In this document: one piece after another, positions 1 to 64,000 of the stretch | How the letters are laid out: every line of letters begins with the position of its first letter | Numbering within the stretch: the stretch's first letter is position 1 | Assembly: GCA_947625045.1 (NCBI GenBank) | Contig: CANQMW010000004.1 | Location: forward strand, 92,558-156,557 | DNA length: 64,000 bases | Direction: 5' to 3' | DNA from: an uncultured Oscillospiraceae bacterium | GTDB lineage: Bacteria; Bacillota; Clostridia; Oscillospirales; Oscillospiraceae | Notes under the pieces: generated by a model | The model's input: the letters and a program-made list of their open reading frames with translations, nothing else | Told to the model about the DNA's origin: nothing | The model's database searches: none | Program-made: the position numbers and the translations under genes

Positions 1-153
1 ATCCACCTTTCGGACAATCCCAGTTGACTTCATGTCATCCCTCTTTATCGTCAAAAGATTTGATGGCATGAAGCTATCACAAGGAACCAGCGATGTCAAC
101 GGGGCAAAACCGGGCAATGAAAAGTTTGGTACTCCTGCACTATCTGTTTGCAT
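1..153 (-). CDS. Partial phage tail gene (runs off window)
   Basis: An ATG at 153 opens a frame of 51 codons that is still open at the window edge, 11 bases after the Dit stop. In siphophages the gene after Dit is normally the tail endopeptidase/Tal protein, so that is the likely identity by position. The visible residues have no motif I recognise, and no strong Shine-Dalgarno precedes the ATG. The start could lie elsewhere. Confidence 0.35.
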   Translation of the reverse strand, partial: MQTDSAGVPNFSLPGFAPLTSLVPCDSFMPSNLLTIKRDDMKSTGIVRKVD

Positions 154-164
154 ATACAACCCGC

Positions 165-863
165 CTACAAATCCCTCCAATTGGGCTGGATGAGTATCTT
201 GCTCACATTCCCTGACCAGCTTATTGCATTTGGTCCCGGAAGGAGTACAGGGAAATCCCCGCTGACATGGCTGTTCATGCTGTACACCCCCTGGTAGGCT
301 TCCACCAGGGTGGTGTCAAGAGTGATCGAATCGGAGATATTCTCCAGCTCCGTGATGGTCATGCCCACCATGAGCGTGATGTTGCCACTCCCATACACCG
401 TGATCACCGGCTCGGACGATACGCTGCCGGGATTGGTGATGAACTCCCCGGACCGGGTCACAGTGATCGGGGAAAGCTCCTCATAGTGCCAGAACGGTTT
501 GCATCGGAAGTTGACGGTGAACATCTTCTCCGGATTCCCTCGGAGGATCGTCTCAAAGGGTATCTGATTGACGATCCTCGCGTAGTAGAAACCACCTGGT
601 CGGTTGGCAAAAGTCACCTTCCCGTCGCCTTGGAGCCATTTTGCGATCTGCTGGATGCTCCTGCCGCCCTCCAGGTAGCAGGTTGGGGCGAGGATCATGT
701 CGTCGTACACGCCGTCGCCCTCCAGCAGCGTCAGGCTCCCGGACCTGCCCGGCACATCCACGAAGGTCGCCCGCTCAGACGGGATGGTGATGGGCGGCTG
801 CTCTAGCACACGAATGCCATATTCAGTACATTTAAAGCCGTTCCATTCAAACCAGTCGTTCAT
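165..863 (-). CDS. Distal tail protein (Dit-like, Sipho_tail family)
   Basis: 232 residues. Dit forms the hexameric ring joining the tail tube to the baseplate of siphophages. The N-terminal half carries the family signature: a short 'WNGxxxxxYGI' start, then 'FVDVPGRSGSLTLLEGDG', then the 'FANRPGGFYYARIVNQ' segment. The C-terminal half is a beta-rich galectin-like region. The start overlaps the tape-measure stop by four bases (ATGA), as expected for a translationally coupled tail operon. Family identity is from motif recognition and gene order. Confidence 0.82.
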   Translation of the reverse strand: MNDWFEWNGFKCTEYGIRVLEQPPITIPSERATFVDVPGRSGSLTLLEGDGVYDDMILAPTCYLEGGRSIQQIAKWLQGDGKVTFANRPGGFYYARIVNQIPFETILRGNPEKMFTVNFRCKPFWHYEELSPITVTRSGEFITNPGSVSSEPVITVYGSGNITLMVGMTITELENISDSITLDTTLVEAYQGVYSMNSHVSGDFPVLLPGPNAISWSGNVSKILIQPNWRDL

Positions 864-3800
864 GCCATTCTCAGTCCTTTCCCGCGCTGACTCCTCCGCG
901 TGAGGGCCGCGATCTCCACGGCCAGAGCACGGATGTCCTGCTCGTCCCGTACCACCATCTGTTGTACCTGGATGGTGGAGTTGACGCTGTTGTTGTAGGT
1001 TCTGCGGTTGTCGTTGTTGGCGGTGGGGATTGCCCCATTTCTTGCCTCGCCGGTCAGATACCGGGCAGCGTTGCGGATGATCTTAGCTTGGGCTTTGGTC
1101 TCTTTGACCACACCTTCGCCCATGCCGCGCATGGTCATCACGCCCACTTCATCGCGGAACACCTCAGACGGCGAGTGTATCTTCAGCTCGGACTTGGCTG
1201 CCCACACAGCGGCTTGGGCAGCGGAACGCATAGCAGATATGACGCCGGAACGACCGGCATTGATGCCTGCCGCGAGGCCCGCCATGGCGTTCACACCGGC
1301 AGAACGCAGGGTAGTGCCATTTAGATTGGAATTCACCGCCGTGCGGACGTTGCTCCCCACGGTGCTTCCCGTAGCGGCCATGCTGTAGGTGCTCATGGCA
1401 GTTGCCAGTCCCTCCATGGAGGTGTTGGCGAAGTCGGCCAGAGCGTCCTCGGTGAGTGCGGCTTGAACGGACTCCTCAATGGCAGCCGCCAGCGCCTCCG
1501 CATCCGGCCCCCACTCATGCTCCGACATGCCCACGCCCACGCCAGCTGCCACGTTATCGCCCACGGGCTTCACCCGCTCAGAGGGGCTGTGAATGCCCAG
1601 GGCGGTATTTAGGGCAGTTTCCAGGTTGCTGGCGACAGTTTCAGCGTCCGTGTCCCAGCCAGCGGCGGTCATGCCCTCGGCGACGCCTTCCAGGATGTGT
1701 GTGCCTGTTTCGGTAGTGTCCAGGCCCTGCAAAAACGTGACGATCTCCTGCAGGTTCTGCACATCCTCCGCAGACACCTGCTTGCCCTGCTGGATGGCAG
1801 CGACCATCTCGCCCACATAGGCGGACAGCTCTGCCACGGTGTCGGCATTAAAGTCGTACTTCATGCTCTGATCCAGCACACCCTGGTCAACGCTCTCACC
1901 ACGGACATACGCCCAAAACTTCTGCCAGGGCGAAAGGTCCAGGGACTCGCTGTAGGAGTTGATGCGCCCAACCGCCGAACTGATCAGGTCCATGGTGGTT
2001 TCCGGCATGATACCGGCCCATATTCCAGCGGCAGTCGTTCCGAGCTTGTCAACCTCGTCCACCAGGGGCGAGATGGCATCGATGGCGTCCTGGGTGCCGG
2101 TGATCTCCGGGGCAATGAGGATGTGCAGCGTCCCATCGTCTCCCAGGACAGCCACCCGGTCAGGGGTGAGCATCTCAGTGGGCACGGCGGTCACAGGAAT
2201 CTCCACGCCGTCCTGGTAGAACTTGGCCTGGCTGTCCGAGAGCGCCTGGGAGGGGTCATCGTAGACCTCACTCAGCCGGACGATACCCTGCACCTCCACG
2301 GGATTGTCAGCGATGAACTGGCGGTAGGCCAGCAGATCATAGCCGTAGATGCCCACGCTCATGTTCAGCTTGGGCTTTTCAGCATTGGTGTCGTCGTACT
2401 TGGCGATGTAGGCCGTGAAGTTTTCCAACAGCTCACTCTTGTCGCAGTTGGTCGCCTCAGCGAACCGGGTCACGATGGCCTCCACCTGTGCATCGGTGAG
2501 CTGGGAAAGGTCGATGTTTTCGGCCTCGGCATACCTAGCCACCATAGCGGTGATACCATCCGGGGTCAGGGCCGAAGTGAGCGCCCCGCCCGTAGCCTCC
2601 TGATACGCCATGACAAAGGCCGTGATGTTATCCGGGGTCAGGCCAGAGGTATCCACGCCCTTCTCTTCCAGGTACCGGGCGATGTATGCCGTGATCTCAT
2701 CTGGTTTGAGCGCCGTGACGTCCGCGCCGGAGGCCAACTCCTCATAGGCGGTGACCATGGCCGTCACGTTCTCCGGGTTCAGGCCGGACACGTCCGCGCC
2801 GGTGGTGGCCTCCGCATAGGTGCTGACCCAGGCGAGGATACCCTCCGGGGTGAGGGAGGACTTGTCCGCCCCTTCCTTCACCTCGGTATACTTGTCGATG
2901 AACGCCTCGACCTTCGGCTGGGTCAGCTGTACACCATCCGCATCCTCGTAGCTCTGCACGACGGCCTCCGTGGTGATCGAGCCGGGATGGTCGGCAAAAT
3001 CCTCCCACCGCGCCTGAGCGCCGCTCATATCCAGATCGGTGGCGATTTTCAGCACTTCCTCCGGGAGCGCGTCGCCGAACATCTCATTCAGGCCCGGCAG
3101 GTCCAGCTCCCGGTTCTGCAGGAAGCCCTGGATCGCCGCCACCTGCTCCAGCGCCCGCGTGAAGTCGATCTCCGGGAACATGGCCTGGATCTCACTCTCG
3201 GTCATGCCGTTGTCCAGGAGCGCCTGGATTTGGGTGAGCATACCGATGTACTCGGTGACGCCGCCCTCGTCCATGGCTGCGGAGATGGCATTCAGATCTT
3301 CCAGGATAGCAGGCTTCTCGGTTTCATTGGCGATGCTGTAGTCCCGGAGCTTCAGAGTCAGCGTTTCGATATCCGAGGCCGCCTGCTGGATTCCATCGCT
3401 CTCCCACACCTGGGGGACGATGTCCGCCAGCAGCGCCGCATACTCCTGAGCAGCGGCACGGCGATCCTCTGCATACTTGGCGTTCAGATCCTCCATGGCA
3501 GATTGCCGGGCCGTGGAATCCTCCATGGCCTGGATCAGAGCGAACTCCTTGTCGTACTGGTCATCGATTTGTGAGTTGAGCTGCGCCATGCCTTGGGCGG
3601 CAGCGACCACGGCGTTCTCGTACACAGAAACGTCCGCGTCCTCCTTGCCCCGCGCCTGCGCCCTGGCGACCTCGGCCTCCAGCTTCTGCCGGATGGTGTC
3701 GAAGCCGTCCACGTCTGCTGGGGTCAGATGGTACTTCACCTCAATGGCCTCTCGGGTGTCGATCAGCTCCTGCAGGCGTATCTTATCGCCTTCGGAGAGG

Positions 3801-6205
3801 TATCCGTTCTGGCGGTTCTTCAGCAGGGCCGCAATCTCCGCATCCAGGTCATCCAGGGTGGCGAGGTCCGATTCCAGCTGACTGACCATGGAGGTGTAGC
3901 CGCTTTCCTGGGCGTCCTCCTTCATCTTCTGCAGCTCGGTGCGCGTGTTGTCAGTCAGGCTTTTGAAAGACTCCGTCCACTGGGAAACGATCTCATCCGT
4001 GTCCTCCTGACCGTCCGACCACGCGGCGATCACACCATCCAGCCACTGCTCGACGTTCCGTTGCTCCCGCGTGAAGTCGTCCTGACTCATACCAAAAAAG
4101 GACAGCCCCTCGCTGCGACCATAGAAGGTCTCGGCGGCGGTGTCCTTCCACTTATCTGCGGTTTCCCGCATGCCTTTGAGAGCTTCCCGTGCTTGCTTCG
4201 CGCCGGAAACGTAATCGGCAATGGCGACAGTTGCAGCGATGGTCGCGGCGGCAATCGCCAGCCAGACGGAGGGGGATTTCCCCAGGGTAGTCAGGAAGCC
4301 CTTGAAGCCGCCTCCGGCTTTGCCCACGGCGGTGGCGAACTTGCCGATGCCGGTGGACAGGGTCCCGACGCCCTTTGTTACCTTGCCCAGCACCAGGAGC
4401 ACCGGGCCGATGGAGGCAACAATGGCCGCGTTACGCATGAGTTGCATCCGCTCGGCCTCGTCCATCTCCAGGAGCTTATCCAGGAAGTCACTGACACCCT
4501 CCATGGCCTTGCGGAGCATGGGATTAAGGTCGTCGCCCAGCTGCTGGCCGAACAGCACAGCCTTGTTCTTCAGGTTGGTGAGCTGGCTGGCTGTGGTGGC
4601 GTACCGCTTGTTGGCCTCGACGGTCAGGGCGGTGTTTTCCTCCCAGGCCCGGTTCGCCATGTCCTGCGCACGGGCAAAAAGCTCGTTTGCATTGACGGAC
4701 CGGAGCAAGGTATCACGGAGCCGGATCTCGCTGATACCTATTTCATTAAGGACAGCGATGGAGCTTTCACCGGCCTCGTCCATCTGCGCCAGACAAGTGA
4801 TAAAGAGTTGGAAGGCCGCGGCAGGGTCAGACTCAAACAGGGTCTTGAACTGATCCTCCGTCACACCACACACGTCGGCAAAGTCGGTGAGGGCCTGTCC
4901 GCCAGTGGCACAGGCAACCTCCATCTTGATCAGGGCCTTGGACAGCGAGGAACCGCCCATCTGCGCCTGGATGCCCACGGAGGACAGGGCGGCAGCAAAA
5001 GCCAGAACCTGCGGCTCAGTGAGACCCACCTGTTTGCCAGCACCGGCAAGGCGCTGGGCCATTTCCGCGATGGGTTTCTCGGTGGTGGCAAAGTTGTTGC
5101 CCAGCTCGACGATAGTGGAGCCGATGTTCTGGAACAACCCTTGGTCGGTGCCCATGACGTTGGCAAACTTGGCGATAGAAGTCGCCGCCTCGTCTGCAGA
5201 CAGATCTTCGCAGCAGTTGCCCAGGTCGATCATGACCTTGGTGAACTCCTGCAGGTGCTCATTGGCGATGCCCAACTGACCACCGGTGGCCATGACCTCG
5301 TTGATGGTAGTCGTGGAAGCTGCGATCTCGGTGGACATTTCCTTGGATGCCTGGGCCAACTCAGCGAACTCCTCCTCGGTCGCCTCCACGGTCTTGCGCA
5401 CAGAGGCGAAGGAAGATTCAAAGTCTAAGGACGCTTTGACGGATGAAGCCGCCAGAGAAACGATAGGGGTGGTGACGTACATGGACAGGGACCTGCCGAC
5501 CGTGATCATGGTCTGCGACACCCTCGTACACCGGGCACCGAACTCCTCCATAGACTTGCCAGCGAGAGTCCACGCAGACCTGGCCGTTGCCAGCTCCTTA
5601 TTGGTGCTGCGGATGGTGGCCTCCGTATCCTTGAGCGCCGCCTTCGCCTTGTTCAGCTGGGTCTGCTGGGTGGAAACGGCGTCCGCTGCGTTTTGGGTCG
5701 CCTTCTGGAGCGCATCGTTCTGGCCGGAGAGCTTCTTAACATCATCCGACGCCTCTTTATACTGAGCGTCCAGCGCATCCAGCTGGGCCTTGGCCACCTG
5801 GGTGGTGAGGTTGTTCTCGCCCAGCGTGGTCTTATAGTGTTCATAGGTGGCAGCGGCGGACTGTACTTGCTGGGCAAGAGCGGCCTGTTTCTGCTTCGCT
5901 GCGTCAAGCCGCATGGTGTAGTCCGTCTGGCGGGTAGTGCATTCAGTGAGCTTGCTGGTCGCCTGGGCCAGCGCCCGCTCATACTGCCCGACCACATCCT
6001 TCTGAAGCTGGAGCTTCCGCTGCAGCATGGTCAGCTTGGCGGACAGGCCCTCGGCGGTTTTTTCAAAGCCGGTCACACCCGAAGCGGCCAGCTTGAAATA
6101 GCTCTCCGCTTCTTGTATCTGCTTATTGACCGATTTGATGTTCCGGGTGAAATTCTCAGTATTCAGAGACAGCGACACCACAAGGTCGCGGAGGGATTCG
6201 GGCAT
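860..6205 (-). CDS. Phage tail tape measure protein
   Basis: 1781 residues. It sets tail length and is threaded through the tail tube. Residues about 20-215 are a charged coiled coil; a TP901-type core follows (about 220-560); hydrophobic Ala/Gly-rich stretches lie near 590-690; the C-terminus has several '(I)HSPSE' motifs typical of tape measure proteins. Residues about 1080-1275 form eight tandem 23-24-residue units with the consensus L-T-P-D-x-I-T-A-x-V-x-x-Y-x-E-A. The start at 6205 has GAGGTGAAATAG before the ATG. It follows the tail chaperones and precedes Dit, the standard order. Confidence 0.93.
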   Translation of the reverse strand: MPESLRDLVVSLSLNTENFTRNIKSVNKQIQEAESYFKLAASGVTGFEKTAEGLSAKLTMLQRKLQLQKDVVGQYERALAQATSKLTECTTRQTDYTMRLDAAKQKQAALAQQVQSAAATYEHYKTTLGENNLTTQVAKAQLDALDAQYKEASDDVKKLSGQNDALQKATQNAADAVSTQQTQLNKAKAALKDTEATIRSTNKELATARSAWTLAGKSMEEFGARCTRVSQTMITVGRSLSMYVTTPIVSLAASSVKASLDFESSFASVRKTVEATEEEFAELAQASKEMSTEIAASTTTINEVMATGGQLGIANEHLQEFTKVMIDLGNCCEDLSADEAATSIAKFANVMGTDQGLFQNIGSTIVELGNNFATTEKPIAEMAQRLAGAGKQVGLTEPQVLAFAAALSSVGIQAQMGGSSLSKALIKMEVACATGGQALTDFADVCGVTEDQFKTLFESDPAAAFQLFITCLAQMDEAGESSIAVLNEIGISEIRLRDTLLRSVNANELFARAQDMANRAWEENTALTVEANKRYATTASQLTNLKNKAVLFGQQLGDDLNPMLRKAMEGVSDFLDKLLEMDEAERMQLMRNAAIVASIGPVLLVLGKVTKGVGTLSTGIGKFATAVGKAGGGFKGFLTTLGKSPSVWLAIAAATIAATVAIADYVSGAKQAREALKGMRETADKWKDTAAETFYGRSEGLSFFGMSQDDFTREQRNVEQWLDGVIAAWSDGQEDTDEIVSQWTESFKSLTDNTRTELQKMKEDAQESGYTSMVSQLESDLATLDDLDAEIAALLKNRQNGYLSEGDKIRLQELIDTREAIEVKYHLTPADVDGFDTIRQKLEAEVARAQARGKEDADVSVYENAVVAAAQGMAQLNSQIDDQYDKEFALIQAMEDSTARQSAMEDLNAKYAEDRRAAAQEYAALLADIVPQVWESDGIQQAASDIETLTLKLRDYSIANETEKPAILEDLNAISAAMDEGGVTEYIGMLTQIQALLDNGMTESEIQAMFPEIDFTRALEQVAAIQGFLQNRELDLPGLNEMFGDALPEEVLKIATDLDMSGAQARWEDFADHPGSITTEAVVQSYEDADGVQLTQPKVEAFIDKYTEVKEGADKSSLTPEGILAWVSTYAEATTGADVSGLNPENVTAMVTAYEELASGADVTALKPDEITAYIARYLEEKGVDTSGLTPDNITAFVMAYQEATGGALTSALTPDGITAMVARYAEAENIDLSQLTDAQVEAIVTRFAEATNCDKSELLENFTAYIAKYDDTNAEKPKLNMSVGIYGYDLLAYRQFIADNPVEVQGIVRLSEVYDDPSQALSDSQAKFYQDGVEIPVTAVPTEMLTPDRVAVLGDDGTLHILIAPEITGTQDAIDAISPLVDEVDKLGTTAAGIWAGIMPETTMDLISSAVGRINSYSESLDLSPWQKFWAYVRGESVDQGVLDQSMKYDFNADTVAELSAYVGEMVAAIQQGKQVSAEDVQNLQEIVTFLQGLDTTETGTHILEGVAEGMTAAGWDTDAETVASNLETALNTALGIHSPSERVKPVGDNVAAGVGVGMSEHEWGPDAEALAAAIEESVQAALTEDALADFANTSMEGLATAMSTYSMAATGSTVGSNVRTAVNSNLNGTTLRSAGVNAMAGLAAGINAGRSGVISAMRSAAQAAVWAAKSELKIHSPSEVFRDEVGVMTMRGMGEGVVKETKAQAKIIRNAARYLTGEARNGAIPTANNDNRRTYNNSVNSTIQVQQMVVRDEQDIRALAVEIAALTRRSQRGKGLRMA

Positions 6206-6301
6206 CTATTTCACCTCGATATGCGAAAGTAAATAAAGGGCTTGCTATTCCGTCCCTCTTGAGTGATAGATAGACTATCAATACAATAGGAGGACTCGGC
6301 A

Positions 6302-6784
6302 ATGCATGAAGACTTAGTCAAACAGTTGGAGATGTTTCGCACTCACATTCTTGGGATGATTGACTCTTTAGAGGTCGCGCTCCAAGCATCGGCATCAGAC
6401 GAAGAGTCGGGGGAGAGCCTTCCAATTGAAGTCCCGCTCACATTGGGCGCAAATTTCTTTAAAGGAAAAAGACCCGCCGCTGTAATCTTTTCGGATGGAC
6501 ATCTCGTCGAGGCAACGACATGGAGAGCTGTGTCGCAGGTGATTCTTACCGACTGTTACGCATCGTGTAGTGACAACCTGTGCAAACTCAGAGGGATATT
6601 ATTTGGGAGATACAGGCTTCTCCTGGCAGATACGCCGGACGGTATGGACCAACCCATAAAGATTGCAGAGGATATGTTTTTTGAGGGAAAACTTGGAACG
6701 GAAACGCTGCTCCATGTTATTACCGAAAGAATCCTCATTCCCGTTGGCTATGATCCAAAGGGCATAAGTATTAGACTGCGTTGA
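6302..6784 (+). CDS. Hypothetical protein, probable moron
   Basis: 160 residues, no recognised domain, no signal peptide or membrane segment. It lies on the strand opposite to the tail operon, between tape measure and tail chaperones, with a strong ribosome binding site (AGGAGG, 8 bases before ATG). Single opposite-strand genes inside late operons are usually morons, autonomously expressed cargo that benefits the lysogen. It converges on the tail chaperone gene with only a short gap. The function is unknown. Confidence 0.7.
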   Translation: MHEDLVKQLEMFRTHILGMIDSLEVALQASASDEESGESLPIEVPLTLGANFFKGKRPAAVIFSDGHLVEATTWRAVSQVILTDCYASCSDNLCKLRGILFGRYRLLLADTPDGMDQPIKIAEDMFFEGKLGTETLLHVITERILIPVGYDPKGISIRLR

Positions 6785-6807
6785 AAAGATGCCCGCACTG
6801 TTTCCGT

Positions 6808-6999
6808 TCACGGTTTCAGGCCCGGCCAGACCACGTCAATGGTGGATGGCCGGGGCTTGCTATCATTGGCCTTTTTCCTGGCTCCCCATGCTCTGATACG
6901 CAAAAAGCCGAGCAGATCACATTGATCTATCTCGGCCATTCTCCAGTCGCTCTCCAGCAGGGAGTTATAGGTGGAATATATGAAATCAGGCAGCGTCAT
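6808..6999 (-). CDS. Tail assembly chaperone, second frame
   Basis: 63 residues ending just before the moron. In many siphophages two overlapping frames before the tape measure encode the tail assembly chaperone, the second often fused to the first by ribosomal frameshifting. The content ('DLLGFLRIRAWGARKK') resembles the short second-frame proteins of Clostridia phages, from memory of the family. Its ATG overlaps the stop of the upstream frame (ATGA). A Shine-Dalgarno-like GGAGGA lies about 17 bases upstream, rather far. It could be a coupled ORF or the frameshift extension. Confidence 0.6.
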   Translation of the reverse strand: MTLPDFIYSTYNSLLESDWRMAEIDQCDLLGFLRIRAWGARKKANDSKPRPSTIDVVWPGLKP

Positions 7000-7370
7000 G
7001 CCGGAGAGGTCGTTTCCTCCGGCACCGCTGCCGTCGTAGGGAACTCGTTCAGCACCTCTGTGGTCTGTGTCTGCACCGCCATCAGCGCCAGGGCAATGTC
7101 GTGCATGAGCCGATCCGCTGGGTAGTAGTCCAACACCTCATCCGGCGTGAACTGATTGTTGAACAGGATGCAAAACCAGCGGATCATGGTATCGATGGCA
7201 TCCGAAATGGACAGCTCCCTGGTGTCGGGGAGAGTTTCGCCCTTGATCGCCGCGTTGGATATGGCGACTATGCGCCCGTACATCTTCGCGGCGGGCTCCA
7301 TCTCCCGGAGCGCACGACCGGCAACAAAGTCCACTGTGTATTTCTTTCCGTTGAGCGTACATGAGATCAT
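6996..7370 (-). CDS. Tail assembly chaperone (gpG/XkdN-like)
   Basis: 124 residues. It sits directly before the tape measure block, where gpG-type chaperones that coat the tape measure during tail assembly are encoded. The N-terminus 'MISCTLNGKKYTVDFVAGRALREMEPAAKMYG' region and the acidic/Thr-rich tail fit this family. Start supported by GGAGGAAACACAC before ATG. Its stop overlaps the second-frame start, so coupling or a programmed shift is likely. Confidence 0.7.
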   Translation of the reverse strand: MISCTLNGKKYTVDFVAGRALREMEPAAKMYGRIVAISNAAIKGETLPDTRELSISDAIDTMIRWFCILFNNQFTPDEVLDYYPADRLMHDIALALMAVQTQTTEVLNEFPTTAAVPEETTSPA

Positions 7371-7489
7371 GTGTGTTTCCTCCTTATGTATGGTTCAGCT
7401 TCAATTTCCAGTTGCATTTTCGTTGTGACTGAATATAATAGAGGTGGGGTTCTTATGCCACACCCACTTCAGTTCCGAAAAATAAGGGG

Positions 7490-7518
7490 TTGACATTTGG
7501 GCGGAATTCCCTTAAAAT
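7490..7518 (+). promoter_or_regulatory. Near-consensus sigma-70 promoter
   Basis: TTGACA (7490-7495), a 17-base spacer, then TAAAAT (7513-7518). It points at the structured leader and the PBECR4 gene. A near-perfect autonomous promoter inside a late phage module is what a moron needs. Confidence 0.8.
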
Positions 7519-7524
7519 TGTGGC

Positions 7525-7700
7525 AGAGGATAGCGGCAAGACCAGCTATCGTGTACTGTGAAGCAGGAGACTGGGTCGGTATACAGCCTGCTGTGGAGTA
7601 CGATCGAGGGTTATGCGTAACCTCAAACCGACTAGATTCCGGTTCGCCGGGTTGAAAGAAAACGCTTGGAGCCTTGCTTGCGCAGGGCTCCTTTTATTTT
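7525..7700 (+). ncRNA. Structured leader RNA ending in an intrinsic terminator
   Basis: From the predicted start the transcript can fold several helices: GATAGC/GCTATC (about 7529-7550), GTACT/AGTAC enclosing CAGG/CCTG, and GAGG/CCTC around 7610-7625. It ends in a hairpin GGAGCC/GGCTCC (7668-7691) followed by TTTTATTTT. The terminator lies about 20 bases before the PBECR4 start, so this is either an attenuator for that gene or a discrete RNA of about 175 nt. I do not recognise an Rfam class. The region 7371-7489 holds nothing else I can support. Confidence 0.6.
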
Positions 7701-7719
7701 ACTTGGAGAATAGAGAGAT

Positions 7720-8337
7720 ATGCTGCTGATTAATTCCGCAAAAACGTGGAAGCATCTCTGCAACTATACCTACGGGCTTACATACGGCAGAAAGAAAAAG
7801 CTATACACCATCAACCTGGCCTTCAAAACCAGTGATTTCTTTCATATGGCCGGATTTCAGTATTTAGATGATCTTGCTTCTTTGCCGAAGTTCTCAAAAG
7901 CAAAGTATATCGACAAGGTCATCGATGGAACTATCACGTTGGCGCAAATTGAAAAAGGTCAACAATATGAAGAAAGCGTAAAACCCCGGCTCCTTGCTCT
8001 GGAAAACCTAGAGGATATACTAAACAACCCCTTTTCCCTCTATTCAGTCATACCAAGATTCTATCCATTTGTGACCCAGATCAAGTTTGATTACCTTATC
8101 AGAAGCGAATACTGCGGGGTCAGCTTTCTCTTTCTTATTCAGGTAGATGAGAATGGCGCTGTGCGCACCTGTGATTGCACATCGGTTTTCATGGAGGGTG
8201 AACGTGACTACACAGCAAACCAGAGACGTCTTTCCCTCTTGAGAGTTACACGGACAGAACTGTCTACCGGGGTAGAGACAACAGTCTTCAAAGCTGGCAC
8301 ATTTAAAGAATCTATTCCTGAAAACAAAGAAGCCTAA
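7720..8337 (+). CDS. PBECR4-domain protein (putative RNase-like moron)
   Basis: 205 residues. The segment 'TYGRKKKLYTINLAF' followed by 'FQYLDDLASLPKFSKAKY' and the central 'QYEESVKPRLLALENL' match what I remember of PBECR4 proteins, a phage-borne domain placed by comparative genomics near the barnase/EndoU/colicin/RelE nuclease group. Enzymatic activity is inferred, not shown. Expression would come from the promoter at 7490 and depend on reading through the leader terminator. AGAGAG lies 8 bases before the ATG. It is opposite to the late operon and therefore probably a moron. Confidence 0.65.
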   Translation: MLLINSAKTWKHLCNYTYGLTYGRKKKLYTINLAFKTSDFFHMAGFQYLDDLASLPKFSKAKYIDKVIDGTITLAQIEKGQQYEESVKPRLLALENLEDILNNPFSLYSVIPRFYPFVTQIKFDYLIRSEYCGVSFLFLIQVDENGAVRTCDCTSVFMEGERDYTANQRRLSLLRVTRTELSTGVETTVFKAGTFKESIPENKEA

Positions 8338-8548
8338 TCCAGGCCACCTTGCTTTTGTCCAAAGAAAAGTGCATTAAAAGGGCACTAAAAGGTAAGCAAA
8401 AGAGCAACAGAGATATAACAGCAGAAACAGCTGGGGCCGGAACGCGCTCTATTTTGTGCCCATAGCAGCACAGCCGTCGTGACCATCTGCACACTTTTTC
8501 GTGCCATTTTTCTTTCCACATTACAAAAAGCCCACCTTCAAAGTAATA

Positions 8549-8588
8549 CCCCGCTGCTCAGTGAGCAGCGGGGCACATTTTGTTTTAG
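8549..8588 (+). terminator. Intrinsic terminator after the PBECR4 gene
   Basis: CCCCGCTGCTC pairs with GAGCAGCGGGG across a tiny loop and is followed on the plus strand by a T-rich run (CACATTTTGTTTT). It separates the plus-strand moron from the convergent ADP-ribosylglycohydrolase gene. Confidence 0.75.
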
Positions 8589-9535
8589 ATGGCCTTTGAG
8601 TAAGAATCACAGAGGCTGTCCAGCATGGGTCTGGCTTGCAATGCCTCTACCCACTCCTTCGGGATTCCTTCCCAGCCGTATGCAATCCCCGCGAGGCCGC
8701 CGGCGACGGCGCCAGTGGTGTCAGTGTCTCTGCCAAGATTGACCGCTTTCAGTACGCAATCTGCATAATTCCCCGTGTTGAGCAGGCACCACAGAGCAGC
8801 CTCCAAGGTGTTCACCACATAGCCTCCGCTCTTGATCGCGTCCTCCGGCAGAGCCTTCAACGCCGATGCATCCCGGATGCGATCCCAGACGTGCATATAT
8901 TCTCCATTCTCCGGGATCTGATCATAAAACGCCAGCGCACTCTGAACGCCAGACTGAATGGCATCCTCGATGCTGTCATTCTGAATGATCTGCTCGGCGA
9001 CCTGAAGGTATATCCCGCAGGCCATGACCGAGATAGGATGAGCATGGGTCAGACTGGACACCGTCTGTATCTCCCACATGGGTCGGCTCATTTTGTACCA
9101 GCCTACGCCGTATTCACTGCGCAGGAAGAACAGCAGCGGCAGGATGCGCATCAAGGAGCCGTTCCCGTTATCCCGCTCACCAGTTCCGCCGCAGTCCTTT
9201 GCCCGAAGGCCCCGCAAATAACGGGAGATCGCTGCGCCGCATGTGCCACCACAGTCAAAGCAGACACCGTGGGGCGTATACTGGCCTTTCTCGCGCCAGT
9301 CCGCGAACCGGCGCATGATGTCGTCCGGCTCCAGCCGATGATACGCCGCAATGCTGGCCATGAGGCAAAGAGCCATGCTGGTGTCATCTGACCACGTCCC
9401 TGCGGGCTGGCCGTGAAAGCCCCCGCCGATCATCGTGGTGATGGGCTTCAGCTTGAGCGCCGCCCGGTCCTGAAACTCAGCGGGAACGCCCAAGGCGTCA
9501 CCGATGGCAAGTCCGTATATTGCATTTTTGACCAC
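8585..9535 (-). CDS. ADP-ribosylglycohydrolase family protein (ARH/DraG)
   Basis: 316 residues, normal family length. It hydrolyses ADP-ribose from proteins or nucleic acids using a binuclear Mg site. Visible motifs: 'GLAIGDALGVPAEF' near the N-terminus, 'WSDDTSMAL' (metal ligands, about residue 48), and 'NLGRDTDTTGAVAGGLAG' (about 265-285), the second metal-binding signature. It is the last gene of a block with an ADP-ribosyltransferase two genes upstream. The likely role is reversing that enzyme's mark, as immunity or regulation. Pairing is inferred from adjacency. Confidence 0.88.
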   Translation of the reverse strand: MVKNAIYGLAIGDALGVPAEFQDRAALKLKPITTMIGGGFHGQPAGTWSDDTSMALCLMASIAAYHRLEPDDIMRRFADWREKGQYTPHGVCFDCGGTCGAAISRYLRGLRAKDCGGTGERDNGNGSLMRILPLLFFLRSEYGVGWYKMSRPMWEIQTVSSLTHAHPISVMACGIYLQVAEQIIQNDSIEDAIQSGVQSALAFYDQIPENGEYMHVWDRIRDASALKALPEDAIKSGGYVVNTLEAALWCLLNTGNYADCVLKAVNLGRDTDTTGAVAGGLAGIAYGWEGIPKEWVEALQARPMLDSLCDSYSKAI

Positions 9536-9877
9536 TCAAATCCCCTCCTCAGATTCAGGCTCTACTTCCATACACCGGATCAGGAGCCTCTCGATGGTGC
9601 CATCTTCGGTGAACCTCGTGACTGTTCCTTCGCTTGTTCGGTTGTGCCGGAAGATCGCGGTGAGGTAAGTGCAGACCTCCGTGAAAGTCAGTTCACTGAT
9701 GGGCTTATTGCGGACTTTTTCAAAATTTGCGCCGTGGTTCCTGTCCATGAACTGCTCCATGTGGATGCAGTCGTTCAGCTTGCCCGTTGTGGGGTCGCAA
9801 TAAAAGTAGTCATGCCATGGCCCAGCATCGTGCTCCGCAGCTAGGTATTCCTTTGCGACCTTCTGGAGTTCATTCAT
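9536..9877 (-). CDS. Small protein between ART and ARH (DUF6508-like)
   Basis: About 113 residues. The C-terminal half ('TEVCTYLTAIFRHNRTSEGT' then 'TRFTEDGTIERLL') resembles DUF6508 proteins, from memory, with moderate certainty. Start: a GTG at 9886 would overlap the ART stop, but the ATG at 9877 has better spacing from AAGGAG, so I chose it. It is sandwiched between the transferase and the hydrolase, so it may be an accessory, adaptor or antitoxin. Confidence 0.6.
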   Translation of the reverse strand: MNELQKVAKEYLAAEHDAGPWHDYFYCDPTTGKLNDCIHMEQFMDRNHGANFEKVRNKPISELTFTEVCTYLTAIFRHNRTSEGTVTRFTEDGTIERLLIRCMEVEPESEEGI

Positions 9878-9882
9878 CTCCG

Positions 9883-10557
9883 TCACCTTCTCCTTTTCTT
9901 CACCGGCAGAGCTTCGAGCGTCATAGAAGTGATCCTGCCAGATGCATCTGTAATGATCTCATGTATCTTGAATTGCGTTCCTGAGTTGAAAAGGAACTCG
10001 TACTCCCCGCCGCTCCGGGTTATGGGCTCCACATACATTCCCGACACGCCTTTGCGGACGTATATCTTATAATCTACCTCGGCGTACCAAGCGGCATCCT
10101 TGCTGACAGCGGATGACATGAAGCCTTTGTCCGTTACCTTCTTGCCAATGCGACTGCGGAGGAAGCCCGCGTCTGAGAGCTGCGCTTCGGTGCCCCCCAG
10201 CAGATTTGCTGTCCAGTGTAGATTTGCCCCACGAAAAGCAATGAACTCATCGCTCGTTTCCCATTTGGCCAGACCAGCCTTTGCTCCGTCAATAGCTCTC
10301 TGGATGTAGGCGGCAGCCGCTTGATTTTCGCGCAACGCCGGATTCATCAGCTTATAAGCCTGGCCGGTGTACATTTGAATACCACTCCGCTCGGCATCGG
10401 TCAAAAGTTGTCGCCAGCGGTCAAAATCGAAGCTGTTCTGTTCGTGCCAGTTATAGGCATCCCAAGAATCTGAAAAAGTCCGAAAGCCCTGCAGCATAGG
10501 GTCCCGCCCAAAATGGCCGGCTGTGCTTCTGTGGCTTGCTCCGCCTCGTCCTCCCAT
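9883..10557 (-). CDS. ADP-ribosyltransferase (VIP2/mART-like)
   Basis: 224 residues. It would transfer ADP-ribose from NAD+ to a target. The R-S-E triad can be followed: 'FIAFRGAN' (Arg, about residue 107), 'KGFMSSAVSKDAAW' (the STS-like strand, about 142) and 'GGEYEFLFNSGTQF' (the ExE-like loop, about 184). There is no signal peptide. Start supported by AGAGGTAAGCT before ATG, overlapping the end of the DUF4417 gene. It could be a phage toxin or a host-takeover enzyme that modifies the transcription or translation machinery; the target is not visible. Confidence 0.85.
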   Translation of the reverse strand: MGGRGGASHRSTAGHFGRDPMLQGFRTFSDSWDAYNWHEQNSFDFDRWRQLLTDAERSGIQMYTGQAYKLMNPALRENQAAAAYIQRAIDGAKAGLAKWETSDEFIAFRGANLHWTANLLGGTEAQLSDAGFLRSRIGKKVTDKGFMSSAVSKDAAWYAEVDYKIYVRKGVSGMYVEPITRSGGEYEFLFNSGTQFKIHEIITDASGRITSMTLEALPVKKRRR

Positions 10558-10560
10558 AGC

Positions 10561-11199
10561 TTACCTCTGCTTTCGTGCATTAGCAAGTGAAGAGTGATAG
10601 GAGCTGTGCTTTTCGATAGGTCCCGTGCAGTCCTCCGGCACGTCACCGAAGAATATGATCCTCTCTGGCTGGAGCCGGGCCAGCATCTCCTGGTAGCCCA
10701 GCAGGAACAGCCTCCGTGCTTCCTGGTTCTTCTGGGTCCCCACGGATGATACAGACACGGTGCCCCCAACCGGCTCCCCATCGAAGCACCAGGCAAAGGA
10801 GCCTTCATCGCTCCAGCAGATAGACGGCACGACCGTTATCCCTTGCCGCTGCCAGCTTGCAGCCAGCAGATGCTTTCGCCAGTGATTGTAGATCTGGACG
10901 GCAGGCGGGTAGTCGGTGAACAGGCTGAAGTCCGGGGACATGACCGCCTTATACTGAGAGAGCAACTGGGCATATCGGGACGGGTCTTTCCACACCCGCT
11001 CAAACAGGTAGTCATCTATATAAAAATGTACGCCTTTCTCAGACCGACTCGGATCTGTGAGGGCACAATTGAACGGTATCCAGGTCAGTTCGTCTGCCCC
11101 GTGGGTAGGCGACAGTTGCGGGATGCAGTATCTCCCGGCAGGCTCGAAGTCGCCGAGGTGCAAATTGTGGCCGTTGCGCTTGAGAGATTCCAGCGACAT
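10561..11199 (-). CDS. DUF4417-domain protein
   Basis: 212 residues. The family signature is clear: 'GVHFYIDDYLFERVW', 'VMSPDFSLFTDYPPAVQIYN' and 'PSICWSDEGSFAWCFDG'. DUF4417 proteins occur in phages and mobile elements; their function is not established. The frame extends upstream to 11271, but GGAGGTGAGCACG directly before the ATG at 11199 decides the start. It opens the ART/ARH block and may be part of it or of the tail operon. Confidence 0.8.
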   Translation of the reverse strand: MSLESLKRNGHNLHLGDFEPAGRYCIPQLSPTHGADELTWIPFNCALTDPSRSEKGVHFYIDDYLFERVWKDPSRYAQLLSQYKAVMSPDFSLFTDYPPAVQIYNHWRKHLLAASWQRQGITVVPSICWSDEGSFAWCFDGEPVGGTVSVSSVGTQKNQEARRLFLLGYQEMLARLQPERIIFFGDVPEDCTGPIEKHSSYHSSLANARKQR

Positions 11200-11307
11200 C
11201 GTGCTCACCTCCAGTGAGTAACAGAAACACACTTCTCCGGGCGACAGGCGGGGAGAAGTGTGTTTCTGCATCTAGTTAGGGTTCCGCTGTTGTGTGAGTG
11301 TGTGTGC

Positions 11308-11646
11308 TTACGGGGAGAGAGTCAGTCCACTAAGATCGTAGGTCGTCACCGATGGGATGCAGCCCTTCTTCTCGGCATAGAGCTTGATCTTCTGCGTTTT
11401 CTCGTCAGAGACGCGGACAATGAGCTGCCGGTCGTCATCCTCAAACTGGTGCCTGCCGGGTGTTTTTACCGCTCCCACAAGCTCATGGTAGAGGGTCGCG
11501 CCCTCCTCGCCACTCACATTCAGCACCAGGTAGTGGCCTTCCTGCTCAGTCGGATCGCCGGAAAAGTTCGTGAAGTCGGTCACGTGCAGCAACGTGCCGG
11601 ATATAGCGTTCTCCAGGATGGTGATGCCATCCTGGAGTTCACTCAC
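11308..11646 (-). CDS. Hypothetical phage protein
   Basis: 112 residues starting at a GTG (11646) preceded by a weak GGGAAAG site. It follows the major tail protein gene. The sequence is acidic and mixed alpha/beta, with no membrane segment and no motif I recognise. It could be a tail-module accessory or the first gene of the inserted ART block. Confidence 0.6.
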   Translation of the reverse strand: MSELQDGITILENAISGTLLHVTDFTNFSGDPTEQEGHYLVLNVSGEEGATLYHELVGAVKTPGRHQFEDDDRQLIVRVSDEKTQKIKLYAEKKGCIPSVTTYDLSGLTLSP

Positions 11647-11699
11647 TGTCTTTCCCAGCGCCGTGCTCCCGCCGTCCGCAGGTGTTGCGGCGGGAGGCG

Positions 11700-12308
11700 T
11701 TAAGGGTCCGAAAACGTCGGTTCGTACACTTCACTGAGGAAGCTCTCGGCCTTGGATGTGTCAAAGCCGTTTTCGCCCTCATCGGCAACCGCCTGGTAGC
11801 GCCCGTCGTGGGTGCGCTTGATAGCGGTGCATTCCACCGTGCCGGTCTGCCGGGTGACGGTGTCGCCTTCCTTGGTCTGGTAGGTCTCGGTGATGGGCTT
11901 GGCCCGGACCTTGTAGAGCCAGACGTACCGGAATTTGCCGTTGCTCTTCTCGGACTTGAAGCCCATGGCGAAGTAGGGCGGCTTGTCGGACGCGGTGCGC
12001 ACCAGCACACCGTTGTCGTCGATGGCGTTGGCGAACAGCATCTCCTGGATGAGAAGCGGGATGTCCGCCATCTGCAGGGAGAAGGTCAGCTTGGGGTCGG
12101 GATACAGCACGTCAAACTCGATGTCGTCCGCGTACTGGATGTCAGGTTCGGCGTTCTCCGGCGTGATGGTCGCCTCGATAGCGCCAGCCATCAGCTGGAG
12201 GTCGCCGTAGGTGTGGGCCTCTTCGGTGTCGGTCGTCAGCGGGGCAATGACCACGTTCTTCAGACCGACAGTAGAAGATACCGTGGGAGAAGCAGCAGGG
12301 CTACCCAT
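11700..12308 (-). CDS. Major tail protein, phi13 family
   Basis: 202 residues. It builds the tail tube. 'VGLKNVVIAPLTTDTEEAHTYG' region at the N-terminus and the motif 'YVWLYKVRAKPITETYQTK' are typical of the phi13/TIGR01603 group. GGAGGACTTTATT precedes the ATG. Gene order (gp10-like, then major tail protein) fits. Confidence 0.88.
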   Translation of the reverse strand: MGSPAASPTVSSTVGLKNVVIAPLTTDTEEAHTYGDLQLMAGAIEATITPENAEPDIQYADDIEFDVLYPDPKLTFSLQMADIPLLIQEMLFANAIDDNGVLVRTASDKPPYFAMGFKSEKSNGKFRYVWLYKVRAKPITETYQTKEGDTVTRQTGTVECTAIKRTHDGRYQAVADEGENGFDTSKAESFLSEVYEPTFSDP

Positions 12309-12324
12309 AATAAAGTCCTCCTAT

Positions 12325-12756
12325 TTAGGTCGTCTTTTTCAGTTCGTCAAGAAGCCCGTCACGGATGATGCCGTATGCTTCATCCTGACGGGCGTCATAG
12401 GCGGGTCGGATATAGGGATGCATCGGAGCAGGAGCCGGGCCGCCGTGACCATACTCCACAAAAGCGGGGTAGTAGTCCTCGTTGTCCCAGTCCTTCCGAT
12501 GCACCCCAATGGTAATGCGCTGACCACCGGCGCGGCGTTTCTTGACCTTGCCGATTTTCAGCGCGTCATGCAGGTCGCCGGATATGATTTGGGGGTCATG
12601 GCTGGCGTTGGCCTGCATCTGTTGGTGAACGGGAACTGCAGCAGCTTTTAGGATGCGTCTTGCAGTGGGAGCACCCTCGTCGCTGGTGTTCAGGGCATTG
12701 GCCATGCGCTCGATCTGGCCCATCAGCTCGTCAAAGCCCTCGGTTTTCACGGGCAT
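12325..12756 (-). CDS. HK97 gp10-like head-tail protein
   Basis: 143 residues. gp10-family proteins act at the neck/tail-terminator stage of siphophage assembly. The pattern 'GFDELMGQIERMA', a central 'HQQMQANASHDPQIISGDL' and the terminal 'YPAFVEYGHGGPAPAPMHPY' (EYGxxxxPxPxPF-like) is diagnostic. It lies two bases from the next upstream gene in the operon. Confidence 0.85.
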   Translation of the reverse strand: MPVKTEGFDELMGQIERMANALNTSDEGAPTARRILKAAAVPVHQQMQANASHDPQIISGDLHDALKIGKVKKRRAGGQRITIGVHRKDWDNEDYYPAFVEYGHGGPAPAPMHPYIRPAYDARQDEAYGIIRDGLLDELKKTT

Positions 12757-12757
12757 T

Positions 12758-13111
12758 TCAAGCCGCCTCCCTCAAACACCACGTCCACTGCACGGTGTAT
12801 TGCCGAGTGGCGGTGTCGTAGGCGGGCTGGTTGTAGCCCTTATCCGACTCCTCCACCATGCCGAAACCGGCAGCGTACATGGCATCCCGAATTTTGAGCC
12901 GCATTTCAGTTGGGTCGATGTCTGACCACAGGTTCAGATAGACATAGGTGCGGTATAGGGCGGGATGATCATCTTCGTGAGCGGCCTCCGTGGTTGTTGT
13001 CGAGTAAACACAGTATTGCACCGGGGGATTCTGATTTGGCGACGTCGCTCTCCAAACGCCGGCATACACAGGGATTCCGATATCCTTGAGCGCCTCCTGC
13101 ACCTGCTTCAT
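12758..13111 (-). CDS. Tail completion protein (DUF3168/gp17-like)
   Basis: 117 residues. The position between head closure and the gp10-like protein and the content ('PVYAGVWRATSPNQNPPVQY', then a beta-rich region ending in 'YTVQWTWCLRE') fit tail completion/minor capsid proteins of this arrangement. It overlaps the head-closure gene by four bases (ATGA). Confidence 0.65.
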   Translation of the reverse strand: MKQVQEALKDIGIPVYAGVWRATSPNQNPPVQYCVYSTTTTEAAHEDDHPALYRTYVYLNLWSDIDPTEMRLKIRDAMYAAGFGMVEESDKGYNQPAYDTATRQYTVQWTWCLREAA

Positions 13112-13467
13112 CCGCTCACCCCCTTGGCGATAGAAGCCTTCAGGCCAAGATAGGTCTTGGCAAAGGAATACTCACCCAGCGTGGTGATGTTCCACTTCTC
13201 ACCGCGGAATTTCACCCACATCCCCGGCTTCACGTCGGAGCGGTAGCGGATGGTGAAGTTGATCACCTGTTCGGTGTTCATCACGTCGGCAGACCGATAG
13301 TGCTGGTTGCCCGCGTCAACGGCAGACGCCCAAACCTTGCACAGCACCACATCCTCCGGGGCCGGATAGCCGTTCTCGTTGATGGCGTTCTCGGTATACC
13401 CGATCTCCACACGATGGCGTAGGTCCCCTGGGTGTGGAGTGCCGTCAAAGGATTTATAGCCACGCAA
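13108..13467 (-). CDS. Head closure / head-tail adaptor (SPP1 gp16-like)
   Basis: 119 residues. 'GDLRHRVEIGYTENAINENG' at the N-terminus and 'FTIRYRSDVKPGMWVKFRG' in the middle are the standard signature of the head-tail adaptor family. It plugs the connector after DNA packaging. It sits directly after the gp6-like connector gene. Confidence 0.88.
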   Translation of the reverse strand: MRGYKSFDGTPHPGDLRHRVEIGYTENAINENGYPAPEDVVLCKVWASAVDAGNQHYRSADVMNTEQVINFTIRYRSDVKPGMWVKFRGEKWNITTLGEYSFAKTYLGLKASIAKGVSG

Positions 13468-13482
13468 AGGTCATCACCTCCG

Positions 13483-13767
13483 TCAGAACATCTTGTCAGG
13501 GTCGCGGTACGGGTAGAGCAGATTCTCAAAGGCGATGCGCATGGTGCCGTAGATGGTCCGATCCGGGTTGTCCCGGTTCTCGAAGTAGTGGCTCACCATG
13601 AGCATAATGGCCAAGCGAACCGGCTCCGGCGCGTTCTCGTCGAACTGCACCCGGCAAAAGTCTTCGGCTGTTGCCTGCGCCTGACGGATGAGGGACGAGA
13701 TCACCTCGTCCTCCTCATCCTCCTCGATGCGCAGATGGGCCTTGACCTCATCCACCGTCAGGACCAT
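13483..13767 (-). CDS. Head-tail connector (gp6-like)
   Basis: 94 residues, helical. 'MVLTVDEVKAHLRIEEDEED' followed by 'LIRQAQATAEDFC' and 'YFENRD' is the classic gp6-like connector pattern. It forms the ring below the portal. Confidence 0.88.
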   Translation of the reverse strand: MVLTVDEVKAHLRIEEDEEDEVISSLIRQAQATAEDFCRVQFDENAPEPVRLAIMLMVSHYFENRDNPDRTIYGTMRIAFENLLYPYRDPDKMF

Positions 13768-13783
13768 GTCGCATCACCTGCCG

Positions 13784-14203
13784 TCAGTCCGGGGAAGCAG
13801 CCAGGACGCCAGCGGTACGAAGCGCCGCAAGCAGACCGTTCAGCGTGCTCTGCAGCGTTGCGACCTCTGTGTCCGCGGCATCCTCCACGGCGGTGGCCTG
13901 CTTGACCAGGCCCGCCTTGCTGGCCGTGGCGTTGGCAGGGGCCTTGGGATAGGCGGGAACGTACAGATTGCCGTCCCCATCCACGGCCACAGGCACCGAC
14001 TCGTTGGACTTGGCCTGGGCCTTCACCCCGCCGAGGGTGTCAGCGGTGGCTGTGGGAAGCGTGTAGCTGCTGCCGCCACCGCCGCTGATGCTCCCGCTCT
14101 GATCGTCAACGGATGCGCCCTCCAGAATGGTGAGCTTGCCGCCGATGACCAGCTCGTCACCGCCGTGGGCCATATAGTTCTTGGTTACATGCGTATTGGG
14201 CAT
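13784..14203 (-). CDS. Head fibre protein (phi29 gp8.5-like)
   Basis: 139 residues, low-complexity Ala/Thr-rich with a Ser-Gly run near residue 40. The segments 'LPTATADTLGGVKAQ' and 'NATASKAGLVKQA' are the repeated fibre-type motif of capsid head fibres. It follows the major capsid gene, as in many Clostridia prophages. It probably decorates the capsid. Confidence 0.72.
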   Translation of the reverse strand: MPNTHVTKNYMAHGGDELVIGGKLTILEGASVDDQSGSISGGGGSSYTLPTATADTLGGVKAQAKSNESVPVAVDGDGNLYVPAYPKAPANATASKAGLVKQATAVEDAADTEVATLQSTLNGLLAALRTAGVLAASPD

Positions 14204-14258
14204 ATCGTTTTCCTCCTTTTAGGATAGGGGGCCGAGTAATACGGCCCCCCAGCGTAGG

Positions 14259-15464
14259 TCACGCCTGCTTCAGCACCTTCACGGCTTCGGACAGGATCAG
14301 CTTGCCGTCCACGCGCTCGGAGGCCAGGAAGCCCACCTGGCCGGTGGCGGCGAACAGCTCGTTCAGCCGCTTGAAGGAGCGGCCCTCGCGGTCGGCGATC
14401 CAGTAGTAGCTCAGGTCGCCAAACAGGATGCTCTTGTTTCCCGTTTTCAGCTCCGGCATGAAGCTGGAGGTGTAGACGGGACGGCCCAGGATGGTATCCG
14501 GGTTACCCAAGACCGGGGACGGCTGCCAGATGTAGTCGCCGTTGCCGTTCTTCAGCTTGCGCAGCGCCTTCACGGTGCCGTCGTGCATAAAGAACACAGC
14601 CTTGCGCCGGTAGGGAGCACGGAGGCTGTAGAACAGGTCCATGACCTCATCAAAGGTGACGGCGTCCGCCTTTGCCGCAGTCACGCCGACGTCAGCGCCG
14701 CCGCTCTCGGCCAGGATGCCAGTGGGCTTGCCGGAGCCGTTGCCAGTGAAGAAGGCTTCCTCCTCCGCAGCGCCGATGCGCCGGGCGAACTCACGGGCGA
14801 TGTAGCTGGGCATGTCAAAGACAGAGTCGTTGAGCAGCTCGTCGCTGATCTTGACCATGGTGGCCAGCTTGAACGCCCCGATGTTGACCTGACCGAAGGA
14901 GTCGTCGCTCTCCGGGTACTGCGCTTCCTCTTCGATCCACTGGGCCTTGCCCTTGGACGCCACAACAGGGATCTTGCGGTCACCGGTGGACGTGCGGATC
15001 ACATGGGCGAACTGACGGAAGATGTTCTCCTCCTCCAGCTTCTCGATGAGGGTGCGCTCATACTCGTCGGGGACCAGGTAGCCGCCCTCGGTGTTCTCGC
15101 CCACCTGCAGGGCGTTCAGCACCTCGCGGGGGACCGATTTGCTTCTCATCGTCCGCCAGAAGGCATCCCGGTAGGTGTCACTGGCGCGGCCCTGCTTCTC
15201 CGGCTGACCGCCTTTGTCGCCGGGCTTGTCCGCAAGAGGGCGGGAAGTGGGGCGGTCCAGCTCCAGATCAATGGCCTCCTGCCGCTCCAGCCGCTGGACT
15301 TCCTTGCCCATGCGGTCCACATCCGCCTCCATCTTCTCAAAGGTGGCAGTGTCCTCTGCGGACAGCATACCATCCTTATCCTTGTGGGCCTTCGCGAAGG
15401 CTTTCGCTTCCTCCCACAGCTTGACGCGCTTCTCGCGCATGGCCTGGATTTCTTTCATGGACAT
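14259..15464 (-). CDS. Major capsid protein, HK97 family
   Basis: 401 residues. The N-terminal 100 residues are a charged helical delta domain normally removed by the prohead protease; the capsid fold follows ('IEKLEEENIFRQFAHVIRT', 'KISDELLNDSVFDMPSYIA', 'GSGKPTGIL'). The frame extends to a TTG at 15479, but that TTG lies in the ribosome binding site GGAGGAACACGAT for the ATG at 15464, which I take as the start. Confidence 0.93.
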   Translation of the reverse strand: MSMKEIQAMREKRVKLWEEAKAFAKAHKDKDGMLSAEDTATFEKMEADVDRMGKEVQRLERQEAIDLELDRPTSRPLADKPGDKGGQPEKQGRASDTYRDAFWRTMRSKSVPREVLNALQVGENTEGGYLVPDEYERTLIEKLEEENIFRQFAHVIRTSTGDRKIPVVASKGKAQWIEEEAQYPESDDSFGQVNIGAFKLATMVKISDELLNDSVFDMPSYIAREFARRIGAAEEEAFFTGNGSGKPTGILAESGGADVGVTAAKADAVTFDEVMDLFYSLRAPYRRKAVFFMHDGTVKALRKLKNGNGDYIWQPSPVLGNPDTILGRPVYTSSFMPELKTGNKSILFGDLSYYWIADREGRSFKRLNELFAATGQVGFLASERVDGKLILSEAVKVLKQA

Positions 15465-15479
15465 ATCGTGTTCCTCCAA

Positions 15480-16361
15480 TCAAAAGTTGTATTTCAGACG
15501 GTTCAGCCTTTGGATGAGGCTGTCCGCACTGGCTCCACGGGGTTCGGTGTTTTCGGGCGGTTCAGGCCCTTCTTCCCCTTCGGGGTGCTCTGGCTCCGGG
15601 GGTCCTTCGGGTTCAGCTCCCTGGACTCCCGTGGCTTCGGCCTCCGGGGACGCAGCTTCATTGGGTACACTGGTTGCTTCAGGTTCTTGCTGCTCATCAC
15701 AGACCTCCTCTTGGGCGTTGGCAGCCTTCACTTTAGCCAGTAAGTTGTTCACGACTTTCTCATCGATAGCAGCGAGAGAGAAAGACCACGGCACATCAGG
15801 CTCAATGGTGCCCCCATTCTGGTAGAGGATCTCGTCGCAGAAGCCCAGGTCCAAGGCCATACGGGGGTTCATCACACACGAGTCATCCATCATGTGACTG
15901 ATCTTCGTCCTGGACAGACCCGTCTTGATTGCGTAGGCGTTGATGATGCCCTCCTTCACCTCATCCAGCAACTGAGCTGCTCTCCGCATATCATCGCTGT
16001 CACCAGTGACACGGGTGTACGGATTGTGGATCAGAATGATAGAAGTGGGACTCATGCACACCTTATCTCCTGCCATGGCTATAACGGACGCGGCACTGGC
16101 GGCCATGCCGGTGATTTTTACAGTCACTTGCTGGGGGTAGTCCTTGATCATGGTGTAAATCTGACTAGCTGCGACGGTGTCGCCACCCGGAGAATTAATA
16201 GACAAAGTAATAGGACCGTCGCCGGAGTACAGTTCTTCCCGAAACTGCGCTGGTGTGATGTCACCGTCATACCAGCATTCTTCTGCAATTTCGCCCTCCA
16301 GATAGAGAGTGCGCTCATTGGACCCGGTCTCGTCCCGTGCCCAGCGCCAGAAATGGTTCAT
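15480..16361 (-). CDS. ClpP-type prohead protease
   Basis: 293 residues. It processes capsid subunits during prohead maturation. The ClpP catalytic Ser lies in 'GMAASAASVIAMAG', the His in 'ILIHNPYT', and the oxyanion region in 'SINSPGGDTVAASQIY'. The last 70 residues are a Glu/Pro-rich tail, possibly scaffold-like. The start at 16361 has AAGGAGGAATCTGT before it; an upstream ATG at 16418 lacks one. It overlaps the methyltransferase stop by ATGA. Confidence 0.9.
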   Translation of the reverse strand: MNHFWRWARDETGSNERTLYLEGEIAEECWYDGDITPAQFREELYSGDGPITLSINSPGGDTVAASQIYTMIKDYPQQVTVKITGMAASAASVIAMAGDKVCMSPTSIILIHNPYTRVTGDSDDMRRAAQLLDEVKEGIINAYAIKTGLSRTKISHMMDDSCVMNPRMALDLGFCDEILYQNGGTIEPDVPWSFSLAAIDEKVVNNLLAKVKAANAQEEVCDEQQEPEATSVPNEAASPEAEATGVQGAEPEGPPEPEHPEGEEGPEPPENTEPRGASADSLIQRLNRLKYNF

Positions 16362-18091
16362 ACAGATTCCTCCTTCCTGTCTGCCCACACGATGCCGGCG
16401 AGAACAAAAAAGACACACGGGACAGCCACGCTGTTGCCGTATGCCTTGTATTCCGCCGCATCCGTATTAGGATGTTGCAGCCATTTCACTATCTGTTTCC
16501 GGGACTTGGGCTTGCGGTTCCCTTGGATCGCTGCCCACGCAGTAAATACCCGTTCCCAGCGGTCGATCTCCGCTTCTGTTGGTTCCGGGCTATCCAGCCC
16601 TGTACACCAAAAATCCGGGTACCCCTGCAGGCGACAGCATTCCAGGGGAGTCAGCCGACGAACCAGATACTCTGGCTCGGTGCCCACCACAGGCGGGTCC
16701 TTCCAGTCACGCGCCAACAGGGGCGGGGTCGCTTCCTTTTCACAGGAGAAGAAGCCAACATTCATCACCGTGGCTCTATGCTCTGGCATGCCTTTTTCGC
16801 CCAGAACAAGCATACCGCCCTGCAGGCAGGTCGGGTTCCCGCCGCTGGTGTCCAGCGTCCTGCTGGTTTGCGCCTCATAGATGCCGCTATGGGGGTTGCT
16901 CGATAGCATCCCACCGCTTTGGTCGGGGGAGATGCCATACACTTTCGGCTTGAACAGCGTCTGGTCGTTGTTGCAGCCGAGGGTGGCGGACTTATTCTCT
17001 TGTATCAAGGCGCCCTTGCCACCACCTTCACAGCCGGACCTGATTTTGAGGGTGAGCGGTACGTTGTTGCCTCCTGTCCCGGCCCTGGCGGTCAGTGTCT
17101 GGCATATACCGTCCTCCTTCAGCTTGATGCGGCTGTCGGTAGGGTTGTACTCGATGGCCACGCCAGGTGTGACGCCGGCGCGTAGAGTGGGGCTTTCCTC
17201 GGCTTTGTAGCCGACGCCCCGGCTGTCTGCGCTGTGTTCAGTACAGAAGCCGGATGCTCCGATCACGCACGGAGGATGACCGTGTGTTTCTGCGCGGAGG
17301 GTCCCTGTTACTCCGGCAGTCACATCCATGCGGCCACCGCCCTGGTCGTTTAGGCATACGCCTGCCGTTCCAGAGCCGTTCTCAGCACCTCCGGGAGCTG
17401 CTTTCCCCGTTTCGCTGCCCGGTGGAGCAAACCCTGACAGGCCCTCCGACTCAAAGAGTACCTGTCCGGCACGTTCTCCAGCAAGATGGAGGACAGCAAA
17501 TATACGTTTTCGTCTTTGTGCGACTCCCCAACCCTTCGAGGCATCGAGGATTCGCCACGCGACAGAATAACTGTTTCCCATGATCTCACCGGCAGGCAGC
17601 CACTTTCCGCTTTCAGGCATAGGAACATCTGCGCCGGGGTCTGCGATGGCGACAAGGCTTTGGAGGACTTGCCGGAAATCCTCCCCATGGTTCGAGGACA
17701 GTGCGCCCGGCACGTTTTCCCACACTGCCCATTTTGGATATTGTCCATTGGTCGCGTACCTCATTTCCTTGATGATGCGAACAGCCTCGAAGAACAGGGA
17801 GGACTGCTCACCGTCCAGGCCGGCGCGTTTGCCCGCGATGGAGAGATTCTGACAGGGGGAGCCGAAGGTGATGATATCCACAGGGGGAACATCCGCGCCG
17901 TTGATGCCATGTACATCTCCCAGCTGTGTGGCGTTTGGAAAGCGTTTCTCCGTCACCCGCACGGGGAACGGCTCGATCTCCGACAGCCATCTGGTTTCAA
18001 TTCCGGCATAATACCCCGCCAGCGGGAAACCGCCGATGCCGTCAAACAGACTGCCCAGCGTCAGCTTTTCGTTTTCGCTTGCTTCGCCCAT
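16358..18091 (-). CDS. DNA (cytosine-5) methyltransferase
   Basis: 577 residues, well above the usual 320-450. Motif I 'LFDGIGGFPLAG' (about 15), motif IV 'FGSPCQNLS' with catalytic Cys80, motif VI 'ENVPG', motif VIII 'QRRKRIF', motif IX 'RRLTPLECCRLQGYP' and motif X 'GNSVAVPC' are all present, so it should be active. Between VIII and IX is an expanded target-recognition region (about 225-450) with five repeats around a 'xTLxxxxGxxxP' pattern. It is unusually placed between portal and protease genes, overlapping portal by 50 bases. Likely role: shielding phage DNA from restriction. Confidence 0.93.
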   Translation of the reverse strand: MGEASENEKLTLGSLFDGIGGFPLAGYYAGIETRWLSEIEPFPVRVTEKRFPNATQLGDVHGINGADVPPVDIITFGSPCQNLSIAGKRAGLDGEQSSLFFEAVRIIKEMRYATNGQYPKWAVWENVPGALSSNHGEDFRQVLQSLVAIADPGADVPMPESGKWLPAGEIMGNSYSVAWRILDASKGWGVAQRRKRIFAVLHLAGERAGQVLFESEGLSGFAPPGSETGKAAPGGAENGSGTAGVCLNDQGGGRMDVTAGVTGTLRAETHGHPPCVIGASGFCTEHSADSRGVGYKAEESPTLRAGVTPGVAIEYNPTDSRIKLKEDGICQTLTARAGTGGNNVPLTLKIRSGCEGGGKGALIQENKSATLGCNNDQTLFKPKVYGISPDQSGGMLSSNPHSGIYEAQTSRTLDTSGGNPTCLQGGMLVLGEKGMPEHRATVMNVGFFSCEKEATPPLLARDWKDPPVVGTEPEYLVRRLTPLECCRLQGYPDFWCTGLDSPEPTEAEIDRWERVFTAWAAIQGNRKPKSRKQIVKWLQHPNTDAAEYKAYGNSVAVPCVFFVLAGIVWADRKEESV

Positions 18092-19379
18092 TGGCTTCGC
18101 TCCCTTCCTGCGTTTTTTCCTGCGATCCCTCTGTCTCGGATTCCTGCGGCTCTTCAGTCTCTACCGCCAGCCCCCTGAGCACACCCAGCCCTGCCAGACT
18201 GATGGGAATCATGTTACCGTTGACCAGATAGGCGTTCCCGCCCTCTTCGTCGGTGATGGGGTTGAGGTTCTCCAGTTCCCGGATGTCGTTGGCGCTCATC
18301 CAGCCGTTTTGACGGGCGATAGCATAGCCCTCCATGCGGCTCTTGTAGTCGCCTCGCATCAGGCCGTCCAGGTTGAACTGCACATAAAAGCGCCCCTTTT
18401 CCTTTTCAGGAATAAGGGCGCGATTGATGGCCTGTTCAATCCTCACCAGCCAGGGGCGGATGGTGTGGACGGCAAAGGATATATTCTGGCTTTCGATGTT
18501 GGAGAACGTCGCCCGGTCCAGATCGCCGATCATGTGCGGCGGGACCCGGAATATCCGGCAGATCTCGTTCACCTGGAACTTCCGGGTCTCAAGGAACTGC
18601 GCCTCGTTGTTCGGGATGCTCAAAGGCTCGAAGTGCATACCCTCCTCCAGCACAGCCACGCGACCGGTATTGCCGGACCCGCCATAAGCTGTATTCCAGC
18701 TGGCCCGGAGTGCCGCTGGGTCCTTTACGGTGTTGGGGTGTGTCAGGATGCCGGAGGGGCGAGCGCCATTCTGAAAGAACCGGCTGCCGTACTCCTCGGC
18801 GGCAATCCCAAGGCCGATGGCGCTCTTTTCCAGCGCGATGGGACTGTACCCCATGACGCCATCGAAGCCCAGGCCGGGGATGTGCAGAACCTCCATAGGG
18901 TCGAGTCGATACATCTGCCCCTCCGAAGTGGTGTAGGTGTATGTCAGGTTCCCCTGGCTGTCCCGGTCAACCTCCATGTGATCCGGGAGAAGAGGGTAGA
19001 GGCTCTCCACCTTGGAGCGGCCCGTGCGGATGATCTGGCTGTAGGAGTTGCCATAGAGCAGAAGGTGCGCCAGCATGGTTTCCCGCCAGATAAAACTGGT
19101 CATCTCCGCATTGGGTTCGTCATGGAGAAGGCGGTACAGCGGGTGCTCCGTTGCTTTCCGGCTCCCCTCGTCCGTGCCCTCATAGACGCCTAATGGCAGA
19201 CTGGCTATCGTCTCGGCGATCACCCGCACACAGGCGTACACTGCGGACACCTGGATAGCCGTGGTGGGGTTGACCGACTTGCCGGAGAAGCTGCTGCCAA
19301 AGGAAAACGTGGGTGCAGCAGACACCGCATCCTTGGGCTTGTCGCGGGAATGGAAGATAAAAGAAAAGGGATTCTTCAT
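18042..19379 (-). CDS. Portal protein, HK97 family
   Basis: 445 residues. It forms the dodecameric DNA entry ring. 'VSAVYACVRVIAETIASLPL', 'LLLYGNSYSQIIR', 'EVLHIPGLGFDGVMGYSPI' and 'RIFRVPPHMIGDLDRATFSN' are strong portal signatures. A TTG at 19397 precedes it in frame, but AAAGGAAAG upstream of the ATG at 19379 favours the latter. The C-terminal 45 residues are charged and probably disordered. Confidence 0.94.
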   Translation of the reverse strand: MKNPFSFIFHSRDKPKDAVSAAPTFSFGSSFSGKSVNPTTAIQVSAVYACVRVIAETIASLPLGVYEGTDEGSRKATEHPLYRLLHDEPNAEMTSFIWRETMLAHLLLYGNSYSQIIRTGRSKVESLYPLLPDHMEVDRDSQGNLTYTYTTSEGQMYRLDPMEVLHIPGLGFDGVMGYSPIALEKSAIGLGIAAEEYGSRFFQNGARPSGILTHPNTVKDPAALRASWNTAYGGSGNTGRVAVLEEGMHFEPLSIPNNEAQFLETRKFQVNEICRIFRVPPHMIGDLDRATFSNIESQNISFAVHTIRPWLVRIEQAINRALIPEKEKGRFYVQFNLDGLMRGDYKSRMEGYAIARQNGWMSANDIRELENLNPITDEEGGNAYLVNGNMIPISLAGLGVLRGLAVETEEPQESETEGSQEKTQEGSEANGRSKRKRKADAGQSV

Positions 19380-19407
19380 TTGACGCTTTCCTTTCAATAT
19401 GGGCCTG

Positions 19408-19416
19408 TGTTATAAT
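19408..19416 (+). promoter_or_regulatory. Extended -10 promoter (TGTTATAAT)
   Basis: TGTTATAAT gives an extended -10 (TGnTATAAT) with a weak -35. The transcript would begin near 19423 and run into the plus-strand gene at 19485, giving that gene its own promoter inside the late operon. Confidence 0.55.
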
Positions 19417-19484
19417 TTAAGAGGTATTATCACACAGGCGATTCACCCGGTTAGTTCAAAGACTAATTTTTTGAGGTGCTCACT

Positions 19485-19985
19485 ATGGGAAAACAACTCA
19501 CAGAAAGCCAAGTACTACAGCAACTGGACATTCCTGATTTTCGTCATATCACAAAAGATAAAGTTATGGAGTTTGCCTCCCTGCTTAACAGCATGGAGCC
19601 AGAGGTCGCCAAGAAAGCAATCGAACAATTTCCTGAGTTTTCCCGGATGGCTCTTGAGGCGCTTCAAGAGTACAAAGGAGTCATGGAGAAAACCATGGAC
19701 TCCAATGATGCCAGTGTAAAACGGTGTTACAATATATACGATGAAGTGGTATCGGCACTTAAGGCATGCGCGAATCGCGATGACATTTCATTCGAGGAGA
19801 GAAAATACTACATAGATCGAATGATGGAAATCGCTCGCCTTGCTCACGAACAGGACGGAAAGAATAAGCAATTCAACTGGCGCTTTATAGGTGGTGGGGC
19901 TGCCGCAGTTGCCCTAGCTCTGAGTCTTGGGGCGGGCTTGCTTGGGGTAAACTCTCATTTTCATTTCCCTGGCGGAAAAAAGTAA
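19485..19985 (+). CDS. Hypothetical membrane-anchored protein, probable moron
   Basis: 166 residues. The body is helical and charged; one hydrophobic segment near the C-terminus ('GGGAAAVALALSLGAGLLGV', about 138-157) suggests a tail anchor with the bulk in the cytoplasm. The ATG at 19485 follows GAGGTG; an in-frame GTG nine bases earlier is part of that site. It is the only plus-strand gene between portal and HNH. It may be a lysogenic-conversion or superinfection-exclusion factor, but nothing in the sequence proves that. Confidence 0.7.
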   Translation: MGKQLTESQVLQQLDIPDFRHITKDKVMEFASLLNSMEPEVAKKAIEQFPEFSRMALEALQEYKGVMEKTMDSNDASVKRCYNIYDEVVSALKACANRDDISFEERKYYIDRMMEIARLAHEQDGKNKQFNWRFIGGGAAAVALALSLGAGLLGVNSHFHFPGGKK

Positions 19986-19987
19986 TT

Positions 19988-20329
19988 TCACATACCGCTT
20001 CCGGTTTTCTTGTCATGGCAGCTCTTGCACAAGGGCTGCCAGTTGCTTTCATCCCAGAACAGGGTCTGGTCTCCCCGGTGTGGGATGATATGATCCACCA
20101 CCGTAGCGGGCGTGAGCCGACCTTCCCGCTGGCACTTCACGCACAGCGGATGCCTGCGCAGAAAAGCGGCCCTTTCCCGGCGCCACTTGGCATTGTAGCC
20201 TCTGGCATCCGCGCCGCCGCGCAGCCGATCCCCGCTCCACTGGATGTGTTCCGGGCAGTAGACCTGACCGCGTTCACACAGCCCTGGACAGCCGGGATAC
20301 CGACAAGGGCGCTTGGGCTTCATAGGCAT
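19988..20329 (-). CDS. HNH endonuclease
   Basis: 113 residues. Two CxxC pairs bracket the fold ('CVKCQREGR' and 'CKSCHDKK'), and the HNH core reads 'VDHIIPHRGDQTLFWDESNW' followed by the second zinc pair. Such HNH proteins sit next to the terminase of cos-type HK97 phages and assist genome cleavage during packaging. AGGTGAACGGCT precedes the ATG. Confidence 0.88.
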   Translation of the reverse strand: MPMKPKRPCRYPGCPGLCERGQVYCPEHIQWSGDRLRGGADARGYNAKWRRERAAFLRRHPLCVKCQREGRLTPATVVDHIIPHRGDQTLFWDESNWQPLCKSCHDKKTGSGM

Positions 20330-20340
20330 AGCCGTTCACC

Positions 20341-21897
20341 TCACAAAACAATAAAGCCTCGGTGGTTATACACCGAGTCCCCGCTATTCAGATTCTTCAT
20401 GGCCCTGTCCAGCGCCATGACAAGAGCCACCGCACCGTCCACCTTCTCGGTGGATTTTGCTTTATCCAGCTTGATGTTCCCCGCAGGATCTGTCCGGGCA
20501 TAGGCATTGTCCATGTTCCAGCGTAGAACCGGGTGCCCGCCATGAGCCAGCCGATGCTCCAGCACGATGCGCATCAGTTCTTTGGTCGGGGGACTCATAT
20601 CACGAAACCCCTGGCCGAAAGGCACCATCGTGAAGCCATCCTCCTCCAGCTGCTGTACCATCATGGTGGCGTTCCAGCGGTCGTGGGCAATTTCGCGGAT
20701 GTTGTACTTCTCGCCGAGCTGACAGATAAACTGCTCAATGAAGCCATAATGGACCACGTTGCCCTCGGTGGTCTGGATGAAGCCCTGCTTATGCCACACG
20801 TCATAAGGAACATGGTCCCGGCGCACCCGCAGGGAGAGCGTTTCCTCCGGCAGCCAGAAGTAGGGCAGGACTTGATACGGATCGCCGTCCATCAAGGGCG
20901 GGAATACCAGTACTAGGGCAGTCAGATCGCTGGTGCTGGACAGATCCAGCCCCGCATAGCAGACCCGACCCTCCAGCTGATATGGGTCAACCGCGCCGCC
21001 GCACTCATCCCATTTATCCATGGGCATCCAGCGGACAGTTTGTTTGACCCATTGATTAAGCCGGAGTTGGCGGAACTGGTTCTCATCTGCCGGTGTCTCT
21101 AGGGCCTTTCGGAAAGCATCCCGCACCTTGTCGATGGTGATGGTGTGCCCCAGCGAGGGGTTGGCCTTGTACCAGTTGGCCTCGCTCGTCCAGTCAGCGT
21201 CGTCCGGCAAGCCGAATATCACTGGATAGAACCGGGGGTCGATCTTCCGGCCTTCCAAGATGTCAAGAGCCTTTTGATGGACTTCCCAGCAGATGCTGTT
21301 GCGGTCCGTCCCGGCAGTAGTCAGGAAAAACCACAGCGGCTGTTTCCGTGCGTCACCGCTGCCCTGGGTCATAACATCATACAGAGCACGAGTAGGCTGG
21401 GTGTGCAGCTCATCGAAGATGCAGGCTGACACATTCAAGCCATGTTTGGTGGCCACCTCTGAGGACAACACCTGATAGATACTCCCTGTTGGCTGATACA
21501 CCATGCGCTTGGTGGAAGGGATGATCTTGATGCGCTTCATCAGCGGAGGAGACTGTTTGACCATATCCACCGCCACATCGAAAACGATACCAGCCTGCTG
21601 GCGGTCGCTGGCGCATGAGTAAACCTCAGCCTTCCACTCATCATCGTTGACCAGCATATTTAGAGCAATGGCCGCGCCTAGCTCACTTTTCCCTTGCTTC
21701 TTGGGGATTTCAATGTATGCGGTAGTGTATTGCCGCATGGTAGGGTCCTCGTCGCGGACCGTGCCAAACACGTCGCGGATGATCTTTTCCTGCCAGGGAA
21801 GAAGGTCGAAAGGCACCCCATGAAACTCACCCTTGGTATGCTTGAGCGCCTGGATGAACTTGATCACCCGCTGGGCTTTTCTCTCATCGTAAGCCAC
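20341..21897 (-). CDS. terL: Terminase large subunit
   Basis: 518 residues. The ATPase/nuclease motor packages DNA. The ATPase motif 'IEIPKKQGKSELGAAIAL' (about 65-80) is the phage Walker A variant, and 'ACIFDELHTQ' is the Walker B/E region. The nuclease half carries 'CYAGLDLSSTSDLTALVL' and a late 'VDGAVALVMALDRA' acidic residue. It starts at a GTG one base after the TerS stop. Confidence 0.95.
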   Translation of the reverse strand: MAYDERKAQRVIKFIQALKHTKGEFHGVPFDLLPWQEKIIRDVFGTVRDEDPTMRQYTTAYIEIPKKQGKSELGAAIALNMLVNDDEWKAEVYSCASDRQQAGIVFDVAVDMVKQSPPLMKRIKIIPSTKRMVYQPTGSIYQVLSSEVATKHGLNVSACIFDELHTQPTRALYDVMTQGSGDARKQPLWFFLTTAGTDRNSICWEVHQKALDILEGRKIDPRFYPVIFGLPDDADWTSEANWYKANPSLGHTITIDKVRDAFRKALETPADENQFRQLRLNQWVKQTVRWMPMDKWDECGGAVDPYQLEGRVCYAGLDLSSTSDLTALVLVFPPLMDGDPYQVLPYFWLPEETLSLRVRRDHVPYDVWHKQGFIQTTEGNVVHYGFIEQFICQLGEKYNIREIAHDRWNATMMVQQLEEDGFTMVPFGQGFRDMSPPTKELMRIVLEHRLAHGGHPVLRWNMDNAYARTDPAGNIKLDKAKSTEKVDGAVALVMALDRAMKNLNSGDSVYNHRGFIVL

Positions 21898-21898
21898 C

Positions 21899-22378
21899 TC
21901 ACCACTCCCCCTTCAACACTTGTTCCATTGGGTCATCGGAGGCCCCATCATTCCCGCCACCGCCAGCGATGATCCGCGCTCTGGTGGCAGGGGTCAGTCC
22001 GAACTCCGCACACAGACTTTGCATGATTTTCAGATTCTGCTGGGCGATACTAACCTGGGGGACCTGTTGCACATAGCCGGAAGGGGTCTGAAAGATGGAC
22101 CCGTGCTGGGATATGAATTCCTCGGCCTCACGCCACCTGGCATAGGCTTGGCAGTATCCCGCAAAGGCCGTGAGATCGGCGGTCGTGAGCACGCCCATAG
22201 CTTCCAGGGACGGGGCCAGACGTTCCCATTCCCGCTTGGCTTCTTCCTCCAGCCAGTCCGGGCACTCAATGTTCCCCTTCGGCGGCACGGGCTCATATTC
22301 GTTCAGTGGGCGCTTGCCCGGATTGCCCTCCAGCACCTTTAGGGCGGTGGGCTTTGGCTTCCTCCCTCTGGTAGCCAT
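21899..22378 (-). CDS. terS: Terminase small subunit, P27 family
   Basis: 159 residues. 'GRKPKPTALKVLEGNPGKRP' at the N-terminus is the diagnostic P27 motif. It recognises the packaging site and recruits TerL. GGAGGTGTGGCCC before the ATG at 22378 decides the start; the track frame opens earlier at a GTG inside that site. Confidence 0.95.
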   Translation of the reverse strand: MATRGRKPKPTALKVLEGNPGKRPLNEYEPVPPKGNIECPDWLEEEAKREWERLAPSLEAMGVLTTADLTAFAGYCQAYARWREAEEFISQHGSIFQTPSGYVQQVPQVSIAQQNLKIMQSLCAEFGLTPATRARIIAGGGGNDGASDDPMEQVLKGEW

Positions 22379-22418
22379 GGGCCACACCTCCTATTCAGAG
22401 CATGAAGAAGCGCCGTAT

Positions 22419-23666
22419 TCACTGGGTGGATACGGCGTTTTCGTATGTCATTTCCTGCCCATCCCGGAGCACTCGGACACCCTCGGTGTTTCCGATAAGG
22501 TTTACATAACGCTCCACTATCACGGACGCATACCGGGGGTCCAGCTCCATCGTCCGGCAGATGCGGTCCGTTTCCTCACACGCGATGAGCGTGCTGCCAC
22601 TGCCGCCAAACAGGTCCATCACCACAGCGTTGGGCGCGGAGCTGTTTTTTATGGGATAGGCGAGGAGGGGGACTGGCTTCATGGTGGGATGTTCTTTGCT
22701 GCGTTTCGGCTTGTCGAATCGCCAGATGGTGGACTGCTTCCGGTCCGAATACCACTTATGCTTGCCGTTGGGCAGCCAGCCGAACAGGACCGGCTCATGC
22801 TGCCATTGATAGGGACTGCGGCCCAGCACTAGGGAATTCTTTACCCAAATGCATACGCCGGAGATATGGAACCCCGCCTCCTTAAAGGCGCGGCGGAAGT
22901 TCAAACCCTCCGTGTCCGCATGGAAGATGTACGCGCTGCCGCCCTCGGCCATGTGCGCAGACATATTTTTGAACGCCGCCAGCAGGAACTCGTAGAACTT
23001 CTCATCCCCCATACTGTCATTCTGGATGGATTTGCCGTCTGCCGATTCATAGCTGACATTGTACGGCGGGTCGGTCACTACCAAGTTTGCCTTCACGCCG
23101 TCCATGAGCAGATCAACGTCATCCGGGTTGGTACTGTCACCGCAGACCATCCGGTGCCGGCCCAGGGTCCACACATCCCCGGTCTTGACGAAAGGCTCAA
23201 TCTCCTCTGCCTCCAGCTCACAGTTATCGTCTTTCACATCCTTGTCATGAACCTGGGAAAAAAGATCGTCGATCTCGGCGGCATCAAAGCCGGTCGCACC
23301 CATGTCATAGCCAGACAGTTGCAAGTCCTGAAGCAGATCCGCCAGGGCTTTTGGCTCCCACTCACCCACAGCCTTGTTGAGCGCGATGTTGAGGGCCTTC
23401 TCATCCTGGGGGTCCTCGATGTGGACGACCACGCAGTCGATCTCCTTAACGCCCTCGGCAATGAGAACCTTGTACCGCTGGTGGCCGCCGACGATGTTGC
23501 CCGTCACCTCATTCCAAATCACGGGGTCCACATAGCCATATGTGTGCAGGCTTCTCTTGATTTTTTCATAGGCTGGATCGCCGGGCTTCAGATCTTTCCG
23601 GGGATTGTATTTCGCGGGTTTGAGCTGATCCACCGGGATTTTTTGCAGATTCATGGTTGTGTTCAC
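22419..23666 (-). CDS. ParB-like nuclease / DNA adenine methyltransferase fusion
   Basis: 415 residues. The N-terminal about 110 residues are a ParB/Srx-type domain ('QLKPAKYNPRK', 'IVGGHQRYKVLIAEG'). The C-terminal part is an amino-methyltransferase with motif IV 'TDPPYNVSYES' and motif I 'DLFGGSGSTLIACEE', in the permuted order of the beta class. It should methylate adenine or N4-cytosine. GTG start at 23666 with AGGAGG seven bases upstream. It is the first gene of the packaging operon. Confidence 0.92.
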   Translation of the reverse strand: MNTTMNLQKIPVDQLKPAKYNPRKDLKPGDPAYEKIKRSLHTYGYVDPVIWNEVTGNIVGGHQRYKVLIAEGVKEIDCVVVHIEDPQDEKALNIALNKAVGEWEPKALADLLQDLQLSGYDMGATGFDAAEIDDLFSQVHDKDVKDDNCELEAEEIEPFVKTGDVWTLGRHRMVCGDSTNPDDVDLLMDGVKANLVVTDPPYNVSYESADGKSIQNDSMGDEKFYEFLLAAFKNMSAHMAEGGSAYIFHADTEGLNFRRAFKEAGFHISGVCIWVKNSLVLGRSPYQWQHEPVLFGWLPNGKHKWYSDRKQSTIWRFDKPKRSKEHPTMKPVPLLAYPIKNSSAPNAVVMDLFGGSGSTLIACEETDRICRTMELDPRYASVIVERYVNLIGNTEGVRVLRDGQEMTYENAVSTQ

Positions 23667-23789
23667 GAAAGCTCCTCCTCACTCTGTCTGGATAGGTGAT
23701 GCTGCCAGATTAAAGAACCGTTCATAATAAGTTCCAAAAAAGTCCAAAAACTTCACAGCAAAGTGTGGTATTTTACATAACAAGAAACC

Positions 23790-23955
23790 TGTGTATCAGC
23801 GAGAACCGCTGGCTTGTGTTGGAGCCGATGCCGGGACGCGATCACGCCACCGGATAAAGCCTACGGCTCCACACGGCGCAAAAGCCGCACAGTGTGTCGA
23901 TATAAATTACTTGGGCGCAGCTTAAAACGGCAAGCTGCGCCCAAGACAATTTTTA
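23790..23955 (+). ncRNA. Candidate structured RNA with terminator, class unknown
   Basis: No protein gene lies between 23667 and 24577. Here the plus strand folds a chain of nested helices: CAGCG/CGCTG (797-811); GGAGCCG/CGGCTCC (821-827 with 864-870) enclosing CCGG/CCGG and a GCG-atca-CGC tip; ACAC/GTGT enclosing GGC/GCC (871-896). It ends in a 14-bp hairpin (about 23911-23946) followed by ACAATTTTT, a good intrinsic terminator. A weak promoter (TTCACA, 16 bases, TACATA) lies near 23750-23777. I cannot assign a known family. Confidence 0.5.
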
Positions 23956-24059
23956 AGATCATGCCATGAAAAGGAAGATAGGATCAACCGGCTCCCCACG
24001 GCAGTGAGGGGCCTTTTTGTTACCGCCAGCCGCTCCGAAAGGGGCGGCTTTTTTGTGTT

Positions 24060-24480
24060 TCTGGGCCGTTTGACCCCCCTCCCCCAATTTCGCGGAAATT
24101 TACGCGAGAGGGGGGCGCGGTCTCTTAGTAACGCACCACCGGGATTCAGGCCCCCCTTGGGCGCACAGCCACGGGCGGGCGTGTGCGGCGGGTGGACGGG
24201 CGCGACCAGGGCGGGCGCACGGGCGGTGGCGGGTGGGTGCGACCGGGGGCGGGCGCACGGGCGGGCGTGGGCGTTACGCGCGTACACGCGGACGTGGGCG
24301 CCAGCGGCGGGCGCGGCGGGCGGTTTTTGGGGGCAAAAAACGGCGGCAGCCGGGCGGGGTGTGTAGGGTTTTCCCGTTTTGGGCGGGTTGGAGTTTTCGG
24401 GCGGCGGGCGCGAAAAAGGCCGGTTTTGCCCGGTTTTTGTCGGTTGTACACAAGCCGGGGGCGCGAGGTTTGTGTAGTAA
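24060..24480 (+). repeat. Extremely GC-rich, G-skewed non-coding stretch with direct repeats
   Basis: The plus strand is dominated by GGGCGGGCG-type words. A 24-base block starting GCGACC and containing GGGCGGGCGCACGGGCGG occurs twice, about 37 bases apart (24202 and 24239). Many G-runs could form G-quadruplexes. ORFs here lack ribosome binding sites and have repeat-driven composition, so I read it as non-coding. It separates the packaging operon from the plus-strand accessory operon; a packaging site, recombination site or leader of that operon are all possible. Confidence 0.5.
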
Positions 24481-24577
24481 ATCGGGTTGCTTTTTGGCCC
24501 CGGCAGAGCGATGAATGTGTCACGCCGCGGGGGGCAACCCCACGGGGCGAAAACAAAAACGAAAGGAACGCGACCCC

Positions 24578-25444
24578 ATGAAAAACCAGACCTTTGGCAT
24601 CGAACTCGAAATGCGACACATCACCCGCGCCGACGCCGCGAAAGTCATCGCGGCACACTTTGGAACCCAAGTCCGGCACACGGGCGGAACCTACGACACA
24701 CGCGAAATTCCCGACGGCACGGGACGTGTCTGGAAAGTGGTCTCCGACTCCTCCATCGACGATGTGTGGGAACGAGAGACCGAAGTGGTCAGCCCCATCT
24801 GCCGGTGGGACGACATCGAGACTGTGCAAGAGTTGGTCCGCAAGCTCAAGGCTGCCGGGGCCGAGGCACACACTTCCTGCGGCATCCACGTCCACGTCGG
24901 CCTCGGCGAACACACCCCCAAGACCCTGCGCAACTTGGTCAACATAGTCAACGCCAAGGAAGACCTGCTCACCATGGCTCTGGAGATAAGCCACAGCCGT
25001 CGCACACGGTGGTGCCAGCCGGTGGACCCGAATTTCCTCCGCCGTCTGAACGCGAAAAAACCCAAGACCATGGAGGCTTTCGCACAGCTTTGGTACGGCG
25101 ACCAGGACTGGCGGTACCACGCACACCAGCACTACGACTCCAGCCGGTACCACTTGCTCAACCTGCACAGCGTGTTCCAGAAGGGCACCATCGAGTTCCG
25201 GGCCTTCAACAGCACACTTCACGCGGGTAAAGTCAAAGCCTACATCCAGCTGTGCCTGGCCATCTCCTACCAAGCCCTGACTGCGGGGTCCGCCAGCCCC
25301 AAGCGCCCCGACACAGACAACCCCAAATACACCTTCCGGTGCTGGCTCCTCCGGCTGGGCTTCATCGGTGACGAATTTGACACAGCCCGGAAGCTCCTCA
25401 TCAAAGCCCTCCCCGGCAATTCCGCCTGGCGGATGGCTTCCTGA
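24578..25444 (+). CDS. Amidoligase (COOH-NH2 ligase) family protein
   Basis: 288 residues. Amidoligases share the glutamine synthetase-like fold and use ATP to join a carboxylate to an amine. Motifs: 'FGIELEM' (ExE, residues 6-12), 'SCGIHVHVGLG' (HxH, about 108-116) and 'GTIEFRAFNST' (about 206-216), which together identify Amidoligase_2. AAAGGA precedes the ATG at 24578. It opens the operon that also holds a class II glutamine amidotransferase and a gamma-glutamylcyclotransferase, a combination comparative genomics links to glutamyl-amide conjugation. The substrate is unknown. Confidence 0.87.
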   Translation: MKNQTFGIELEMRHITRADAAKVIAAHFGTQVRHTGGTYDTREIPDGTGRVWKVVSDSSIDDVWERETEVVSPICRWDDIETVQELVRKLKAAGAEAHTSCGIHVHVGLGEHTPKTLRNLVNIVNAKEDLLTMALEISHSRRTRWCQPVDPNFLRRLNAKKPKTMEAFAQLWYGDQDWRYHAHQHYDSSRYHLLNLHSVFQKGTIEFRAFNSTLHAGKVKAYIQLCLAISYQALTAGSASPKRPDTDNPKYTFRCWLLRLGFIGDEFDTARKLLIKALPGNSAWRMAS

Positions 25445-25476
25445 CACAGCCGCCATGGACACAGCTTTCAAATCGC

Positions 25477-25536
25477 CCCGCCTGACGAGTGCTGGCTGGC
25501 TGCCAGCCGAAACCGGGCACAGCGCCCGGTCGCGGG
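25477..25536 (+). ncRNA. Hammerhead ribozyme, type I (copy 1)
   Basis: Stem I CCCGC/GCGGG, core CTGACGA (25482-25488), stem II closed by GCTGGC/GCCAGC, GAAA (25509-25512), stem III CCGGGC/GCCCGG, then T-C (530-531) before the 3' arm. This is the complete hammerhead core with a GUC cleavage triplet; cleavage is predicted after 25531. Loop II GGCT can pair with AGCC just 3' of stem I. It has one bulged U in stem II. It lies between the amidoligase gene and the next ORF. Confidence 0.85.
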
Positions 25537-25590
25537 AAGCCGCACACGCTTTCAAATCAACCAGGGCATCTGCCCGGAAAGGAACACACC

Positions 25591-25887
25591 GTGAAAAAAC
25601 AGAACTTCTCCAACACACTCACCGGGGCCGCGAAAGGCTATGCCAGTATGTGGCACGAGGGCGTCATCGGCATCCCGAAAAAGGGTGGTAGCCACGTCCG
25701 AGTCACCTACCAAGTGAAGGTGTACAAAACTGGGTCCAGCTTTGGAATCAACGAGGGCCGCATTTCCAAGCTGTGGCTGGCCATCGACGGGCACACGGTA
25801 GCGAACTACGACCGGGGCTGGGACACAGAGCCGACCTGCGAAGAGGCCAAGCTCGCACTGTGCATCCTCCTCAACAACTACAACTGA
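25591..25887 (+). CDS. Small conserved-looking phage protein
   Basis: 98 residues from a GTG preceded by CCGGAAAGGAACACACC, the same leader used by neighbouring genes. The upstream extension of the frame runs through the ribozyme and is not coding. The C-terminal part ('KLWLAIDGHTVANYDRGWD', then 'LALCILLNNYN') looks like a small family common in gut Firmicutes mobile DNA; I cannot name a function. Basic N-terminus, no membrane segment. Confidence 0.72.
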   Translation: MKKQNFSNTLTGAAKGYASMWHEGVIGIPKKGGSHVRVTYQVKVYKTGSSFGINEGRISKLWLAIDGHTVANYDRGWDTEPTCEEAKLALCILLNNYN

Positions 25888-25935
25888 CACACAGCTTTCA
25901 AATCAACAGGGCGACCGCCCGGAAAGGAACACACC

Positions 25936-26526
25936 ATGAAAAAACAGGACATCCGAAAAAAGTACACTGAGACAGTCACCGAGCTTTTGAATCAAGGGTA
26001 CACCATTTTCCCCGACACCATGCGTGGCAGCCAGGGTGAGATCGCACACATCGATTTGAGCAACGGCTCTGAAATCGTCCGGGTCCTTTTGGAACGGGAG
26101 ATGTGCTGGGCGCACCTCGACGACGGCTTCGACGGCAACGTCATCATCCTCACGGTGGGCCGCGCCGCGCCGGACACACGCCTCTCCGACAACTGGGACG
26201 GCGACCTCTGGAACAACCGGCTGGAGCACATCTCCCAAATCAAGTGGCTGGAACTCACCGACCGCGGCGAAGGCTGGTACACAACCGTGGACGAAGCGCC
26301 TCGCATCGGACGCCTTCGGACGGAGCGGTACAGCCGCCGCAACACAGCCTGCCACGAGGAACTGGGCACAGCTTTCAAATCAGCCGCCCTGCCCTGGCTC
26401 CGGAAACAGCCGCGGATGAAGTCCTGCCGCCTGGAGGATATTGACCGGGTGGAGCGGTACACCGAGCGCGGGGGCCGCAGACGCTTTGAAATCACTGCCC
26501 GCGGAAAGCGGTACACCCTCCGCTGA
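25936..26526 (+). CDS. Hypothetical phage protein
   Basis: 196 residues, ATG after CCGGAAAGGAACACACC. It is rich in Trp, Arg and Asp, with 'WDGDLWNNRLEHISQIKW' mid-protein and a very basic C-terminus ('ERGGRRRFEITARGKRYTLR'), suggesting nucleic-acid contact. The operon repeat ACAGCTTTCAAATCA lies in frame and encodes 'TAFKS' near residue 145, so the repeat is tolerated inside coding DNA. Function unknown. Confidence 0.7.
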   Translation: MKKQDIRKKYTETVTELLNQGYTIFPDTMRGSQGEIAHIDLSNGSEIVRVLLEREMCWAHLDDGFDGNVIILTVGRAAPDTRLSDNWDGDLWNNRLEHISQIKWLELTDRGEGWYTTVDEAPRIGRLRTERYSRRNTACHEELGTAFKSAALPWLRKQPRMKSCRLEDIDRVERYTERGGRRRFEITARGKRYTLR

Positions 26527-26545
26527 GGCACAGCTTGCAAATCAA

Positions 26546-26603
26546 CCCGCCTGACGATGGCTGGCCGGCTGCCAGCCGAAACCGGGCACCGCCCGGTCGC
26601 GGG
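26546..26603 (+). ncRNA. Hammerhead ribozyme, type I (copy 2)
   Basis: Stem I CCCGC/GCGGG (546-550/599-603), core CTGACGA (551-557), one extra U, stem II GGCTGGC/GCCAGCC, GAAA, stem III CCGGGC/GCCCGG with a 3-base loop, T-C at 597-598 as the cleavage site. Loop II GGCT is complementary to the AGCC after stem I, a plausible tertiary pseudoknot. Flanked by CAGCTTGCAAATCAA and ACAGCTTTCAAATCAA. Confidence 0.88.
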
Positions 26604-26644
26604 AAGCCAAACAGCTTTCAAATCAACACATGGAGGTTTGCAAA

Positions 26645-26854
26645 ATGTACGAGAACGAATTCACCGAGGAAACCCTGCAGAACGGTCTGCGAGAACTGAT
26701 CGACGGCACACCTACAGATGACGACCCGGTCTGCTGGGAGAACTTCCGAGTACAGACTTTCGATGAAGCTGGTGTCATGACCTACAACAAGGGCTTGGTA
26801 ATCACCCTGCCCGACGGCACAGAGTACCAGCTGACCATCGTCCAGAGCCGCTAA
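26645..26854 (+). CDS. Small acidic protein
   Basis: 69 residues. The second of two in-frame ATGs is used because the first lies within the TGGAGGTTTGCAAA ribosome binding site. Strongly acidic N-terminal half, then a short beta-rich segment ('GLVITLPDGTEYQLTIVQ'). Unknown function; it sits between ribozyme 2 and the glutamine amidotransferase. Confidence 0.65.
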   Translation: MYENEFTEETLQNGLRELIDGTPTDDDPVCWENFRVQTFDEAGVMTYNKGLVITLPDGTEYQLTIVQSR

Positions 26855-26887
26855 CGCACAGCTTTCAAATCAAAGGAGGTCAAAACT

Positions 26888-27502
26888 ATGTGCATCATTT
26901 GCTCATCCGCCGCTGGCGTCCGCCAGCCCACCTGCGGAACTATCCGTACCATGTTCGAGAACAATCCCCACGGTGCGGGATATATGTACGCCCGCAACGG
27001 AAAGGTACACATCCGAAAAGGCTTCATGGATGTGGACAGCTTTCTGGACGCTATCCGAAAGGAACACTTCACCGCGAAAGACCCGGTGGTGTACCACTTC
27101 CGAATCAGCACCCAAGCGGGTGTGCAGCCGGAGATGACACACCCATTCCCGCTTTCAAATCGCCGCGACCGAATGAAAGTTCTGAAATCGAACTGCCGCT
27201 GCGGTATCGCACACAACGGCACCATCCAGCTCACCAGCGACCCCAATAACAAAGAGTACAGTGACACAGCCCTCTTTGTGACGCAGTACCTCTCCGAAAT
27301 CATCCGCCAGCCCAGCGACCTGCGGAACCCCGCCACACTGGATTTCATCCACCATCTGGCCGGGTCCAAATTCGCCATCATGGATGCCAGCGGATACATA
27401 GCAACGATTGGTAAATTTATAAACGAGCGGGGACTACTGTTCAGCAACGACAGCTACTACCCACGCAGGTACTTCTGGACAGCATCCACGAAACGCTTCT
27501 GA
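26888..27502 (+). CDS. Class II glutamine amidotransferase-like protein
   Basis: 204 residues. The Ntn-hydrolase signature is present: Cys2 directly after the initiator Met (nucleophile), 'NPHGAGYMY' (about 30-38), 'VVYHFRISTQAG' (about 67-78) and 'CGIAHNGTI' (about 104-112). It would release ammonia from glutamine or act as an amidase. AAAGGAGGTCAAAACT precedes the ATG; only the repeat CAGCTTTCAAATCAA, no ribozyme, lies in the gap before it. It probably works with the amidoligase of the same operon. Confidence 0.85.
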   Translation: MCIICSSAAGVRQPTCGTIRTMFENNPHGAGYMYARNGKVHIRKGFMDVDSFLDAIRKEHFTAKDPVVYHFRISTQAGVQPEMTHPFPLSNRRDRMKVLKSNCRCGIAHNGTIQLTSDPNNKEYSDTALFVTQYLSEIIRQPSDLRNPATLDFIHHLAGSKFAIMDASGYIATIGKFINERGLLFSNDSYYPRRYFWTASTKRF

Positions 27503-27507
27503 ATCAA

Positions 27508-27567
27508 CCCGCCTGACGATGGCCCATGGCACGGGCCGAAACGCTCCGAGGCTTGGAGCGTCGCGGG
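27508..27567 (+). ncRNA. Hammerhead ribozyme, type I (copy 3)
   Basis: Starts 6 bases after the glutamine amidotransferase stop. Stem I CCCGC/GCGGG, core CTGACGA, extra U, stem II GGCCC/GGGCC with loop ATGGCAC, GAAA, stem III CGCTCC/GGAGCG, T-C at 561-562. Stems II and III differ in sequence from copies 1-2 but keep pairing. Loop UGGC matches GCCA after stem I. Confidence 0.9.
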
Positions 27568-27607
27568 AGCCACACAGCTTCTAAATCTACATGTGGAGGG
27601 ACACAGC

Positions 27608-27820
27608 ATGACAAAAACCACACTTACGGAAATTTTCAAGAAGTACAACCTTACAGAAAATGACGTAGGCACGATGCTTTGGGAAGATGCAGAAGATGAT
27701 CACGATGCACATTTCATAGTGATACGCGACTGTTCGGCGCTGTACATCATCGATACCTGCGGCATTGAGGCTGGCTCAGATGGCTTCTATGAAGGGAGTG
27801 TATACACGGTTCTGATGTGA
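27608..27820 (+). CDS. Small hypothetical protein
   Basis: 70 residues, ATG at 27608 after GGAGGGACACAGC; the in-frame GTG at 27593 overlaps this site. Acidic, with 'FIVIRDCSALYIIDTCGI' forming a likely beta hairpin. No recognised domain. Confidence 0.65.
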   Translation: MTKTTLTEIFKKYNLTENDVGTMLWEDAEDDHDAHFIVIRDCSALYIIDTCGIEAGSDGFYEGSVYTVLM

Positions 27821-27833
27821 TAAGTTCATACAC

Positions 27834-27870
27834 TCTTGATGATGGCTGCTGGCACAGTCGAAACGCTCCC
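27834..27870 (+). ncRNA. Broken hammerhead relic (lacks 3' half)
   Basis: CTTGATGATGG, a stem II GGCTG/CAGTC with loop CTGGCA, then GAAACGCTCC: the 5' half of the ribozyme up to the 5' strand of stem III. GGAGCG-TC-GCGGG is absent and the sequence continues directly into CAAATCAA. It cannot self-cleave, so it appears to be a deletion derivative. Confidence 0.7.
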
Positions 27871-27907
27871 AAATCAAAATGGGCATCGCCCGGAAAGGAA
27901 CACACAA

Positions 27908-28126
27908 ATGAAAAACTTGAACTTTGAAATCTGTATGGACATCCTCGACTGGTACGATGATGACCTTTACGACTTCATCAACCACATCCTCACATCCAAA
28001 GTGGACGGGTCCAAGCGTATCCAGAGAGCGTTGCCACATCTGCAGACTCATGTGCAGAACCTTGTGGAGCAGAATCGAAACACCGCACGGCATACCCGAA
28101 AAGTGTGTGATTCGCTCTTAAATTGA
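27908..28126 (+). CDS. Small hypothetical protein
   Basis: 72 residues, ATG after CCGGAAAGGAACACACAA. Predicted helical: an acidic N-terminal helix ('MDILDWYDDDLYDFINHIL') and a basic C-terminal helix. Its stop is immediately followed by ribozyme 4. Function unknown. Confidence 0.65.
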   Translation: MKNLNFEICMDILDWYDDDLYDFINHILTSKVDGSKRIQRALPHLQTHVQNLVEQNRNTARHTRKVCDSLLN

Positions 28127-28185
28127 CCCGCCTGACGATGGCCTTTGGCACGGGCCGAAACGCTCCGGGATTGGAGCGTCGCGGG
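28127..28185 (+). ncRNA. Hammerhead ribozyme, type I (copy 4)
   Basis: Begins one base after the preceding stop codon. Stem I CCCGC/GCGGG, core CTGACGA, extra U, stem II GGCCT/GGGCC (a U-G wobble replacing a C-G pair of copy 3), loop containing TTGGCAC, GAAA, stem III CGCTCC/GGAGCG, cleavage after C28180. Loop UGGC can pair with the GCCA that follows. Confidence 0.9.
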
Positions 28186-28224
28186 AGCCACACAGCTCTC
28201 AAATCAAAACAAGAGGTTCACGAA

Positions 28225-28452
28225 ATGAACAGCTACGAAATCCTTGTTGCATGTGAAAAACTTGGTGCGCACACTGTTGAGGTCATAGAAAGCGACCCGA
28301 AGTTGGAGAAGCCGCTGCGCGGTGTCGCCAACACAACGGACAGGAACACCGTACAGTGTTTCCTCGGCGGGGGCTACGGTGAAGATGACTGTGAACTCAC
28401 CCCGGAAGAGTTCGGCAGCCGACTGAAAATCACAGCTGGCATTTTCGCCTGA
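28225..28452 (+). CDS. Small hypothetical protein
   Basis: 75 residues. The ATG at 28225 follows AAGAGGTTCACGAA; the longer frame upstream runs through the ribozyme. 'EILVACEKLGAHTVEVIE' is a likely helix-strand, followed by a Gly-rich turn ('FLGGGYGEDD'). Unknown. Confidence 0.63.
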   Translation: MNSYEILVACEKLGAHTVEVIESDPKLEKPLRGVANTTDRNTVQCFLGGGYGEDDCELTPEEFGSRLKITAGIFA

Positions 28453-28466
28453 CGCTTCTGAATCAA

Positions 28467-28527
28467 CCCGCCTGACGATGGCCCCTGGCATGGGCCGAAA
28501 CGCTTCCAAATTCGGGAGCGTCGCGGG
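28467..28527 (+). ncRNA. Hammerhead ribozyme, type I (copy 5)
   Basis: Stem I CCCGC/GCGGG, core CTGACGA, extra U, stem II GGCCC/GGGCC with loop CTGGCAT, GAAA, stem III CGCTTCC/GGGAGCG (one pair longer than copies 3-4, with a U-G wobble), T-C at 521-522. Conserved flank GAGCCGCACACGCTTCCAAAT. Confidence 0.9.
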
Positions 28528-28589
28528 AGCCGCACACGCTTCCAAATTAACCTGGCGCCCAGGGTGAAGGGCAGAAAGGTCACACACCA

Positions 28590-28847
28590 ATGGAAAGCAG
28601 AGAGATGGATTTTAAGTTGGACACCGACGACCTCAAGGGCATGATCGCTTTGATGGATGAGCGTGGCTCGGACACCGATGATGCTCTGTACTCTGGTGTA
28701 AATCAGAATGGCGACACACTGCACATCTCAATTTTCCCAGACAAAATCAGCATCCGTGTGTTTCAAGAAAATGGATGGCTTCGCCGCAGTGTGTACTATC
28801 GCGATGGCAGCAGCGAGGAAATCTACGAGGGCCGCTGGGCACCCTAA
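28590..28847 (+). CDS. Small hypothetical protein
   Basis: 85 residues, ATG after AAAGGTCACACACCA. N-terminal acidic helix, then alternating beta strands ('NGDTLHISIFPDKISIRVFQ'). No domain recognised. It lies between ribozyme 5 and the second ribozyme relic. Confidence 0.63.
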   Translation: MESREMDFKLDTDDLKGMIALMDERGSDTDDALYSGVNQNGDTLHISIFPDKISIRVFQENGWLRRSVYYRDGSSEEIYEGRWAP

Positions 28848-28856
28848 TCAAATTAT

Positions 28857-28872
28857 TCCGCCTGGCGCGGGA
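28857..28872 (+). ncRNA. Collapsed hammerhead relic (stem I only)
   Basis: CCGCCTGG followed directly by CGCGGGAG: the two strands of stem I with the start of the core, but stems II and III deleted. The downstream flank TCTGCACACGCTTTCAAATCAA is the usual ribozyme 3' flank. This looks like a deletion scar. Confidence 0.6.
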
Positions 28873-28932
28873 GTCTGCACACGCTTTCAAATCAACCTTG
28901 CGCCCAAGGCTCTAAGGTAAAGGGGTGATTAT

Positions 28933-29121
28933 ATGGCAAAAAGATGGCTCGTCATTTACCGGAGTCGTTACTATCCTTTTGAGGGTGACCACCGAAGATA
29001 TGTGTGGGCCGAATCAAAAAAGCAAGTTCGTGAACACTGGCCCGACCTGATTTGCACTGACGAATATAAGATTGTCAGAATTGAAGAGTCAACCAATGTG
29101 GGAATGCCCATAGCGCCTTGA
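28933..29121 (+). CDS. Small basic hypothetical protein
   Basis: 62 residues, ATG after AAAGGGGTGATTAT. Starts 'MAKRWLVIYRSRYYPFEGD'; one Trp-rich strand-helix unit. It resembles short phage proteins that present an aromatic surface, but no function can be named. Confidence 0.6.
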   Translation: MAKRWLVIYRSRYYPFEGDHRRYVWAESKKQVREHWPDLICTDEYKIVRIEESTNVGMPIAP

Positions 29122-29165
29122 CATTGCATAACGCCGCAGTAAAATTACAAAGGAGGGTCTTTCAA

Positions 29166-29510
29166 ATGAAAATCTATACTGTAGTTGAACATGGATCTGC
29201 CCATGTGTTTCTTTCAAAGGAAAAAGCGACGGACTTTGCCGCAGGAAAGCAACTCGACCTGTCTGGCGAACCCAGCTCCCAAATCCAGGAACACGAACTC
29301 CTGGTGAATGTCGCTGTCTGCGTGGAGAACGGCTTCATAGAACGGGCCATTGCTACAAGCGATATAATGTTTGATGTGTACGACTGTGATGGACAGGACA
29401 TCATTCCCGATGATAACACGACCGGGGAAAGCGCCAAGACTGTCGGCGAAAGAGCGCGGGAAGAGTTTGATGAGCTTGCCAAATCGCCCGGTTACATTAC
29501 CATCTACTGA
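29166..29510 (+). CDS. Hypothetical protein
   Basis: 114 residues. AAAGGAGGGTCTTTCAA before the ATG at 29166 decides the start. N-terminal 'MKIYTVVEHGSAHVFLSKEKA' resembles small phage proteins of unknown role; the middle is acidic. It is followed closely by the next gene. Confidence 0.65.
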   Translation: MKIYTVVEHGSAHVFLSKEKATDFAAGKQLDLSGEPSSQIQEHELLVNVAVCVENGFIERAIATSDIMFDVYDCDGQDIIPDDNTTGESAKTVGERAREEFDELAKSPGYITIY

Positions 29511-29532
29511 ATGCAGCGAAGGAGGACAGCCA

Positions 29533-29778
29533 ATGCCAGACACCACTTTCATTATCCGTTTTGAGCTTCGGGATCAAGATAACGGCACACAGTCAGAGGA
29601 ACAGGAGCACACAGTGCTGTCGGATGCCTGGGATGCCTTCCGGCTCTTTGCCGAGCCAGCCAGTGCCGAAATGTACTCACGGATCGTGCTCGTCGAGCGC
29701 AACTGGACTGCTGACATTGAGCGGGACATTGCCGCGCTGGTATTTCCGGCGCCGCGCAGCTCCGAAATCAATGTCTGA
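29533..29778 (+). CDS. Hypothetical protein
   Basis: 81 residues, ATG at 29533 after GAAGGAGGACAGCCA. Beta strand start ('TTFIIRFELRDQDNG'), then a helix with 'SDAWDAFRLFAEPASAEMY'. No domain recognised. Confidence 0.63.
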   Translation: MPDTTFIIRFELRDQDNGTQSEEQEHTVLSDAWDAFRLFAEPASAEMYSRIVLVERNWTADIERDIAALVFPAPRSSEINV

Positions 29779-29805
29779 ATCTTTTCAGTAGAAAACACTT
29801 GACTT

Positions 29806-29857
29806 TTCCGGGCAGCAGAGTGATTACTGTCACGCCGGCTGCCCGGAATCATTTTTG
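29806..29857 (+). terminator. Intrinsic terminator or attenuator
   Basis: TTCCGGGCAGC (29806-29816) pairs with GCTGCCCGGAA (29838-29848) over 11 bp, followed by TCATTTTT. It separates the small-gene operon from the gamma-glutamylcyclotransferase gene, so that gene may be expressed at a lower level or from its own weak promoter. Confidence 0.7.
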
Positions 29858-29872
29858 GAGGAGGAACACGCG

Positions 29873-30307
29873 ATGAAATATATAGCTTATGGGTCCAACA
29901 TGGTAGAGGAACAGATGGCCTATCGCTGTCCAGGCGGCAAGCTCATCGGCATGGGGACGCTTTCAAATCACCGCCTGGAGTTCTACCGCCATGCCACGGT
30001 GGAGCCCGATACTGCCTGCGCCGAGGGTGTTCCCGTTGCCGTATGGGAGATCAACGACACCGATGAGCGACGGCTCGATGTGTACGAAGGATATCCACAT
30101 TACTACGACAAGGAAGAGGCCACGGTACGCATGGCGGATGGCTCTGAAATCAAGGGCATGGTGTACATCATGTGCGACCGCTACAAACAAGAATCACCCG
30201 TGGATGAGTACTATGCAGACATCTGCAAAGCGTACAAAAAGCTGGGCCTCGGCTCAGAAATCAGCACTGTCCTTGAACCCGCGCTCATGCGCTGCCGCGC
30301 ACGGTAA
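29873..30307 (+). CDS. Gamma-glutamylcyclotransferase family protein (AIG2-like)
   Basis: 144 residues. The substrate-loop signature 'YIAYGSNM' opens the protein, and 'PVAVWEINDTDERRLDVYEGYPHYY' carries the conserved 'LDxYEGYPxxY' with the catalytic-region acid. These enzymes release pyroglutamate from gamma-glutamyl amines. GGAGGAGGAACACGCG precedes the ATG. Together with the amidoligase and the class II amidotransferase it completes a putative amide-conjugation set. The repeat GCTTTCAAATC occurs in frame ('LSNHR'). Confidence 0.9.
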   Translation: MKYIAYGSNMVEEQMAYRCPGGKLIGMGTLSNHRLEFYRHATVEPDTACAEGVPVAVWEINDTDERRLDVYEGYPHYYDKEEATVRMADGSEIKGMVYIMCDRYKQESPVDEYYADICKAYKKLGLGSEISTVLEPALMRCRAR

Positions 30308-30336
30308 GGCTTCGAGTCCCACGCCTACTGTATACT

Positions 30337-30519
30337 ATGACCAAGAACTATACAATTAAGGCTGGCCAAAAACCTACGCAGGCGCAGTTGGAGGAGGTCG
30401 AAGCCGCTGCGAAGCAAGAGGTAACTTTTGATGAAGACTCTCCCGAATTATCTCCGGCCATGATCAAAGCGTTTAAGTGCTCTGCGACACATCGAAATCG
30501 TGCAAGAAAAGAAGCATAG
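30337..30519 (+). CDS. Small antitoxin-like protein
   Basis: 60 residues. 'YTIKAGQKPTQAQLEEVEAA' and 'VTFDEDSPELSPAMIKAF' resemble short BrnA/CopG-like antitoxin proteins of gut Firmicutes phages. No toxin partner is adjacent on the same strand. It is the last gene of the plus-strand operon, 17 bases before the terminator hairpin. Confidence 0.55.
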   Translation: MTKNYTIKAGQKPTQAQLEEVEAAAKQEVTFDEDSPELSPAMIKAFKCSATHRNRARKEA

Positions 30520-30539
30520 TTTTTGCTAAACAAGTTTCA

Positions 30540-30570
30540 GCCGCTCCCAAATTGGGGGCGGCCTTTTTTC
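30540..30570 (+). terminator. Intrinsic terminator of the plus-strand operon
   Basis: CCGCTCCC pairs with GGGGGCGG around AAATT and is followed by CCTTTTTTC. It ends the accessory operon before the convergent minus-strand replication module. Confidence 0.88.
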
Positions 30571-30723
30571 TTGCCCATGTCACGCCCACGTTTGGCCCGT
30601 GTCGGGTTTGGGGAAAAAGGTGGGGTTAGTACCCAAGGGAGGGCGCGGCGTCAAACGTGCGCGGCTGGGGGCAAAAGAAAAGCGCCAAGCAAATCGCTTG
30701 ACGCTTTCAAATAGTCAGTGGAC

Positions 30724-31242
30724 TTATTTATCCGCGATGCCCGCCTGCACGACGGGGTTTCCATCGGCGTTGGTCGTGAATCGAACCACCACGCTCCCGT
30801 CCACCGCTTTGTACTTGGCGGCAAAGGGCTGGGTCCACAACTCGGTCAGTCCGGGGCAACTCTCGAATGCCTCCAGCCGGTACTCCTCAGCCTGTGCGGG
30901 GTCATCCCGACATAGCCGGAAGATGTGGGTCAGGGCATCCAGCTGGGTCTTGGTCACCAGCTCCAGTACCTCGTCTGCCGATCTTGCGTTGAAATCGGAA
31001 GGCGGTACTTTGGGCTTGAACACATCCCAGCTGGTCAGCGGCGACCGCTGGTTCATGTGTTCCAGCATAGCCTCGGCAGAACCGCAGGAATCGCAAATGT
31101 AGATTTCCGCAATTCGGCTCAGTGCGTTGGTGTGCAGCGGGTGCTTCATGTTGTCCGCGCCGCAGCGGGGGCAGACCATATGTTCGTCGGCATCCTGCCG
31201 GGCTTTCAAATCCAGAAGAATTCGTGTCGTGCGCTCGGTCAT
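30724..31242 (-). CDS. Zinc-ribbon phage protein
   Basis: 172 residues. Two Cys pairs ('CPRCGADNMKHPLHTNALSR' and 'CDSCGSAEAM') form a zinc ribbon in the first 60 residues; the rest is helical with no recognised domain. It may be a small transcription or replication accessory. It overlaps the DUF4314 gene stop by ATGA. Last gene of the replication operon. Confidence 0.7.
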   Translation of the reverse strand: MTERTTRILLDLKARQDADEHMVCPRCGADNMKHPLHTNALSRIAEIYICDSCGSAEAMLEHMNQRSPLTSWDVFKPKVPPSDFNARSADEVLELVTKTQLDALTHIFRLCRDDPAQAEEYRLEAFESCPGLTELWTQPFAAKYKAVDGSVVVRFTTNADGNPVVQAGIADK

Positions 31243-31484
31243 CGCTTTCCCTCCTCGCTATCAATTCTGATGCAGACATCCTCGCCGTACACAACACCGA
31301 GGCCGGAGCCACAGTCCCAGGCAACGAAGATCGTGCCTGTATCATCCACACATTTGACTGTACCCAGGGCACCGGGTTTCAGTTTCTGGTTGTAGGGATC
31401 GTTCATGCGAATCAGTTTCACACGGCAGCCCTTGGGGTATTGCTCCCGAAGGGCCGCCAGTCGCTCGGTAGGAATCATGTTCAT
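31239..31484 (-). CDS. DUF4314-domain protein
   Basis: 81 residues. 'YPKGCRVKLIRMNDPYNQKL', then 'GALGTVKCVDDTGTIFVAWD' and 'GSGLGVVYGED' is the DUF4314 pattern (an SH3-like small beta barrel). Common in phages and conjugative elements; function unknown. ATGA overlap on both sides indicates coupling. Confidence 0.85.
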   Translation of the reverse strand: MNMIPTERLAALREQYPKGCRVKLIRMNDPYNQKLKPGALGTVKCVDDTGTIFVAWDCGSGLGVVYGEDVCIRIDSEEGKR

Positions 31485-32467
31485 GAATCGACCTCCACAG
31501 TCGGTTCAGCCTCGCTGGGTTCGTCTGAACCGGCATCAGCTCTCGGTGCCCGCCGCTCTCTACGGATGGCGGCATACTTATCTTTGTGTGCCTGTGCAGC
31601 CGCCTCGTTCTTGAATGCGGCATAGCCTTTCAAGTGTCCCAGCAGTGTGGCTCGGAACTCTTTGTGCTCCGGCCCACCGTATCCCATCCGCATCAGCCAG
31701 GAGTGCGCATAGAACTTTTCGTTCTCCGGCGTGGCTTTGGAATCCAGGCTCACGCGGGTCGCACCCTTCGCCATCCGCATCATCCCCGCCAATAGCTCTC
31801 CAATGGCCTCCCAGCGTGTGGGATTCTGCTCATCATAGGGGAACGCCATCGTAAAATGGTCGTCCGCGAAACTCAGGCCGTTGACCTCACCACGCTCCAT
31901 GCCGACATTCAAATCTGCCTGTACATCGGCTATGGTCTCATGGTATGCTTTGGCGCAGAGAGCCTCAACGAAATCCTGCCGAAGATCCAGCGTTTCGTTG
32001 CCGGTCATGCGGCGGATGAGATACTGCTTGCTGCAGACCAGCCGAAGCAGGTTTTTCACTTCCGCCACTGTCCAGCCCTCCAGCGGGAGTGTGATAGCCA
32101 CAGCGGTGACATTCTCTGTTGGCTCTGGAATTGCGGTCTCTTCATTCTCCGGGGCGGCTTCGGCCTCGCCGTCTGCAGAGGCTTCTTCATCTTCGGCGGC
32201 AGCGGTCGCCTCGATGTTCTCGGCCTCGTCTCCCAGATCGTACTCGCCGGGGTCCAGCCAGTCGTGCTCGATGAGCATGGGAATCAAGTTCTCGGTGGTA
32301 GCATCCAAGTCGTAGTTTATTGTCCCGTCCCGGTTGACTGTTACCGCGCCGATTTGGTAGGCGCAGGAGGGCATCCCCATGTAGGTGGAGTCCAGCCCCG
32401 TCAGCTCGGAAATGGCCTTGACCATATCCTTGCGGTCATCCGGGTGGGTGTTCAGGTGGATAGTCAT
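31481..32467 (-). CDS. Hypothetical phage protein with acidic linker
   Basis: 328 residues. Residues 1-80 are a small folded domain; about 80-115 is a Glu/Ala-rich linker; the C-terminal 200 residues are helical and contain 'EKFYAHSWLMRMGYGGPEHK' and a basic tail. Similar proteins in Clostridia phages are labelled 'virulence-related', which I cannot support from sequence. It is coupled to DUF4314 and probably belongs to replication/takeover functions. Confidence 0.65.
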   Translation of the reverse strand: MTIHLNTHPDDRKDMVKAISELTGLDSTYMGMPSCAYQIGAVTVNRDGTINYDLDATTENLIPMLIEHDWLDPGEYDLGDEAENIEATAAAEDEEASADGEAEAAPENEETAIPEPTENVTAVAITLPLEGWTVAEVKNLLRLVCSKQYLIRRMTGNETLDLRQDFVEALCAKAYHETIADVQADLNVGMERGEVNGLSFADDHFTMAFPYDEQNPTRWEAIGELLAGMMRMAKGATRVSLDSKATPENEKFYAHSWLMRMGYGGPEHKEFRATLLGHLKGYAAFKNEAAAQAHKDKYAAIRRERRAPRADAGSDEPSEAEPTVEVDS

Positions 32468-32592
32468 TTGCGTTCCTCCTTGTTGGTACTCAAGGGGCCT
32501 TGTCCCTTGGCGTGTGACATTAACGCTCTGAAACTCATAAAAGTCAACGCCTACAGGGCGCTGTTCGCAAATTTATTTTCATCCAAACACAC

Positions 32593-33642
32593 TCACTCTT
32601 CCCAGGGCATCCAGGCCCGCCAGAAATGGCCCAGGTAGGACACACGATTGTAATCCACATCCTTCAGCCGCAGGTTTGTGATGATCCCACTGGGCGTCAG
32701 GTCGTACCGCTTCCGAATCAGCCGCTCAATATAGTTTTTGGGCACTCGCTGAGTCCCAAAGCAATCGACGCTCACAGAGACCGGCTCCGCCACACCGATA
32801 GCGTAGGCGAGCTGCACCTCACACCGCTTCGCAAATCCCTGCTTGACTATGTCCCTGGCTACTTTCCGCGCCATGTAGGCAGCGGAGCGGTCCACCTTGG
32901 TGGGGTCCTTGCCCGACAGGGCGCCGCCGCCAAAGCGGCAGGCACCGCCGTAGGTGTCACAGGCCAGCTTTCTGCCGGTCACGCCGGTGTCGGCAAACGA
33001 GCCTCCGAGGACAAAGCGGCCAGTGGGATTCACCAGGACTTTGAAATCCTCGTTCTGGCTATAGCGCCGAGCAGCCTTTTTCATGATCGGCTCCACGGTG
33101 TGCCGGACTTCATCCAGACTGGCATCCTCTTGATGCTGTGTGCTTATCAGGAAGGTGTCGATCCGGTTTCGCCGGTAGTCGTAGGTCACCTGGGATTTGG
33201 CATCCGGCAGAAGAATAGGGGAGCGGAGATCCGCCAGGGCCTCCAGCGCCTCTGTCGCCAGGACGAAGGGCAAGGGGAGAAGCTCCTGAGTCTCGCTCGT
33301 CGCGTATCCGAATATGATGCCCTGGTCACCGGCGCCCTGCTTATCCACACCAAGTGCGATGTCAGGACTCTGTCGGGTGATGTGGTGATGCACAGTGAAG
33401 GAATACGAGTCCTTACCGTACCCAACCATCCACAAGATCATCTGTACCAGGGCATCGAAATCCGGGTCATGTTTGGAAGTGATCTCGCCGGAGATATACA
33501 CGTCGCTGCCCTTGATCATGCACTCCACAGCCACACGGCTGTTGCGGTCGTGCTGCAGGCAGTCCGTCACAATGGCATCCGCGATCTGGTCGCAAATCTT
33601 GTCGGGGTGTCCGCGGGAAACTTGCTCAGATGTAAAAAGCAT
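32593..33642 (-). CDS. metK: S-adenosylmethionine synthetase (phage MetK)
   Basis: 349 residues, shorter than host MetK (about 380-400). It makes SAM from ATP and methionine. Motifs: 'GHPDKICDQIADAIV' (His ligand to phosphate), 'GAGDQGIIFGYA' (ATP motif) and 'GGGALSGKDPTKVDRSAAYM' (P-loop-like). The internal ATG at 33642 with GGAGGAAAGAG upstream is chosen over 33672. It likely supplies SAM to the two phage methyltransferases or offsets host SAM depletion. Confidence 0.93.
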   Translation of the reverse strand: MLFTSEQVSRGHPDKICDQIADAIVTDCLQHDRNSRVAVECMIKGSDVYISGEITSKHDPDFDALVQMILWMVGYGKDSYSFTVHHHITRQSPDIALGVDKQGAGDQGIIFGYATSETQELLPLPFVLATEALEALADLRSPILLPDAKSQVTYDYRRNRIDTFLISTQHQEDASLDEVRHTVEPIMKKAARRYSQNEDFKVLVNPTGRFVLGGSFADTGVTGRKLACDTYGGACRFGGGALSGKDPTKVDRSAAYMARKVARDIVKQGFAKRCEVQLAYAIGVAEPVSVSVDCFGTQRVPKNYIERLIRKRYDLTPSGIITNLRLKDVDYNRVSYLGHFWRAWMPWEE

Positions 33643-33661
33643 CTCTTTCCTCCGTTCCATT

Positions 33662-33694
33662 GAAAAAGCCACCGGGGATCGCTCCCCAGTGGCT
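33662..33694 (-). terminator. Intrinsic terminator upstream of metK
   Basis: On the minus strand AGCCACTGGGGA pairs with TCCCCGGTGGCT around GCGA, followed by TTTTC. It ends the upstream minus-strand transcripts just before metK, so metK needs its own promoter or antitermination. No SAM riboswitch is visible here. Confidence 0.82.
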
Positions 33695-33785
33695 CCGTTT
33701 ACTATTTCACCGAATACACTATAGCACTATCTGGGGGGTGTGTCTTGTTGCAAAGTGTTGCATTTCGCTGCAAAGTGTGCAACTT

Positions 33786-34211
33786 TCAGATCCGGATGGG
33801 GCTTTCCGGGAGCTGCACATGGGCGAGGCCGCGCTTATGCCAACGATAGACGGTTGTCCGATCGGCCTTGAGCTTGTCCCCGATCTGCTCCCAGGTCATA
33901 TTGTGAATGTACCGGTAGCGAAGAACCAACCGTTCGTCTGTATCCGTAACGGCTGTGATCACACCACGCATCTGCTCCTTAAGGGCAACCAAAGCATCGA
34001 TCTCCCGGTTGATCTGCTCCTCAAGCATAAGGACCTTCTCAATGCTCCGCACAAAGGGTGCCTCTCCGATGCGGGTGGTCTGCACCTTGTCGCCCAGCGT
34101 CGGCGGGGTCAGTCTGCTGGCCATTTCTCGCAGCCGCGCCGCTTCCTCTATGTCACTGTTGATTTTCAAATCCAACCGGTACGCCTGCCGGAGATATTCC
34201 TTTGCCGTCAT
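33786..34211 (-). CDS. Sigma-70 region 4-like regulator (DUF1492/ArpU-type)
   Basis: 141 residues. A C-terminal helix-turn-helix ('YIHNMTWEQIGDKLKADRTT', then 'VYRWHKRGLAHV') follows a long helical N-terminus. Proteins of this shape control late gene transcription in Firmicutes phages. The start at 34211 overlaps the upstream stop by ATGA; the longer frame to 34376 is an artefact of the overlap. Confidence 0.82.
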   Translation of the reverse strand: MTAKEYLRQAYRLDLKINSDIEEAARLREMASRLTPPTLGDKVQTTRIGEAPFVRSIEKVLMLEEQINREIDALVALKEQMRGVITAVTDTDERLVLRYRYIHNMTWEQIGDKLKADRTTVYRWHKRGLAHVQLPESPIRI

Positions 34212-34438
34212 AGGACACAAGCCTCCTCTTTCAGCTTCTGCAGCACGACTGATCCGTCCACATCGGTGAGCGCCGTGAACCAGTCTGACAAGAAGAAATC
34301 TTCGCAGTCCTCCCGCACCTGCTTTGCCTTGTCGCTCCTGGGGAGCCTCTTGAGTGTGCGGACGGCGGCTTTCCAATCCTTGACGGCCTGTCGGATGATG
34401 GCGTTCGCTAGTCTTTCATAATCCTTGATGTCGCTCAT
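34208..34438 (-). CDS. Small hypothetical phage protein
   Basis: 76 residues. GGGAGGTATCGCAC before the ATG at 34438 sets the start. Helical, 'YERLANAIIRQAVKDWKAA' then 'CEDFFLSDWFTALTDVDG'. This small gene typically precedes the sigma-like regulator in Clostridia phages. Function unknown. Confidence 0.72.
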   Translation of the reverse strand: MSDIKDYERLANAIIRQAVKDWKAAVRTLKRLPRSDKAKQVREDCEDFFLSDWFTALTDVDGSVVLQKLKEEACVL

Positions 34439-34497
34439 GTGCGATACCTCCCAAAAATGTAATAGGCATCGGAGCATTGAAGCGATGTGTCTTTGAA

Positions 34498-34782
34498 TCA
34501 GCGCAGAGAACTGTTTATGGCAGTTCGCACCTCGTCAACCGAGCGCACGACAAGAGCAACGCCGCCGGCAGCGAGGATTTTTCGTATGGTCGCCTCCTGG
34601 AGCTTCGTGGGGGTACCGTCCTCTGTTTTGACCTCGAATCCGAAGAAGCGCCCGTCGATGCAGGCAATGATATCGGGGATGCCCGCCGTCCCGTACATAC
34701 CGCCGTGCTCTTTCCAGAAGAAGCATCTCGGCACGGTTCGGAGATACTTCACGATGGCCTTTACGATGTCTGTCTCTTTCAT
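34498..34782 (-). CDS. VRR-NUC domain nuclease
   Basis: 94 residues, stand-alone VRR-NUC of the PD-(D/E)xK superfamily. 'KEHGGMYGTAGIPDIIACID' gives the catalytic Asp, 'FGFEVKTEDG' the ExK pair, and 'VALVVRSVDEV' the VRR-like strand. It probably resolves branched DNA during phage replication or packaging. GGGAGGTCATTAGAACAC precedes the ATG. Confidence 0.9.
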   Translation of the reverse strand: MKETDIVKAIVKYLRTVPRCFFWKEHGGMYGTAGIPDIIACIDGRFFGFEVKTEDGTPTKLQEATIRKILAAGGVALVVRSVDEVRTAINSSLR

Positions 34783-34814
34783 GTGTTCTAATGACCTCCC
34801 TGTTTTCAACACTT

Positions 34815-34942
34815 GGAACACATGGAACACGAAAAAGTCCTATTATGCTGAATTTTTTCTAGCTGAAATCTGGGGGATATATAAAAATGTGTTTTATATA
34901 TATAAAGATAGGACCGACGTGTTCCATGTGTTCTCGTGTTCC
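34815..34942. other. Candidate phage replication origin (nested inverted repeats, AT-rich centre)
   Basis: A 16-base arm GAACACATGGAACACG (34816-34831) is exactly reverse-repeated at 34918-34933. A second pair, GTCCTA/TAGGAC, is nested inside (34837-34842/34909-34914). The centre is AT-rich (about 34877-34907). The word GGAACAC/GTGTTCC occurs twice on the left and three times on the right, like initiator iterons. It lies right after the primase-helicase gene. A very long RNA hairpin is the alternative. Confidence 0.5.
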
Positions 34943-34975
34943 GGTTTTTCCCGTGGCGATCACCGCCGGGGGCGG

Positions 34976-37465
34976 TTACCCCAGCACTTCGCCGAGCCGG
35001 ACGCCCAAGAGCACCCGCCTCTTTGCTGTGCGATCTATGTCGCGCGTCACACTGGGGAATGATGCGGTGAGCTGCTGCACGAAACTTTTCTGGGAGTACG
35101 GTTTCAGGCCGCATTCCTCGCAATACACCTTATAGGCATTGAACAGTTCCGTGGAGCCGGTGGTGTACGCGGCGCCCAGGTCGCAGTAGTCCTTCACGAA
35201 GGACAGCACGGAGTCCGACTCCTCCCGGTACCGTTGAAGCTCGTCAGCATTGACCTGCGTTTCAGAGAACACATAGTGGTTGTTCATGAGCCTGCGGAGC
35301 CCTTCCAGTGCGAATAGGAAGATGCCGTCAGCTTCCATTCGGAATTTCTCCAGCAGATCCGGGTCGCGCTTATCTTGCGGCACGGTGTGATTGAACCGAA
35401 TAATGATGAGCCTGCGGTAAAAGCCCTCGGAGCGGTCGCCGTAGTTCTTCGGGATGCTGTTGCAGGAGAACAGGAGCCGTGCGCTCGACTGAAAGCTGAA
35501 GGGGTTTTTATTCTTTTTCTCGACCGTCAGGTAGTCCTCTCCCACGAGAGCCTTGAAGATACCGTTGTCGTCGATGTTCTTCGTGGGCAGATCGGCGAAG
35601 ATGTTCGCCAGCTTTCCGAAAAGCTCCGCCGTTTTGAATCGCTCATTCAGAGCCTGCCACGACACATTGGACACGTTCCGCTTGCCCAGAAGCACATCGT
35701 TCAGCACCCGGAGCAGCACAGATTTTCCGGCAGATGCCACGCCTACGATCACAAAGCATTTCTGCGCAGAATTGACCGGGATGAGAAAGTACCCCAGCAT
35801 CTCCTGAATGAGATCGACCTGCGCCATGTCCCCGCCCATCGACTCCGTCAGAAACTGCTTGAACAGCGGGCAGTCCGCTTTTTTGTCGTAGGTCACGTTC
35901 AGCTGCACAGTAGAGTAATAATCCGGGGTGTGCTCAGTCAGGGTATCCTCCAGGACGTTGTATAGGCCGTTGCGGACATTGATGATGTAGGGGTTTGCGT
36001 TCAGCTCACGGATGTCCCTCTGCACCAAGAGCCGCCACTGCTTCTCCGCATCCACGATCTGGGACATCTTCGTTTCCCGGACGAGCATCCGCTCCTGCAC
36101 GAGCCGCTGGGCCTCCATCTCGGACATCTCAGCATACACACCGCCGCGATAGCAGAAGTGCTGCTCTGCCGCGTAGAACACCTGCTGTTCCTCTGCCATG
36201 CTCCTAGCCAGAACGCCGGGCAGGAAACGCAGCCCGACATCGGTCGGCTCATACCAGTCCGGGATAGCGGTTCCGGCCTTCGCCTTCTTCGCCGCCTTGC
36301 TGGCCTGATACGCTTTGCTGGCCTCCTTGAACACCATGTTCAGCGACTTCAAGAAGGACGATTTCAGCTTGAAGTGGTCACGGATCTCGGAATTGATGAT
36401 CACGTCTGCCGTCACCACGTCCTGGTTGTAGAGATACTCCGACACAAATCGCTTTGCTGCCTGCAGGTCCCGGATCACTTCCCCGGTCACGGGGATGCTG
36501 TGCAGCACATCCATCAGAGCATCTGCGGTCATCGGCTGATAGCTCCACGCCGCCGGGGATTTCACTGGACACTCACCAGCGGTAAACTTCGGGCACTTGA
36601 AACCTTTCTCGCAGATGACCTTGCAGGTGATGGGGCTTGTGCCGCTCTCAAGGAAATGGTTGATCTTCTTCTGTGTGTTCGCTTCGCTGTATCCGGGGTA
36701 GGGAGCGGACAGTTCGTGGATCAGTTTCGTGCCACCATCAAACGAGGCAAGGTTCGTGATCATGGCATACCAATCATGCTCCGAGAGGGAGGCGGCATCG
36801 TCGCGGCAGTGCTGCAGGAACACACACGACCTCATCACCTGGTCGATGCCCTTTTCCGTGCCGCTTTTCCTCTCCACGGGCGCCATATCCACCTCGGGCA
36901 GTACATCTGACAGCTGGTCCTGGGTGTATTTCCGCTCCGGGTGAAAGCTGATGCACGTCACCTCCACGGGAGTGGCCTTCTTGCAGTGTAAGAAACCGGG
37001 AAGGCGCATGACCCGCGATTCGTTCACGCACATAGGGTCGCCGTCAAAGTGCTTCACGAGCTGCGTCTGGATCTCCCGGAACCGCTCCACCTTCGCTGTC
37101 GAGTCCATGAACCAGTACACATGGTAGGATTTCTGTGTTCTGATGACCATGGACGGCGGGAGCGGGAAACTGTCGATCTTCTTCTGCTGATCTTCAAAGC
37201 TGCCGGTGTCCATCTCCACGAACTGGGCGTTGATCCTGGTGATGGAATCATCGTCCTGCCCACCGTAGTTGACCACGAAGAAGATGCCGCGGTTCATGGC
37301 ATTATGGTTTTTGAGCGTCTTTTCGATGGCCTTGTACTTCCCGCACTCGCAGGACAGCTTCGACCCTTGAAAGACGCCGTCCTTCTTATCATCAAAGACG
37401 CGAAAGCAGACGATGTCGGTCGGGTTGAAGAGGGCGCTGAGAACATCGGTCGCCGTTACAGTCAT
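34976..37465 (-). CDS. RepB-like primase / D5-type helicase
   Basis: 829 residues. The N-terminal about 200 residues resemble RepB-like primases ('FVEMDTGSFEDQQ', 'YHVYWFMDST', 'RVMRLPGFLHCKK'). The middle is helical with a Cys-rich stretch ('CKVICEKGFKCPKF'); the C-terminal half is an SF3/D5 helicase with Walker A 'GVASAGKSVLLRVL' (about 573), Walker B near 'LANIFADLP' and 'LLFSCNSIPKNYGDRSEGFYR' (sensor/arginine finger). It primes and unwinds phage DNA. Confidence 0.9.
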   Translation of the reverse strand: MTVTATDVLSALFNPTDIVCFRVFDDKKDGVFQGSKLSCECGKYKAIEKTLKNHNAMNRGIFFVVNYGGQDDDSITRINAQFVEMDTGSFEDQQKKIDSFPLPPSMVIRTQKSYHVYWFMDSTAKVERFREIQTQLVKHFDGDPMCVNESRVMRLPGFLHCKKATPVEVTCISFHPERKYTQDQLSDVLPEVDMAPVERKSGTEKGIDQVMRSCVFLQHCRDDAASLSEHDWYAMITNLASFDGGTKLIHELSAPYPGYSEANTQKKINHFLESGTSPITCKVICEKGFKCPKFTAGECPVKSPAAWSYQPMTADALMDVLHSIPVTGEVIRDLQAAKRFVSEYLYNQDVVTADVIINSEIRDHFKLKSSFLKSLNMVFKEASKAYQASKAAKKAKAGTAIPDWYEPTDVGLRFLPGVLARSMAEEQQVFYAAEQHFCYRGGVYAEMSEMEAQRLVQERMLVRETKMSQIVDAEKQWRLLVQRDIRELNANPYIINVRNGLYNVLEDTLTEHTPDYYSTVQLNVTYDKKADCPLFKQFLTESMGGDMAQVDLIQEMLGYFLIPVNSAQKCFVIVGVASAGKSVLLRVLNDVLLGKRNVSNVSWQALNERFKTAELFGKLANIFADLPTKNIDDNGIFKALVGEDYLTVEKKNKNPFSFQSSARLLFSCNSIPKNYGDRSEGFYRRLIIIRFNHTVPQDKRDPDLLEKFRMEADGIFLFALEGLRRLMNNHYVFSETQVNADELQRYREESDSVLSFVKDYCDLGAAYTTGSTELFNAYKVYCEECGLKPYSQKSFVQQLTASFPSVTRDIDRTAKRRVLLGVRLGEVLG

Positions 37466-37881
37466 ACGCTCACCCCCTCAAAGAAGCGGAGCCGTTTCTT
37501 CAGCCGCTTTGCCTCGTCGATCTCCCGCGAAACGCCGGGGGACACCGGGCCAAACACCCACACCTCATCGCAGAGCCGGAGGAGGGCCAGGCCGAACATG
37601 AGACCGATCTCCCGCTCCTTGGGATCATCGTCATTAAGTATCTGCGGATACAGAAGATGGCTGGCTATCGGCATATGCCCGGCCTCGATCACGCGCCGGC
37701 AGTATCCGATTGCCGCCTGTACATTCGCGTCCACATCTCCCGCATACTTGGAAGCCACATAGATCTTCCTGCGGTTTTTGTCGGCATAGCGTTCTTTCTG
37801 CTGCTGCCGGTACTCCTTCATCATCCGGCTCATGACCGCGCCTGCGGTCGGGTCGGAATACCCCTCGTTATTCCTGAACAT
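37462..37881 (-). CDS. DUF7768-type nucleoside deoxyribosyltransferase-like protein
   Basis: About 139 residues. 'KIYVASKYAGDVDANVQAAI', 'AGHMPIASHLLYPQ' and 'LRLCDEVWVFGP' form the small Rossmann-like NDT/DUF4406-related fold. Such phage proteins may act on nucleotides or NAD-like compounds. The start is uncertain; I use the ATG at 37881, which overlaps the XRE gene. It overlaps the primase by ATGA at the other end. Confidence 0.78.
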   Translation of the reverse strand: MFRNNEGYSDPTAGAVMSRMMKEYRQQQKERYADKNRRKIYVASKYAGDVDANVQAAIGYCRRVIEAGHMPIASHLLYPQILNDDDPKEREIGLMFGLALLRLCDEVWVFGPVSPGVSREIDEAKRLKKRLRFFEGVSV

Positions 37882-38245
37882 CCAGATCCACCAAGCCTTC
37901 CATGAGCGCCAGCGCCAGATTCTCCGCATTGGAGCAGAGAACCGCGATGTTGGACAGCTTTTCATACATTCTGCGCCGCTGGGCGTCTACCATAGCGGAG
38001 TACAGAGCGTTGTCCTCATGACCAGTGAGGAGGTAGTCTGTACTCACGCCAAAGTAGCTGGCCAAGGCCAGACAGTTCTTCGCAGCCGGGGTGGTCTCGC
38101 CGGTGAGATACTGTGCGACGGTCTGCGGTCGGATGCCAATACTCTGCGCCAGTTTTTTCTGCGTAGTTTTCTCCCTGGTCTTGGGATGCTTCTCCATCAA
38201 ACGCCGGAGTGTATCCGGCAGCTTGTATTCGCGTTCATTTTCCAT
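37868..38245 (-). CDS. XRE-family transcriptional regulator
   Basis: 125 residues. A helix-turn-helix near residues 25-75 ('TTQKKLAQSIGIRPQTVAQY', then 'LALASYFGVSTDYLL'). It sits inside the replication operon between polymerase and primase and may tune replication-gene expression. The C-terminal 50 residues are helical and unassigned. Confidence 0.85.
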   Translation of the reverse strand: MENEREYKLPDTLRRLMEKHPKTREKTTQKKLAQSIGIRPQTVAQYLTGETTPAAKNCLALASYFGVSTDYLLTGHEDNALYSAMVDAQRRRMYEKLSNIAVLCSNAENLALALMEGLVDLDVQE

Positions 38246-38248
38246 AGG

Positions 38249-40174
38249 TCAGTCCTCCAATTCGTCCATCATGCCAAAGGTCGGACCCGCGGATGCCTCC
38301 GCGATCAGCGGGAGGTCAAACTCAGGGAACGGCTGTTCTTCCATGCAGCCCCGGATAAATCCGACTGCCTCGGACAGCTTGTCCGCCGGGACGATGAACG
38401 TCAGTTCATCGTGTATCTGAAGGATGGGCTTCAGCCACTCCCGCTCCGGCAGGCCAGCAAGGATTCGGGCAATGGCGAGCTTCAAAATATCCGCCGCCGT
38501 CCCCTGGATGGGCGTGTTCAGCGCGCACCGTTCCGCAAAGGACCTCTGGCCCCAGTCATCCGAGGTGATGCCAGGGAGGTATCTGCGCCTGCCGAGCCAG
38601 GTTTCGGAATACCGCCGCCTCGCCGCCTCCGCCTTGGTCTCTTCCTGCCATGCGGTCAGGCCCTTGTACCCGCTCTTCAGGTTGGCCAGGATCGCTTCAC
38701 ACTCGCTCACGGTCCTTTCGACCCCGGCCTTGAATTTCAGGGTTTTCTGCAGCCCCCGCGGGAACAGTCCGTAAAACGTGCCAAAGTTCACGTTCTTCGC
38801 AATCGTCCGGTGTTCTTTGTAATTCTCAGAATGCTTGTCCTGCGCTTCTTCGTAGCTGACGCCAAAAATCACACTGGTCGTCGCCGCGTGGATATCACCG
38901 TTTCTGCGGTATGTGTCGAGCATTTTCTCATCGCGGCAGTAAAAAGCGCCGACGCGAAGCTCGATCTGGGAGAAGTCCAGGGACAGGATGAGGCTGCCTT
39001 CCGGAGCCTTGATAAAGTTGCGGACCCCGATAGGGTCATTGGTCTTGCGCGGCATATTCTGTGCATTGGGATTGCGGCAGTTCATTCTTCCGGTGTCCGT
39101 AGAAAGCGAGAACAGCTCCGGGTGGATACACCCGGTCACGGGATTTAAGTATTTCAAGTAGCCGTCGATGTAGGTGGACTTGATCTTGCCCCACTTGCGG
39201 TACTCCTGCACCAGCGTGAACAGCTTGGACAGCTCTGGGCGGTGCTCATCGCACCACTCTTTGAGCAACGTCATGGTCATATCGTCTGCCGCCTCGCGGT
39301 TGGTTCCCGTGGTCTTCAGAACGGGCAGCTCCAGATCCTTATACAGATAGTTCTTAAATGCCTGCGTGGAGCAATTCGCCCCGATATCCACATCGCCAAC
39401 GATGAACGCGATCTCTCCACGGATGCGCTCCATCTCGGCCTCGGCCTCGGCCTTGCGTTCCTGCATGAGCGGGATATCTATCGGGATGCCGTTCTTCTTC
39501 ATGATGCCAAGGTACACAGCCGTAGGGCTTTCGATCTCCTCCACGATGTACCGGTGCTTCGGAAGATAGCGGTCAAACCAGGAATTGAATCGGTGGTATA
39601 GGCGGAGCGCGAAATCGGAGTCGGCAGAGCCATAGCGCACCGTCTCTGCGTCGCCGCCGTCCAGTTCATCAAAATGCTTCCCATCCGTAACGCTTGAAAA
39701 CGATGGCAGCGGCTCTCCGAACAGTTCATCAGCCAGCCGCTTCAGGCCGCTGTCATGCAGAGTGCGGAAATCATAGGTGCTTTTGAGGCTCATCTGCGAA
39801 GCGCAGATCGTGTCATACACGGGAGCCTGGATCACGATGCCCAACGCATAGGCGAACGAGGACTCAAAGGCGATGTTGTGGGCCACTTTGACCACGGCGC
39901 CGTCCGTGAGGAATCCTCTGAGAAAAGAGAAAAAGACCCCTTTATCGGCGTTGGCGCCGATCCGGTGTGCAATGGGGACGTAGATGCCAGTGCCCTCCTG
40001 CACAGAAAAGGAACAACCAACTATGTGTGCCTTCGCCGGATCGAGCGCGGCTCTGTCCTCTTCGCGGTAGGGATCGTCCGGGGCCGTCTCAAAGTCGAAG
40101 GCCACTATACGGGCGCCGCCGATGTACTCCTTGATCCCGGCCACCGTGGTCACACATCTGTAGTCTGTATTCAT
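38249..40174 (-). CDS. DNA polymerase A family (phage, with 3'-5' exonuclease)
   Basis: 641 residues. Exonuclease motif I 'VAFDFETAP' (about 24) and 'VAHNIAFESSFA' (ExoII) are followed by the polymerase: motif A 'LSLDFSQIELRVGAFYC', motif B 'RTIAKNVNFGTFYGLF' and motif C 'LQIHDELTF'. It lacks the 5'-nuclease of host Pol I. Main replicase of the phage. Confidence 0.95.
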   Translation of the reverse strand: MNTDYRCVTTVAGIKEYIGGARIVAFDFETAPDDPYREEDRAALDPAKAHIVGCSFSVQEGTGIYVPIAHRIGANADKGVFFSFLRGFLTDGAVVKVAHNIAFESSFAYALGIVIQAPVYDTICASQMSLKSTYDFRTLHDSGLKRLADELFGEPLPSFSSVTDGKHFDELDGGDAETVRYGSADSDFALRLYHRFNSWFDRYLPKHRYIVEEIESPTAVYLGIMKKNGIPIDIPLMQERKAEAEAEMERIRGEIAFIVGDVDIGANCSTQAFKNYLYKDLELPVLKTTGTNREAADDMTMTLLKEWCDEHRPELSKLFTLVQEYRKWGKIKSTYIDGYLKYLNPVTGCIHPELFSLSTDTGRMNCRNPNAQNMPRKTNDPIGVRNFIKAPEGSLILSLDFSQIELRVGAFYCRDEKMLDTYRRNGDIHAATTSVIFGVSYEEAQDKHSENYKEHRTIAKNVNFGTFYGLFPRGLQKTLKFKAGVERTVSECEAILANLKSGYKGLTAWQEETKAEAARRRYSETWLGRRRYLPGITSDDWGQRSFAERCALNTPIQGTAADILKLAIARILAGLPEREWLKPILQIHDELTFIVPADKLSEAVGFIRGCMEEQPFPEFDLPLIAEASAGPTFGMMDELED

Positions 40175-40234
40175 GCGGAATCACTCCTTATGGGCCTGCC
40201 CGGAGGGTTGACCCCCTCCGGGCAAGTGTGCAGC

Positions 40235-40984
40235 TTACTTCAGGGGTTCGACAACTTCCCCCGTCTCGGGATCGACCAGCGGCTCGTCCTCAACGAGCGA
40301 GGCCGGGGTGAGGTTGGCGGCATACGCCTTGACCGTTTCCGTGACGCCGGCCACAGCGGCGCGCTCATCGGCGGTCAGCATACGGTCGAAAGCGAACACC
40401 GCCTGGGAGAATGCGATGCCGGAGGAATTGGTGGCCTTCTTCAGCGTGATCTTCGTGACCACATGGCTCAGTTTGCGGCCACGGGACAGCTGGCTCTTCA
40501 CATAGTTCGTGAAGGAGCGGAGCGACCCGGTCGGTAGGGAGAGCACAATGGGGAACAGCTCTCCTTCCCGCAGAATGTAGAGCATACGCTTGTTCTTGCA
40601 CAGCTTGCTCTGGCCGTCTCCGCTGCCGAACCGGTTGTAGGGGCAGGAAGCACAGCTCCCTCCGGGAACGCCGGTGCCTGTGACGCCGTCGAAGGAGCCG
40701 CAGTCGGGAGGGTTGTTCCCCCCAGCGTACTTATCTCGGTAGTAGGCGAAAGCGGGGTGGTTATACACGATGACGCCGGTGATGTCCTTCGCCATTTCCA
40801 TCTCATCGCTCTCAGCGGTGGGGATCTCGAAAGCCGTACCGCCGCCAGCGGGGAGCTTCACGCGGTCAAAGGAAAATTCGAGTCCCTGGCAGTCGTCCGC
40901 CATGGCCTCGGCCAGCATATCGTTGCCGGCGAGAGCGGCAAAGCCCCCGCTCACTGCGATCTCGGTATTCTTCTTATCTGACAT
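40235..40984 (-). CDS. Phage protein with Cys cluster, possibly ssDNA-binding
   Basis: 249 residues. A four-Cys cluster spans 'CGSFDG', 'CASCPYNRFGSG' and 'CKNKRM' (about 93-135). The C-terminus is acidic ('VEDEPLVDPETGEVVEPLK'), as in single-strand-binding proteins. It lies immediately before DNA polymerase in the operon. I infer a DNA-binding role; the family is not recognised with certainty. Confidence 0.6.
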   Translation of the reverse strand: MSDKKNTEIAVSGGFAALAGNDMLAEAMADDCQGLEFSFDRVKLPAGGGTAFEIPTAESDEMEMAKDITGVIVYNHPAFAYYRDKYAGGNNPPDCGSFDGVTGTGVPGGSCASCPYNRFGSGDGQSKLCKNKRMLYILREGELFPIVLSLPTGSLRSFTNYVKSQLSRGRKLSHVVTKITLKKATNSSGIAFSQAVFAFDRMLTADERAAVAGVTETVKAYAANLTPASLVEDEPLVDPETGEVVEPLK

Positions 40985-41043
40985 GGTTCATGTCCTCCTG
41001 AAATGTAATTCTGGTGCGGCGCACACCGCTTCGGGGATACTCT

Positions 41044-41454
41044 TTACGATTTCCGGATGCCGACCGACACCTTTTCAAAGGTGCTGACGGTATCTCCGAG
41101 CCACGGGGGAATGTCCAAGCCCGTGGCCTCGCGCTGCTCCTTGATGAAGGATGCGAGGGTGTTGGCGTTGACCGTCTCAACGACCAGGCTGCCGTATCCG
41201 TTCTCTTTCAGCGCCTTCATCATCTCGTCCTTCCGACCAGACGCCGGGGACGCGAATAGTCTGCTCTTCAAGTAGAACGTGCTGCCATTGCGGGAGAAAC
41301 GGTCGAGGTCGGCCTCGGTCATGGCGTCGGAGAGCTGCTCGTCCAGATTCGCAATCTCCACCGTCAGGGCCTTGGTCTGTGCTTCGAGGTCCTTCTTTTC
41401 TTCCTGCAGTGCCTTGAGCCTGTCAGCCATTTCGAAGATCTCTGTGTTCGTCAT
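41044..41454 (-). CDS. Coiled-coil phage replication-module protein
   Basis: 136 residues. N-terminal coiled coil ('MADRLKALQEEKKDLEAQTK'), then a small C-terminal domain ('SLVVETVNANTLASFIKEQR'). Shape and position resemble Gam-like or DUF2800-associated accessory proteins, without certainty. Confidence 0.6.
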   Translation of the reverse strand: MTNTEIFEMADRLKALQEEKKDLEAQTKALTVEIANLDEQLSDAMTEADLDRFSRNGSTFYLKSRLFASPASGRKDEMMKALKENGYGSLVVETVNANTLASFIKEQREATGLDIPPWLGDTVSTFEKVSVGIRKS

Positions 41455-41489
41455 CGGTGACTACCTCCTTTCACCCCTTACCGAATAAT

Positions 41490-42950
41490 TCAACCCCCAT
41501 CCGGTGAGGTGCCGCTGTCAAACGGATTTATGCCTCTGCGGTAGTCATCCACGAGCATTTTTGCCAGGTTCAGCTTCTTCCGGAGCGCATACAAAACCTT
41601 GCGGTCGATGGTCCCCCGGCAGATGAGGTAGAGGTAGTGGCAGTTCTCTTTCTGCCCGGCTCTGTGGATGCGGGCCTTGGCCTGCTCGAAGTTGGCCATG
41701 CTGTAGTCGAGCGAATAAAAGACCATCGTGCTTGCCGCCGTGAGCGTGATCCCCAGACCAGCGGCAGCGATTTGGCCCACGAACACACGGCACTTGTCGT
41801 CATACTGGAAGCGGTGTATCTCACCATCACGATCCCGCACACCGCCACGCACCACGGCATAGCCGATCTTTTTCTTTTCGAGCAGCTCTTGAATGTCATC
41901 CAGCTCCGGCACAAATCGGGCCATGATGACGAGCTTCTTGTCCTCGGCCATGGCAGAGTCGATGATATCGGAGAGTGCCTCCAGCTTGGCCCGACTCACA
42001 GCGTTCACCGTGCCATTGTCATCTGTCAGATGACCACCCGTGATCTGCGACAGCCGCAGAAGCCGGGTGAGGATATTAGCCGTGGTCACTTCCGACTTGC
42101 CCAGCTCCGCATAGCTTTCATCCTCGATGTCGCCGTACAGCTTCAAGGCGTCCTTCTCCAGATCCACCGTCCGAACCTCCTCGGTGACGGCGGGCAGGTC
42201 CAAACACTCCGCCTTCGTCACCCGGTATGCTACCGAATGGAGCTTGCCGAGGAATTCGTCCGTCATCCACAGGCGGAACACGGGGGTGTGGTTGCCGTAG
42301 CCGCTCATATCGAAGTAGCGGTTGCGGAACGAATAGAATGAAGTTCCGAAAATTTGCGGGTTGAGGAAGCGGTACTGGGAGAACACGTCCAACTCCCGGT
42401 TCGTAATGACTGTGCCTGTGAGGAGCAGCTTGTACCTCGCCTTGTCGCCCAGGTGGTGCATCCCCTTGCTTTGCGCCGTGCGGTTTTCCTTCAGTTTGTG
42501 TGCCTCGTCCGCGATCACCAGATTGGCATCGAAGGCCAGCAGCTCCTTTTCGAGCCGCCAGGCGCTTTCGTAGTTGACCACCACGACCTGCAGTCCTTTG
42601 TCCGTGAGCTTGGTCAGCTGCTCCTTCTTTGCTGCTGACGTTCCTTTGAGGATGGTCAGCGAGTATGGAAATGCAGCGAACTTCTCAAATTCCTCCTGCC
42701 AAACGCCCAGGATGGAAAGGGGCGCGACCACCAGAACACGGTTGACCAGACCGAACTGGTACATACACCCAGCCACCGCAATGCTCACGATGGTTTTGCC
42801 GGTCCCCATCTCCATCAGCAGGGCCACGCCGCGGCTGGTCATGCAGTCATCAAAGACACCAAACTTGTCGCAGGCAAATGCGAACGCCTTCTTCTGGTGG
42901 TCATACGGAGTGGCCTTGATGGGCATCATCAGATCGATGTTCTCACTCAT
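41490..42950 (-). CDS. SNF2-like superfamily 2 helicase
   Basis: 486 residues. Walker A 'LLMEMGTGKTIVSIAVAG' (about 50), DEAH box 'LVIADEAHKLKE', motif III 'LLLTGT', and C-terminal motifs V/VI 'GLGITLTAASTMVFYSLDYS' and 'QAKARIHRAGQ'. DNA translocase used in phage replication or recombination. The start at 42950 (after GGGGTGAGAGCG) is preferred over 42998. Confidence 0.92.
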   Translation of the reverse strand: MSENIDLMMPIKATPYDHQKKAFAFACDKFGVFDDCMTSRGVALLMEMGTGKTIVSIAVAGCMYQFGLVNRVLVVAPLSILGVWQEEFEKFAAFPYSLTILKGTSAAKKEQLTKLTDKGLQVVVVNYESAWRLEKELLAFDANLVIADEAHKLKENRTAQSKGMHHLGDKARYKLLLTGTVITNRELDVFSQYRFLNPQIFGTSFYSFRNRYFDMSGYGNHTPVFRLWMTDEFLGKLHSVAYRVTKAECLDLPAVTEEVRTVDLEKDALKLYGDIEDESYAELGKSEVTTANILTRLLRLSQITGGHLTDDNGTVNAVSRAKLEALSDIIDSAMAEDKKLVIMARFVPELDDIQELLEKKKIGYAVVRGGVRDRDGEIHRFQYDDKCRVFVGQIAAAGLGITLTAASTMVFYSLDYSMANFEQAKARIHRAGQKENCHYLYLICRGTIDRKVLYALRKKLNLAKMLVDDYRRGINPFDSGTSPDGG

Positions 42951-43146
42951 CGCTCTCACCCCGAAGCTCTTTGATCTCAATGCCCTGCACGGTCTCACCC
43001 GGCGTTAGCACCAGGACCTCGCAGAAATCTCCGAAGAGAAAGGTGAGCAGCCGTTTTGGTAAGCGCCGGTGTCCGCTCTGCAGGACTTCCTGCTTCTGGC
43101 CAGTCCGGTCGGCAATATTGATCCGTACTCTGTGCTTCAGCTTCAT
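42943..43146 (-). CDS. Small hypothetical protein
   Basis: 67 residues, overlapping the helicase start by eight bases. Basic N-terminal half and an acidic end ('GESDE'). Probably a small DNA-associated accessory of the helicase; no domain recognised. Confidence 0.65.
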   Translation of the reverse strand: MKLKHRVRINIADRTGQKQEVLQSGHRRLPKRLLTFLFGDFCEVLVLTPGETVQGIEIKELRGESDE

Positions 43147-43283
43147 CGGTCATCCTCCTTTTCTTGGTCTGTGTTGCTGTTCAGGAAGGGTGAATCCCTT
43201 TCCCACCCGCTACCGAGAAATTCAACCCCATAGCCTGATAGCAGGGGAGGATGCCTGCCATCGCGACTATCGACAGCCCAGGA

Positions 43284-43898
43284 TCACTCCTTGCCGGGAT
43301 ACTTATGCCGCTTTACCCGCTCGACGCCGAGCGCCTTCGCCGCACGGGCGATGATTTTGTTCTTCCGGTTGCTCATTGCCGCTGCGGTCGGCAGTTTCCC
43401 GGTTCGTGCAGCCTCTGCCTGGCGCATCTCCTCAAGCTGCGTGCAGCAGCCGAAATGCTCAAAGAAGAATTCCTGCTGTGCGCCGGTGCAATCCTCGTCA
43501 ATGACGCGGCGCACCCGAACAGCCATCGGGTCCTCCGGCTCGGAATCAGCGCACAACACATCTTCCGGGCTTCCGGCCTTGTCTGTGATCGCGCTCCAGG
43601 GATCGTCGGCACACTCAATTCCAGGGTCGTTTTGGTGTCGTTTACTCCTCTCGTCAAACAGCGTGTCGCGGAATTCCCCCTGGTAGCGGTCATTCAGGTC
43701 CATGTCGCGATCGGAGGAGTCGAGGAACAGCGTCAGCTCCAGTGACAGATCCCGACCGACTTCGAGCTGCTGAGTGACAACTCTGTGCTGGTCCGGGTCC
43801 CAAACCTCATAGCAGTAAAACCTGCCGTCTGCGGACAGGTAGCTGGTGCGGTTGGGGTTGTAGGTGCTCTTGCGGCTCTTGGAATCGTTGCTCTTCAT
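43284..43898 (-). CDS. Sigma-factor-like helix-turn-helix protein
   Basis: 204 residues. 'GRFYCYEVWDPDQHRVVTQQ' at the N-terminus and 'CTQLEEMRQAEAARTGKLPT' plus a basic end resemble degenerate sigma-70-like HTH proteins of Firmicutes mobile elements. AAAGGACACTGAA precedes the ATG at 43898. It may activate early or late transcription. Confidence 0.65.
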   Translation of the reverse strand: MKSNDSKSRKSTYNPNRTSYLSADGRFYCYEVWDPDQHRVVTQQLEVGRDLSLELTLFLDSSDRDMDLNDRYQGEFRDTLFDERSKRHQNDPGIECADDPWSAITDKAGSPEDVLCADSEPEDPMAVRVRRVIDEDCTGAQQEFFFEHFGCCTQLEEMRQAEAARTGKLPTAAAMSNRKNKIIARAAKALGVERVKRHKYPGKE

Positions 43899-44014
43899 TT
43901 CAGTGTCCTTTCCGCTTCGATGCCTCGGCGGAAGGACACAATGTAGCCGGTGGCCTCCGTGTCCACCGGCTGGAAATCGCAAAATGCGCATAGCAAAGCT
44001 CGGTGGGTACACAT
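43895..44014 (-). CDS. Small ORF coupled to the HTH gene
   Basis: 39 codons from ATG 44014 to a TGA that overlaps the next ATG (ATGA). The peptide begins 'MCTHRALLCAFCDF' with a possible CxxC and ends in a basic helix. No strong ribosome binding site. The coupling overlap is the main support. The rest of 43899-44330 holds an AGGAGG near 44320 without a clear start codon and nothing else I can support. Confidence 0.4.
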   Translation of the reverse strand: MCTHRALLCAFCDFQPVDTEATGYIVSFRRGIEAERTLK

Positions 44015-44333
44015 CGGTTTACATAAGCCTTTAGCTCATGTTCCGCTATATGCATCCCGCCGCCTAATGCGCATCTCGGCTAAGTGAGATTTTCAGTTGT
44101 AGGTGCCTATGTGAACCGCCCGGTTCGCAGTAGACGCGGGAGCTTTACTGCTGAAATGGCGGGTTCGCAACAATGGTGTCTGCTTTTTCTGCTGAGGGCC
44201 GGCTTGTAGCCGTCCTTATATAAGGTTGATTGCTCCCACACCCGGAGCCATAGCGATTAATGTGCCGACTTCTCCGTATTTCGGTTTCATCACCACGGGT
44301 TTTGTACTCGACAGTAACTTCCTCCTAAACGAC

Positions 44334-44386
44334 AAAAAAGGCCGGAGCAAGCTAGGATGTGTGTCCTAGCCTCGCTCCGGCCTTAG
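44334..44386 (-). terminator. Strong intrinsic terminator
   Basis: GGCCGGAGC pairs with GCTCCGGCC, with an inner CTAGGA/TCCTAG helix; on the minus strand it is followed by TTTTTT. It lies just after the zinc-ribbon gene and would stop early transcription unless antitermination occurs. Confidence 0.9.
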
Positions 44387-44415
44387 TGGTGGCGGTCACC
44401 CGCCCCGGTGGTCAG

Positions 44416-44610
44416 TCAGCTCGCTCTTCTTTTGCGACCATTCCGCCTTTGAGGTGAAGATCTCTCTGTATGCATGGTGTCCAGGTCAGCCAAGAACACC
44501 CTACCGCACTTCGAGCATACAGTTGAGATCGTTACCTTCGCCCTACCATCCGATAGTACCTCTCCATGATGGCACCAGGGGCAGGTTACATGGTACGGGA
44601 AACCCAACAT
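44416..44610 (-). CDS. Zinc-ribbon protein (early gene)
   Basis: 64 residues. Two Cys pairs ('CPWCHHGEV', 'CSKCGRVFLADL') make a zinc ribbon; the tail is very basic ('RSSPQRRNGRKRRAS'). GAGGAGGTAAGTATC precedes the ATG. It is the first gene downstream of the operator at 44631-44657. Proposed role: an early regulator, possibly an antiterminator given the terminator right after it (inference). Confidence 0.7.
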   Translation of the reverse strand: MLGFPYHVTCPWCHHGEVLSDGRAKVTISTVCSKCGRVFLADLDTMHTERSSPQRRNGRKRRAS

Positions 44611-44630
44611 GATACTTACCTCCTCTTGGG

Positions 44631-44657
44631 TTACGCAGTTTACGCAAACTTGCGTAA
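44631..44657. promoter_or_regulatory. Repressor operator TTACGC-N6-GCGTAA plus half-site
   Basis: TTACGC (44640-44645), AAACTT, GCGTAA (44652-44657), with an extra half-site TTACGCA at 44631. The same spaced palindrome overlaps the start of the repressor transcript at 45985. It sits upstream of the early zinc-ribbon gene and so likely controls the lytic switch. Confidence 0.72.
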
Positions 44658-44706
44658 AAAGTTGACATAAAAATCGGTGGCCGCGGTGATCCCAATGGCC
44701 ACCTTG

Positions 44707-45537
44707 CTACAAGGTATAGAACTTTGCAACCTCCTGGGCACGGAGGTCAAGATACTCCTGCCGCTTCATGAGGAGCTTGAGGTTCTTCATGTGAACCTTA
44801 ACTGCCGTCCGCGAAGCACGATAGGATGCCGCCAGCTGGTCAGCGATCTTGTCAATCGCCCAGCTCCACTCCCAATCGTAGTCATCACCCTCAATGAACA
44901 CGCCCTCGTAGAAGCCTGCATCTTTGATGAGATCCGTGGCATAGGGAACGAAGGTCTGGCGGGGCATCTCTGCATAGGCCGCGAATACATTCGCTTGATG
45001 CTCCCGGCGTAGCTCCGGGATCCACTTCGTGCCTCGCGGGAACCGCTTCATCATAGTATCCCGCCGACAACACACCACCTGGGTTCCCTCCGTTACCACT
45101 TCTCCCATCAGCATCTGGCCAACGCAGCGCCGATAGGCGGCAGGGTGGAGAGTCACATGGCCACCCTCATGGAAGCCAGTGAAATTTAAGTAGCCCTCGT
45201 TTCCAGAGTCCAAGGTTGACCGATCAATAAGTACCGTGTTCTCAGCCACATCGATAATGCGGGTGGTGAGGTTGTCTCGGTCAAAGACCTTCACCTTCTC
45301 GTTGTTGAAAACCGTAGCGCCGGCAATCGGGGACTGGCCTTCCTCATAGTAGATGTCCTGGTAGTCCACCGTGGTGCCAAGATAGCTCTCAAGAAAGTGG
45401 AGGCTGTCTAGCGCCTTCGGCTCTTCCAAGGCAGACGGCTTATAGTCGGCTATGACCGCTTCGGCATAGTCAGCTATCTCCACGTCGCGGATGATAGGGG
45501 TTCCGGTTTTGTCTTTCCGACAGTTGAGTTCAATCAT
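44707..45537 (-). CDS. ImmA/IrrE family metallopeptidase
   Basis: 276 residues. Zinc-protease motif 'FTGFHEGGHVTLH' (HExxH, about 142). In ICEBs1 the homologous ImmA cleaves the ImmR repressor to induce the element. Here it overlaps the XRE gene by eight bases, matching that arrangement. AAAGGGAAACCTG before ATG 45537; the longer frame to 45645 overlaps XRE. It would be activated by damage or quorum signals not visible here. Confidence 0.87.
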   Translation of the reverse strand: MIELNCRKDKTGTPIIRDVEIADYAEAVIADYKPSALEEPKALDSLHFLESYLGTTVDYQDIYYEEGQSPIAGATVFNNEKVKVFDRDNLTTRIIDVAENTVLIDRSTLDSGNEGYLNFTGFHEGGHVTLHPAAYRRCVGQMLMGEVVTEGTQVVCCRRDTMMKRFPRGTKWIPELRREHQANVFAAYAEMPRQTFVPYATDLIKDAGFYEGVFIEGDDYDWEWSWAIDKIADQLAASYRASRTAVKVHMKNLKLLMKRQEYLDLRAQEVAKFYTL

Positions 45538-45931
45538 CAGGTTTCCCTTTCTTTTGCTCAATCCGGCGTATGAGCGCGCGCCAGTCATCCTCATCCGCAA
45601 TCCCTGCATTGGACATACGAAGGGCAAAACGCGCCATATCGCCAATCTCGCTGTGCATCATTATGTCGTCGATGTCAGACGGTATGTACCCGGTATCCTT
45701 AGCCGCGAGATCATAAGCCAAGGCTCGGTCTTCATCAGAAAGATTCAAAAAAGCACAGAAAGCCTCTATTTTTTCACTATCGAGCGGTTTTCTCCGCCCA
45801 GCTTCTATGTCGCTCAGCATACTAATGGACATATCGAGGTGCTTGGCAACGTCCCGGAGTGTTAGCTCCCGTGGGTCCTTGAGCCGCTTGGCCTTTATGA
45901 ACTGGCCGAATCTCATATTCTTTTCTAACAT
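45530..45931 (-). CDS. XRE-family repressor (ImmR/CI-like)
   Basis: 133 residues. HTH 'LTLRDVAKHLDMSISMLSDI' followed by 'EAGRRKPL' (about 23-50). It is coupled to the ImmA-like protease and preceded by a consensus promoter whose start point overlaps its likely operator, so autoregulation is expected. AAAGGA lies 10 bases before the ATG. Confidence 0.9.
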   Translation of the reverse strand: MLEKNMRFGQFIKAKRLKDPRELTLRDVAKHLDMSISMLSDIEAGRRKPLDSEKIEAFCAFLNLSDEDRALAYDLAAKDTGYIPSDIDDIMMHSEIGDMARFALRMSNAGIADEDDWRALIRRIEQKKGKPDD

Positions 45932-45984
45932 TATAATCTAGTCCTTTATCATGATTTTTACGCGACTTTTACCGATTTCACCAA

Positions 45985-46032
45985 TTACGCATCCTCGCGT
46001 AAGATTATACCCCCACATCTTGTGTCTGTCAA
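45985..46032 (-). promoter_or_regulatory. Perfect consensus promoter with overlapping operator
   Basis: On the minus strand TTGACA (46032-46027), 17 bases, TATAAT (46009-46004), then the palindrome TTACGC-N6-GCGTAA (46002-45985) covering the start site. It drives the repressor-ImmA pair. Another half-site-like TTTACGCG lies near 45960. Confidence 0.88.
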
Positions 46033-46053
46033 CAGAAAATTGGCGCCCCGTTT

Positions 46054-47298
46054 TTATGAGTACATTAGCCCCGGCATCTTGACCAGCTCCCGCCCATCTC
46101 CGGGCATCTTCAAATCACCCAGAAGAACGGCGTAAGTAAGGGCCTTTTTGCCGTACTTATCTCGGACAGCTTCGACAGCATCTTGCAATCGCTCCCGGCG
46201 CTCCAGCCGCTTGGTGTCCACAAACAACGAGAGCTGATCTGGCGTTGCCTGGGGAACCAGGCTCGTAGCTCGTACAGTGACCGCCCGAACCTTCGTGATC
46301 CACGGATACCGCTCTCGGAACAACTTGAACGCACCTGCGGCAATCTCGGAGGGGAGCTGCGTCAGAACCGGCAGATGGCCTCTGTATTGCGCCCCCATGA
46401 GGTCGTTGCCACGAATCCAGATTTCAACTCCGCGGGCTGCCAGTTCATGGACCCGTAGTCGGTGGCCGATATCCTGGGAAAGTTCAAGAATCACCTTCCA
46501 CACTTCCTCCTCATTCACGAGATCTGCCACACAGGTGATCCCATGCCCGATGGATTTGACCGGCGACACATAGTCCTTGTGCATGACCCGCGAGTCATCC
46601 GTACCGCTGGCATACCTCCAAAGCGCCAAGCCGTTGACTCCCATAAGTCTCTGAAAGAACTCTGGCTCTGTGGTAGCAATGTCCCCAATGGTGTGTATTC
46701 CGCACCTCGCCAGCTTTGCCGTTGTCGCCCGGCCGCAGTAAATCATATCGCTGGCCGGTAGCGGCCACACCTTCTCGCGGTAGTTTTCGGGGCTTATCTC
46801 CGTGATGGCATCTGGCTTTTTCATGTCGCTGCCCAATTTGGCGTACACCTTGTTGAAGGAAACCCCGATGCTGACTGTCAGCCCCAGCTCCTCCCGAATC
46901 GAGCGCCGAATCTTCTCCGCGATTGTCATCGGGTCACCACCGCACCATCGGCTGTTGGTCACATCCAGCCAGCACTCGTCCATACCAAACGGCTCGATAA
47001 GGTCAGTGTATCGCTGATAGATGTTCTGGGCCAACTTGGAGTACTTCAAGTACTGGTCGTAGTGCGGTTGAACCATCACCAAATCGGGACAGAGCTGCCG
47101 TGCCTCCCAATTGACCATGCCCGTCTTGACACCACACTTCTTCGCCTTCTCCGATTTCGCCAGTATGATGCCGTGCCGTTCCTCCGTGGCTCCACACACC
47201 GCCACAGCCTTCCCGCGGAGGGATGGGTCAAGCATCATCTCGACCGAAGCATAGTAGCTGTTCTGATCGCTATGTAGGATTGCCCGCCGCTCTGCCAT
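46054..47298 (-). CDS. Y-family DNA polymerase (UmuC/DinB-like)
   Basis: 414 residues. 'AILHSDQNSYYASVEMMLDP' (first catalytic Asp), 'GMDECWLDVTNS' (DE pair), 'GVSFNKVYAKLGSDMKKPD' and 'RCGIHTIGDIATTEPEFF' are the standard motifs, and 'QLSLF' near the C-terminus resembles a beta-clamp-binding peptide. Error-prone bypass polymerase. No good Shine-Dalgarno precedes the ATG and I see no obvious LexA box; the upstream DNA may be a junction. Confidence 0.93.
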   Translation of the reverse strand: MAERRAILHSDQNSYYASVEMMLDPSLRGKAVAVCGATEERHGIILAKSEKAKKCGVKTGMVNWEARQLCPDLVMVQPHYDQYLKYSKLAQNIYQRYTDLIEPFGMDECWLDVTNSRWCGGDPMTIAEKIRRSIREELGLTVSIGVSFNKVYAKLGSDMKKPDAITEISPENYREKVWPLPASDMIYCGRATTAKLARCGIHTIGDIATTEPEFFQRLMGVNGLALWRYASGTDDSRVMHKDYVSPVKSIGHGITCVADLVNEEEVWKVILELSQDIGHRLRVHELAARGVEIWIRGNDLMGAQYRGHLPVLTQLPSEIAAGAFKLFRERYPWITKVRAVTVRATSLVPQATPDQLSLFVDTKRLERRERLQDAVEAVRDKYGKKALTYAVLLGDLKMPGDGRELVKMPGLMYS

Positions 47299-47410
47299 AC
47301 AGGGTCAGATGAGCTATCTGTTTTTCGAGCGAAGCACCGACCTGACGGGCAACAACATCGGGCGGTGGTTTGTGGAAAGGCGCGCTGCGGTATGATGGGG
47401 GCAGGCAGCT

Positions 47411-47623
47411 ATGAGTTACCACGACCTAATAGACAGACTGTTCGCCCGGCACAGCGAAAAGTCGGGCCTCGTCAGGGGAGAGCCAGTCCAGCTCATCTAT
47501 ATCGTCAGCAAGACCGCAGAGCAACAGGGCTATGAATCGGAAGTGGACATCGCCCTACTGACTCGGCTGTTTACGAAGGCAGGCATCAGTCCACAGCTCA
47601 TCCAGGACACAACGAATATATAA
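47411..47623 (+). CDS. Small hypothetical protein
   Basis: 70 residues, divergent from the Y-family polymerase, weak site GGGGGCAGGCAGCT before ATG. 'QLIYIVSKTAEQQGYESEVD' is a helix-rich segment. A 28-codon frame (47309-47395) beginning MSYLFFE lies just upstream and may be a leader. Followed by an intrinsic terminator. Confidence 0.6.
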   Translation: MSYHDLIDRLFARHSEKSGLVRGEPVQLIYIVSKTAEQQGYESEVDIALLTRLFTKAGISPQLIQDTTNI

Positions 47624-47628
47624 GAACA

Positions 47629-47670
47629 AGAGGACTCGCTTCTTCGCCGTAGCTGTCCTCTCCTTTTTTC
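47629..47670 (+). terminator. Intrinsic terminator between prophage edge and island
   Basis: AGAGGAC/GTCCTCT with a 19-base loop, then CCTTTTTTCC on the plus strand; the minus strand is moderately T-rich after it, so it may act in both directions and end the island operon too. Confidence 0.72.
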
Positions 47671-47678
47671 CTCGTAAT

Positions 47679-47813
47679 TCAGCCTTGCTGCTCCTTGTGC
47701 AGCGCACCTTTGAATTCCTGCAGTACACGAATCAGCCGGTTTGCTTCCTCGGCACTGCAATCTGAGAGCATTTCGTCAATCTCCTTTGCAATAGTATCAG
47801 CATAGATTGCCAC
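47679..47813 (-). CDS. Small protein at the end of the island operon
   Basis: 44 codons from a GTG at 47813 overlapping the ATP-grasp stop, or 30 codons from the ATG at 47771, which has a good AAAGGAG 8 bases upstream. Helical and acidic ('AEEANRLIRVLQEFKGAL'). It could be a regulatory or immunity micropeptide. Confidence 0.5.
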   Translation of the reverse strand: MAIYADTIAKEIDEMLSDCSAEEANRLIRVLQEFKGALHKEQQG

Positions 47814-48783
47814 CGGTAAGGTCATAATAATCCTGACTAGAGTAGATTCTTCTATTCACACCTCCATGCGTAAACATATATCGTTCAGGATGGAGATACT
47901 TATCGTGCTGGAACTCTGGTGCAAGCGAACCAGGTGTGTAATCTTCCATTTGGAAAAGTCCGTTGCTGGTAAAAATACTATTTCCCGCGTAGCACAAGGA
48001 ACAGGTAATGGGATTGATTTCGATGATATCGACAAACGAAGAATCTTCTTTAATTAATGCTAGATCAAGCACATAGTTTTTAGGAAAGAATACATTATTC
48101 CCTATCTTGCTGACAATACTTGTTGCATATTCAAGCAAGCTCCTGGGGACTGTATGTTGAATGCCATATACCGTTCTCGATGAATTAACTATGCGGCCAT
48201 TCATTACAAAGTGCCGCGATTCTTTCTTTCCTAAATAATCAGTTTTTATCTGGATGGCTGCTGTAAGCAGCATGATTTCTGCGTCCGTGCAACAATATTT
48301 GTGGAGGATCGATATCAGTGCATCGTCAAAATGCAGTAGAGAAGAGGACTTCACAAGGCAAGAAAAACCCTTGCGCTTCGTTTTTAGAAAAACAGTACCC
48401 TGCGAGTTTAAAAAGTGATATACGCTTTGTGGTAATGAAGAGGATAGATAATCACCAATAGTGAACGAAAGAATCGGTCGTCCAGCGAGTTGCAACTCAT
48501 ACCATCTCTCAATAACGTCAACAGCCCTTGCGGTTTCTAGCAGGTCAAATCCCTGCTCTGTACATAAGCTGATTGCCGGTTGCAGTGAATCATAGGTTGT
48601 ACGAAGAAACAATTTTATGTTGAAAGGCGAGAGGCGGTTTCCTTTGCTATCCAATATACGACGTTTTGTTAGGCTGCATTGGCAGAATTGTCCGAGCGTT
48701 TTCGCATATTCGGCTTGGATTCTCAAAGGGTCCGTAGGAGGAGCAAGATCTAAGTCTTCCTCGACAAAGCAATAAAAGGGCAT
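47797..48783 (-). CDS. ATP-grasp domain protein (DUF4343-like)
   Basis: 328 residues. The C-terminal part shows 'ESRHFVMNGRIVNSSRTVYG' (about 188-207), then 'YVLDLALIKEDSSF' (Asp240) and 'IIEINPITCS' (Glu255/Asn257, Mg-ATP ligands), the catalytic pattern of ATP-grasp ligases; Lys residues near 134-138 suit ATP binding. Such enzymes form peptide or ester bonds to carboxylates. It is encoded directly after the Cys-rich 37-mer and the radical SAM gene, so it may ligate within or onto that peptide. TGGAGC precedes the ATG. Confidence 0.75.
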   Translation of the reverse strand: MPFYCFVEEDLDLAPPTDPLRIQAEYAKTLGQFCQCSLTKRRILDSKGNRLSPFNIKLFLRTTYDSLQPAISLCTEQGFDLLETARAVDVIERWYELQLAGRPILSFTIGDYLSSSLPQSVYHFLNSQGTVFLKTKRKGFSCLVKSSSLLHFDDALISILHKYCCTDAEIMLLTAAIQIKTDYLGKKESRHFVMNGRIVNSSRTVYGIQHTVPRSLLEYATSIVSKIGNNVFFPKNYVLDLALIKEDSSFVDIIEINPITCSLCYAGNSIFTSNGLFQMEDYTPGSLAPEFQHDKYLHPERYMFTHGGVNRRIYSSQDYYDLTGGNLC

Positions 48784-48810
48784 TTTAGTGAACGCTCCAT
48801 ACGACAGCTG

Positions 48811-48838
48811 AAGCCGGGACGAATTTGCATCCCGGCCT
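48811..48838 (-). promoter_or_regulatory. Hairpin between precursor peptide and ATP-grasp gene
   Basis: A 9-bp stem (AGGCCGGGA with TCCCGGCTT on the minus strand, one G-U) around a 10-base loop, not followed by a T-run. A partial attenuator or RNA-stabilising hairpin after a small, highly expressed precursor gene would fit. Confidence 0.5.
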
Positions 48839-48853
48839 CGGCCATTTCATTTC

Positions 48854-48967
48854 TCAGCAAGTTTTCGGCGGGCACTTCTTACATACAGCAAGACAATCCC
48901 GGCAAGGAGGGCCATCATTGGCCTTAACCTTTGCATAGGTCGTCTTTGCCTTCTGGATCACCTTCAT
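48854..48967 (-). CDS. 37-residue Cys-rich peptide, candidate RiPP precursor
   Basis: ATG 48967 with an excellent GGAGGTGAGAAGC site, 33 bases after the radical SAM stop. The first 18 residues are basic and leader-like ('MKVIQKAKTTYAKVKAND'). The C-terminal part has five Cys in the pattern C22-x2-C25-x3-C29-x2-C32-x4-C37, the last residue being Cys. A small Cys-rich ORF between a radical SAM/SPASM enzyme and an ATP-grasp enzyme is the classic position of a modified peptide substrate (sactipeptide or ranthipeptide-like thioethers are possible). It is too short for routine gene calling. Confidence 0.8.
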   Translation of the reverse strand: MKVIQKAKTTYAKVKANDGPPCRDCLAVCKKCPPKTC

Positions 48968-48999
48968 GCTTCTCACCTCCTATATTGTGTTTACCTAGA

Positions 49000-50265
49000 T
49001 TACGTTTTGAAAAACGTAGCTTCGATATATGCCTGAAGCGAAGCATCGGAGAAACCACAATCTGTATTTATATTTTGCATCTTGTAAAACTTGCAACCGC
49101 CGAAGCAAATAGGGAGGAAAACGCAATCACCACATCGCTCGTCTGCCAAAGGGTCCCATCCAATGAAAGAGACTATGTTTTTATAGTTTCTCTTCTCCGG
49201 TTCCAAAACGTTAAAACAAGAATACTGTTGTCTCCCCACTTGATCCCAGCACTTATAGCACTGCCCGTTTTCATCAACTACGAAGCAATTTTCCGTCTCA
49301 GCATTGCAAAAGCAGTATCGATCATCAAGAACTTTTGCAGCAGCAGGCATCTCCTCCCCATGCAGAAAGAGGTCGCTGGAAAACTGCTCGAATTCTTTTG
49401 TCGTCATATACTGGCTAATTGTGTTAATCTTATCTTTGTTTATGTTCTCAACAGGCGAAGGATAAAGTATGATATTCGGGTTTCCAAGGCTTCTAATCTT
49501 CCTGGCCAAATCGGGATAATCGACGCAGTTTTGATGATCTACATTCATTCTGATATCAACGTGAATCGGAGAATCGGAGAAGAGTTCAAGATTTTTGAAT
49601 ATGACATCAAAGGTGCCTTTTCCATTTCTGAGATGCCTTCTGCAATTATGATTGGCCTCCAAGCCATCAAGCGTAATCTGCACTCGTGATACACCCAGCT
49701 CATCAAGGAGGTCGATTATTGCTGGAGTCAGCAAATATCCGTTGGTGACCATGTACATATTGAGAGTACAACCGTGTTTATCTGCTAGTAAAATGAGCTT
49801 ATTTCCAAGGCGTTCAATTATATCAGGATAGAGTAGGGGTTCGCCTCCATACCAGGTAATCTCAAGATTCTTAACCCCATGAGAAATGCAGTCTTCAGCA
49901 TATCTTACGATTGCATCCTGGACATCAGCGCCCATTTTACCAACGCGGCGATTTTCATAACAATAGGGGCAACCAAAGTTGCAGTCAAGTGATGTTGCAA
50001 TAATAAGGTTTAATGTCTCATGTTGAAACTTTGTTTTATAGTGGCAGTAACGGAGGAAACCAACCTCATCGAAATCTTCATCAATCAGAATCTGGTTGTC
50101 AATGAGGGTGTCAATGTCTTCTTGTCTCTCAAACGACAAAGACTCATAGGAATCCATTTCCTTGCTCGTTAAAAGAAGGAGTGCCTTGCTGTATGTATTG
50201 TATATTACATATTCCCCTGGTGCGTGTTTGTAGCTATAGTTAAATCTGGATTTCTTATATGGCAT
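49000..50265 (-). CDS. Radical SAM/SPASM peptide maturase
   Basis: 421 residues. The radical SAM cluster motif is 'CNFGCPYC' (Cys95, Cys99, Cys102); 'YGGEPLLYPD' is the GGE SAM motif. The C-terminal SPASM domain has Cys-rich signatures 'CNAETENCFVVDENGQCYKC' and 'CGDCVFLPICFGGC' for auxiliary clusters. The N-terminal 85 residues look like a peptide-recognition (PqqD-type) region by shape only. Such enzymes make thioether or C-C links in peptides. The next gene is the Cys-rich 37-mer. GGGGGGAACGCG precedes the ATG. Confidence 0.92.
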   Translation of the reverse strand: MPYKKSRFNYSYKHAPGEYVIYNTYSKALLLLTSKEMDSYESLSFERQEDIDTLIDNQILIDEDFDEVGFLRYCHYKTKFQHETLNLIIATSLDCNFGCPYCYENRRVGKMGADVQDAIVRYAEDCISHGVKNLEITWYGGEPLLYPDIIERLGNKLILLADKHGCTLNMYMVTNGYLLTPAIIDLLDELGVSRVQITLDGLEANHNCRRHLRNGKGTFDVIFKNLELFSDSPIHVDIRMNVDHQNCVDYPDLARKIRSLGNPNIILYPSPVENINKDKINTISQYMTTKEFEQFSSDLFLHGEEMPAAAKVLDDRYCFCNAETENCFVVDENGQCYKCWDQVGRQQYSCFNVLEPEKRNYKNIVSFIGWDPLADERCGDCVFLPICFGGCKFYKMQNINTDCGFSDASLQAYIEATFFKT

Positions 50266-50295
50266 TTGCGCGTTCCCCCCTTGCTGATACTGCCA

Positions 50296-51636
50296 TCAAG
50301 CCGTCACATTTGGATTAGATATTTCAAATACATTAAATCCAATAAATTTGTTGTAAAAGAACCAGACAGAAGCAAGTGTGACAAGCATAGAAACTGCAAT
50401 ATAGGCATTAATATAAAAATACACATAGAACCCTGGGAGCCAATTCAATACATAGTGATGAAGCAAGATGGCACACAGCATAAGTACGAGTGGCTTAACT
50501 GATGCTTTCTTGATAATCATATTGATGAGAACAAGCACTCCCCAAATCAGCGGCAAACGGAGAACCTGAAGCACTATTCCCCAAAAACCGTAAAACTGCA
50601 AGTAGGAAATATTGAGGATGACTTCTCCCACGATGGACAGCCCAGCGTAGAGAGCAGTGAATTTCGGTTCTTTAGATATGGTAGAATAAACTAAGCCGCC
50701 CAGGGTTATAGCTGCCACTATATTCGAGATCCAGTCTAAAACGATATATAACGTATAAGGTCCATCATAATAACCCCGGTAAATCAAATTGGAAAGAATC
50801 GGCAATACTATCCCCGACAAGACTGGTGCTGCCAGCAGCCATTTGTCGCTGTCACCACTACTTTTAAGAGATAGATAATGGTCTGAAGCAGTCGATGCGC
50901 CATCTGATCCTGAAGCTACAGCATTCACAGAACTCGGTGAAAATGTTGAGGCACTCCCGGATGCACCTGCAAAATTGCCCGCCACTACACCAGCAGATGC
51001 TGCATTTCCTTGGGCTTCGCCGCCGCCAGATGAGCCACCGGCTCCAAGTAAGTTCTTGAGTCTTTGCAACTGAACAAAGAAGCCGACGCAACCAAGACCA
51101 ATTGTACCCAACCAAACCATACTCAGGCCGTCGATTCCACCCCACCACATGACCTCAAAAAGGATATCACCGAAGTCCTCTCCTTTTGTCATGGAAAAAA
51201 CGCTGATGCTGGAAATGAAAGCCCCGGTTAAAGCTGTAAGGATAATGAACGAATAGTCATAATACTTGAAGGACAGAAACGCTGTAATGAGACCTGCAAC
51301 AAGGGCTATAACGATCACAGATTCCCACGAGTCCAAATTGTCTGACAAAAGCAGAATAAGTAACAAGCCTGTAAAGCCAATTGAGAACCCATTAATAGCG
51401 GCACACACCTTATAATAGATTGCAGACAATGCGGCAAAGATGATGCCTGCTACAATAATGCCAATTAAGGCTTCCTCCTCGTCGATATCATAAAGGCCAA
51501 CGACTAGTATTATCAAAACGAGCGCACCGAGAGCACCCCATATGAACCCCATGATACCTGAACACAGCCGTCTGAAATAAATCCCCCCAAAACAGATAAT
51601 CAGCCCGACTATTAACATTATAATATTTGCGCTCAT
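50296..51636 (-). CDS. Polytopic membrane protein with TM198-like N-terminus
   Basis: 446 residues. About six transmembrane helices in residues 1-200, a Gly/Ala/Ser-rich linker (about 205-255), then five or six more helices to the end. The N-terminal block looks like DUF4203/TM198 ('FRRLCSGIMGFIWGALGALV'). It may be the channel or export component for the effectors or the modified peptide. GGTAGGAGAGGAATA precedes the ATG. Confidence 0.7.
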   Translation of the reverse strand: MSANIIMLIVGLIICFGGIYFRRLCSGIMGFIWGALGALVLIILVVGLYDIDEEEALIGIIVAGIIFAALSAIYYKVCAAINGFSIGFTGLLLILLLSDNLDSWESVIVIALVAGLITAFLSFKYYDYSFIILTALTGAFISSISVFSMTKGEDFGDILFEVMWWGGIDGLSMVWLGTIGLGCVGFFVQLQRLKNLLGAGGSSGGGEAQGNAASAGVVAGNFAGASGSASTFSPSSVNAVASGSDGASTASDHYLSLKSSGDSDKWLLAAPVLSGIVLPILSNLIYRGYYDGPYTLYIVLDWISNIVAAITLGGLVYSTISKEPKFTALYAGLSIVGEVILNISYLQFYGFWGIVLQVLRLPLIWGVLVLINMIIKKASVKPLVLMLCAILLHHYVLNWLPGFYVYFYINAYIAVSMLVTLASVWFFYNKFIGFNVFEISNPNVTA

Positions 51637-51665
51637 TATTCCTCTCCTACCTCTCTAATTCGACC

Positions 51666-52127
51666 TTATATCCGAATGAACACCGGGAGCAAAACAAACG
51701 CATAGCGTATTTCCTGTGTTGTTCCTGATAATGAATTTGAAATACTTCTCGCGCTCCTAGATGCTATTCGCGCCAATGCTTGTGCTATTAAAATAATAAA
51801 GAGAACGAAAACAAACAGTGTCATTACTATCTGAAATAAAAACGCTAAAATCCCGTACATAGGATCGCTTAATCTTATATCTTGAACCAGGGTAAAAATG
51901 CCTAGAGCAGCAGAAATAATGGCAAAGAACGTATTACCATTATCGCTGCCTGAGCTTGCTACAGAAAGTAAAATGAGAAACGAAATCAGTAAAAACAATA
52001 CACCTGACCACACGCTAAATCCAAATTGTATGCGGTAATATACTGAGACCTTGTTTATTGCAGTAATAGCTAGAACAAACACTGCTATTAATCCAAACAG
52101 AATTAGTAATAGTTCAACTATTGCCAT
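51666..52127 (-). CDS. Four-helix membrane protein
   Basis: About 153 residues, four predicted transmembrane segments and a polar tail. The frame opens at a TTG (52145); the ATG at 52127 is used here, although neither has a strong ribosome binding site, so the start is uncertain. It sits between the frameshifted protein and the large membrane protein, probably in one complex with the latter. Unknown family. Confidence 0.65.
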   Translation of the reverse strand: MAIVELLLILFGLIAVFVLAITAINKVSVYYRIQFGFSVWSGVLFLLISFLILLSVASSGSDNGNTFFAIISAALGIFTLVQDIRLSDPMYGILAFLFQIVMTLFVFVLFIILIAQALARIASRSARSISNSLSGTTQEIRYAFVLLPVFIRI

Positions 52128-52147
52128 TATTATATACCAATCCAAAT

Positions 52148-52188
52148 TACGCGGTTCTCCTACGAAGAAATGAAAGAGAACCGCGTAT
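52148..52188 (-). promoter_or_regulatory. Inverted repeat after the frameshifted gene
   Basis: ACGCGGTTCTC and GAGAACCGCGT form an 11-bp stem with a loop of about 18 bases, without a following T-run. It could be an attenuator or processing hairpin in the island operon. The putative restored stop codon of the preceding gene (52160-52162) falls in its loop. Confidence 0.5.
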
Positions 52189-52290
52189 ATTTGAGTGAAG
52201 GAACAACAGCTGTTTCCTTCCCGGTGTACTTGTTCCCGTCGTAGAAGAGGGCAGGAACCTTAGCAAACTTAGGAAGATCGCTATTCGCAA

Positions 52291-52749
52291 TCAGATACCG
52301 GTAACGTTGGACAAGCAGTCCTGGAGGATGGCGTAATAGTTTTCTTCCTCCTGGAGCTTCGCGTTATGGCCACCCAAGGCGTTGCCAATCTTCCTCATCG
52401 TCCCCATTGTGCCACCGGCACCCGCACGGTTATCGTTCTTATAGTTTTTGCTCCCGCCCATGTTGAACACGTGCATAAAGGCATATTTGCCCTGATGCTG
52501 CACGCGAATGACAAAGCGGAGGTAGTCAAACTCGTGCTGGGGGTTGTACATGACCAGAATGTCTTCGCGCTGGGAGCTGAACATTCCGCCGACCTTGAGC
52601 TGATCTTCCTTGAAGGCGACGGGGATGCCGTTTGAGTCGCACTCGTCCTGAATCGCTTCGCGCAGGGTCATCAGGTTGACGTTGTCTCCGTTAGGAAACC
52701 GGACTTGGGGCATCCAAGGGGTGCTGAGGTCTCTTTCTGCGTAAGGCAT
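52291..52749 (-). CDS. Island protein, probably frameshifted near its end
   Basis: 152 residues as read. No recognised domain; it has 'WMPQVRFPNGDNVNLMTLRE' and 'YNPQHEFDYLRFVIRVQHQG', suggesting a beta-rich fold. After '..YAILQDCL' the frame stops, but adding one base restores a further 47 codons (to 52160) whose translation continues smoothly ('RYLIANSDLPKFAKVPALFY'). Either the gene is a recent pseudogene, the sequence has an error, or a shift is programmed. It is placed between the J-like/TPR protein and membrane proteins. Confidence 0.65.
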   Translation of the reverse strand: MPYAERDLSTPWMPQVRFPNGDNVNLMTLREAIQDECDSNGIPVAFKEDQLKVGGMFSSQREDILVMYNPQHEFDYLRFVIRVQHQGKYAFMHVFNMGGSKNYKNDNRAGAGGTMGTMRKIGNALGGHNAKLQEEENYYAILQDCLSNVTGI

Positions 52750-52802
52750 GGTATTTCTCCTTTCAAATTATGCAATTGCTTGCAGAATGAACATAATAAG
52801 TA

Positions 52803-53792
52803 TCAGTGCTTCCCCGAAGCACGGGTATCAGAATTGCTGATTTCATAGTTATACTCATACCCAACTTTTCCTGCTCTCAGGAAACCACCGCCTTTGATGC
52901 TTTCAGCATCAACCGCAATCTTGGCGATTTCCTCCATTGCGGCAGTGCATTGGGCTTTGTTTTCATCCTGGGGGATTGTCAAAGCCATAGCCTTAAGCGC
53001 CTTATTCACATAGTCCAGCTGAACCTTGTTGATGATCAAGTGCTTTCCGGAGGAGCGATTATAAGCCATTGCAGCCATAGCATCCTCGTGAAGTGCAACA
53101 AAAAACTCAAATCTGACCACATCGTCGTTGGGGGCAAGTTCGTGCGCGGACTTTGCCTCCTCTAGCGCCTCTGGTATCATGCCAACGTTGCGCAGGCAGT
53201 TGGCGCACAAAGCGTGATACTCGCTGTTATTTGGAGCAAGAATTGATGCGTTCTTGAATGCTTTATAAGCATCAGCAAGGTGCTTTAAATCATAATAAGC
53301 GAAACCTAGTTGGCGGAAAACCCCATCATCATTCGGCAAAAGCATGGTTGCTCTTCTCAATGGATCGATGGACTGCTCAATCTTTCCGCCTCGACGAAGA
53401 GCTTCACCATAAAGGAACCACGCCCTTCCGTTCTGGCTGTCGGCGCTTATAACTCGCTGAGCGATTGATGCAGCAATATCCTCTAAATCACTATTATAGG
53501 CTTGGAAGAATTCTTCTTCCCAATCAGCATCAACGCTGGGCCGCTGATCTCTCCCATCATCCTTGGGACTTTGTGCGAGTTGGCGATTATACTCTTCTCG
53601 CTTATCTGCATCCAGCAGGATTTTCTCAGCCTCGGCAATTTCTCGAACGTGCTGCTCTGCTTCCGCCCGAATTGATGCATCTGGGCTATTCGCCCGGTTG
53701 TTCCAGAGGCGTCTTGTTTTTCTAATTGCCTGCTCAACAGTTGTTTTGTCAGCATCCTGTGAGATTTCGAGTAGTTCGTAGTAATTTACCAT
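52803..53792 (-). CDS. J-like domain plus TPR protein (HPD absent)
   Basis: 329 residues. Residues 1-70 read as a J domain ('NYYELLEISQDADKTTVEQA' ... 'AEAEKILLDADKREEYNRQL'), but where the loop should have His-Pro-Asp the sequence is 'RLWNNRANSPDAS'. It therefore should not stimulate DnaK in the usual way. Residues about 120-270 contain TPR-type repeats ('AWFLYGEALRRGGKIEQSID', 'GFAYYDLKHLADAYKAFKNA'). Probably a scaffold linking the DnaK/GrpE pair to the secretion proteins. Confidence 0.8.
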   Translation of the reverse strand: MVNYYELLEISQDADKTTVEQAIRKTRRLWNNRANSPDASIRAEAEQHVREIAEAEKILLDADKREEYNRQLAQSPKDDGRDQRPSVDADWEEEFFQAYNSDLEDIAASIAQRVISADSQNGRAWFLYGEALRRGGKIEQSIDPLRRATMLLPNDDGVFRQLGFAYYDLKHLADAYKAFKNASILAPNNSEYHALCANCLRNVGMIPEALEEAKSAHELAPNDDVVRFEFFVALHEDAMAAMAYNRSSGKHLIINKVQLDYVNKALKAMALTIPQDENKAQCTAAMEEIAKIAVDAESIKGGGFLRAGKVGYEYNYEISNSDTRASGKH

Positions 53793-53845
53793 GGCTTACC
53801 TCCGCTGTTTATCAAATCAATATCTGGCCAAGCGATATAACCGCT

Positions 53846-54046
53846 TTATGTCCGATCTTTAAAAAACGCTGCCCAGTATGGATTCTCGGCGTCAAATACT
53901 TCTTTCTGTTCTTTTGTTAGCTCGTGGGGATAATCGCGGAATAAATTGAATACCCGTTTTCCATCAAACGTAAATAGATGTTCTCCCTTCTGCTCAGGGT
54001 TCCTCACCCAAGAGAAAGTGCCGGGATTATCGTTCTTATTTGACAT
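53846..54046 (-). CDS. Small protein, candidate immunity protein (DUF7675-like)
   Basis: 66 residues. 'FNLFRDYPHELTKEQKEVFD' and 'ENPYWAAFFKDRT' resemble a small family I remember as DUF7675; this is uncertain. GGGGGAATCGGGTC precedes ATG 54046, which overlaps the papain-like effector gene by 11 bases. Such tight coupling right after a toxin-type gene suggests an immunity role. Confidence 0.6.
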   Translation of the reverse strand: MSNKNDNPGTFSWVRNPEQKGEHLFTFDGKRVFNLFRDYPHELTKEQKEVFDAENPYWAAFFKDRT

Positions 54047-55064
54047 GACCCGATTCCCCCTTATGCTGTTCTGTTTCTGCCGTATTGATATAGCCCAGAA
54101 TATCAAGAAATTCTTGACTATCTGCTAAAGAGTCCACGTCAATCAGGAAATTTGGAAACTCCAAGATCTTTGAGCATGAGCAGCCAAATCGCGTGGCTAG
54201 AACACTGTCATTGAGTTCTTGCCAGCCATTATTTGAAGAAGATTGCAGCTCTAAATATTCATATTTACCATTGTTTTTTCTGACTATTGCGGCATGTAAA
54301 CCTGTTGCAAGATAATACTCTTTTCCTGGGATCAGTGTGCTAAGAAGCTGGTTTGCACTTTCAGCATCATCTTTGCCAAAAACTGTTTCTGAACTTACGC
54401 CCGGCAGCTTTGTAATCATCTCAATGGAACTGTTAGCTCCAAAAAATCGTCTGCTGCCACCATCTCTGAAGTCCAATACATCGTAACCCGCTTTGTTGCC
54501 AACGTAAGCGAATGCCAGAGAAGAGCAGGACCCTTCGGTCATATCTCCTCCACCTAGTCGCTCAACGATCTCATCTGTAGGACGATATCGCCCAAATGGT
54601 GAAATTGCCCGATGCGGTATATCTGCCCCATCTATGGCTTTGACGATGGACAGATATTCTTCAGATGAGTTATCTAACTCCGGTCTTACCAGCGTGGCAG
54701 AGTTGTAATTCTGGCCAGAGGCATCAACACTGTTGATTGGATTGCTGTCTAGGTATTCAATCACGCTAGAAGTGTCGAGCGGCGGGCGTTCACTAGAGGC
54801 AACAACGTGTGCTGCAAGCCAAGCATCTGCGCATGATGCAGCCGTTTGAAGACTTGCCGCAGCTACCCCGAGGCGGGTCTGCGCTATGCTCAGGTATGTC
54901 AGCAGATTTTGGTAATTGCGATGTGTTGTTGTTTGCAAAAGCCGCAGAACACTGTCTGAGACCTGCCCGAGCCAGCGCGAGTACGCCACCAACTGTGATG
55001 CGGTTTTAGTAGCTTTTGTTGATAGAGCCGAAAGCTGAAGGCCCACATCTTGGATACCGCTCAT
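54036..55064 (-). CDS. WXG-like effector with papain-like C-terminus
   Basis: 342 residues. Residues 1-90 are a helical hairpin ending at Trp82, aligning with the two small proteins encoded just before it. The C-terminal domain has a candidate catalytic Cys180 in 'GSCSSLAFAYVGNKAGYDV', His257 in 'ATGLHAAIVRKNNGKYEYLE' and Glu272/Gln274 after it, the Cys-His-acid/amide order of papain-like toxin peptidases. The arrangement (targeting domain, linker, toxin domain) is that of polymorphic type VII/LXG effectors. No signal peptide. Confidence 0.68.
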   Translation of the reverse strand: MSGIQDVGLQLSALSTKATKTASQLVAYSRWLGQVSDSVLRLLQTTTHRNYQNLLTYLSIAQTRLGVAAASLQTAASCADAWLAAHVVASSERPPLDTSSVIEYLDSNPINSVDASGQNYNSATLVRPELDNSSEEYLSIVKAIDGADIPHRAISPFGRYRPTDEIVERLGGGDMTEGSCSSLAFAYVGNKAGYDVLDFRDGGSRRFFGANSSIEMITKLPGVSSETVFGKDDAESANQLLSTLIPGKEYYLATGLHAAIVRKNNGKYEYLELQSSSNNGWQELNDSVLATRFGCSCSKILEFPNFLIDVDSLADSQEFLDILGYINTAETEQHKGESGHVK

Positions 55065-55088
55065 AAAACCCCTCCTATAGGGTGACTG

Positions 55089-55385
55089 TCACCTTGACCG
55101 TGTCAGCTTGAGCGTAAGTTCTGGGGTAGAAATACCACTCCATTCTGCACCGGCTTTTGAAGCTGATGCCAAGGCTTTTGCAGCTTCTAGCAATCCCTTG
55201 TATGCAGTCCGAAACGATGTTTCCACAGTCTTAGCCGATGAAATACGCGAAGATGAAGTTAATCTTGCAAAAATAGCAATACATTTTTCTATATCATCAG
55301 CGTATGCCATCACATGGATTGCATCGTTTTTCGCATCTTCAGCGATTCCGGCAACATACTGCCGCAAATCCTCATAGCTACTCAT
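55089..55385 (-). CDS. Small WXG100-like protein
   Basis: 98 residues, helical hairpin. Trp82 lies in 'AGAEWSGIS', giving a W-x-G, at the same distance from the N-terminus as in the neighbouring paralogues. A short beta-like tail follows. Likely a secreted partner or substrate of the FtsK-like ATPase. Confidence 0.7.
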   Translation of the reverse strand: MSSYEDLRQYVAGIAEDAKNDAIHVMAYADDIEKCIAIFARLTSSSRISSAKTVETSFRTAYKGLLEAAKALASASKAGAEWSGISTPELTLKLTRSR

Positions 55386-55391
55386 GGTATC

Positions 55392-55655
55392 TTAGGCTTT
55401 CGCGGCCCAGTCCTTCGCTGCAGCACCGGCAGACTGAAGAGAAGTTGCGGCATCTTTTACCGCTTTGCTTGCCTGCTGGAAAGCGGCGATCATTGTCTTA
55501 TCTTCACCGGAGGATGTGCCTCCAATGGCATTGCTGACTAATGCGACATTCTTTTCGAGATTAGTTGCCAGTTGTGACAGCTGACCTGCTGTTGAGCTTG
55601 CCTGCTGGCCAATCTGATTGACTTGCTGCTTGATTTGAGAAATAGTAGAAGCCAT
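55392..55655 (-). CDS. Small WXG100-like protein (no W-x-G)
   Basis: 87 residues, helix-turn-helix hairpin rich in Gln, Ser and Ala, turn at about residue 45-50 ('GGTSSGEDK'), Trp83 near the C-terminus ('AAAKDWAAKA'). Length and shape match WXG100 proteins although the W-x-G is missing. Probably a dimer partner of the 98-residue protein. Confidence 0.68.
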   Translation of the reverse strand: MASTISQIKQQVNQIGQQASSTAGQLSQLATNLEKNVALVSNAIGGTSSGEDKTMIAAFQQASKAVKDAATSLQSAGAAAKDWAAKA

Positions 55656-55692
55656 GACTGATCCTCCTATGATTTAAAATCTACGATATCGC

Positions 55693-56208
55693 TCATTTAC
55701 GGAACTTACGCTTCAGTTCCTCAACAAAAGCGTTTCCTCGTTCTTGTTCTGCCCGCGCCGCTTCCTCAGCTTTTTTCTTTGCTTCCATGGCTTCGGCGGC
55801 GGCAACCGCCGCTTTCCTTTTCGCCTCTTCCTGGAGTTTTCTTTGCCGCTCGACAACTGCCTGCTGAGATTTAATCGAAAACCACTCCCGGATTTTGCTT
55901 GCCGCTACCTCCTGCAGATGCACAGCCTCGCGCCAATTGAGTGCAGTCTCTAATGGTCGCTGATCGCATGGCCTTCTGAGTCCAACACTCTGTGTGCAAC
56001 TTTCCCATACACTATGATACTGACTGCGGACAGCTTCTTTTGCTCTTCTCAGTTCATCAGTCTGCCGCATAAAGTTGTTCTCGATGTCCGACACAGCGGA
56101 ACGTTCGTCTTTGGCAATAGCACCTCGTGAGGACTCTTCTTTTGTAAGCTGCTCGGTGATCTCCATTAGGTTTTCCAGATAGCTTGCATATAAATGGCCG
56201 TATTCCAC
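55693..56208 (-). CDS. Coiled-coil protein of the secretion island
   Basis: 171 residues from a GTG at 56208, which has CGGAGG nine bases upstream and follows the ATPase stop by one base; the longer GTG at 56238 lacks a site. Long Glu/Lys/Ala coiled coil in the C-terminal half ('AAAEAMEAKKKAEEAARAEQ'). Probably an adaptor of the ATPase. Confidence 0.68.
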   Translation of the reverse strand: MEYGHLYASYLENLMEITEQLTKEESSRGAIAKDERSAVSDIENNFMRQTDELRRAKEAVRSQYHSVWESCTQSVGLRRPCDQRPLETALNWREAVHLQEVAASKIREWFSIKSQQAVVERQRKLQEEAKRKAAVAAAEAMEAKKKAEEAARAEQERGNAFVEELKRKFRK

Positions 56209-56209
56209 G

Positions 56210-58939
56210 CTACCATGCCTCCGCTTCAACGATACCACTGACCCGGTCGGAAATAGGCTCGAATGGGATCACAACCTCATCCGAAGCCAAGTCAGAGGCA
56301 TCATGGATATATGCCCGATTATCCCGAACGCTCCAATTCACAAAAGGCCCAAGAACGTCCCGCGCCGTATCGGTGTCCATCCGGAGCAGTATCTTTGTCC
56401 CAATGTAGCCGTCATTTCCGAAGCCAATATGCGTCTGGAACATACTGACACTTGACCACCAGCCCATAAAATGAACACCGCGGGACCCATATTTCAAAAT
56501 CTCTTGAAATGCCGACGCGCCGGAAGCTCCGCTGAGATCTGCGTCCATAAGACCACCGCACCGATCCATTCCGAGGCCGATAATATAGGTTGCCTCACCA
56601 TAGTCATTGGCTGATATATCCTGCTGAAAATCTATCAGCCACGCAGATGCCTCGTTTGCGCTGACCAACTCAACTGGAAAACCGAATCGCTCCATAAGCC
56701 TGAACCAACGCGACATATTGCTATTTTTCTCAACCTCAGGTGTTAAGCCGTCGATGAGAACAAACCGGGCATCACCATTGGGGTGCTGAAGTGCGAGGGA
56801 TAGCCCAAAGCCTTGCAGTATTCCAATGGCACAGTTCATTTTTCCGGGTATTGCACCCTCGCGCTGAAGATCCTCTGCGGAACCCAATAGAACAACATTT
56901 TTACCTATTTCACCGGGGAAAGGAATAGACAGGACATCTTTGCGCACCGACAGTTTGATGCCAAAGGGTAAGGAAACTGCCCGACCGTTTAGGACAGCGG
57001 CCCGCCACCGCTTAACATCAGAGATAAGCATGGAGAAGTCCATAACATCATGCTTACCGAAAATTACAGGGGTACAATTGTTTTTCCATGTCGCGCACAG
57101 CAACTGGCGGATTGCTTTCATTCTCTCCGGTTCGGCATATGCCACAGTAAAACGCACATTGGAATCCTGTGCCCCATAATTGACATTTATCACGGCCTCG
57201 CCTCTCACACGAAGCTGTGCTGCAGCGTCGTTCCCAAGGCCAAACAGGGAATAGGATTCGGAAAGGGTATTCTGGAGTGCAATGCGAACAGGGAACTGTG
57301 CATATATTCTCTCTTCTTTCCCAAGAAGGCCGGCGGCACCGGTGATAGATTGTGAAGCGAGAATGATGTGGATTGAACACGCACGGCCCTGTCGAACAAG
57401 GTTTTCCAGTAATAATGATGCTTCTTCTGAAATCTCGTCGCTGATGTCAAATAGCTTTTGGTACTCATCAACAACAAGAACGATACGCGGAATTTTAGCT
57501 TCTGGGTGACGCTTCCTATAGCTTTCATAGTCATGCGCGCCGCCCTCTGCGCTACTGAAAAGTGCAGCACGCCTACGCCGCTCTGCTTCAAGATCTTTCA
57601 AAACAGCCAGGCCGATATCGCGGTCGCTTTCCAGTCCTAGCATTCTAGCATGGGGGAGCCAAGAGGAGTCAGCATATGAGGAATATGGCTTAAACGTCAG
57701 CCCATCCTTGAAATCCAGCAAATAAAGCTCTAACTCATCAGGACTATACCGGACACAAAGACTGTGTATCATCACCTCGATTAGGTTTGACTTTCCTTTT
57801 CCCGCAGCACCGGAAATCAGAATATTGTGAAGCTGCGACACGCTATCACCTATGCATACGGATACTGTGTCTAAGCCGCATTTTCCTAGATTAAAAACGA
57901 GGTTGCTGACAGCTGAAGCCGTCCACATTTTATCAATGTCCTCGATTTGGTCGAAAGGAATCGTTATCACAGAGGTGTTTTTCGCGGCCTCAAGGATGTT
58001 AGATATTTCGTTTGCGATTTCATCCGGTTGTGACGATGGGAAAGAGAAGGTGATGTTCTCAAGGCTCGGCTCTTGGGTCTGCCAATCCTTCCCGGATTGA
58101 GCAAATACAAAGAAGTTTTTTACCTTCTTAATATCATGCGTGATATTATCTGTATTATGTCGGGATTTGCTAGAGAGAAAGATAATGGCAATGCCGGCCC
58201 TTGGTGCCCCTTTTGCAACTCTAAGAAAACTCTCGTAGAAATCAGAACCCAAACCTTTCGGCAAGTCCTGAACCACTACCAGCCGCAATTGTCCCACGGG
58301 TTGTTGCGCCTGTTTTCGCAATTCTAAAAGTGAAGAAAACCGTCCCTGCAAGACTGTGTCATTCCGGATGATCTCCTCCGTGAGAACTGAAAACTCATCG
58401 GCTATCTCATTCTGCCGGGTAAGCATCTTGAAAAAAGGCAGGCGAGTGCATGGGGAAAATTCAGGTCTCAATTCCGGATTGATGACCGTTATACTAAGTT
58501 GCCCCGGCGCCGTCTGCAACAGAGCTTGGAGCGCAAACTGCAGACCAAGGCTCTGGCAAGCCTCATCATTGCTCTCAACGAATATGTTCTTATGGCCAAG
58601 GAATGGCATGATCCAGGGCAGGGAGCAGTCTGAATATATCAAACGGTCGATATTCCGAGGCGTGACGTTACCAAAAGCCAAAAACTCTGCCGCACGAACC
58701 ACCGAATCATCTGTTCTTGTTAACTCTTGAAATGCCTCATTGAGCTTATGCATATTTGCCATAAGGCTGTTTGTTATAGCAGTAGCGACCTTGCTGCGAT
58801 CCTTATCGAATCTTTTCTTGGTGCTGTTCCGGGACTCATCGTGTTCCCTTGCCAAGCGCCGCTCTTCCTGCTCTATGGCATACAGGCTATGCCCATAAGC
58901 AATTGCGAAATCGTCAAACAGACGATCGATACTCTCCAA
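56210..58939 (-). CDS. FtsK/SpoIIIE-like ATPase (soluble, EssC-like role)
   Basis: 909 residues. A helical N-terminus (residues 1-95), a domain of about 250 residues with degenerate ATPase features, then the canonical P-loop 'NILISGAAGKGKSNLIEVMI' (Walker A), Walker B 'RIVLVVDEYQKLFD' and 'CSIHIILASQS' typical of FtsK/EssC; a third ATPase-like domain with 'GKNVVLLGSAEDLQ' follows. There is no transmembrane segment or FHA domain, unlike EssC. It is flanked by GrpE and WXG100-like genes, so export of those proteins is the likely role. Confidence 0.88.
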   Translation of the reverse strand: MESIDRLFDDFAIAYGHSLYAIEQEERRLAREHDESRNSTKKRFDKDRSKVATAITNSLMANMHKLNEAFQELTRTDDSVVRAAEFLAFGNVTPRNIDRLIYSDCSLPWIMPFLGHKNIFVESNDEACQSLGLQFALQALLQTAPGQLSITVINPELRPEFSPCTRLPFFKMLTRQNEIADEFSVLTEEIIRNDTVLQGRFSSLLELRKQAQQPVGQLRLVVVQDLPKGLGSDFYESFLRVAKGAPRAGIAIIFLSSKSRHNTDNITHDIKKVKNFFVFAQSGKDWQTQEPSLENITFSFPSSQPDEIANEISNILEAAKNTSVITIPFDQIEDIDKMWTASAVSNLVFNLGKCGLDTVSVCIGDSVSQLHNILISGAAGKGKSNLIEVMIHSLCVRYSPDELELYLLDFKDGLTFKPYSSYADSSWLPHARMLGLESDRDIGLAVLKDLEAERRRRAALFSSAEGGAHDYESYRKRHPEAKIPRIVLVVDEYQKLFDISDEISEEASLLLENLVRQGRACSIHIILASQSITGAAGLLGKEERIYAQFPVRIALQNTLSESYSLFGLGNDAAAQLRVRGEAVINVNYGAQDSNVRFTVAYAEPERMKAIRQLLCATWKNNCTPVIFGKHDVMDFSMLISDVKRWRAAVLNGRAVSLPFGIKLSVRKDVLSIPFPGEIGKNVVLLGSAEDLQREGAIPGKMNCAIGILQGFGLSLALQHPNGDARFVLIDGLTPEVEKNSNMSRWFRLMERFGFPVELVSANEASAWLIDFQQDISANDYGEATYIIGLGMDRCGGLMDADLSGASGASAFQEILKYGSRGVHFMGWWSSVSMFQTHIGFGNDGYIGTKILLRMDTDTARDVLGPFVNWSVRDNRAYIHDASDLASDEVVIPFEPISDRVSGIVEAEAW

Positions 58940-58979
58940 TGCTGCTCCTCCTTCCCAAAATGATCACGGAGCAGAAATA

Positions 58980-59453
58980 TTACACCAGCTGGTCAGAATC
59001 CTTTCCCTTTATGGCAACGATCACATCAGCCGAGCGGAATACACGATCTCGGTAAAAGTAACCGTTTCTAACTACCCGGACGATGCTTTTTTCCGGGTAT
59101 TCAGGTGTTTCTTCGACTGTACCCACAGCATTGTGACAGAGGGGGTCGAAAAACTCTGCTGGAGGTATTTGCCGAAAATCTCTACGCGCAAGGATCTCCA
59201 GGAGCTCTTCTTCAACGGAAGCTGTCAGGTCATCCACCTCTTCTATAGCATCAATGCGGTCGCACACCAATAGAATCTCCTTTACCATGGAGAAAGTAGA
59301 CCGATCATCTAACTGCTTGAGAAGCGCCTCGTTGTTTTCCTTTAATTGGTTGATAGCGGCAACCTTCACCTTGTCGTCCAGCAGACGACGGAGAAAGAGA
59401 TCCTTTAACCCTGAGACTTCTTCGTAAATCTTGGCCTGGAGGTCTTCATCCAT
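58980..59453 (-). CDS. grpE: GrpE-like nucleotide exchange factor
   Basis: 157 residues. Long N-terminal helix ('LLDDKVKVAAINQLKENNEA') and the GrpE beta wing 'FDPLCHNAVGTVEETPEYPE' then 'IVRVVRNGYFYRDRVFRSAD'. It would exchange nucleotide on the adjacent DnaK. It lacks the acidic N-terminal tail of host GrpE, and the gene order DnaK-GrpE-FtsK is unlike the host operon. Confidence 0.85.
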   Translation of the reverse strand: MDEDLQAKIYEEVSGLKDLFLRRLLDDKVKVAAINQLKENNEALLKQLDDRSTFSMVKEILLVCDRIDAIEEVDDLTASVEEELLEILARRDFRQIPPAEFFDPLCHNAVGTVEETPEYPEKSIVRVVRNGYFYRDRVFRSADVIVAIKGKDSDQLV

Positions 59454-59472
59454 GTTTAATACGCCCTCCCCT

Positions 59473-61023
59473 TTACATGATGTCCATTTGCTCCATTCGT
59501 CGAATGGCGTTTTGGACCTGTTCCTCGTTCATATTCATTATTCTGTCAATCTCAAATTTACCCACAACCTTCTGGGCCGTTTCGTCGTACAACTCTACAT
59601 AGACTGTCTGGTCGATGTCGTAGGCATATGCCACTCTGAATGGTGCTCCCTTTGTGTATATGGGAATCGGGATTTCCTTCGATCCAATCTCTGTCACATA
59701 TCGGACTTCTTTATCCTCGCCCTGCGTGACACGGACTAAAATAGCCTCCTGTCGATCCACTACCGTTCTCGCATACTGCTCACCCTTCGTGGGGATTTTA
59801 GCATTTTTCGGGATGACAACAAAGTTTTCTTCCTTATCCTGCTCATTCAAGAGAATCACGCCCAAGGCTTGCGACGTAACATCAGACACATTGATTGTGA
59901 CTAACTCTCCCCCCACCAAAGCAGGAACGCTACTATCGGTGCCTTCCTGTTCACTGGCGCTGAGGTATGCCTGGATTGCTGCACCCATAGCCACTGCCTC
60001 ATCAGGGTTTACGTTTAACTCCGGATCTTTGCCGGAAAGGGAGGTCATCATCTTCCGAACCATCGGCATACGAGTAGAACCACCCACTAGGAGAAGATGA
60101 TCAATGTCGCTCCAGCTCTTGCCGGCGCTCTCCATCGTATCTTCGACCAACTCCTTAGTTGTGTTCAACAGGTCTTCCGTCCTAGCCTCAAACTCATCAC
60201 GAGAAATCCGAACACGGATATGCTTGCCATCAACGCTCAGCATAATCGTAGCCTGCGCAACAGTTGTCAGGCTCTTTTTTGCAATTTCGGACTTTTCACG
60301 GATTTCGGCCACCAGTGCGTCATCGGCAAGGACGTTCCTTGTAATTCCTTGCTCCTTGATTTGCTCGATAACATACTCAGCTATTCGGTTATCAAAATCA
60401 AATCCGCCGAGGTTTCTGTTCCCATCTGTAGCCAAAACATCAAACTCACCGTTGTTGATGTCCATAATAGTAACGTCAAAGGTGCCACCACCAAGGTCAT
60501 AGACCAAAACAGTGCCATTCTTCTTTTGGCTCAAACCATAAGACATTGCTGCGGCAGTAGGCTCATTGAGGACGCGCAATACCTTAAGGCCAGCAATTTG
60601 CCCTGCCTGCCGGGTGGCTGTTCTCCGAGCATCATCAAAGTATGCAGGCACAGTTATAACCGCATCGGTTATTGGCTCTCCAAGCGCAATCTCCGCATCA
60701 TTTTTGAGCTTTTTTAAGATGACAGCAGATATCTCCTCGGCAGTATAAGAGTGCCCATTGGTTGATTCAAATCGCCAATTGGGGTCGCCCATCTGTCGCT
60801 TAACAAACTGCACAACATCTAAAGGAGCGGTAGCCGCAGAGTGTTTTGCCATTTCTCCTACCAGGGGTTCGTCGTTTCCGCTTGCCGCATCTGGAAACAA
60901 GACAACCGAGGGAGTGATGTTCTGCCCTTCAATGTTCGGCAGAATAACAGGACTCCCGTCATTTTGTAGGATTGCCACCGCCGAATACGTTGTCCCTAAG
61001 TCGATTCCGATTGCGCGTCCCAT
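59473..61023 (-). CDS. dnaK: DnaK/Hsp70-like chaperone, short form
   Basis: 516 residues against about 600-640 for host DnaK. ATPase motifs: 'AIGIDLGTTYSAVAIL' (phosphate 1), 'VLVYDLGGGTFDVTIMD' (phosphate 2), 'LLVGGSTRMPMV' (adenosine). The substrate-binding beta domain is recognisable ('DVTSQALGVILL') but the helical lid and EEVD-like tail are missing. The ATG at 61023 after GGGAGGACAAA is preferred over 61044. It heads the island operon. Confidence 0.92.
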   Translation of the reverse strand: MGRAIGIDLGTTYSAVAILQNDGSPVILPNIEGQNITPSVVLFPDAASGNDEPLVGEMAKHSAATAPLDVVQFVKRQMGDPNWRFESTNGHSYTAEEISAVILKKLKNDAEIALGEPITDAVITVPAYFDDARRTATRQAGQIAGLKVLRVLNEPTAAAMSYGLSQKKNGTVLVYDLGGGTFDVTIMDINNGEFDVLATDGNRNLGGFDFDNRIAEYVIEQIKEQGITRNVLADDALVAEIREKSEIAKKSLTTVAQATIMLSVDGKHIRVRISRDEFEARTEDLLNTTKELVEDTMESAGKSWSDIDHLLLVGGSTRMPMVRKMMTSLSGKDPELNVNPDEAVAMGAAIQAYLSASEQEGTDSSVPALVGGELVTINVSDVTSQALGVILLNEQDKEENFVVIPKNAKIPTKGEQYARTVVDRQEAILVRVTQGEDKEVRYVTEIGSKEIPIPIYTKGAPFRVAYAYDIDQTVYVELYDETAQKVVGKFEIDRIMNMNEEQVQNAIRRMEQMDIM

Positions 61024-61088
61024 TTTGTCCTCCCTACGAATCATTAGCTATACGATCTTCCGAGACTCCTTTGAAAATGCTTACATCC

Positions 61089-61114
61089 GGTTACCAAAGT
61101 AGAGCTTTGTAACC
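61089..61114 (-). promoter_or_regulatory. Inverted repeat upstream of the dnaK-like gene
   Basis: GGTTAC and GTAACC arms enclose AAAG/CTTT, about 70 bases before the dnaK start. It could be an operator or a leader hairpin. No CIRCE element (TTAGCACTC-N9-GAGTGCTAA) is visible, so HrcA control is not indicated. Confidence 0.55.
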
Positions 61115-61172
61115 GCAGGGGTATTGCGTCGAAATCTGGTCTTTGATATAATGAATACATCTATGTAAAGAT

Positions 61173-61826
61173 TTACCCTAGCACTTCCAGGTTTCCTTGA
61201 GCTGGCGACAATTCTCTACTTTTTTCTCCATTTTCTCGCGCTTCGGCCCATTTGATGAATGTCCTATGCGTGATTCCTAGCCTAGCCGCCGCACCTCTCG
61301 CCGATATGCGGCCATCCTTCCATGCGCAGAAGATAGACTCGAATTCCGGTGGACGCTCCATTGGCTTTCGCCCGAACACCACCCCGCGGGCTTTTGCTGC
61401 AGCAATCCCTTCGGCCTGCCTCTGCCTGATAAATTCCCGCTCCGTCTGGGCAACGTATGATAAGAGCTGTAACACAATGTCTGCAATCAGCGTCCCGGTC
61501 AAATCCCGTCCTCGCCTTGTGTCAAGCAGCGGCATATCAATTACTACGATATCAATACCTTTCTCCTTTGTTAGAAGGCGCCACTGATTCAAAATCTCAT
61601 CATAGTTGCGACCAAGCCGGTCGATACTCTTGACCACAAGCGTATCGCCCGGCTTGAGCCTTTTCAGGAGCCGTTTATAGCCTGGGCGATCAAAGCTCTT
61701 CCCTGACACTTTGTCAGCTATAATGTTTTCATCCGCAATGCCGAACTCCCGCATGGAAATAAGCTGTCGATCAATGTTCTGTTCTTTACTTGAAACACGG
61801 ATATAACCATATTCCTTACCAGCCAT
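61173..61826 (-). CDS. Small serine recombinase (resolvase/invertase)
   Basis: 217 residues. Catalytic Ser in 'YGYIRVSSKEQNIDRQL'; 'VVKSIDRLGRNYDEILNQW' and 'ETEREFIRQRQAEGI'-type region (here 'QTEREFIRQRQAEGIAAAKA') are the family marks; a C-terminal HTH follows ('RGAAARLGITHRTFIKW'). Tn3/Hin-size enzyme, not a large phage integrase. It probably mobilises or inverts local DNA. GGAGGAAACGCC precedes the ATG. Confidence 0.93.
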   Translation of the reverse strand: MAGKEYGYIRVSSKEQNIDRQLISMREFGIADENIIADKVSGKSFDRPGYKRLLKRLKPGDTLVVKSIDRLGRNYDEILNQWRLLTKEKGIDIVVIDMPLLDTRRGRDLTGTLIADIVLQLLSYVAQTEREFIRQRQAEGIAAAKARGVVFGRKPMERPPEFESIFCAWKDGRISARGAAARLGITHRTFIKWAEARENGEKSRELSPAQGNLEVLG

Positions 61827-61988
61827 GGCGTTTCCTCCAATCTTTTGTACTTGCTAGTTTAGAGGAAACCCGGATTATACTAAAGCTACAGCTTTTCCTT
61901 TCCTGGCTACCAAGATTAGGCCAGGGATTCATTTGATATTCTAATACCACCTCCCTCATTAATAAGGGGTGCTTTTAGATTCACGATC

Positions 61989-62429
61989 CTATTCCTCCGG
62001 CCAAGGCCGGATGTTTTTTATTGCTGCTTGAACGGATTCGGATTGGATCGCCGAAAGGATGTCCGTTTCCTGAGACTTGACGCGAAAGGACAGTTCATCA
62101 CCAGTCCCAGATGAAAGTCTTATCTCATATCTCTGCCCACACTTATATGAATAAGCTACGTGGTGGCCAGGGAGACCGTTAATTATAATGGGGCTGATAT
62201 CTGTGATTGGGAACATTCCAGATCCGGGAGAAAAGAGTTCGCGTAGTTCATCTAGTGTTCCCCTGCAATCACTTTCAACCTCCCATTCGATGTAGCAACT
62301 GCAGTCAGGGGGCCATGCCCCAAACCCACAAGGGAGACATTCTTCTGGCTCTGTAACTAACGCGAAGCCATCCGGTAGTGAAAATGCAAACCCTCCTGCA
62401 CAGAACAGTCCATCGAAGTAAACAAGCAT
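61989..62429 (-). CDS. Hypothetical protein
   Basis: 146 residues, GAGGTGCTGCT before the ATG. Cys/Pro-rich N-terminal half ('PCGFGAWPPDCSCYIEWEVE'), mixed beta strands after. No domain recognised. It sits between the resolvase and a divergent XRE gene. Confidence 0.6.
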   Translation of the reverse strand: MLVYFDGLFCAGGFAFSLPDGFALVTEPEECLPCGFGAWPPDCSCYIEWEVESDCRGTLDELRELFSPGSGMFPITDISPIIINGLPGHHVAYSYKCGQRYEIRLSSGTGDELSFRVKSQETDILSAIQSESVQAAIKNIRPWPEE

Positions 62430-62637
62430 AGCAGCACCTCATCGCATAAATCTTTTGTCGCGCACAATCAATCAATCGCCCAGTACGCTGGCTGGCCCAC
62501 CATGATTTCTACAAGCGGCCGCATGGGGCACTCTCCGGCCATTGATACGCCGCTTATATACATATTATAAAATACACCTTTGCGTCCTATTATAACATAA
62601 ATCTTCATATTAGAATAGACCTACTGGTGGTGATTAT

Positions 62638-62949
62638 GTGGAAATTCGTGCAAGGATTGAACACTTGTTGGCAGAACGCAAGTGGACACGGTATCGTCTT
62701 TCTCAAGAGGCAGGGCTATCCGAGTCCACCATCACAAATATGTTTTATCGCAACAATATGCCTTCACTCTCAACATTGGAGGCCATCGCTTCAGCGTTTG
62801 GTATGACGTTATCTCAGTTCTTCTTCGAGGGAGACGACATCATAGAGTTGACGGAAGAGCAGAAGGACTTGCTGGCAAGCTGGAGCCTGCTGACCAAGAA
62901 GCAACGCCAAATCATACTCGATCTTACAAAATCGATTCCCGACCCGTAA
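62638..62949 (+). CDS. XRE-family HTH regulator
   Basis: 103 residues from a GTG after GGTGGTGATTAT. HTH 'WTRYRLSQEAGLSESTITNM' followed by 'PSLSTLEAIASAFGMTLSQF' (about 17-60). A short helical tail follows. Divergent from 61989-62429. Followed by a strong hairpin. Confidence 0.88.
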   Translation: MEIRARIEHLLAERKWTRYRLSQEAGLSESTITNMFYRNNMPSLSTLEAIASAFGMTLSQFFFEGDDIIELTEEQKDLLASWSLLTKKQRQIILDLTKSIPDP

Positions 62950-63002
62950 AATGCCGGGGACCGATTCGGCCACCATGGTCGGTTTAATTGAACCATGTAG
63001 TG

Positions 63003-63056
63003 AAAGAAGCTCCATCCCGCACGATTGCCTGCGGGATGGAGCTTCTTTGATTCTTT
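63003..63056. terminator. 18-bp intrinsic terminator hairpin
   Basis: AAAGAAGCTCCATCCCGC pairs perfectly with GCGGGATGGAGCTTCTTT over 18 bp, loop ACGATTGCCT, followed by a T-rich plus strand and A-rich symmetry on the other, so it can act in both directions. It closes the XRE transcript. The stretch 63057-63629 has short frames only; the TGTCCAG word recurs near 63539, 63573 and 63604, and no gene is supportable. Confidence 0.85.
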
Positions 63057-63629
63057 TGAGAGAGGGGCGGGGCAGTGCATACCTCGCCCTTCCTGTATGC
63101 CTCGATGGAAGAATCTGTCGTCGGGAGCGTCAAGTGTTGAACAGCGGAGCCAGAGGGTGTCAGCATGGGTCTGGAATATCTCCAGAAGGGCCGCATTCCA
63201 ATGCCGGGCGTCTTTTTCCGCGCTGCCGAACACATAGGGAACCAAACAACTGTTACATCATTCAATATGCCAAACAACATATCGCCCTACGCTGTTGCGG
63301 CGATTGAAATCATCCTGATCACCGAAGTCACACGACCCAGCAATTCCTTTTTCAAGCCTGTCGGATCATGGCGGATGAGGACATTTGCATCGGTATTACT
63401 TCCGCAATAATCATACAGTCGAAACTATTTCTTCCGGCGAAAAGGCTTTCCCTTTCATGTGCAACCCTCCAAACCGATGTCCCAAATTATACCATTCAAC
63501 ACCAGCTGGGACCATCTTTTCACCCAGAACAATTGTCATGTCCAGACTTTGGGTCCCGAACATTTTACCACTGTCCAGAGATTGGGTTCTGCACGATAAG
63601 AAGTGTCCAGTTTCTGTGATACATTTTGC

Positions 63630-63746
63630 ATGATTACACGGTAGCTCTCATGATTACACGATAGATTGCCACAGTTACACGATAGCCACCATGATTACAC
63701 GATAGATGGCCATAGTTACACGATAACCACCATGCTTACACGATAG
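63630..63746 (+). repeat. Six tandem ATGATTACACGATAG-type repeats
   Basis: Units at about 63630, 63650, 63671, 63691, 63712 and 63732, spaced 20-21 bases (two helical turns), alternating ATGATTACACGATAG with (C/T)AGTTACACGATAR forms. This phasing suggests a multi-subunit binding array, such as terminal repeats of an IS21-like element or iterons. No transposase gene is next to it within the window. Confidence 0.8.
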
Positions 63747-63837
63747 CGACCCTCCGCATCAATCCCACCAAGGGGCAAAACACCACAAACCAGATCGACC
63801 GACTGGCGTTATCCCCCAGCTGACCATCAGCTAAAAG

Positions 63838-63877
63838 CCTGAAAAGCCCAGAAACACCGGGCTTTTCAGGCGTTTTC
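63838..63877. terminator. Intrinsic terminator downstream of tRNA-Leu
   Basis: CCTGAAAAGCCC pairs with GGGCTTTTCAGG around AGAAACACC, followed by CGTTTTC. On the minus strand it lies after the tRNA gene and probably ends its transcript. Confidence 0.82.
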
Positions 63878-63925
63878 AGATAAAAGAAAAGAAACGGCGA
63901 TTGTATCCTAATCACCGTTTCTATT

Positions 63926-64000
63926 TGGTGCCGGTGGCGGGGGTCGAACCCGCACGGTGTCGCCACCGCCGGATTTTGAGTCCGGTACGTCTGCCAATTC
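63926..64000 (-). tRNA. tRNA-Leu (CAA), 5' end beyond the window
   Basis: On the minus strand the 3' end reads GGCACCA (CCA encoded), with a T arm CGGGTTCGACCCCCG, a long variable arm CGGTGGCGACACCG and an anticodon loop CTCAAAA flanked by CCGGA/TCCGG, giving anticodon CAA. The class II shape and anticodon identify tRNA-Leu. tRNA-Leu genes are common integration sites, which fits the scarred DNA beside it. Confidence 0.95.

Follow-up and report, generated by a model that had tools for sequence, protein, structure and literature searches.

Type I-layout hammerhead motifs in the intergenic gaps of a phage accessory operon, predicted to split a shared transcript

Five hammerhead motifs with a type I layout lie between accessory genes of a prophage in the window (the whole 64-kb stretch of DNA analyzed here); they are predicted to cut a shared transcript and so, probably, to give each gene or gene block its own mRNA. 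Hammerheads of type I layout in this operon are supported by a covariance model, covariation, orientation and position, and splitting of one transcript into separate messages by the predicted cuts is the likeliest reading. Each motif is located between the stop codon of one gene and the ribosome site of the next. The shared transcript would be cut at the motifs while being made, with the RNA presumably breaking after C17; hairpins II and III would then form the 3′ end of the upstream message, and a 5′-hydroxyl leader of 44–67 nt would open the downstream one. Each gene or small gene block would get its own mRNA, and each message might, one step further, be insulated from its neighbours.

All five motifs were detected on the + strand by the covariance model R1 and by folding. 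HH1 (25477..25542; 58.8 bits, E 7.4e-13) has stem I at 25477-25481/25532-25536, core CTGACGA at 25482-25488 and a predicted cut after 25531; its tail GCCG pairs with loop II. The four other motifs carry an extra U next to the core: HH2 (26546..26609; 72.5 bits, E 2.3e-16) has its core at 26551-26557, extra U at 26558 and predicted cut after 26598; HH3 (27508..27572; 51.0 bits, E 7.3e-11) at 27513-27519, 27520 and after 27562; HH4 (28127..28190; 49.2 bits, E 2e-10) at 28132-28138, 28139 and after 28180; HH5 (28467..28532; 47.6 bits, E 5.2e-10) at 28472-28478, 28479 and after 28522. Stem I of each copy begins where the original prediction had placed it (25477, 26546, 27508, 28127 and 28467), and the letters of CTGACGA, GAAA, GTC and the five claimed cleavage positions are present. 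The gene map of the operon agrees with the further claim that all five copies are sense and intergenic.

The core C3 U4 G5 A6 N7 G8 A9 ... G12 A13 A14 appears as CTGACGA and GAAA in five of five copies, and the A15.1-U16.1 pair with H17 at the predicted cut appears as GAAA...GTC, again in all five; in the alignment of relatives A15.1-U16.1 is A-U in 98 of the 99 distinct sequences with letters there. Stems II and III are closed by loops and stem I is open in all five folds. Folding compared with shuffles gives the three-way junction in every copy, with z from −1.09 to −2.64, which is modest on energy alone. The description of the motif given at the outset holds for the layout; it overlooked an extra nucleotide at stem II, a pairing of loop II with the tail and two decayed copies. 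Its 7-bp stem II of HH1 (GGCTGGC/GCCAGCC) cannot form because the loop left would be 1 nt. Covariation is found in all three stems.

In HH2–HH5 an unpaired U separates core A9 from stem II; A9 of HH1 adjoins a G-C pair, and the U bulges one pair further in. The N10.1-N11.1 pair directly behind A9, used in the 2011 census of hammerheads (Perreault et al. 2011, PMC3088659), is thus absent from HH2–HH5 and present, with the bulge behind it, in HH1; therefore, we class these copies as a variant of type I rather than standard type I. Among viral contigs searched at equal stringency, near-duplicates included, 45 stretches had the U, 12 had no insert and two had another base. According to the text passages of the 2011 census, a mispair at N10.1-N11.1 was rejected unless activity had been measured; therefore, the U form would be excluded by that filter.

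The R1 model was built from eight viral-contig sequences, none of them from the window. In the 64-kb window it finds exactly the five copies (E 2.3e-16 to 5.2e-10), and in the 2.93-Mb genome to which the window belongs it finds 12 sites. Of 300 genomes sampled from the family, only 11 had matches (this genome among them); therefore, R1 does not fire everywhere. A single R1 match is present on contig C6.

The Rfam hammerhead families (RF00163, RF02276 and others) share with the window copies the core and the order of three stems. An Rfam search of the window had been named beforehand as a check: Rfam 15 gave no hammerhead match in the window at the gathering threshold, and its hammerhead models gave nothing up to E 10 in 24500-30700, while the independent R1 model found all five copies. 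We did not retain Rfam as an arbiter. In 12 loci containing 52 R1 matches Rfam found none at its gathering score; one sub-threshold Hammerhead_II match was seen in locus L172 (23 bits versus a threshold of 37). As 52 of 52 tested copies are missed, counts of phage hammerheads resting on those models are likely low. A count of the bare core pattern (5 matches versus a shuffle mean of 1.41 and maximum of 7) was rejected as a weak argument, as 2 of 100 shuffles reach at least 5.

The search for relatives with R1 used 53 sources: the window, two further pieces of the same genome, the full set of 37 viral amidoligase loci and 13 others, which were taken from at least 120 pattern-found loci mostly because they had several motifs each. 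These 13 were found by a pattern containing CTGANGATGG; therefore, alignment A4 leans to the CTGANGATGG form. The 21 pairs of the model are formed in 96.1% of alignment cells versus 76.6% in shuffles, and 19 of the 21 have changes on both sides (109 rows, 100 distinct). Loop II pairs, with covariation, with the tail behind stem I and forms a pseudoknot. The pseudoknot pairs, which are outside the R1 model, are formed in 87.8% of cases versus 82.1% in shuffles; their covariation score is 0.291 versus 0.189, with none of 500 shuffles as high, and a measure of further pair types does not exceed the shuffles (215 of 500). A 3-bp loop-tail match is missing in 6 of the 126 sequences parsed, 33 of 159 being unparsable and left out. 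Each fixed core position is conserved in 142-151 of the 157 distinct sequences; as is usual for hammerheads, position 7 is free to vary (C 98, T 45, G 10, A 4).

Could these elements be intergenic hairpins that stabilize mRNA ends, hammerhead-like by descent and inactive through the extra nucleotide? The missing Rfam match and the extra nucleotide beside the core in four of five copies would fit such hairpins; yet hairpins would not need the catalytic nucleotides, the cleavage triplet and the pseudoknot that are kept across unrelated phages. The extra nucleotide has a precedent, too: in the hammerhead of the CChMVd viroid an extra A sits between A9 and stem II. Like HH2–HH5, this hammerhead, which is reported to be active, has one additional core nucleotide; it differs from them in that the nucleotide is A rather than U and in that it belongs to a plant viroid, outside gene arrays (De la Pena and Flores 2001; PMC3705267). 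We consider it very improbable that the elements are such inactive hairpins.

Orientation and position in relatives were assessed for two sets of loci. Viral amidoligase loci had 50 R1 matches in 22 of 37, and genome amidoligase loci, chosen by the amidoligase alone and all 80 searched, had 72 matches in 22 of 80; the matches were sense in both sets, 122 of 122. For the position test 127 matches were reduced to 115 without near-identical ones and to 108 located far enough from locus ends; 103 of these 108 had an ORF ending upstream at −20..120 nt and, at most 130 nt downstream, a start preceded by a ribosome site, versus 19.8% (sd 3.5) of random places. Location inside a long ORF was rejected as a test of intergenic place: 52 of 108 matches are inside ORFs of at least 100 aa versus 69.7% of random places, and the test is useless because the DNA is GC-rich. 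An amidoligase match was present in 95 phage records, of which three were examined. In Castelnaud phage the motif is antisense within an annotated gene, which counts against message splitting.

The operon, all on the + strand, begins with an amidoligase gene (24578..25444; Amidoligase_2, Pfam PF12224, E 5.9e-67; PHROG 2443). A DUF7678 gene (25591..25887; PF24726, E 1.1e-29) has its GTG start 59 nt behind the predicted cut of HH1 and is followed by g3 (25936..26526; PHROG 38037, E 1.4e-27). Weak repeat similarity near 26363-26497 within g3 may mark a ribozyme remnant. Starts of g4 (26645..26854; open frame with tblastn relatives), g6 (27608..27820; open frame), g8 (28225..28452; open frame with relatives) and g9 (28590..28847; likewise) are located 46, 45, 44 and 67 nt behind the predicted cuts of HH2, HH3, HH4 and HH5, respectively; g7 (27908..28126), an open frame with relatives, lies between HH3 and HH4. 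Judged by sequence, g5 (26888..27502) is likely a glutamine amidotransferase: it has 1817 relatives, and one among the 120 listed (P0068) carries the source name ‘predicted glutamine amidotransferase’; PDB gave no match up to E 1. The ribozyme-free end of the operon holds a gamma-glutamyl cyclotransferase gene (29873..30307; PF06094, E 1e-11; PHROG 2520), and the terminator scan placed a terminator-like hairpin with a T run behind it (30540..30562). The scan found 13 such sites on both strands of the window versus 9.1 expected and none on the + strand between 24050 and 29188; therefore, a single transcript is plausible. Phage structural genes adjoin the array, in which several copies in the same orientation flank genes, as in clustered prophage hammerheads.

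Some joints have lost or lack a ribozyme. A decayed sixth copy (27835..27888, + strand) keeps core TTGATGA, stem II and GAAA and has lost the 3′ halves of stems III and I; at 11.8 bits (E 0.084 without filters) it is weak statistically, and its sequence and intergenic place support a decayed copy. A decayed seventh copy (28856..28897, + strand) retains stem I and the downstream flank only; its 8.6 bits are background, and 28861-28897 shares 86% identity with the flank downstream of HH1 (family D2). Two gaps hold, on the + strand, a bare spacer repeat without a ribozyme: CACACAGCTTTCAAATCAA at 25886..25906, between the DUF7678 gene and g3, and a repeat at 26853..26873, between g4 and g5; L174 and L173 likewise have no ribozyme in the latter gap. 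None of 19 loci has a ribozyme beside the cyclotransferase gene. With two bare gaps, two decayed copies and this ribozyme-free side, splitting is therefore not needed at every joint.

Among relatives, arrays reach nine copies and gene content changes at the joints. In a gene-order comparison with tblastn anchors (48 loci, 42 after dropping loci with shared ribozymes) 40 of the 42 had a ribozyme behind the amidoligase gene, the gene that follows being variable. Between close relatives, ribozyme types differ at the same joint. Such shuffling would fit passengers, i.e. repeats spreading and persisting by DNA-level recombination, whose RNA may cut with little use to the phage: joints differ in gene content and, even between close relatives, in ribozyme type, each copy has spacer repeats to its left and right, decayed copies exist, and an exact 13-mer, GCTTTCAAATCAA, occurs six times in the whole genome, always in two ribozyme arrays. 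A DNA repeat, however, would have no need to conserve in unrelated phages a catalytic core, compensatory pairing and a pseudoknot, to be sense in all matches or to hold its place behind the amidoligase gene; we regard the passenger explanation as unlikely. Under the preferred reading, message splitting, insulation of each message by the predicted cuts could explain the gene swapping tolerated at ribozyme joints.

Of 87 upstream genes supported by homology, 22 use the core UGA as their stop codon, a count that rests on our own ORF calls, some genes being misread by the caller, and includes near-duplicate loci; in deposited annotation there are five such cases (one in L266, two in L267 and two in L273). 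In the window the stop codon at 28124-28126 directly adjoins stem I of HH4, and the upstream stop is 5 nt before stem I of HH3. These contacts would suit regulated cutting, a switch rather than plain punctuation, in which a ribosome at a stop in or against the core blocks the predicted cut. Against such gating, one of three frames meets the core UGA by chance, phage genomes are compact, and the stop is elsewhere in 65 of 87 genes. Gating appears quite improbable, and message splitting remains the preferred reading.

Tandem hammerheads had been called not described in this role; for the arrangement, this was mistaken. The text passages of Perreault et al. (PMC3088659) report clustered hammerheads flanking prophage genes in Clostridium scindens, Azorhizobium caulinodans and Agrobacterium tumefaciens, propose message splitting and state that tandem prophage hammerheads cleave in vitro and in E. 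coli, with three arrangements tested. As described there, these clusters resemble the window array in having several close hammerheads in phage DNA that flank single genes or short blocks; they differ in that a triple arrangement is named versus five copies here and nine in relatives, and in that cleavage was demonstrated, while for the window copies it is predicted from sequence. The same passages mention a stem I-stem II pseudoknot in ∼40% of the set. A hammerhead-like RNA of Faecalibacterium prausnitzii is listed among inactive examples in the legend of Figure S7; known from this legend rather than by sequence, it counts against the predicted cutting. In the hammerhead reported by Zhan et al. 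2024 (PMC11300833) a pseudoknot also holds the core, replacing helix II; the window copies have an ordinary hairpin as helix II, and its loop pairs with the tail. The text passages of PMC3088659 contain no arrays of five or nine, U-insert class or gene exchange at joints. Within the literature searched, the following are new: the variant class missed by Rfam, arrays of nine, the ribozyme kept behind the amidoligase gene in front of a variable gene, and the stop codons of upstream genes that fall within the catalytic core.

In synthetic insulators of the RiboJ type a hammerhead removes upstream RNA, and the next gene gets a standard leader. RiboJ is engineered and single, whereas the window array is natural and occupies most operon joints. 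One may go further and imagine a ribozyme-based gene-cassette system of phages, in which self-cutting joints (a natural counterpart of synthetic ribozyme insulators) insulate messages, repeat DNA serves as crossover for gene exchange, stop codons allow gating by ribosomes, and the inserted-U class has escaped listing since search models and filters leave it out; as a whole, we hold this tentative and rather doubtful. The role of phage hammerheads has been a question since 2011, and this operon family makes it easy to test: most joints have a ribozyme, natural losses at single joints provide controls, and orthologous joints exist with and without a ribozyme. The same RNA is also present in named phages: Faecalibacterium phage FP_Brigit, Salisaeta icosahedral phage 1, Aphanizomenon phage vB_AphaS-CL131 and Caulobacter phage S2B.

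Hammerhead motifs of type I layout had been predicted on the + strand of the accessory operon, starting at 25477, 26546, 27508, 28127 and 28467 (HH1-HH5), and all five copies were borne out in the window sequence. The bare core pattern is weak evidence alone (at least five matches were also seen in 2 of 100 shuffles), and the folding energies of the five copies are modestly below those of shuffles (z from -1.09 to -2.64). Model R1, a covariance model, was derived from alignment A3 of eight equal-length sequences of viral contigs, none from the window. In the window R1 matched these five places and no others (E from 2.3e-16 to 5.2e-10); in an unfiltered search over 24000-31000 a decayed sixth copy came next, at 27835-27888 with 11.8 bits and E 0.084, and below it there was background only. 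The covariance search with Rfam models, suggested in the original prediction as a check, did not detect the motifs: Rfam 15 at its own thresholds gave no hammerheads in the window and none in 12 loci containing 52 R1 matches, and none appeared in 24500-30700 up to E 10. A lax threshold produced one sub-threshold Hammerhead_II match, in L172, a stretch of contig C1 of the same genome. Sequence comparison, not the pattern or the folding energy, settles the identification of the five copies, and there is little doubt that, as structures, the motifs are hammerhead variants.

In the window copies stem I (CCCGC/GCGGG) has the open end and is followed in hammerhead order by CUGACGA, stem II, GAAA, stem III and GUC; the cut would be expected after the C of GUC. 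One U stands between A9 and stem II in HH2-HH5, while HH1 has a G-C pair beside A9 and then a bulged U. Pairing is possible between loop II (YGGY in most cases) and an RCCR tail directly behind stem I. Among 100 distinct sequences the 21 pairs together were formed in 96.1% of cells versus 76.6% in shuffles, and both-side changes were seen in 19 of the 21 pairs, in an alignment fitted to 17 stem pairs; the four loop II/tail pseudoknot pairs are absent from the model. The pseudoknot pairs were formed in 87.8% versus 82.1% in shuffles and 12-53% for slid partners, with a covariation score of 0.291 versus 0.189 (none of 500 shuffles was as high). Further pair types in the pseudoknot were no more numerous than in shuffles (215 of 500); the outermost pseudoknot pair was broken in 33 of 95 cells. 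Linker length tracks stem II length in the parsed hammerhead sequences: U-insert forms with a 5-bp stem II have a linker of 1 nt in 21 of 25 cases; of the 25 with 6 bp, 12 have 2 nt and 9 have 1 nt, and of the 35 with 7 bp, 26 have 2 nt. Among the 19 bulge forms, 18 have a 2-nt linker.

Searched with the same stringency for each form, viral contigs yielded 45 stretches with the U insert, 12 lacking any insertion and 2 in which the inserted base was A, C or G. In the 2011 census by Perreault et al., any match that was mispaired at N10.1-N11.1 or altered in the core was rejected, and rejected matches were readmitted where activity was measurable (PMC3088659). Because N10.1-N11.1 mispairs were rejected, we infer that the U-insert class was largely filtered out of that census. 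The tandem arrangement, thought in the original prediction to be not described, had as such already been reported in 2011 (PMC3088659); a later paper also notes clustering of bacterial ribozymes close to genes of Mu-like phages and to one another (PMC10085705). We found no description of the U-insert class, longer arrays or insulation in the later open-access literature that we searched.

The amidoligase neighbourhoods compared comprised 37 loci of viral contigs and 80 of species genomes. R1 had 50 matches in 22 of the viral loci and 72 matches in 22 of the species-genome loci, all sense. Matches were present in 44 of the 50 loci with an amidoligase at least 60% identical to that of the window and in none of the 67 loci with identity of 58% or less. 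The longest arrays, of nine copies, were found in L107, which is not an amidoligase locus, and in the related trio L184, L185 and L186. In the set of 42 non-redundant loci, a ribozyme lies at most 130 nt behind the amidoligase gene in 40, before operon gene g4 in 16 of 19 and beside the cyclotransferase gene in none of 19. The next recognised gene past the amidoligase joint varies (DUF7678, g3, g4, g5, g7 or cyclotransferase). At E 1e-4, R1 had a match in 8 of 394 genomes drawn from the order. The genome that carries the window has 12 matches on four contigs, five of them in the window. A lone strong match (68.3 bits) is located on another contig of this genome, at G000:C6:79059-79129 in L318. 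L172 has an array of four R1 hammerheads (- strand, 4427-8231) with a RAGATH-5 RNA in one gene gap (6862-6914; Rfam, 53.6 bits); an anti-restriction ArdC-type gene sits between the upstream hammerhead and the downstream RAGATH-5. Hammerheads beside ardA were reported by Perreault et al. (PMC3088659).

Searches of named phages gave 13 R1 matches in eight phage stretches, 11 of them sense and at gene edges: between gp72 and gp73 of Faecalibacterium phage FP_Brigit, two around ORF 17 of Salisaeta icosahedral phage 1, one in Aphanizomenon phage vB_AphaS-CL131, two (one partial) in Caulobacter phage S2B, and two and three in Ca. Heliusvirales phages PV036419 and PV036454, respectively. A good match in Flavonifractor phage Castelnaud (L271:1215-1281, 60.8 bits) is enclosed by an annotated gene, in antisense orientation, which would mean either an annotation error or action on another transcript. 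Chance probably explains a further, opposite-strand match in S2B (E 0.034). Phage stretch L268 had no R1 match.

The window is a prophage whose tape measure, major head, portal, terminase and methyltransferase genes are all on the - strand; the ribozyme operon is on the + strand. Its products are an amidoligase, a DUF7678 protein, a likely glutamine amidotransferase (g5), small unknown proteins and a gamma-glutamyl cyclotransferase. Terminator-like sites, which are slightly above chance (13 versus 9.1 expected), flank the operon at 24028-24049 and 30540-30562, with none on the + strand from 24050 to 29188; a promoter-like site (11 of 12) precedes g11 at 29118-29145. Of the nine gaps between the amidoligase gene and g10, five contain an intact ribozyme, two a decayed one and two just a bare spacer repeat. 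The predicted leaders of HH1-HH5 are 59, 46, 45, 44 and 67 nt long; the cut-to-start distance in relatives has a median of 44 (quartiles 42 and 56; 73 homology-supported genes). Conservation and precedent make it likely that the five copies self-cleave and split the message. In three gaps (25543-25608, 25888-25953 and 27860-27925) small GGGC/GCCC hairpins (repeat family D3) immediately precede the ribosome site and would fall in message leaders. Elsewhere in the window there are a second amidoligase-like gene (31481-32467, - strand; PHROG 2443, E 2.4e-34) and a drum RNA (7553-7670, + strand, opposite to the phage structural genes; Rfam RF02958, 78.3 bits).

Core U4-G5-A6 is the stop codon of 22 of 87 homology-supported upstream genes, as counted from our own ORF calls with near-duplicate loci included. 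Deposited annotation puts the stop in the core in five cases (L266:8353, L267:8333, L267:8901, L273:3096 and L273:2509), of which the three in L266 and L267 were also counted in the 22. At such places the ribozyme would lie under a ribosome that is terminating translation. Compactness may wholly explain this overlap, since one frame in three meets the core UGA.

The two closest operons, L174 and L173, differ from that of the window by whole genes: L174 is without g3, g6-g7 and g9-g10, and L173 without DUF7678, g3, g6-g8 and g10-g11. In all three operons the g4 leader and the amidoligase downstream flank travel with their genes. The ribozyme of the amidoligase joint differs, being of HH1 type in the window, having the HH4 stem III in L174 and belonging to another type in L173. 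Between g5 and g8, L174 has a mosaic ribozyme that combines the HH4 stem III with HH3-like flanks on both sides. Comparison of these operons shows exchange at the joints. With nothing but ribozyme or spacer in the gaps, breaks could hardly occur elsewhere, and the joints are at most candidate drivers of that exchange. Within the g3 coding sequence (26363-26497) there are stretches resembling the upstream and downstream ribozyme flanks (families D1 and D2), perhaps an absorbed joint. The repeat GCTTTCAAATC has 15 sites with at most one mismatch in 25464-34378 (1.4 expected), all on the + strand, both between and within genes. Exact GCTTTCAAATCAA has six copies in the genome, all within two ribozyme arrays, including C5:37231-37243.
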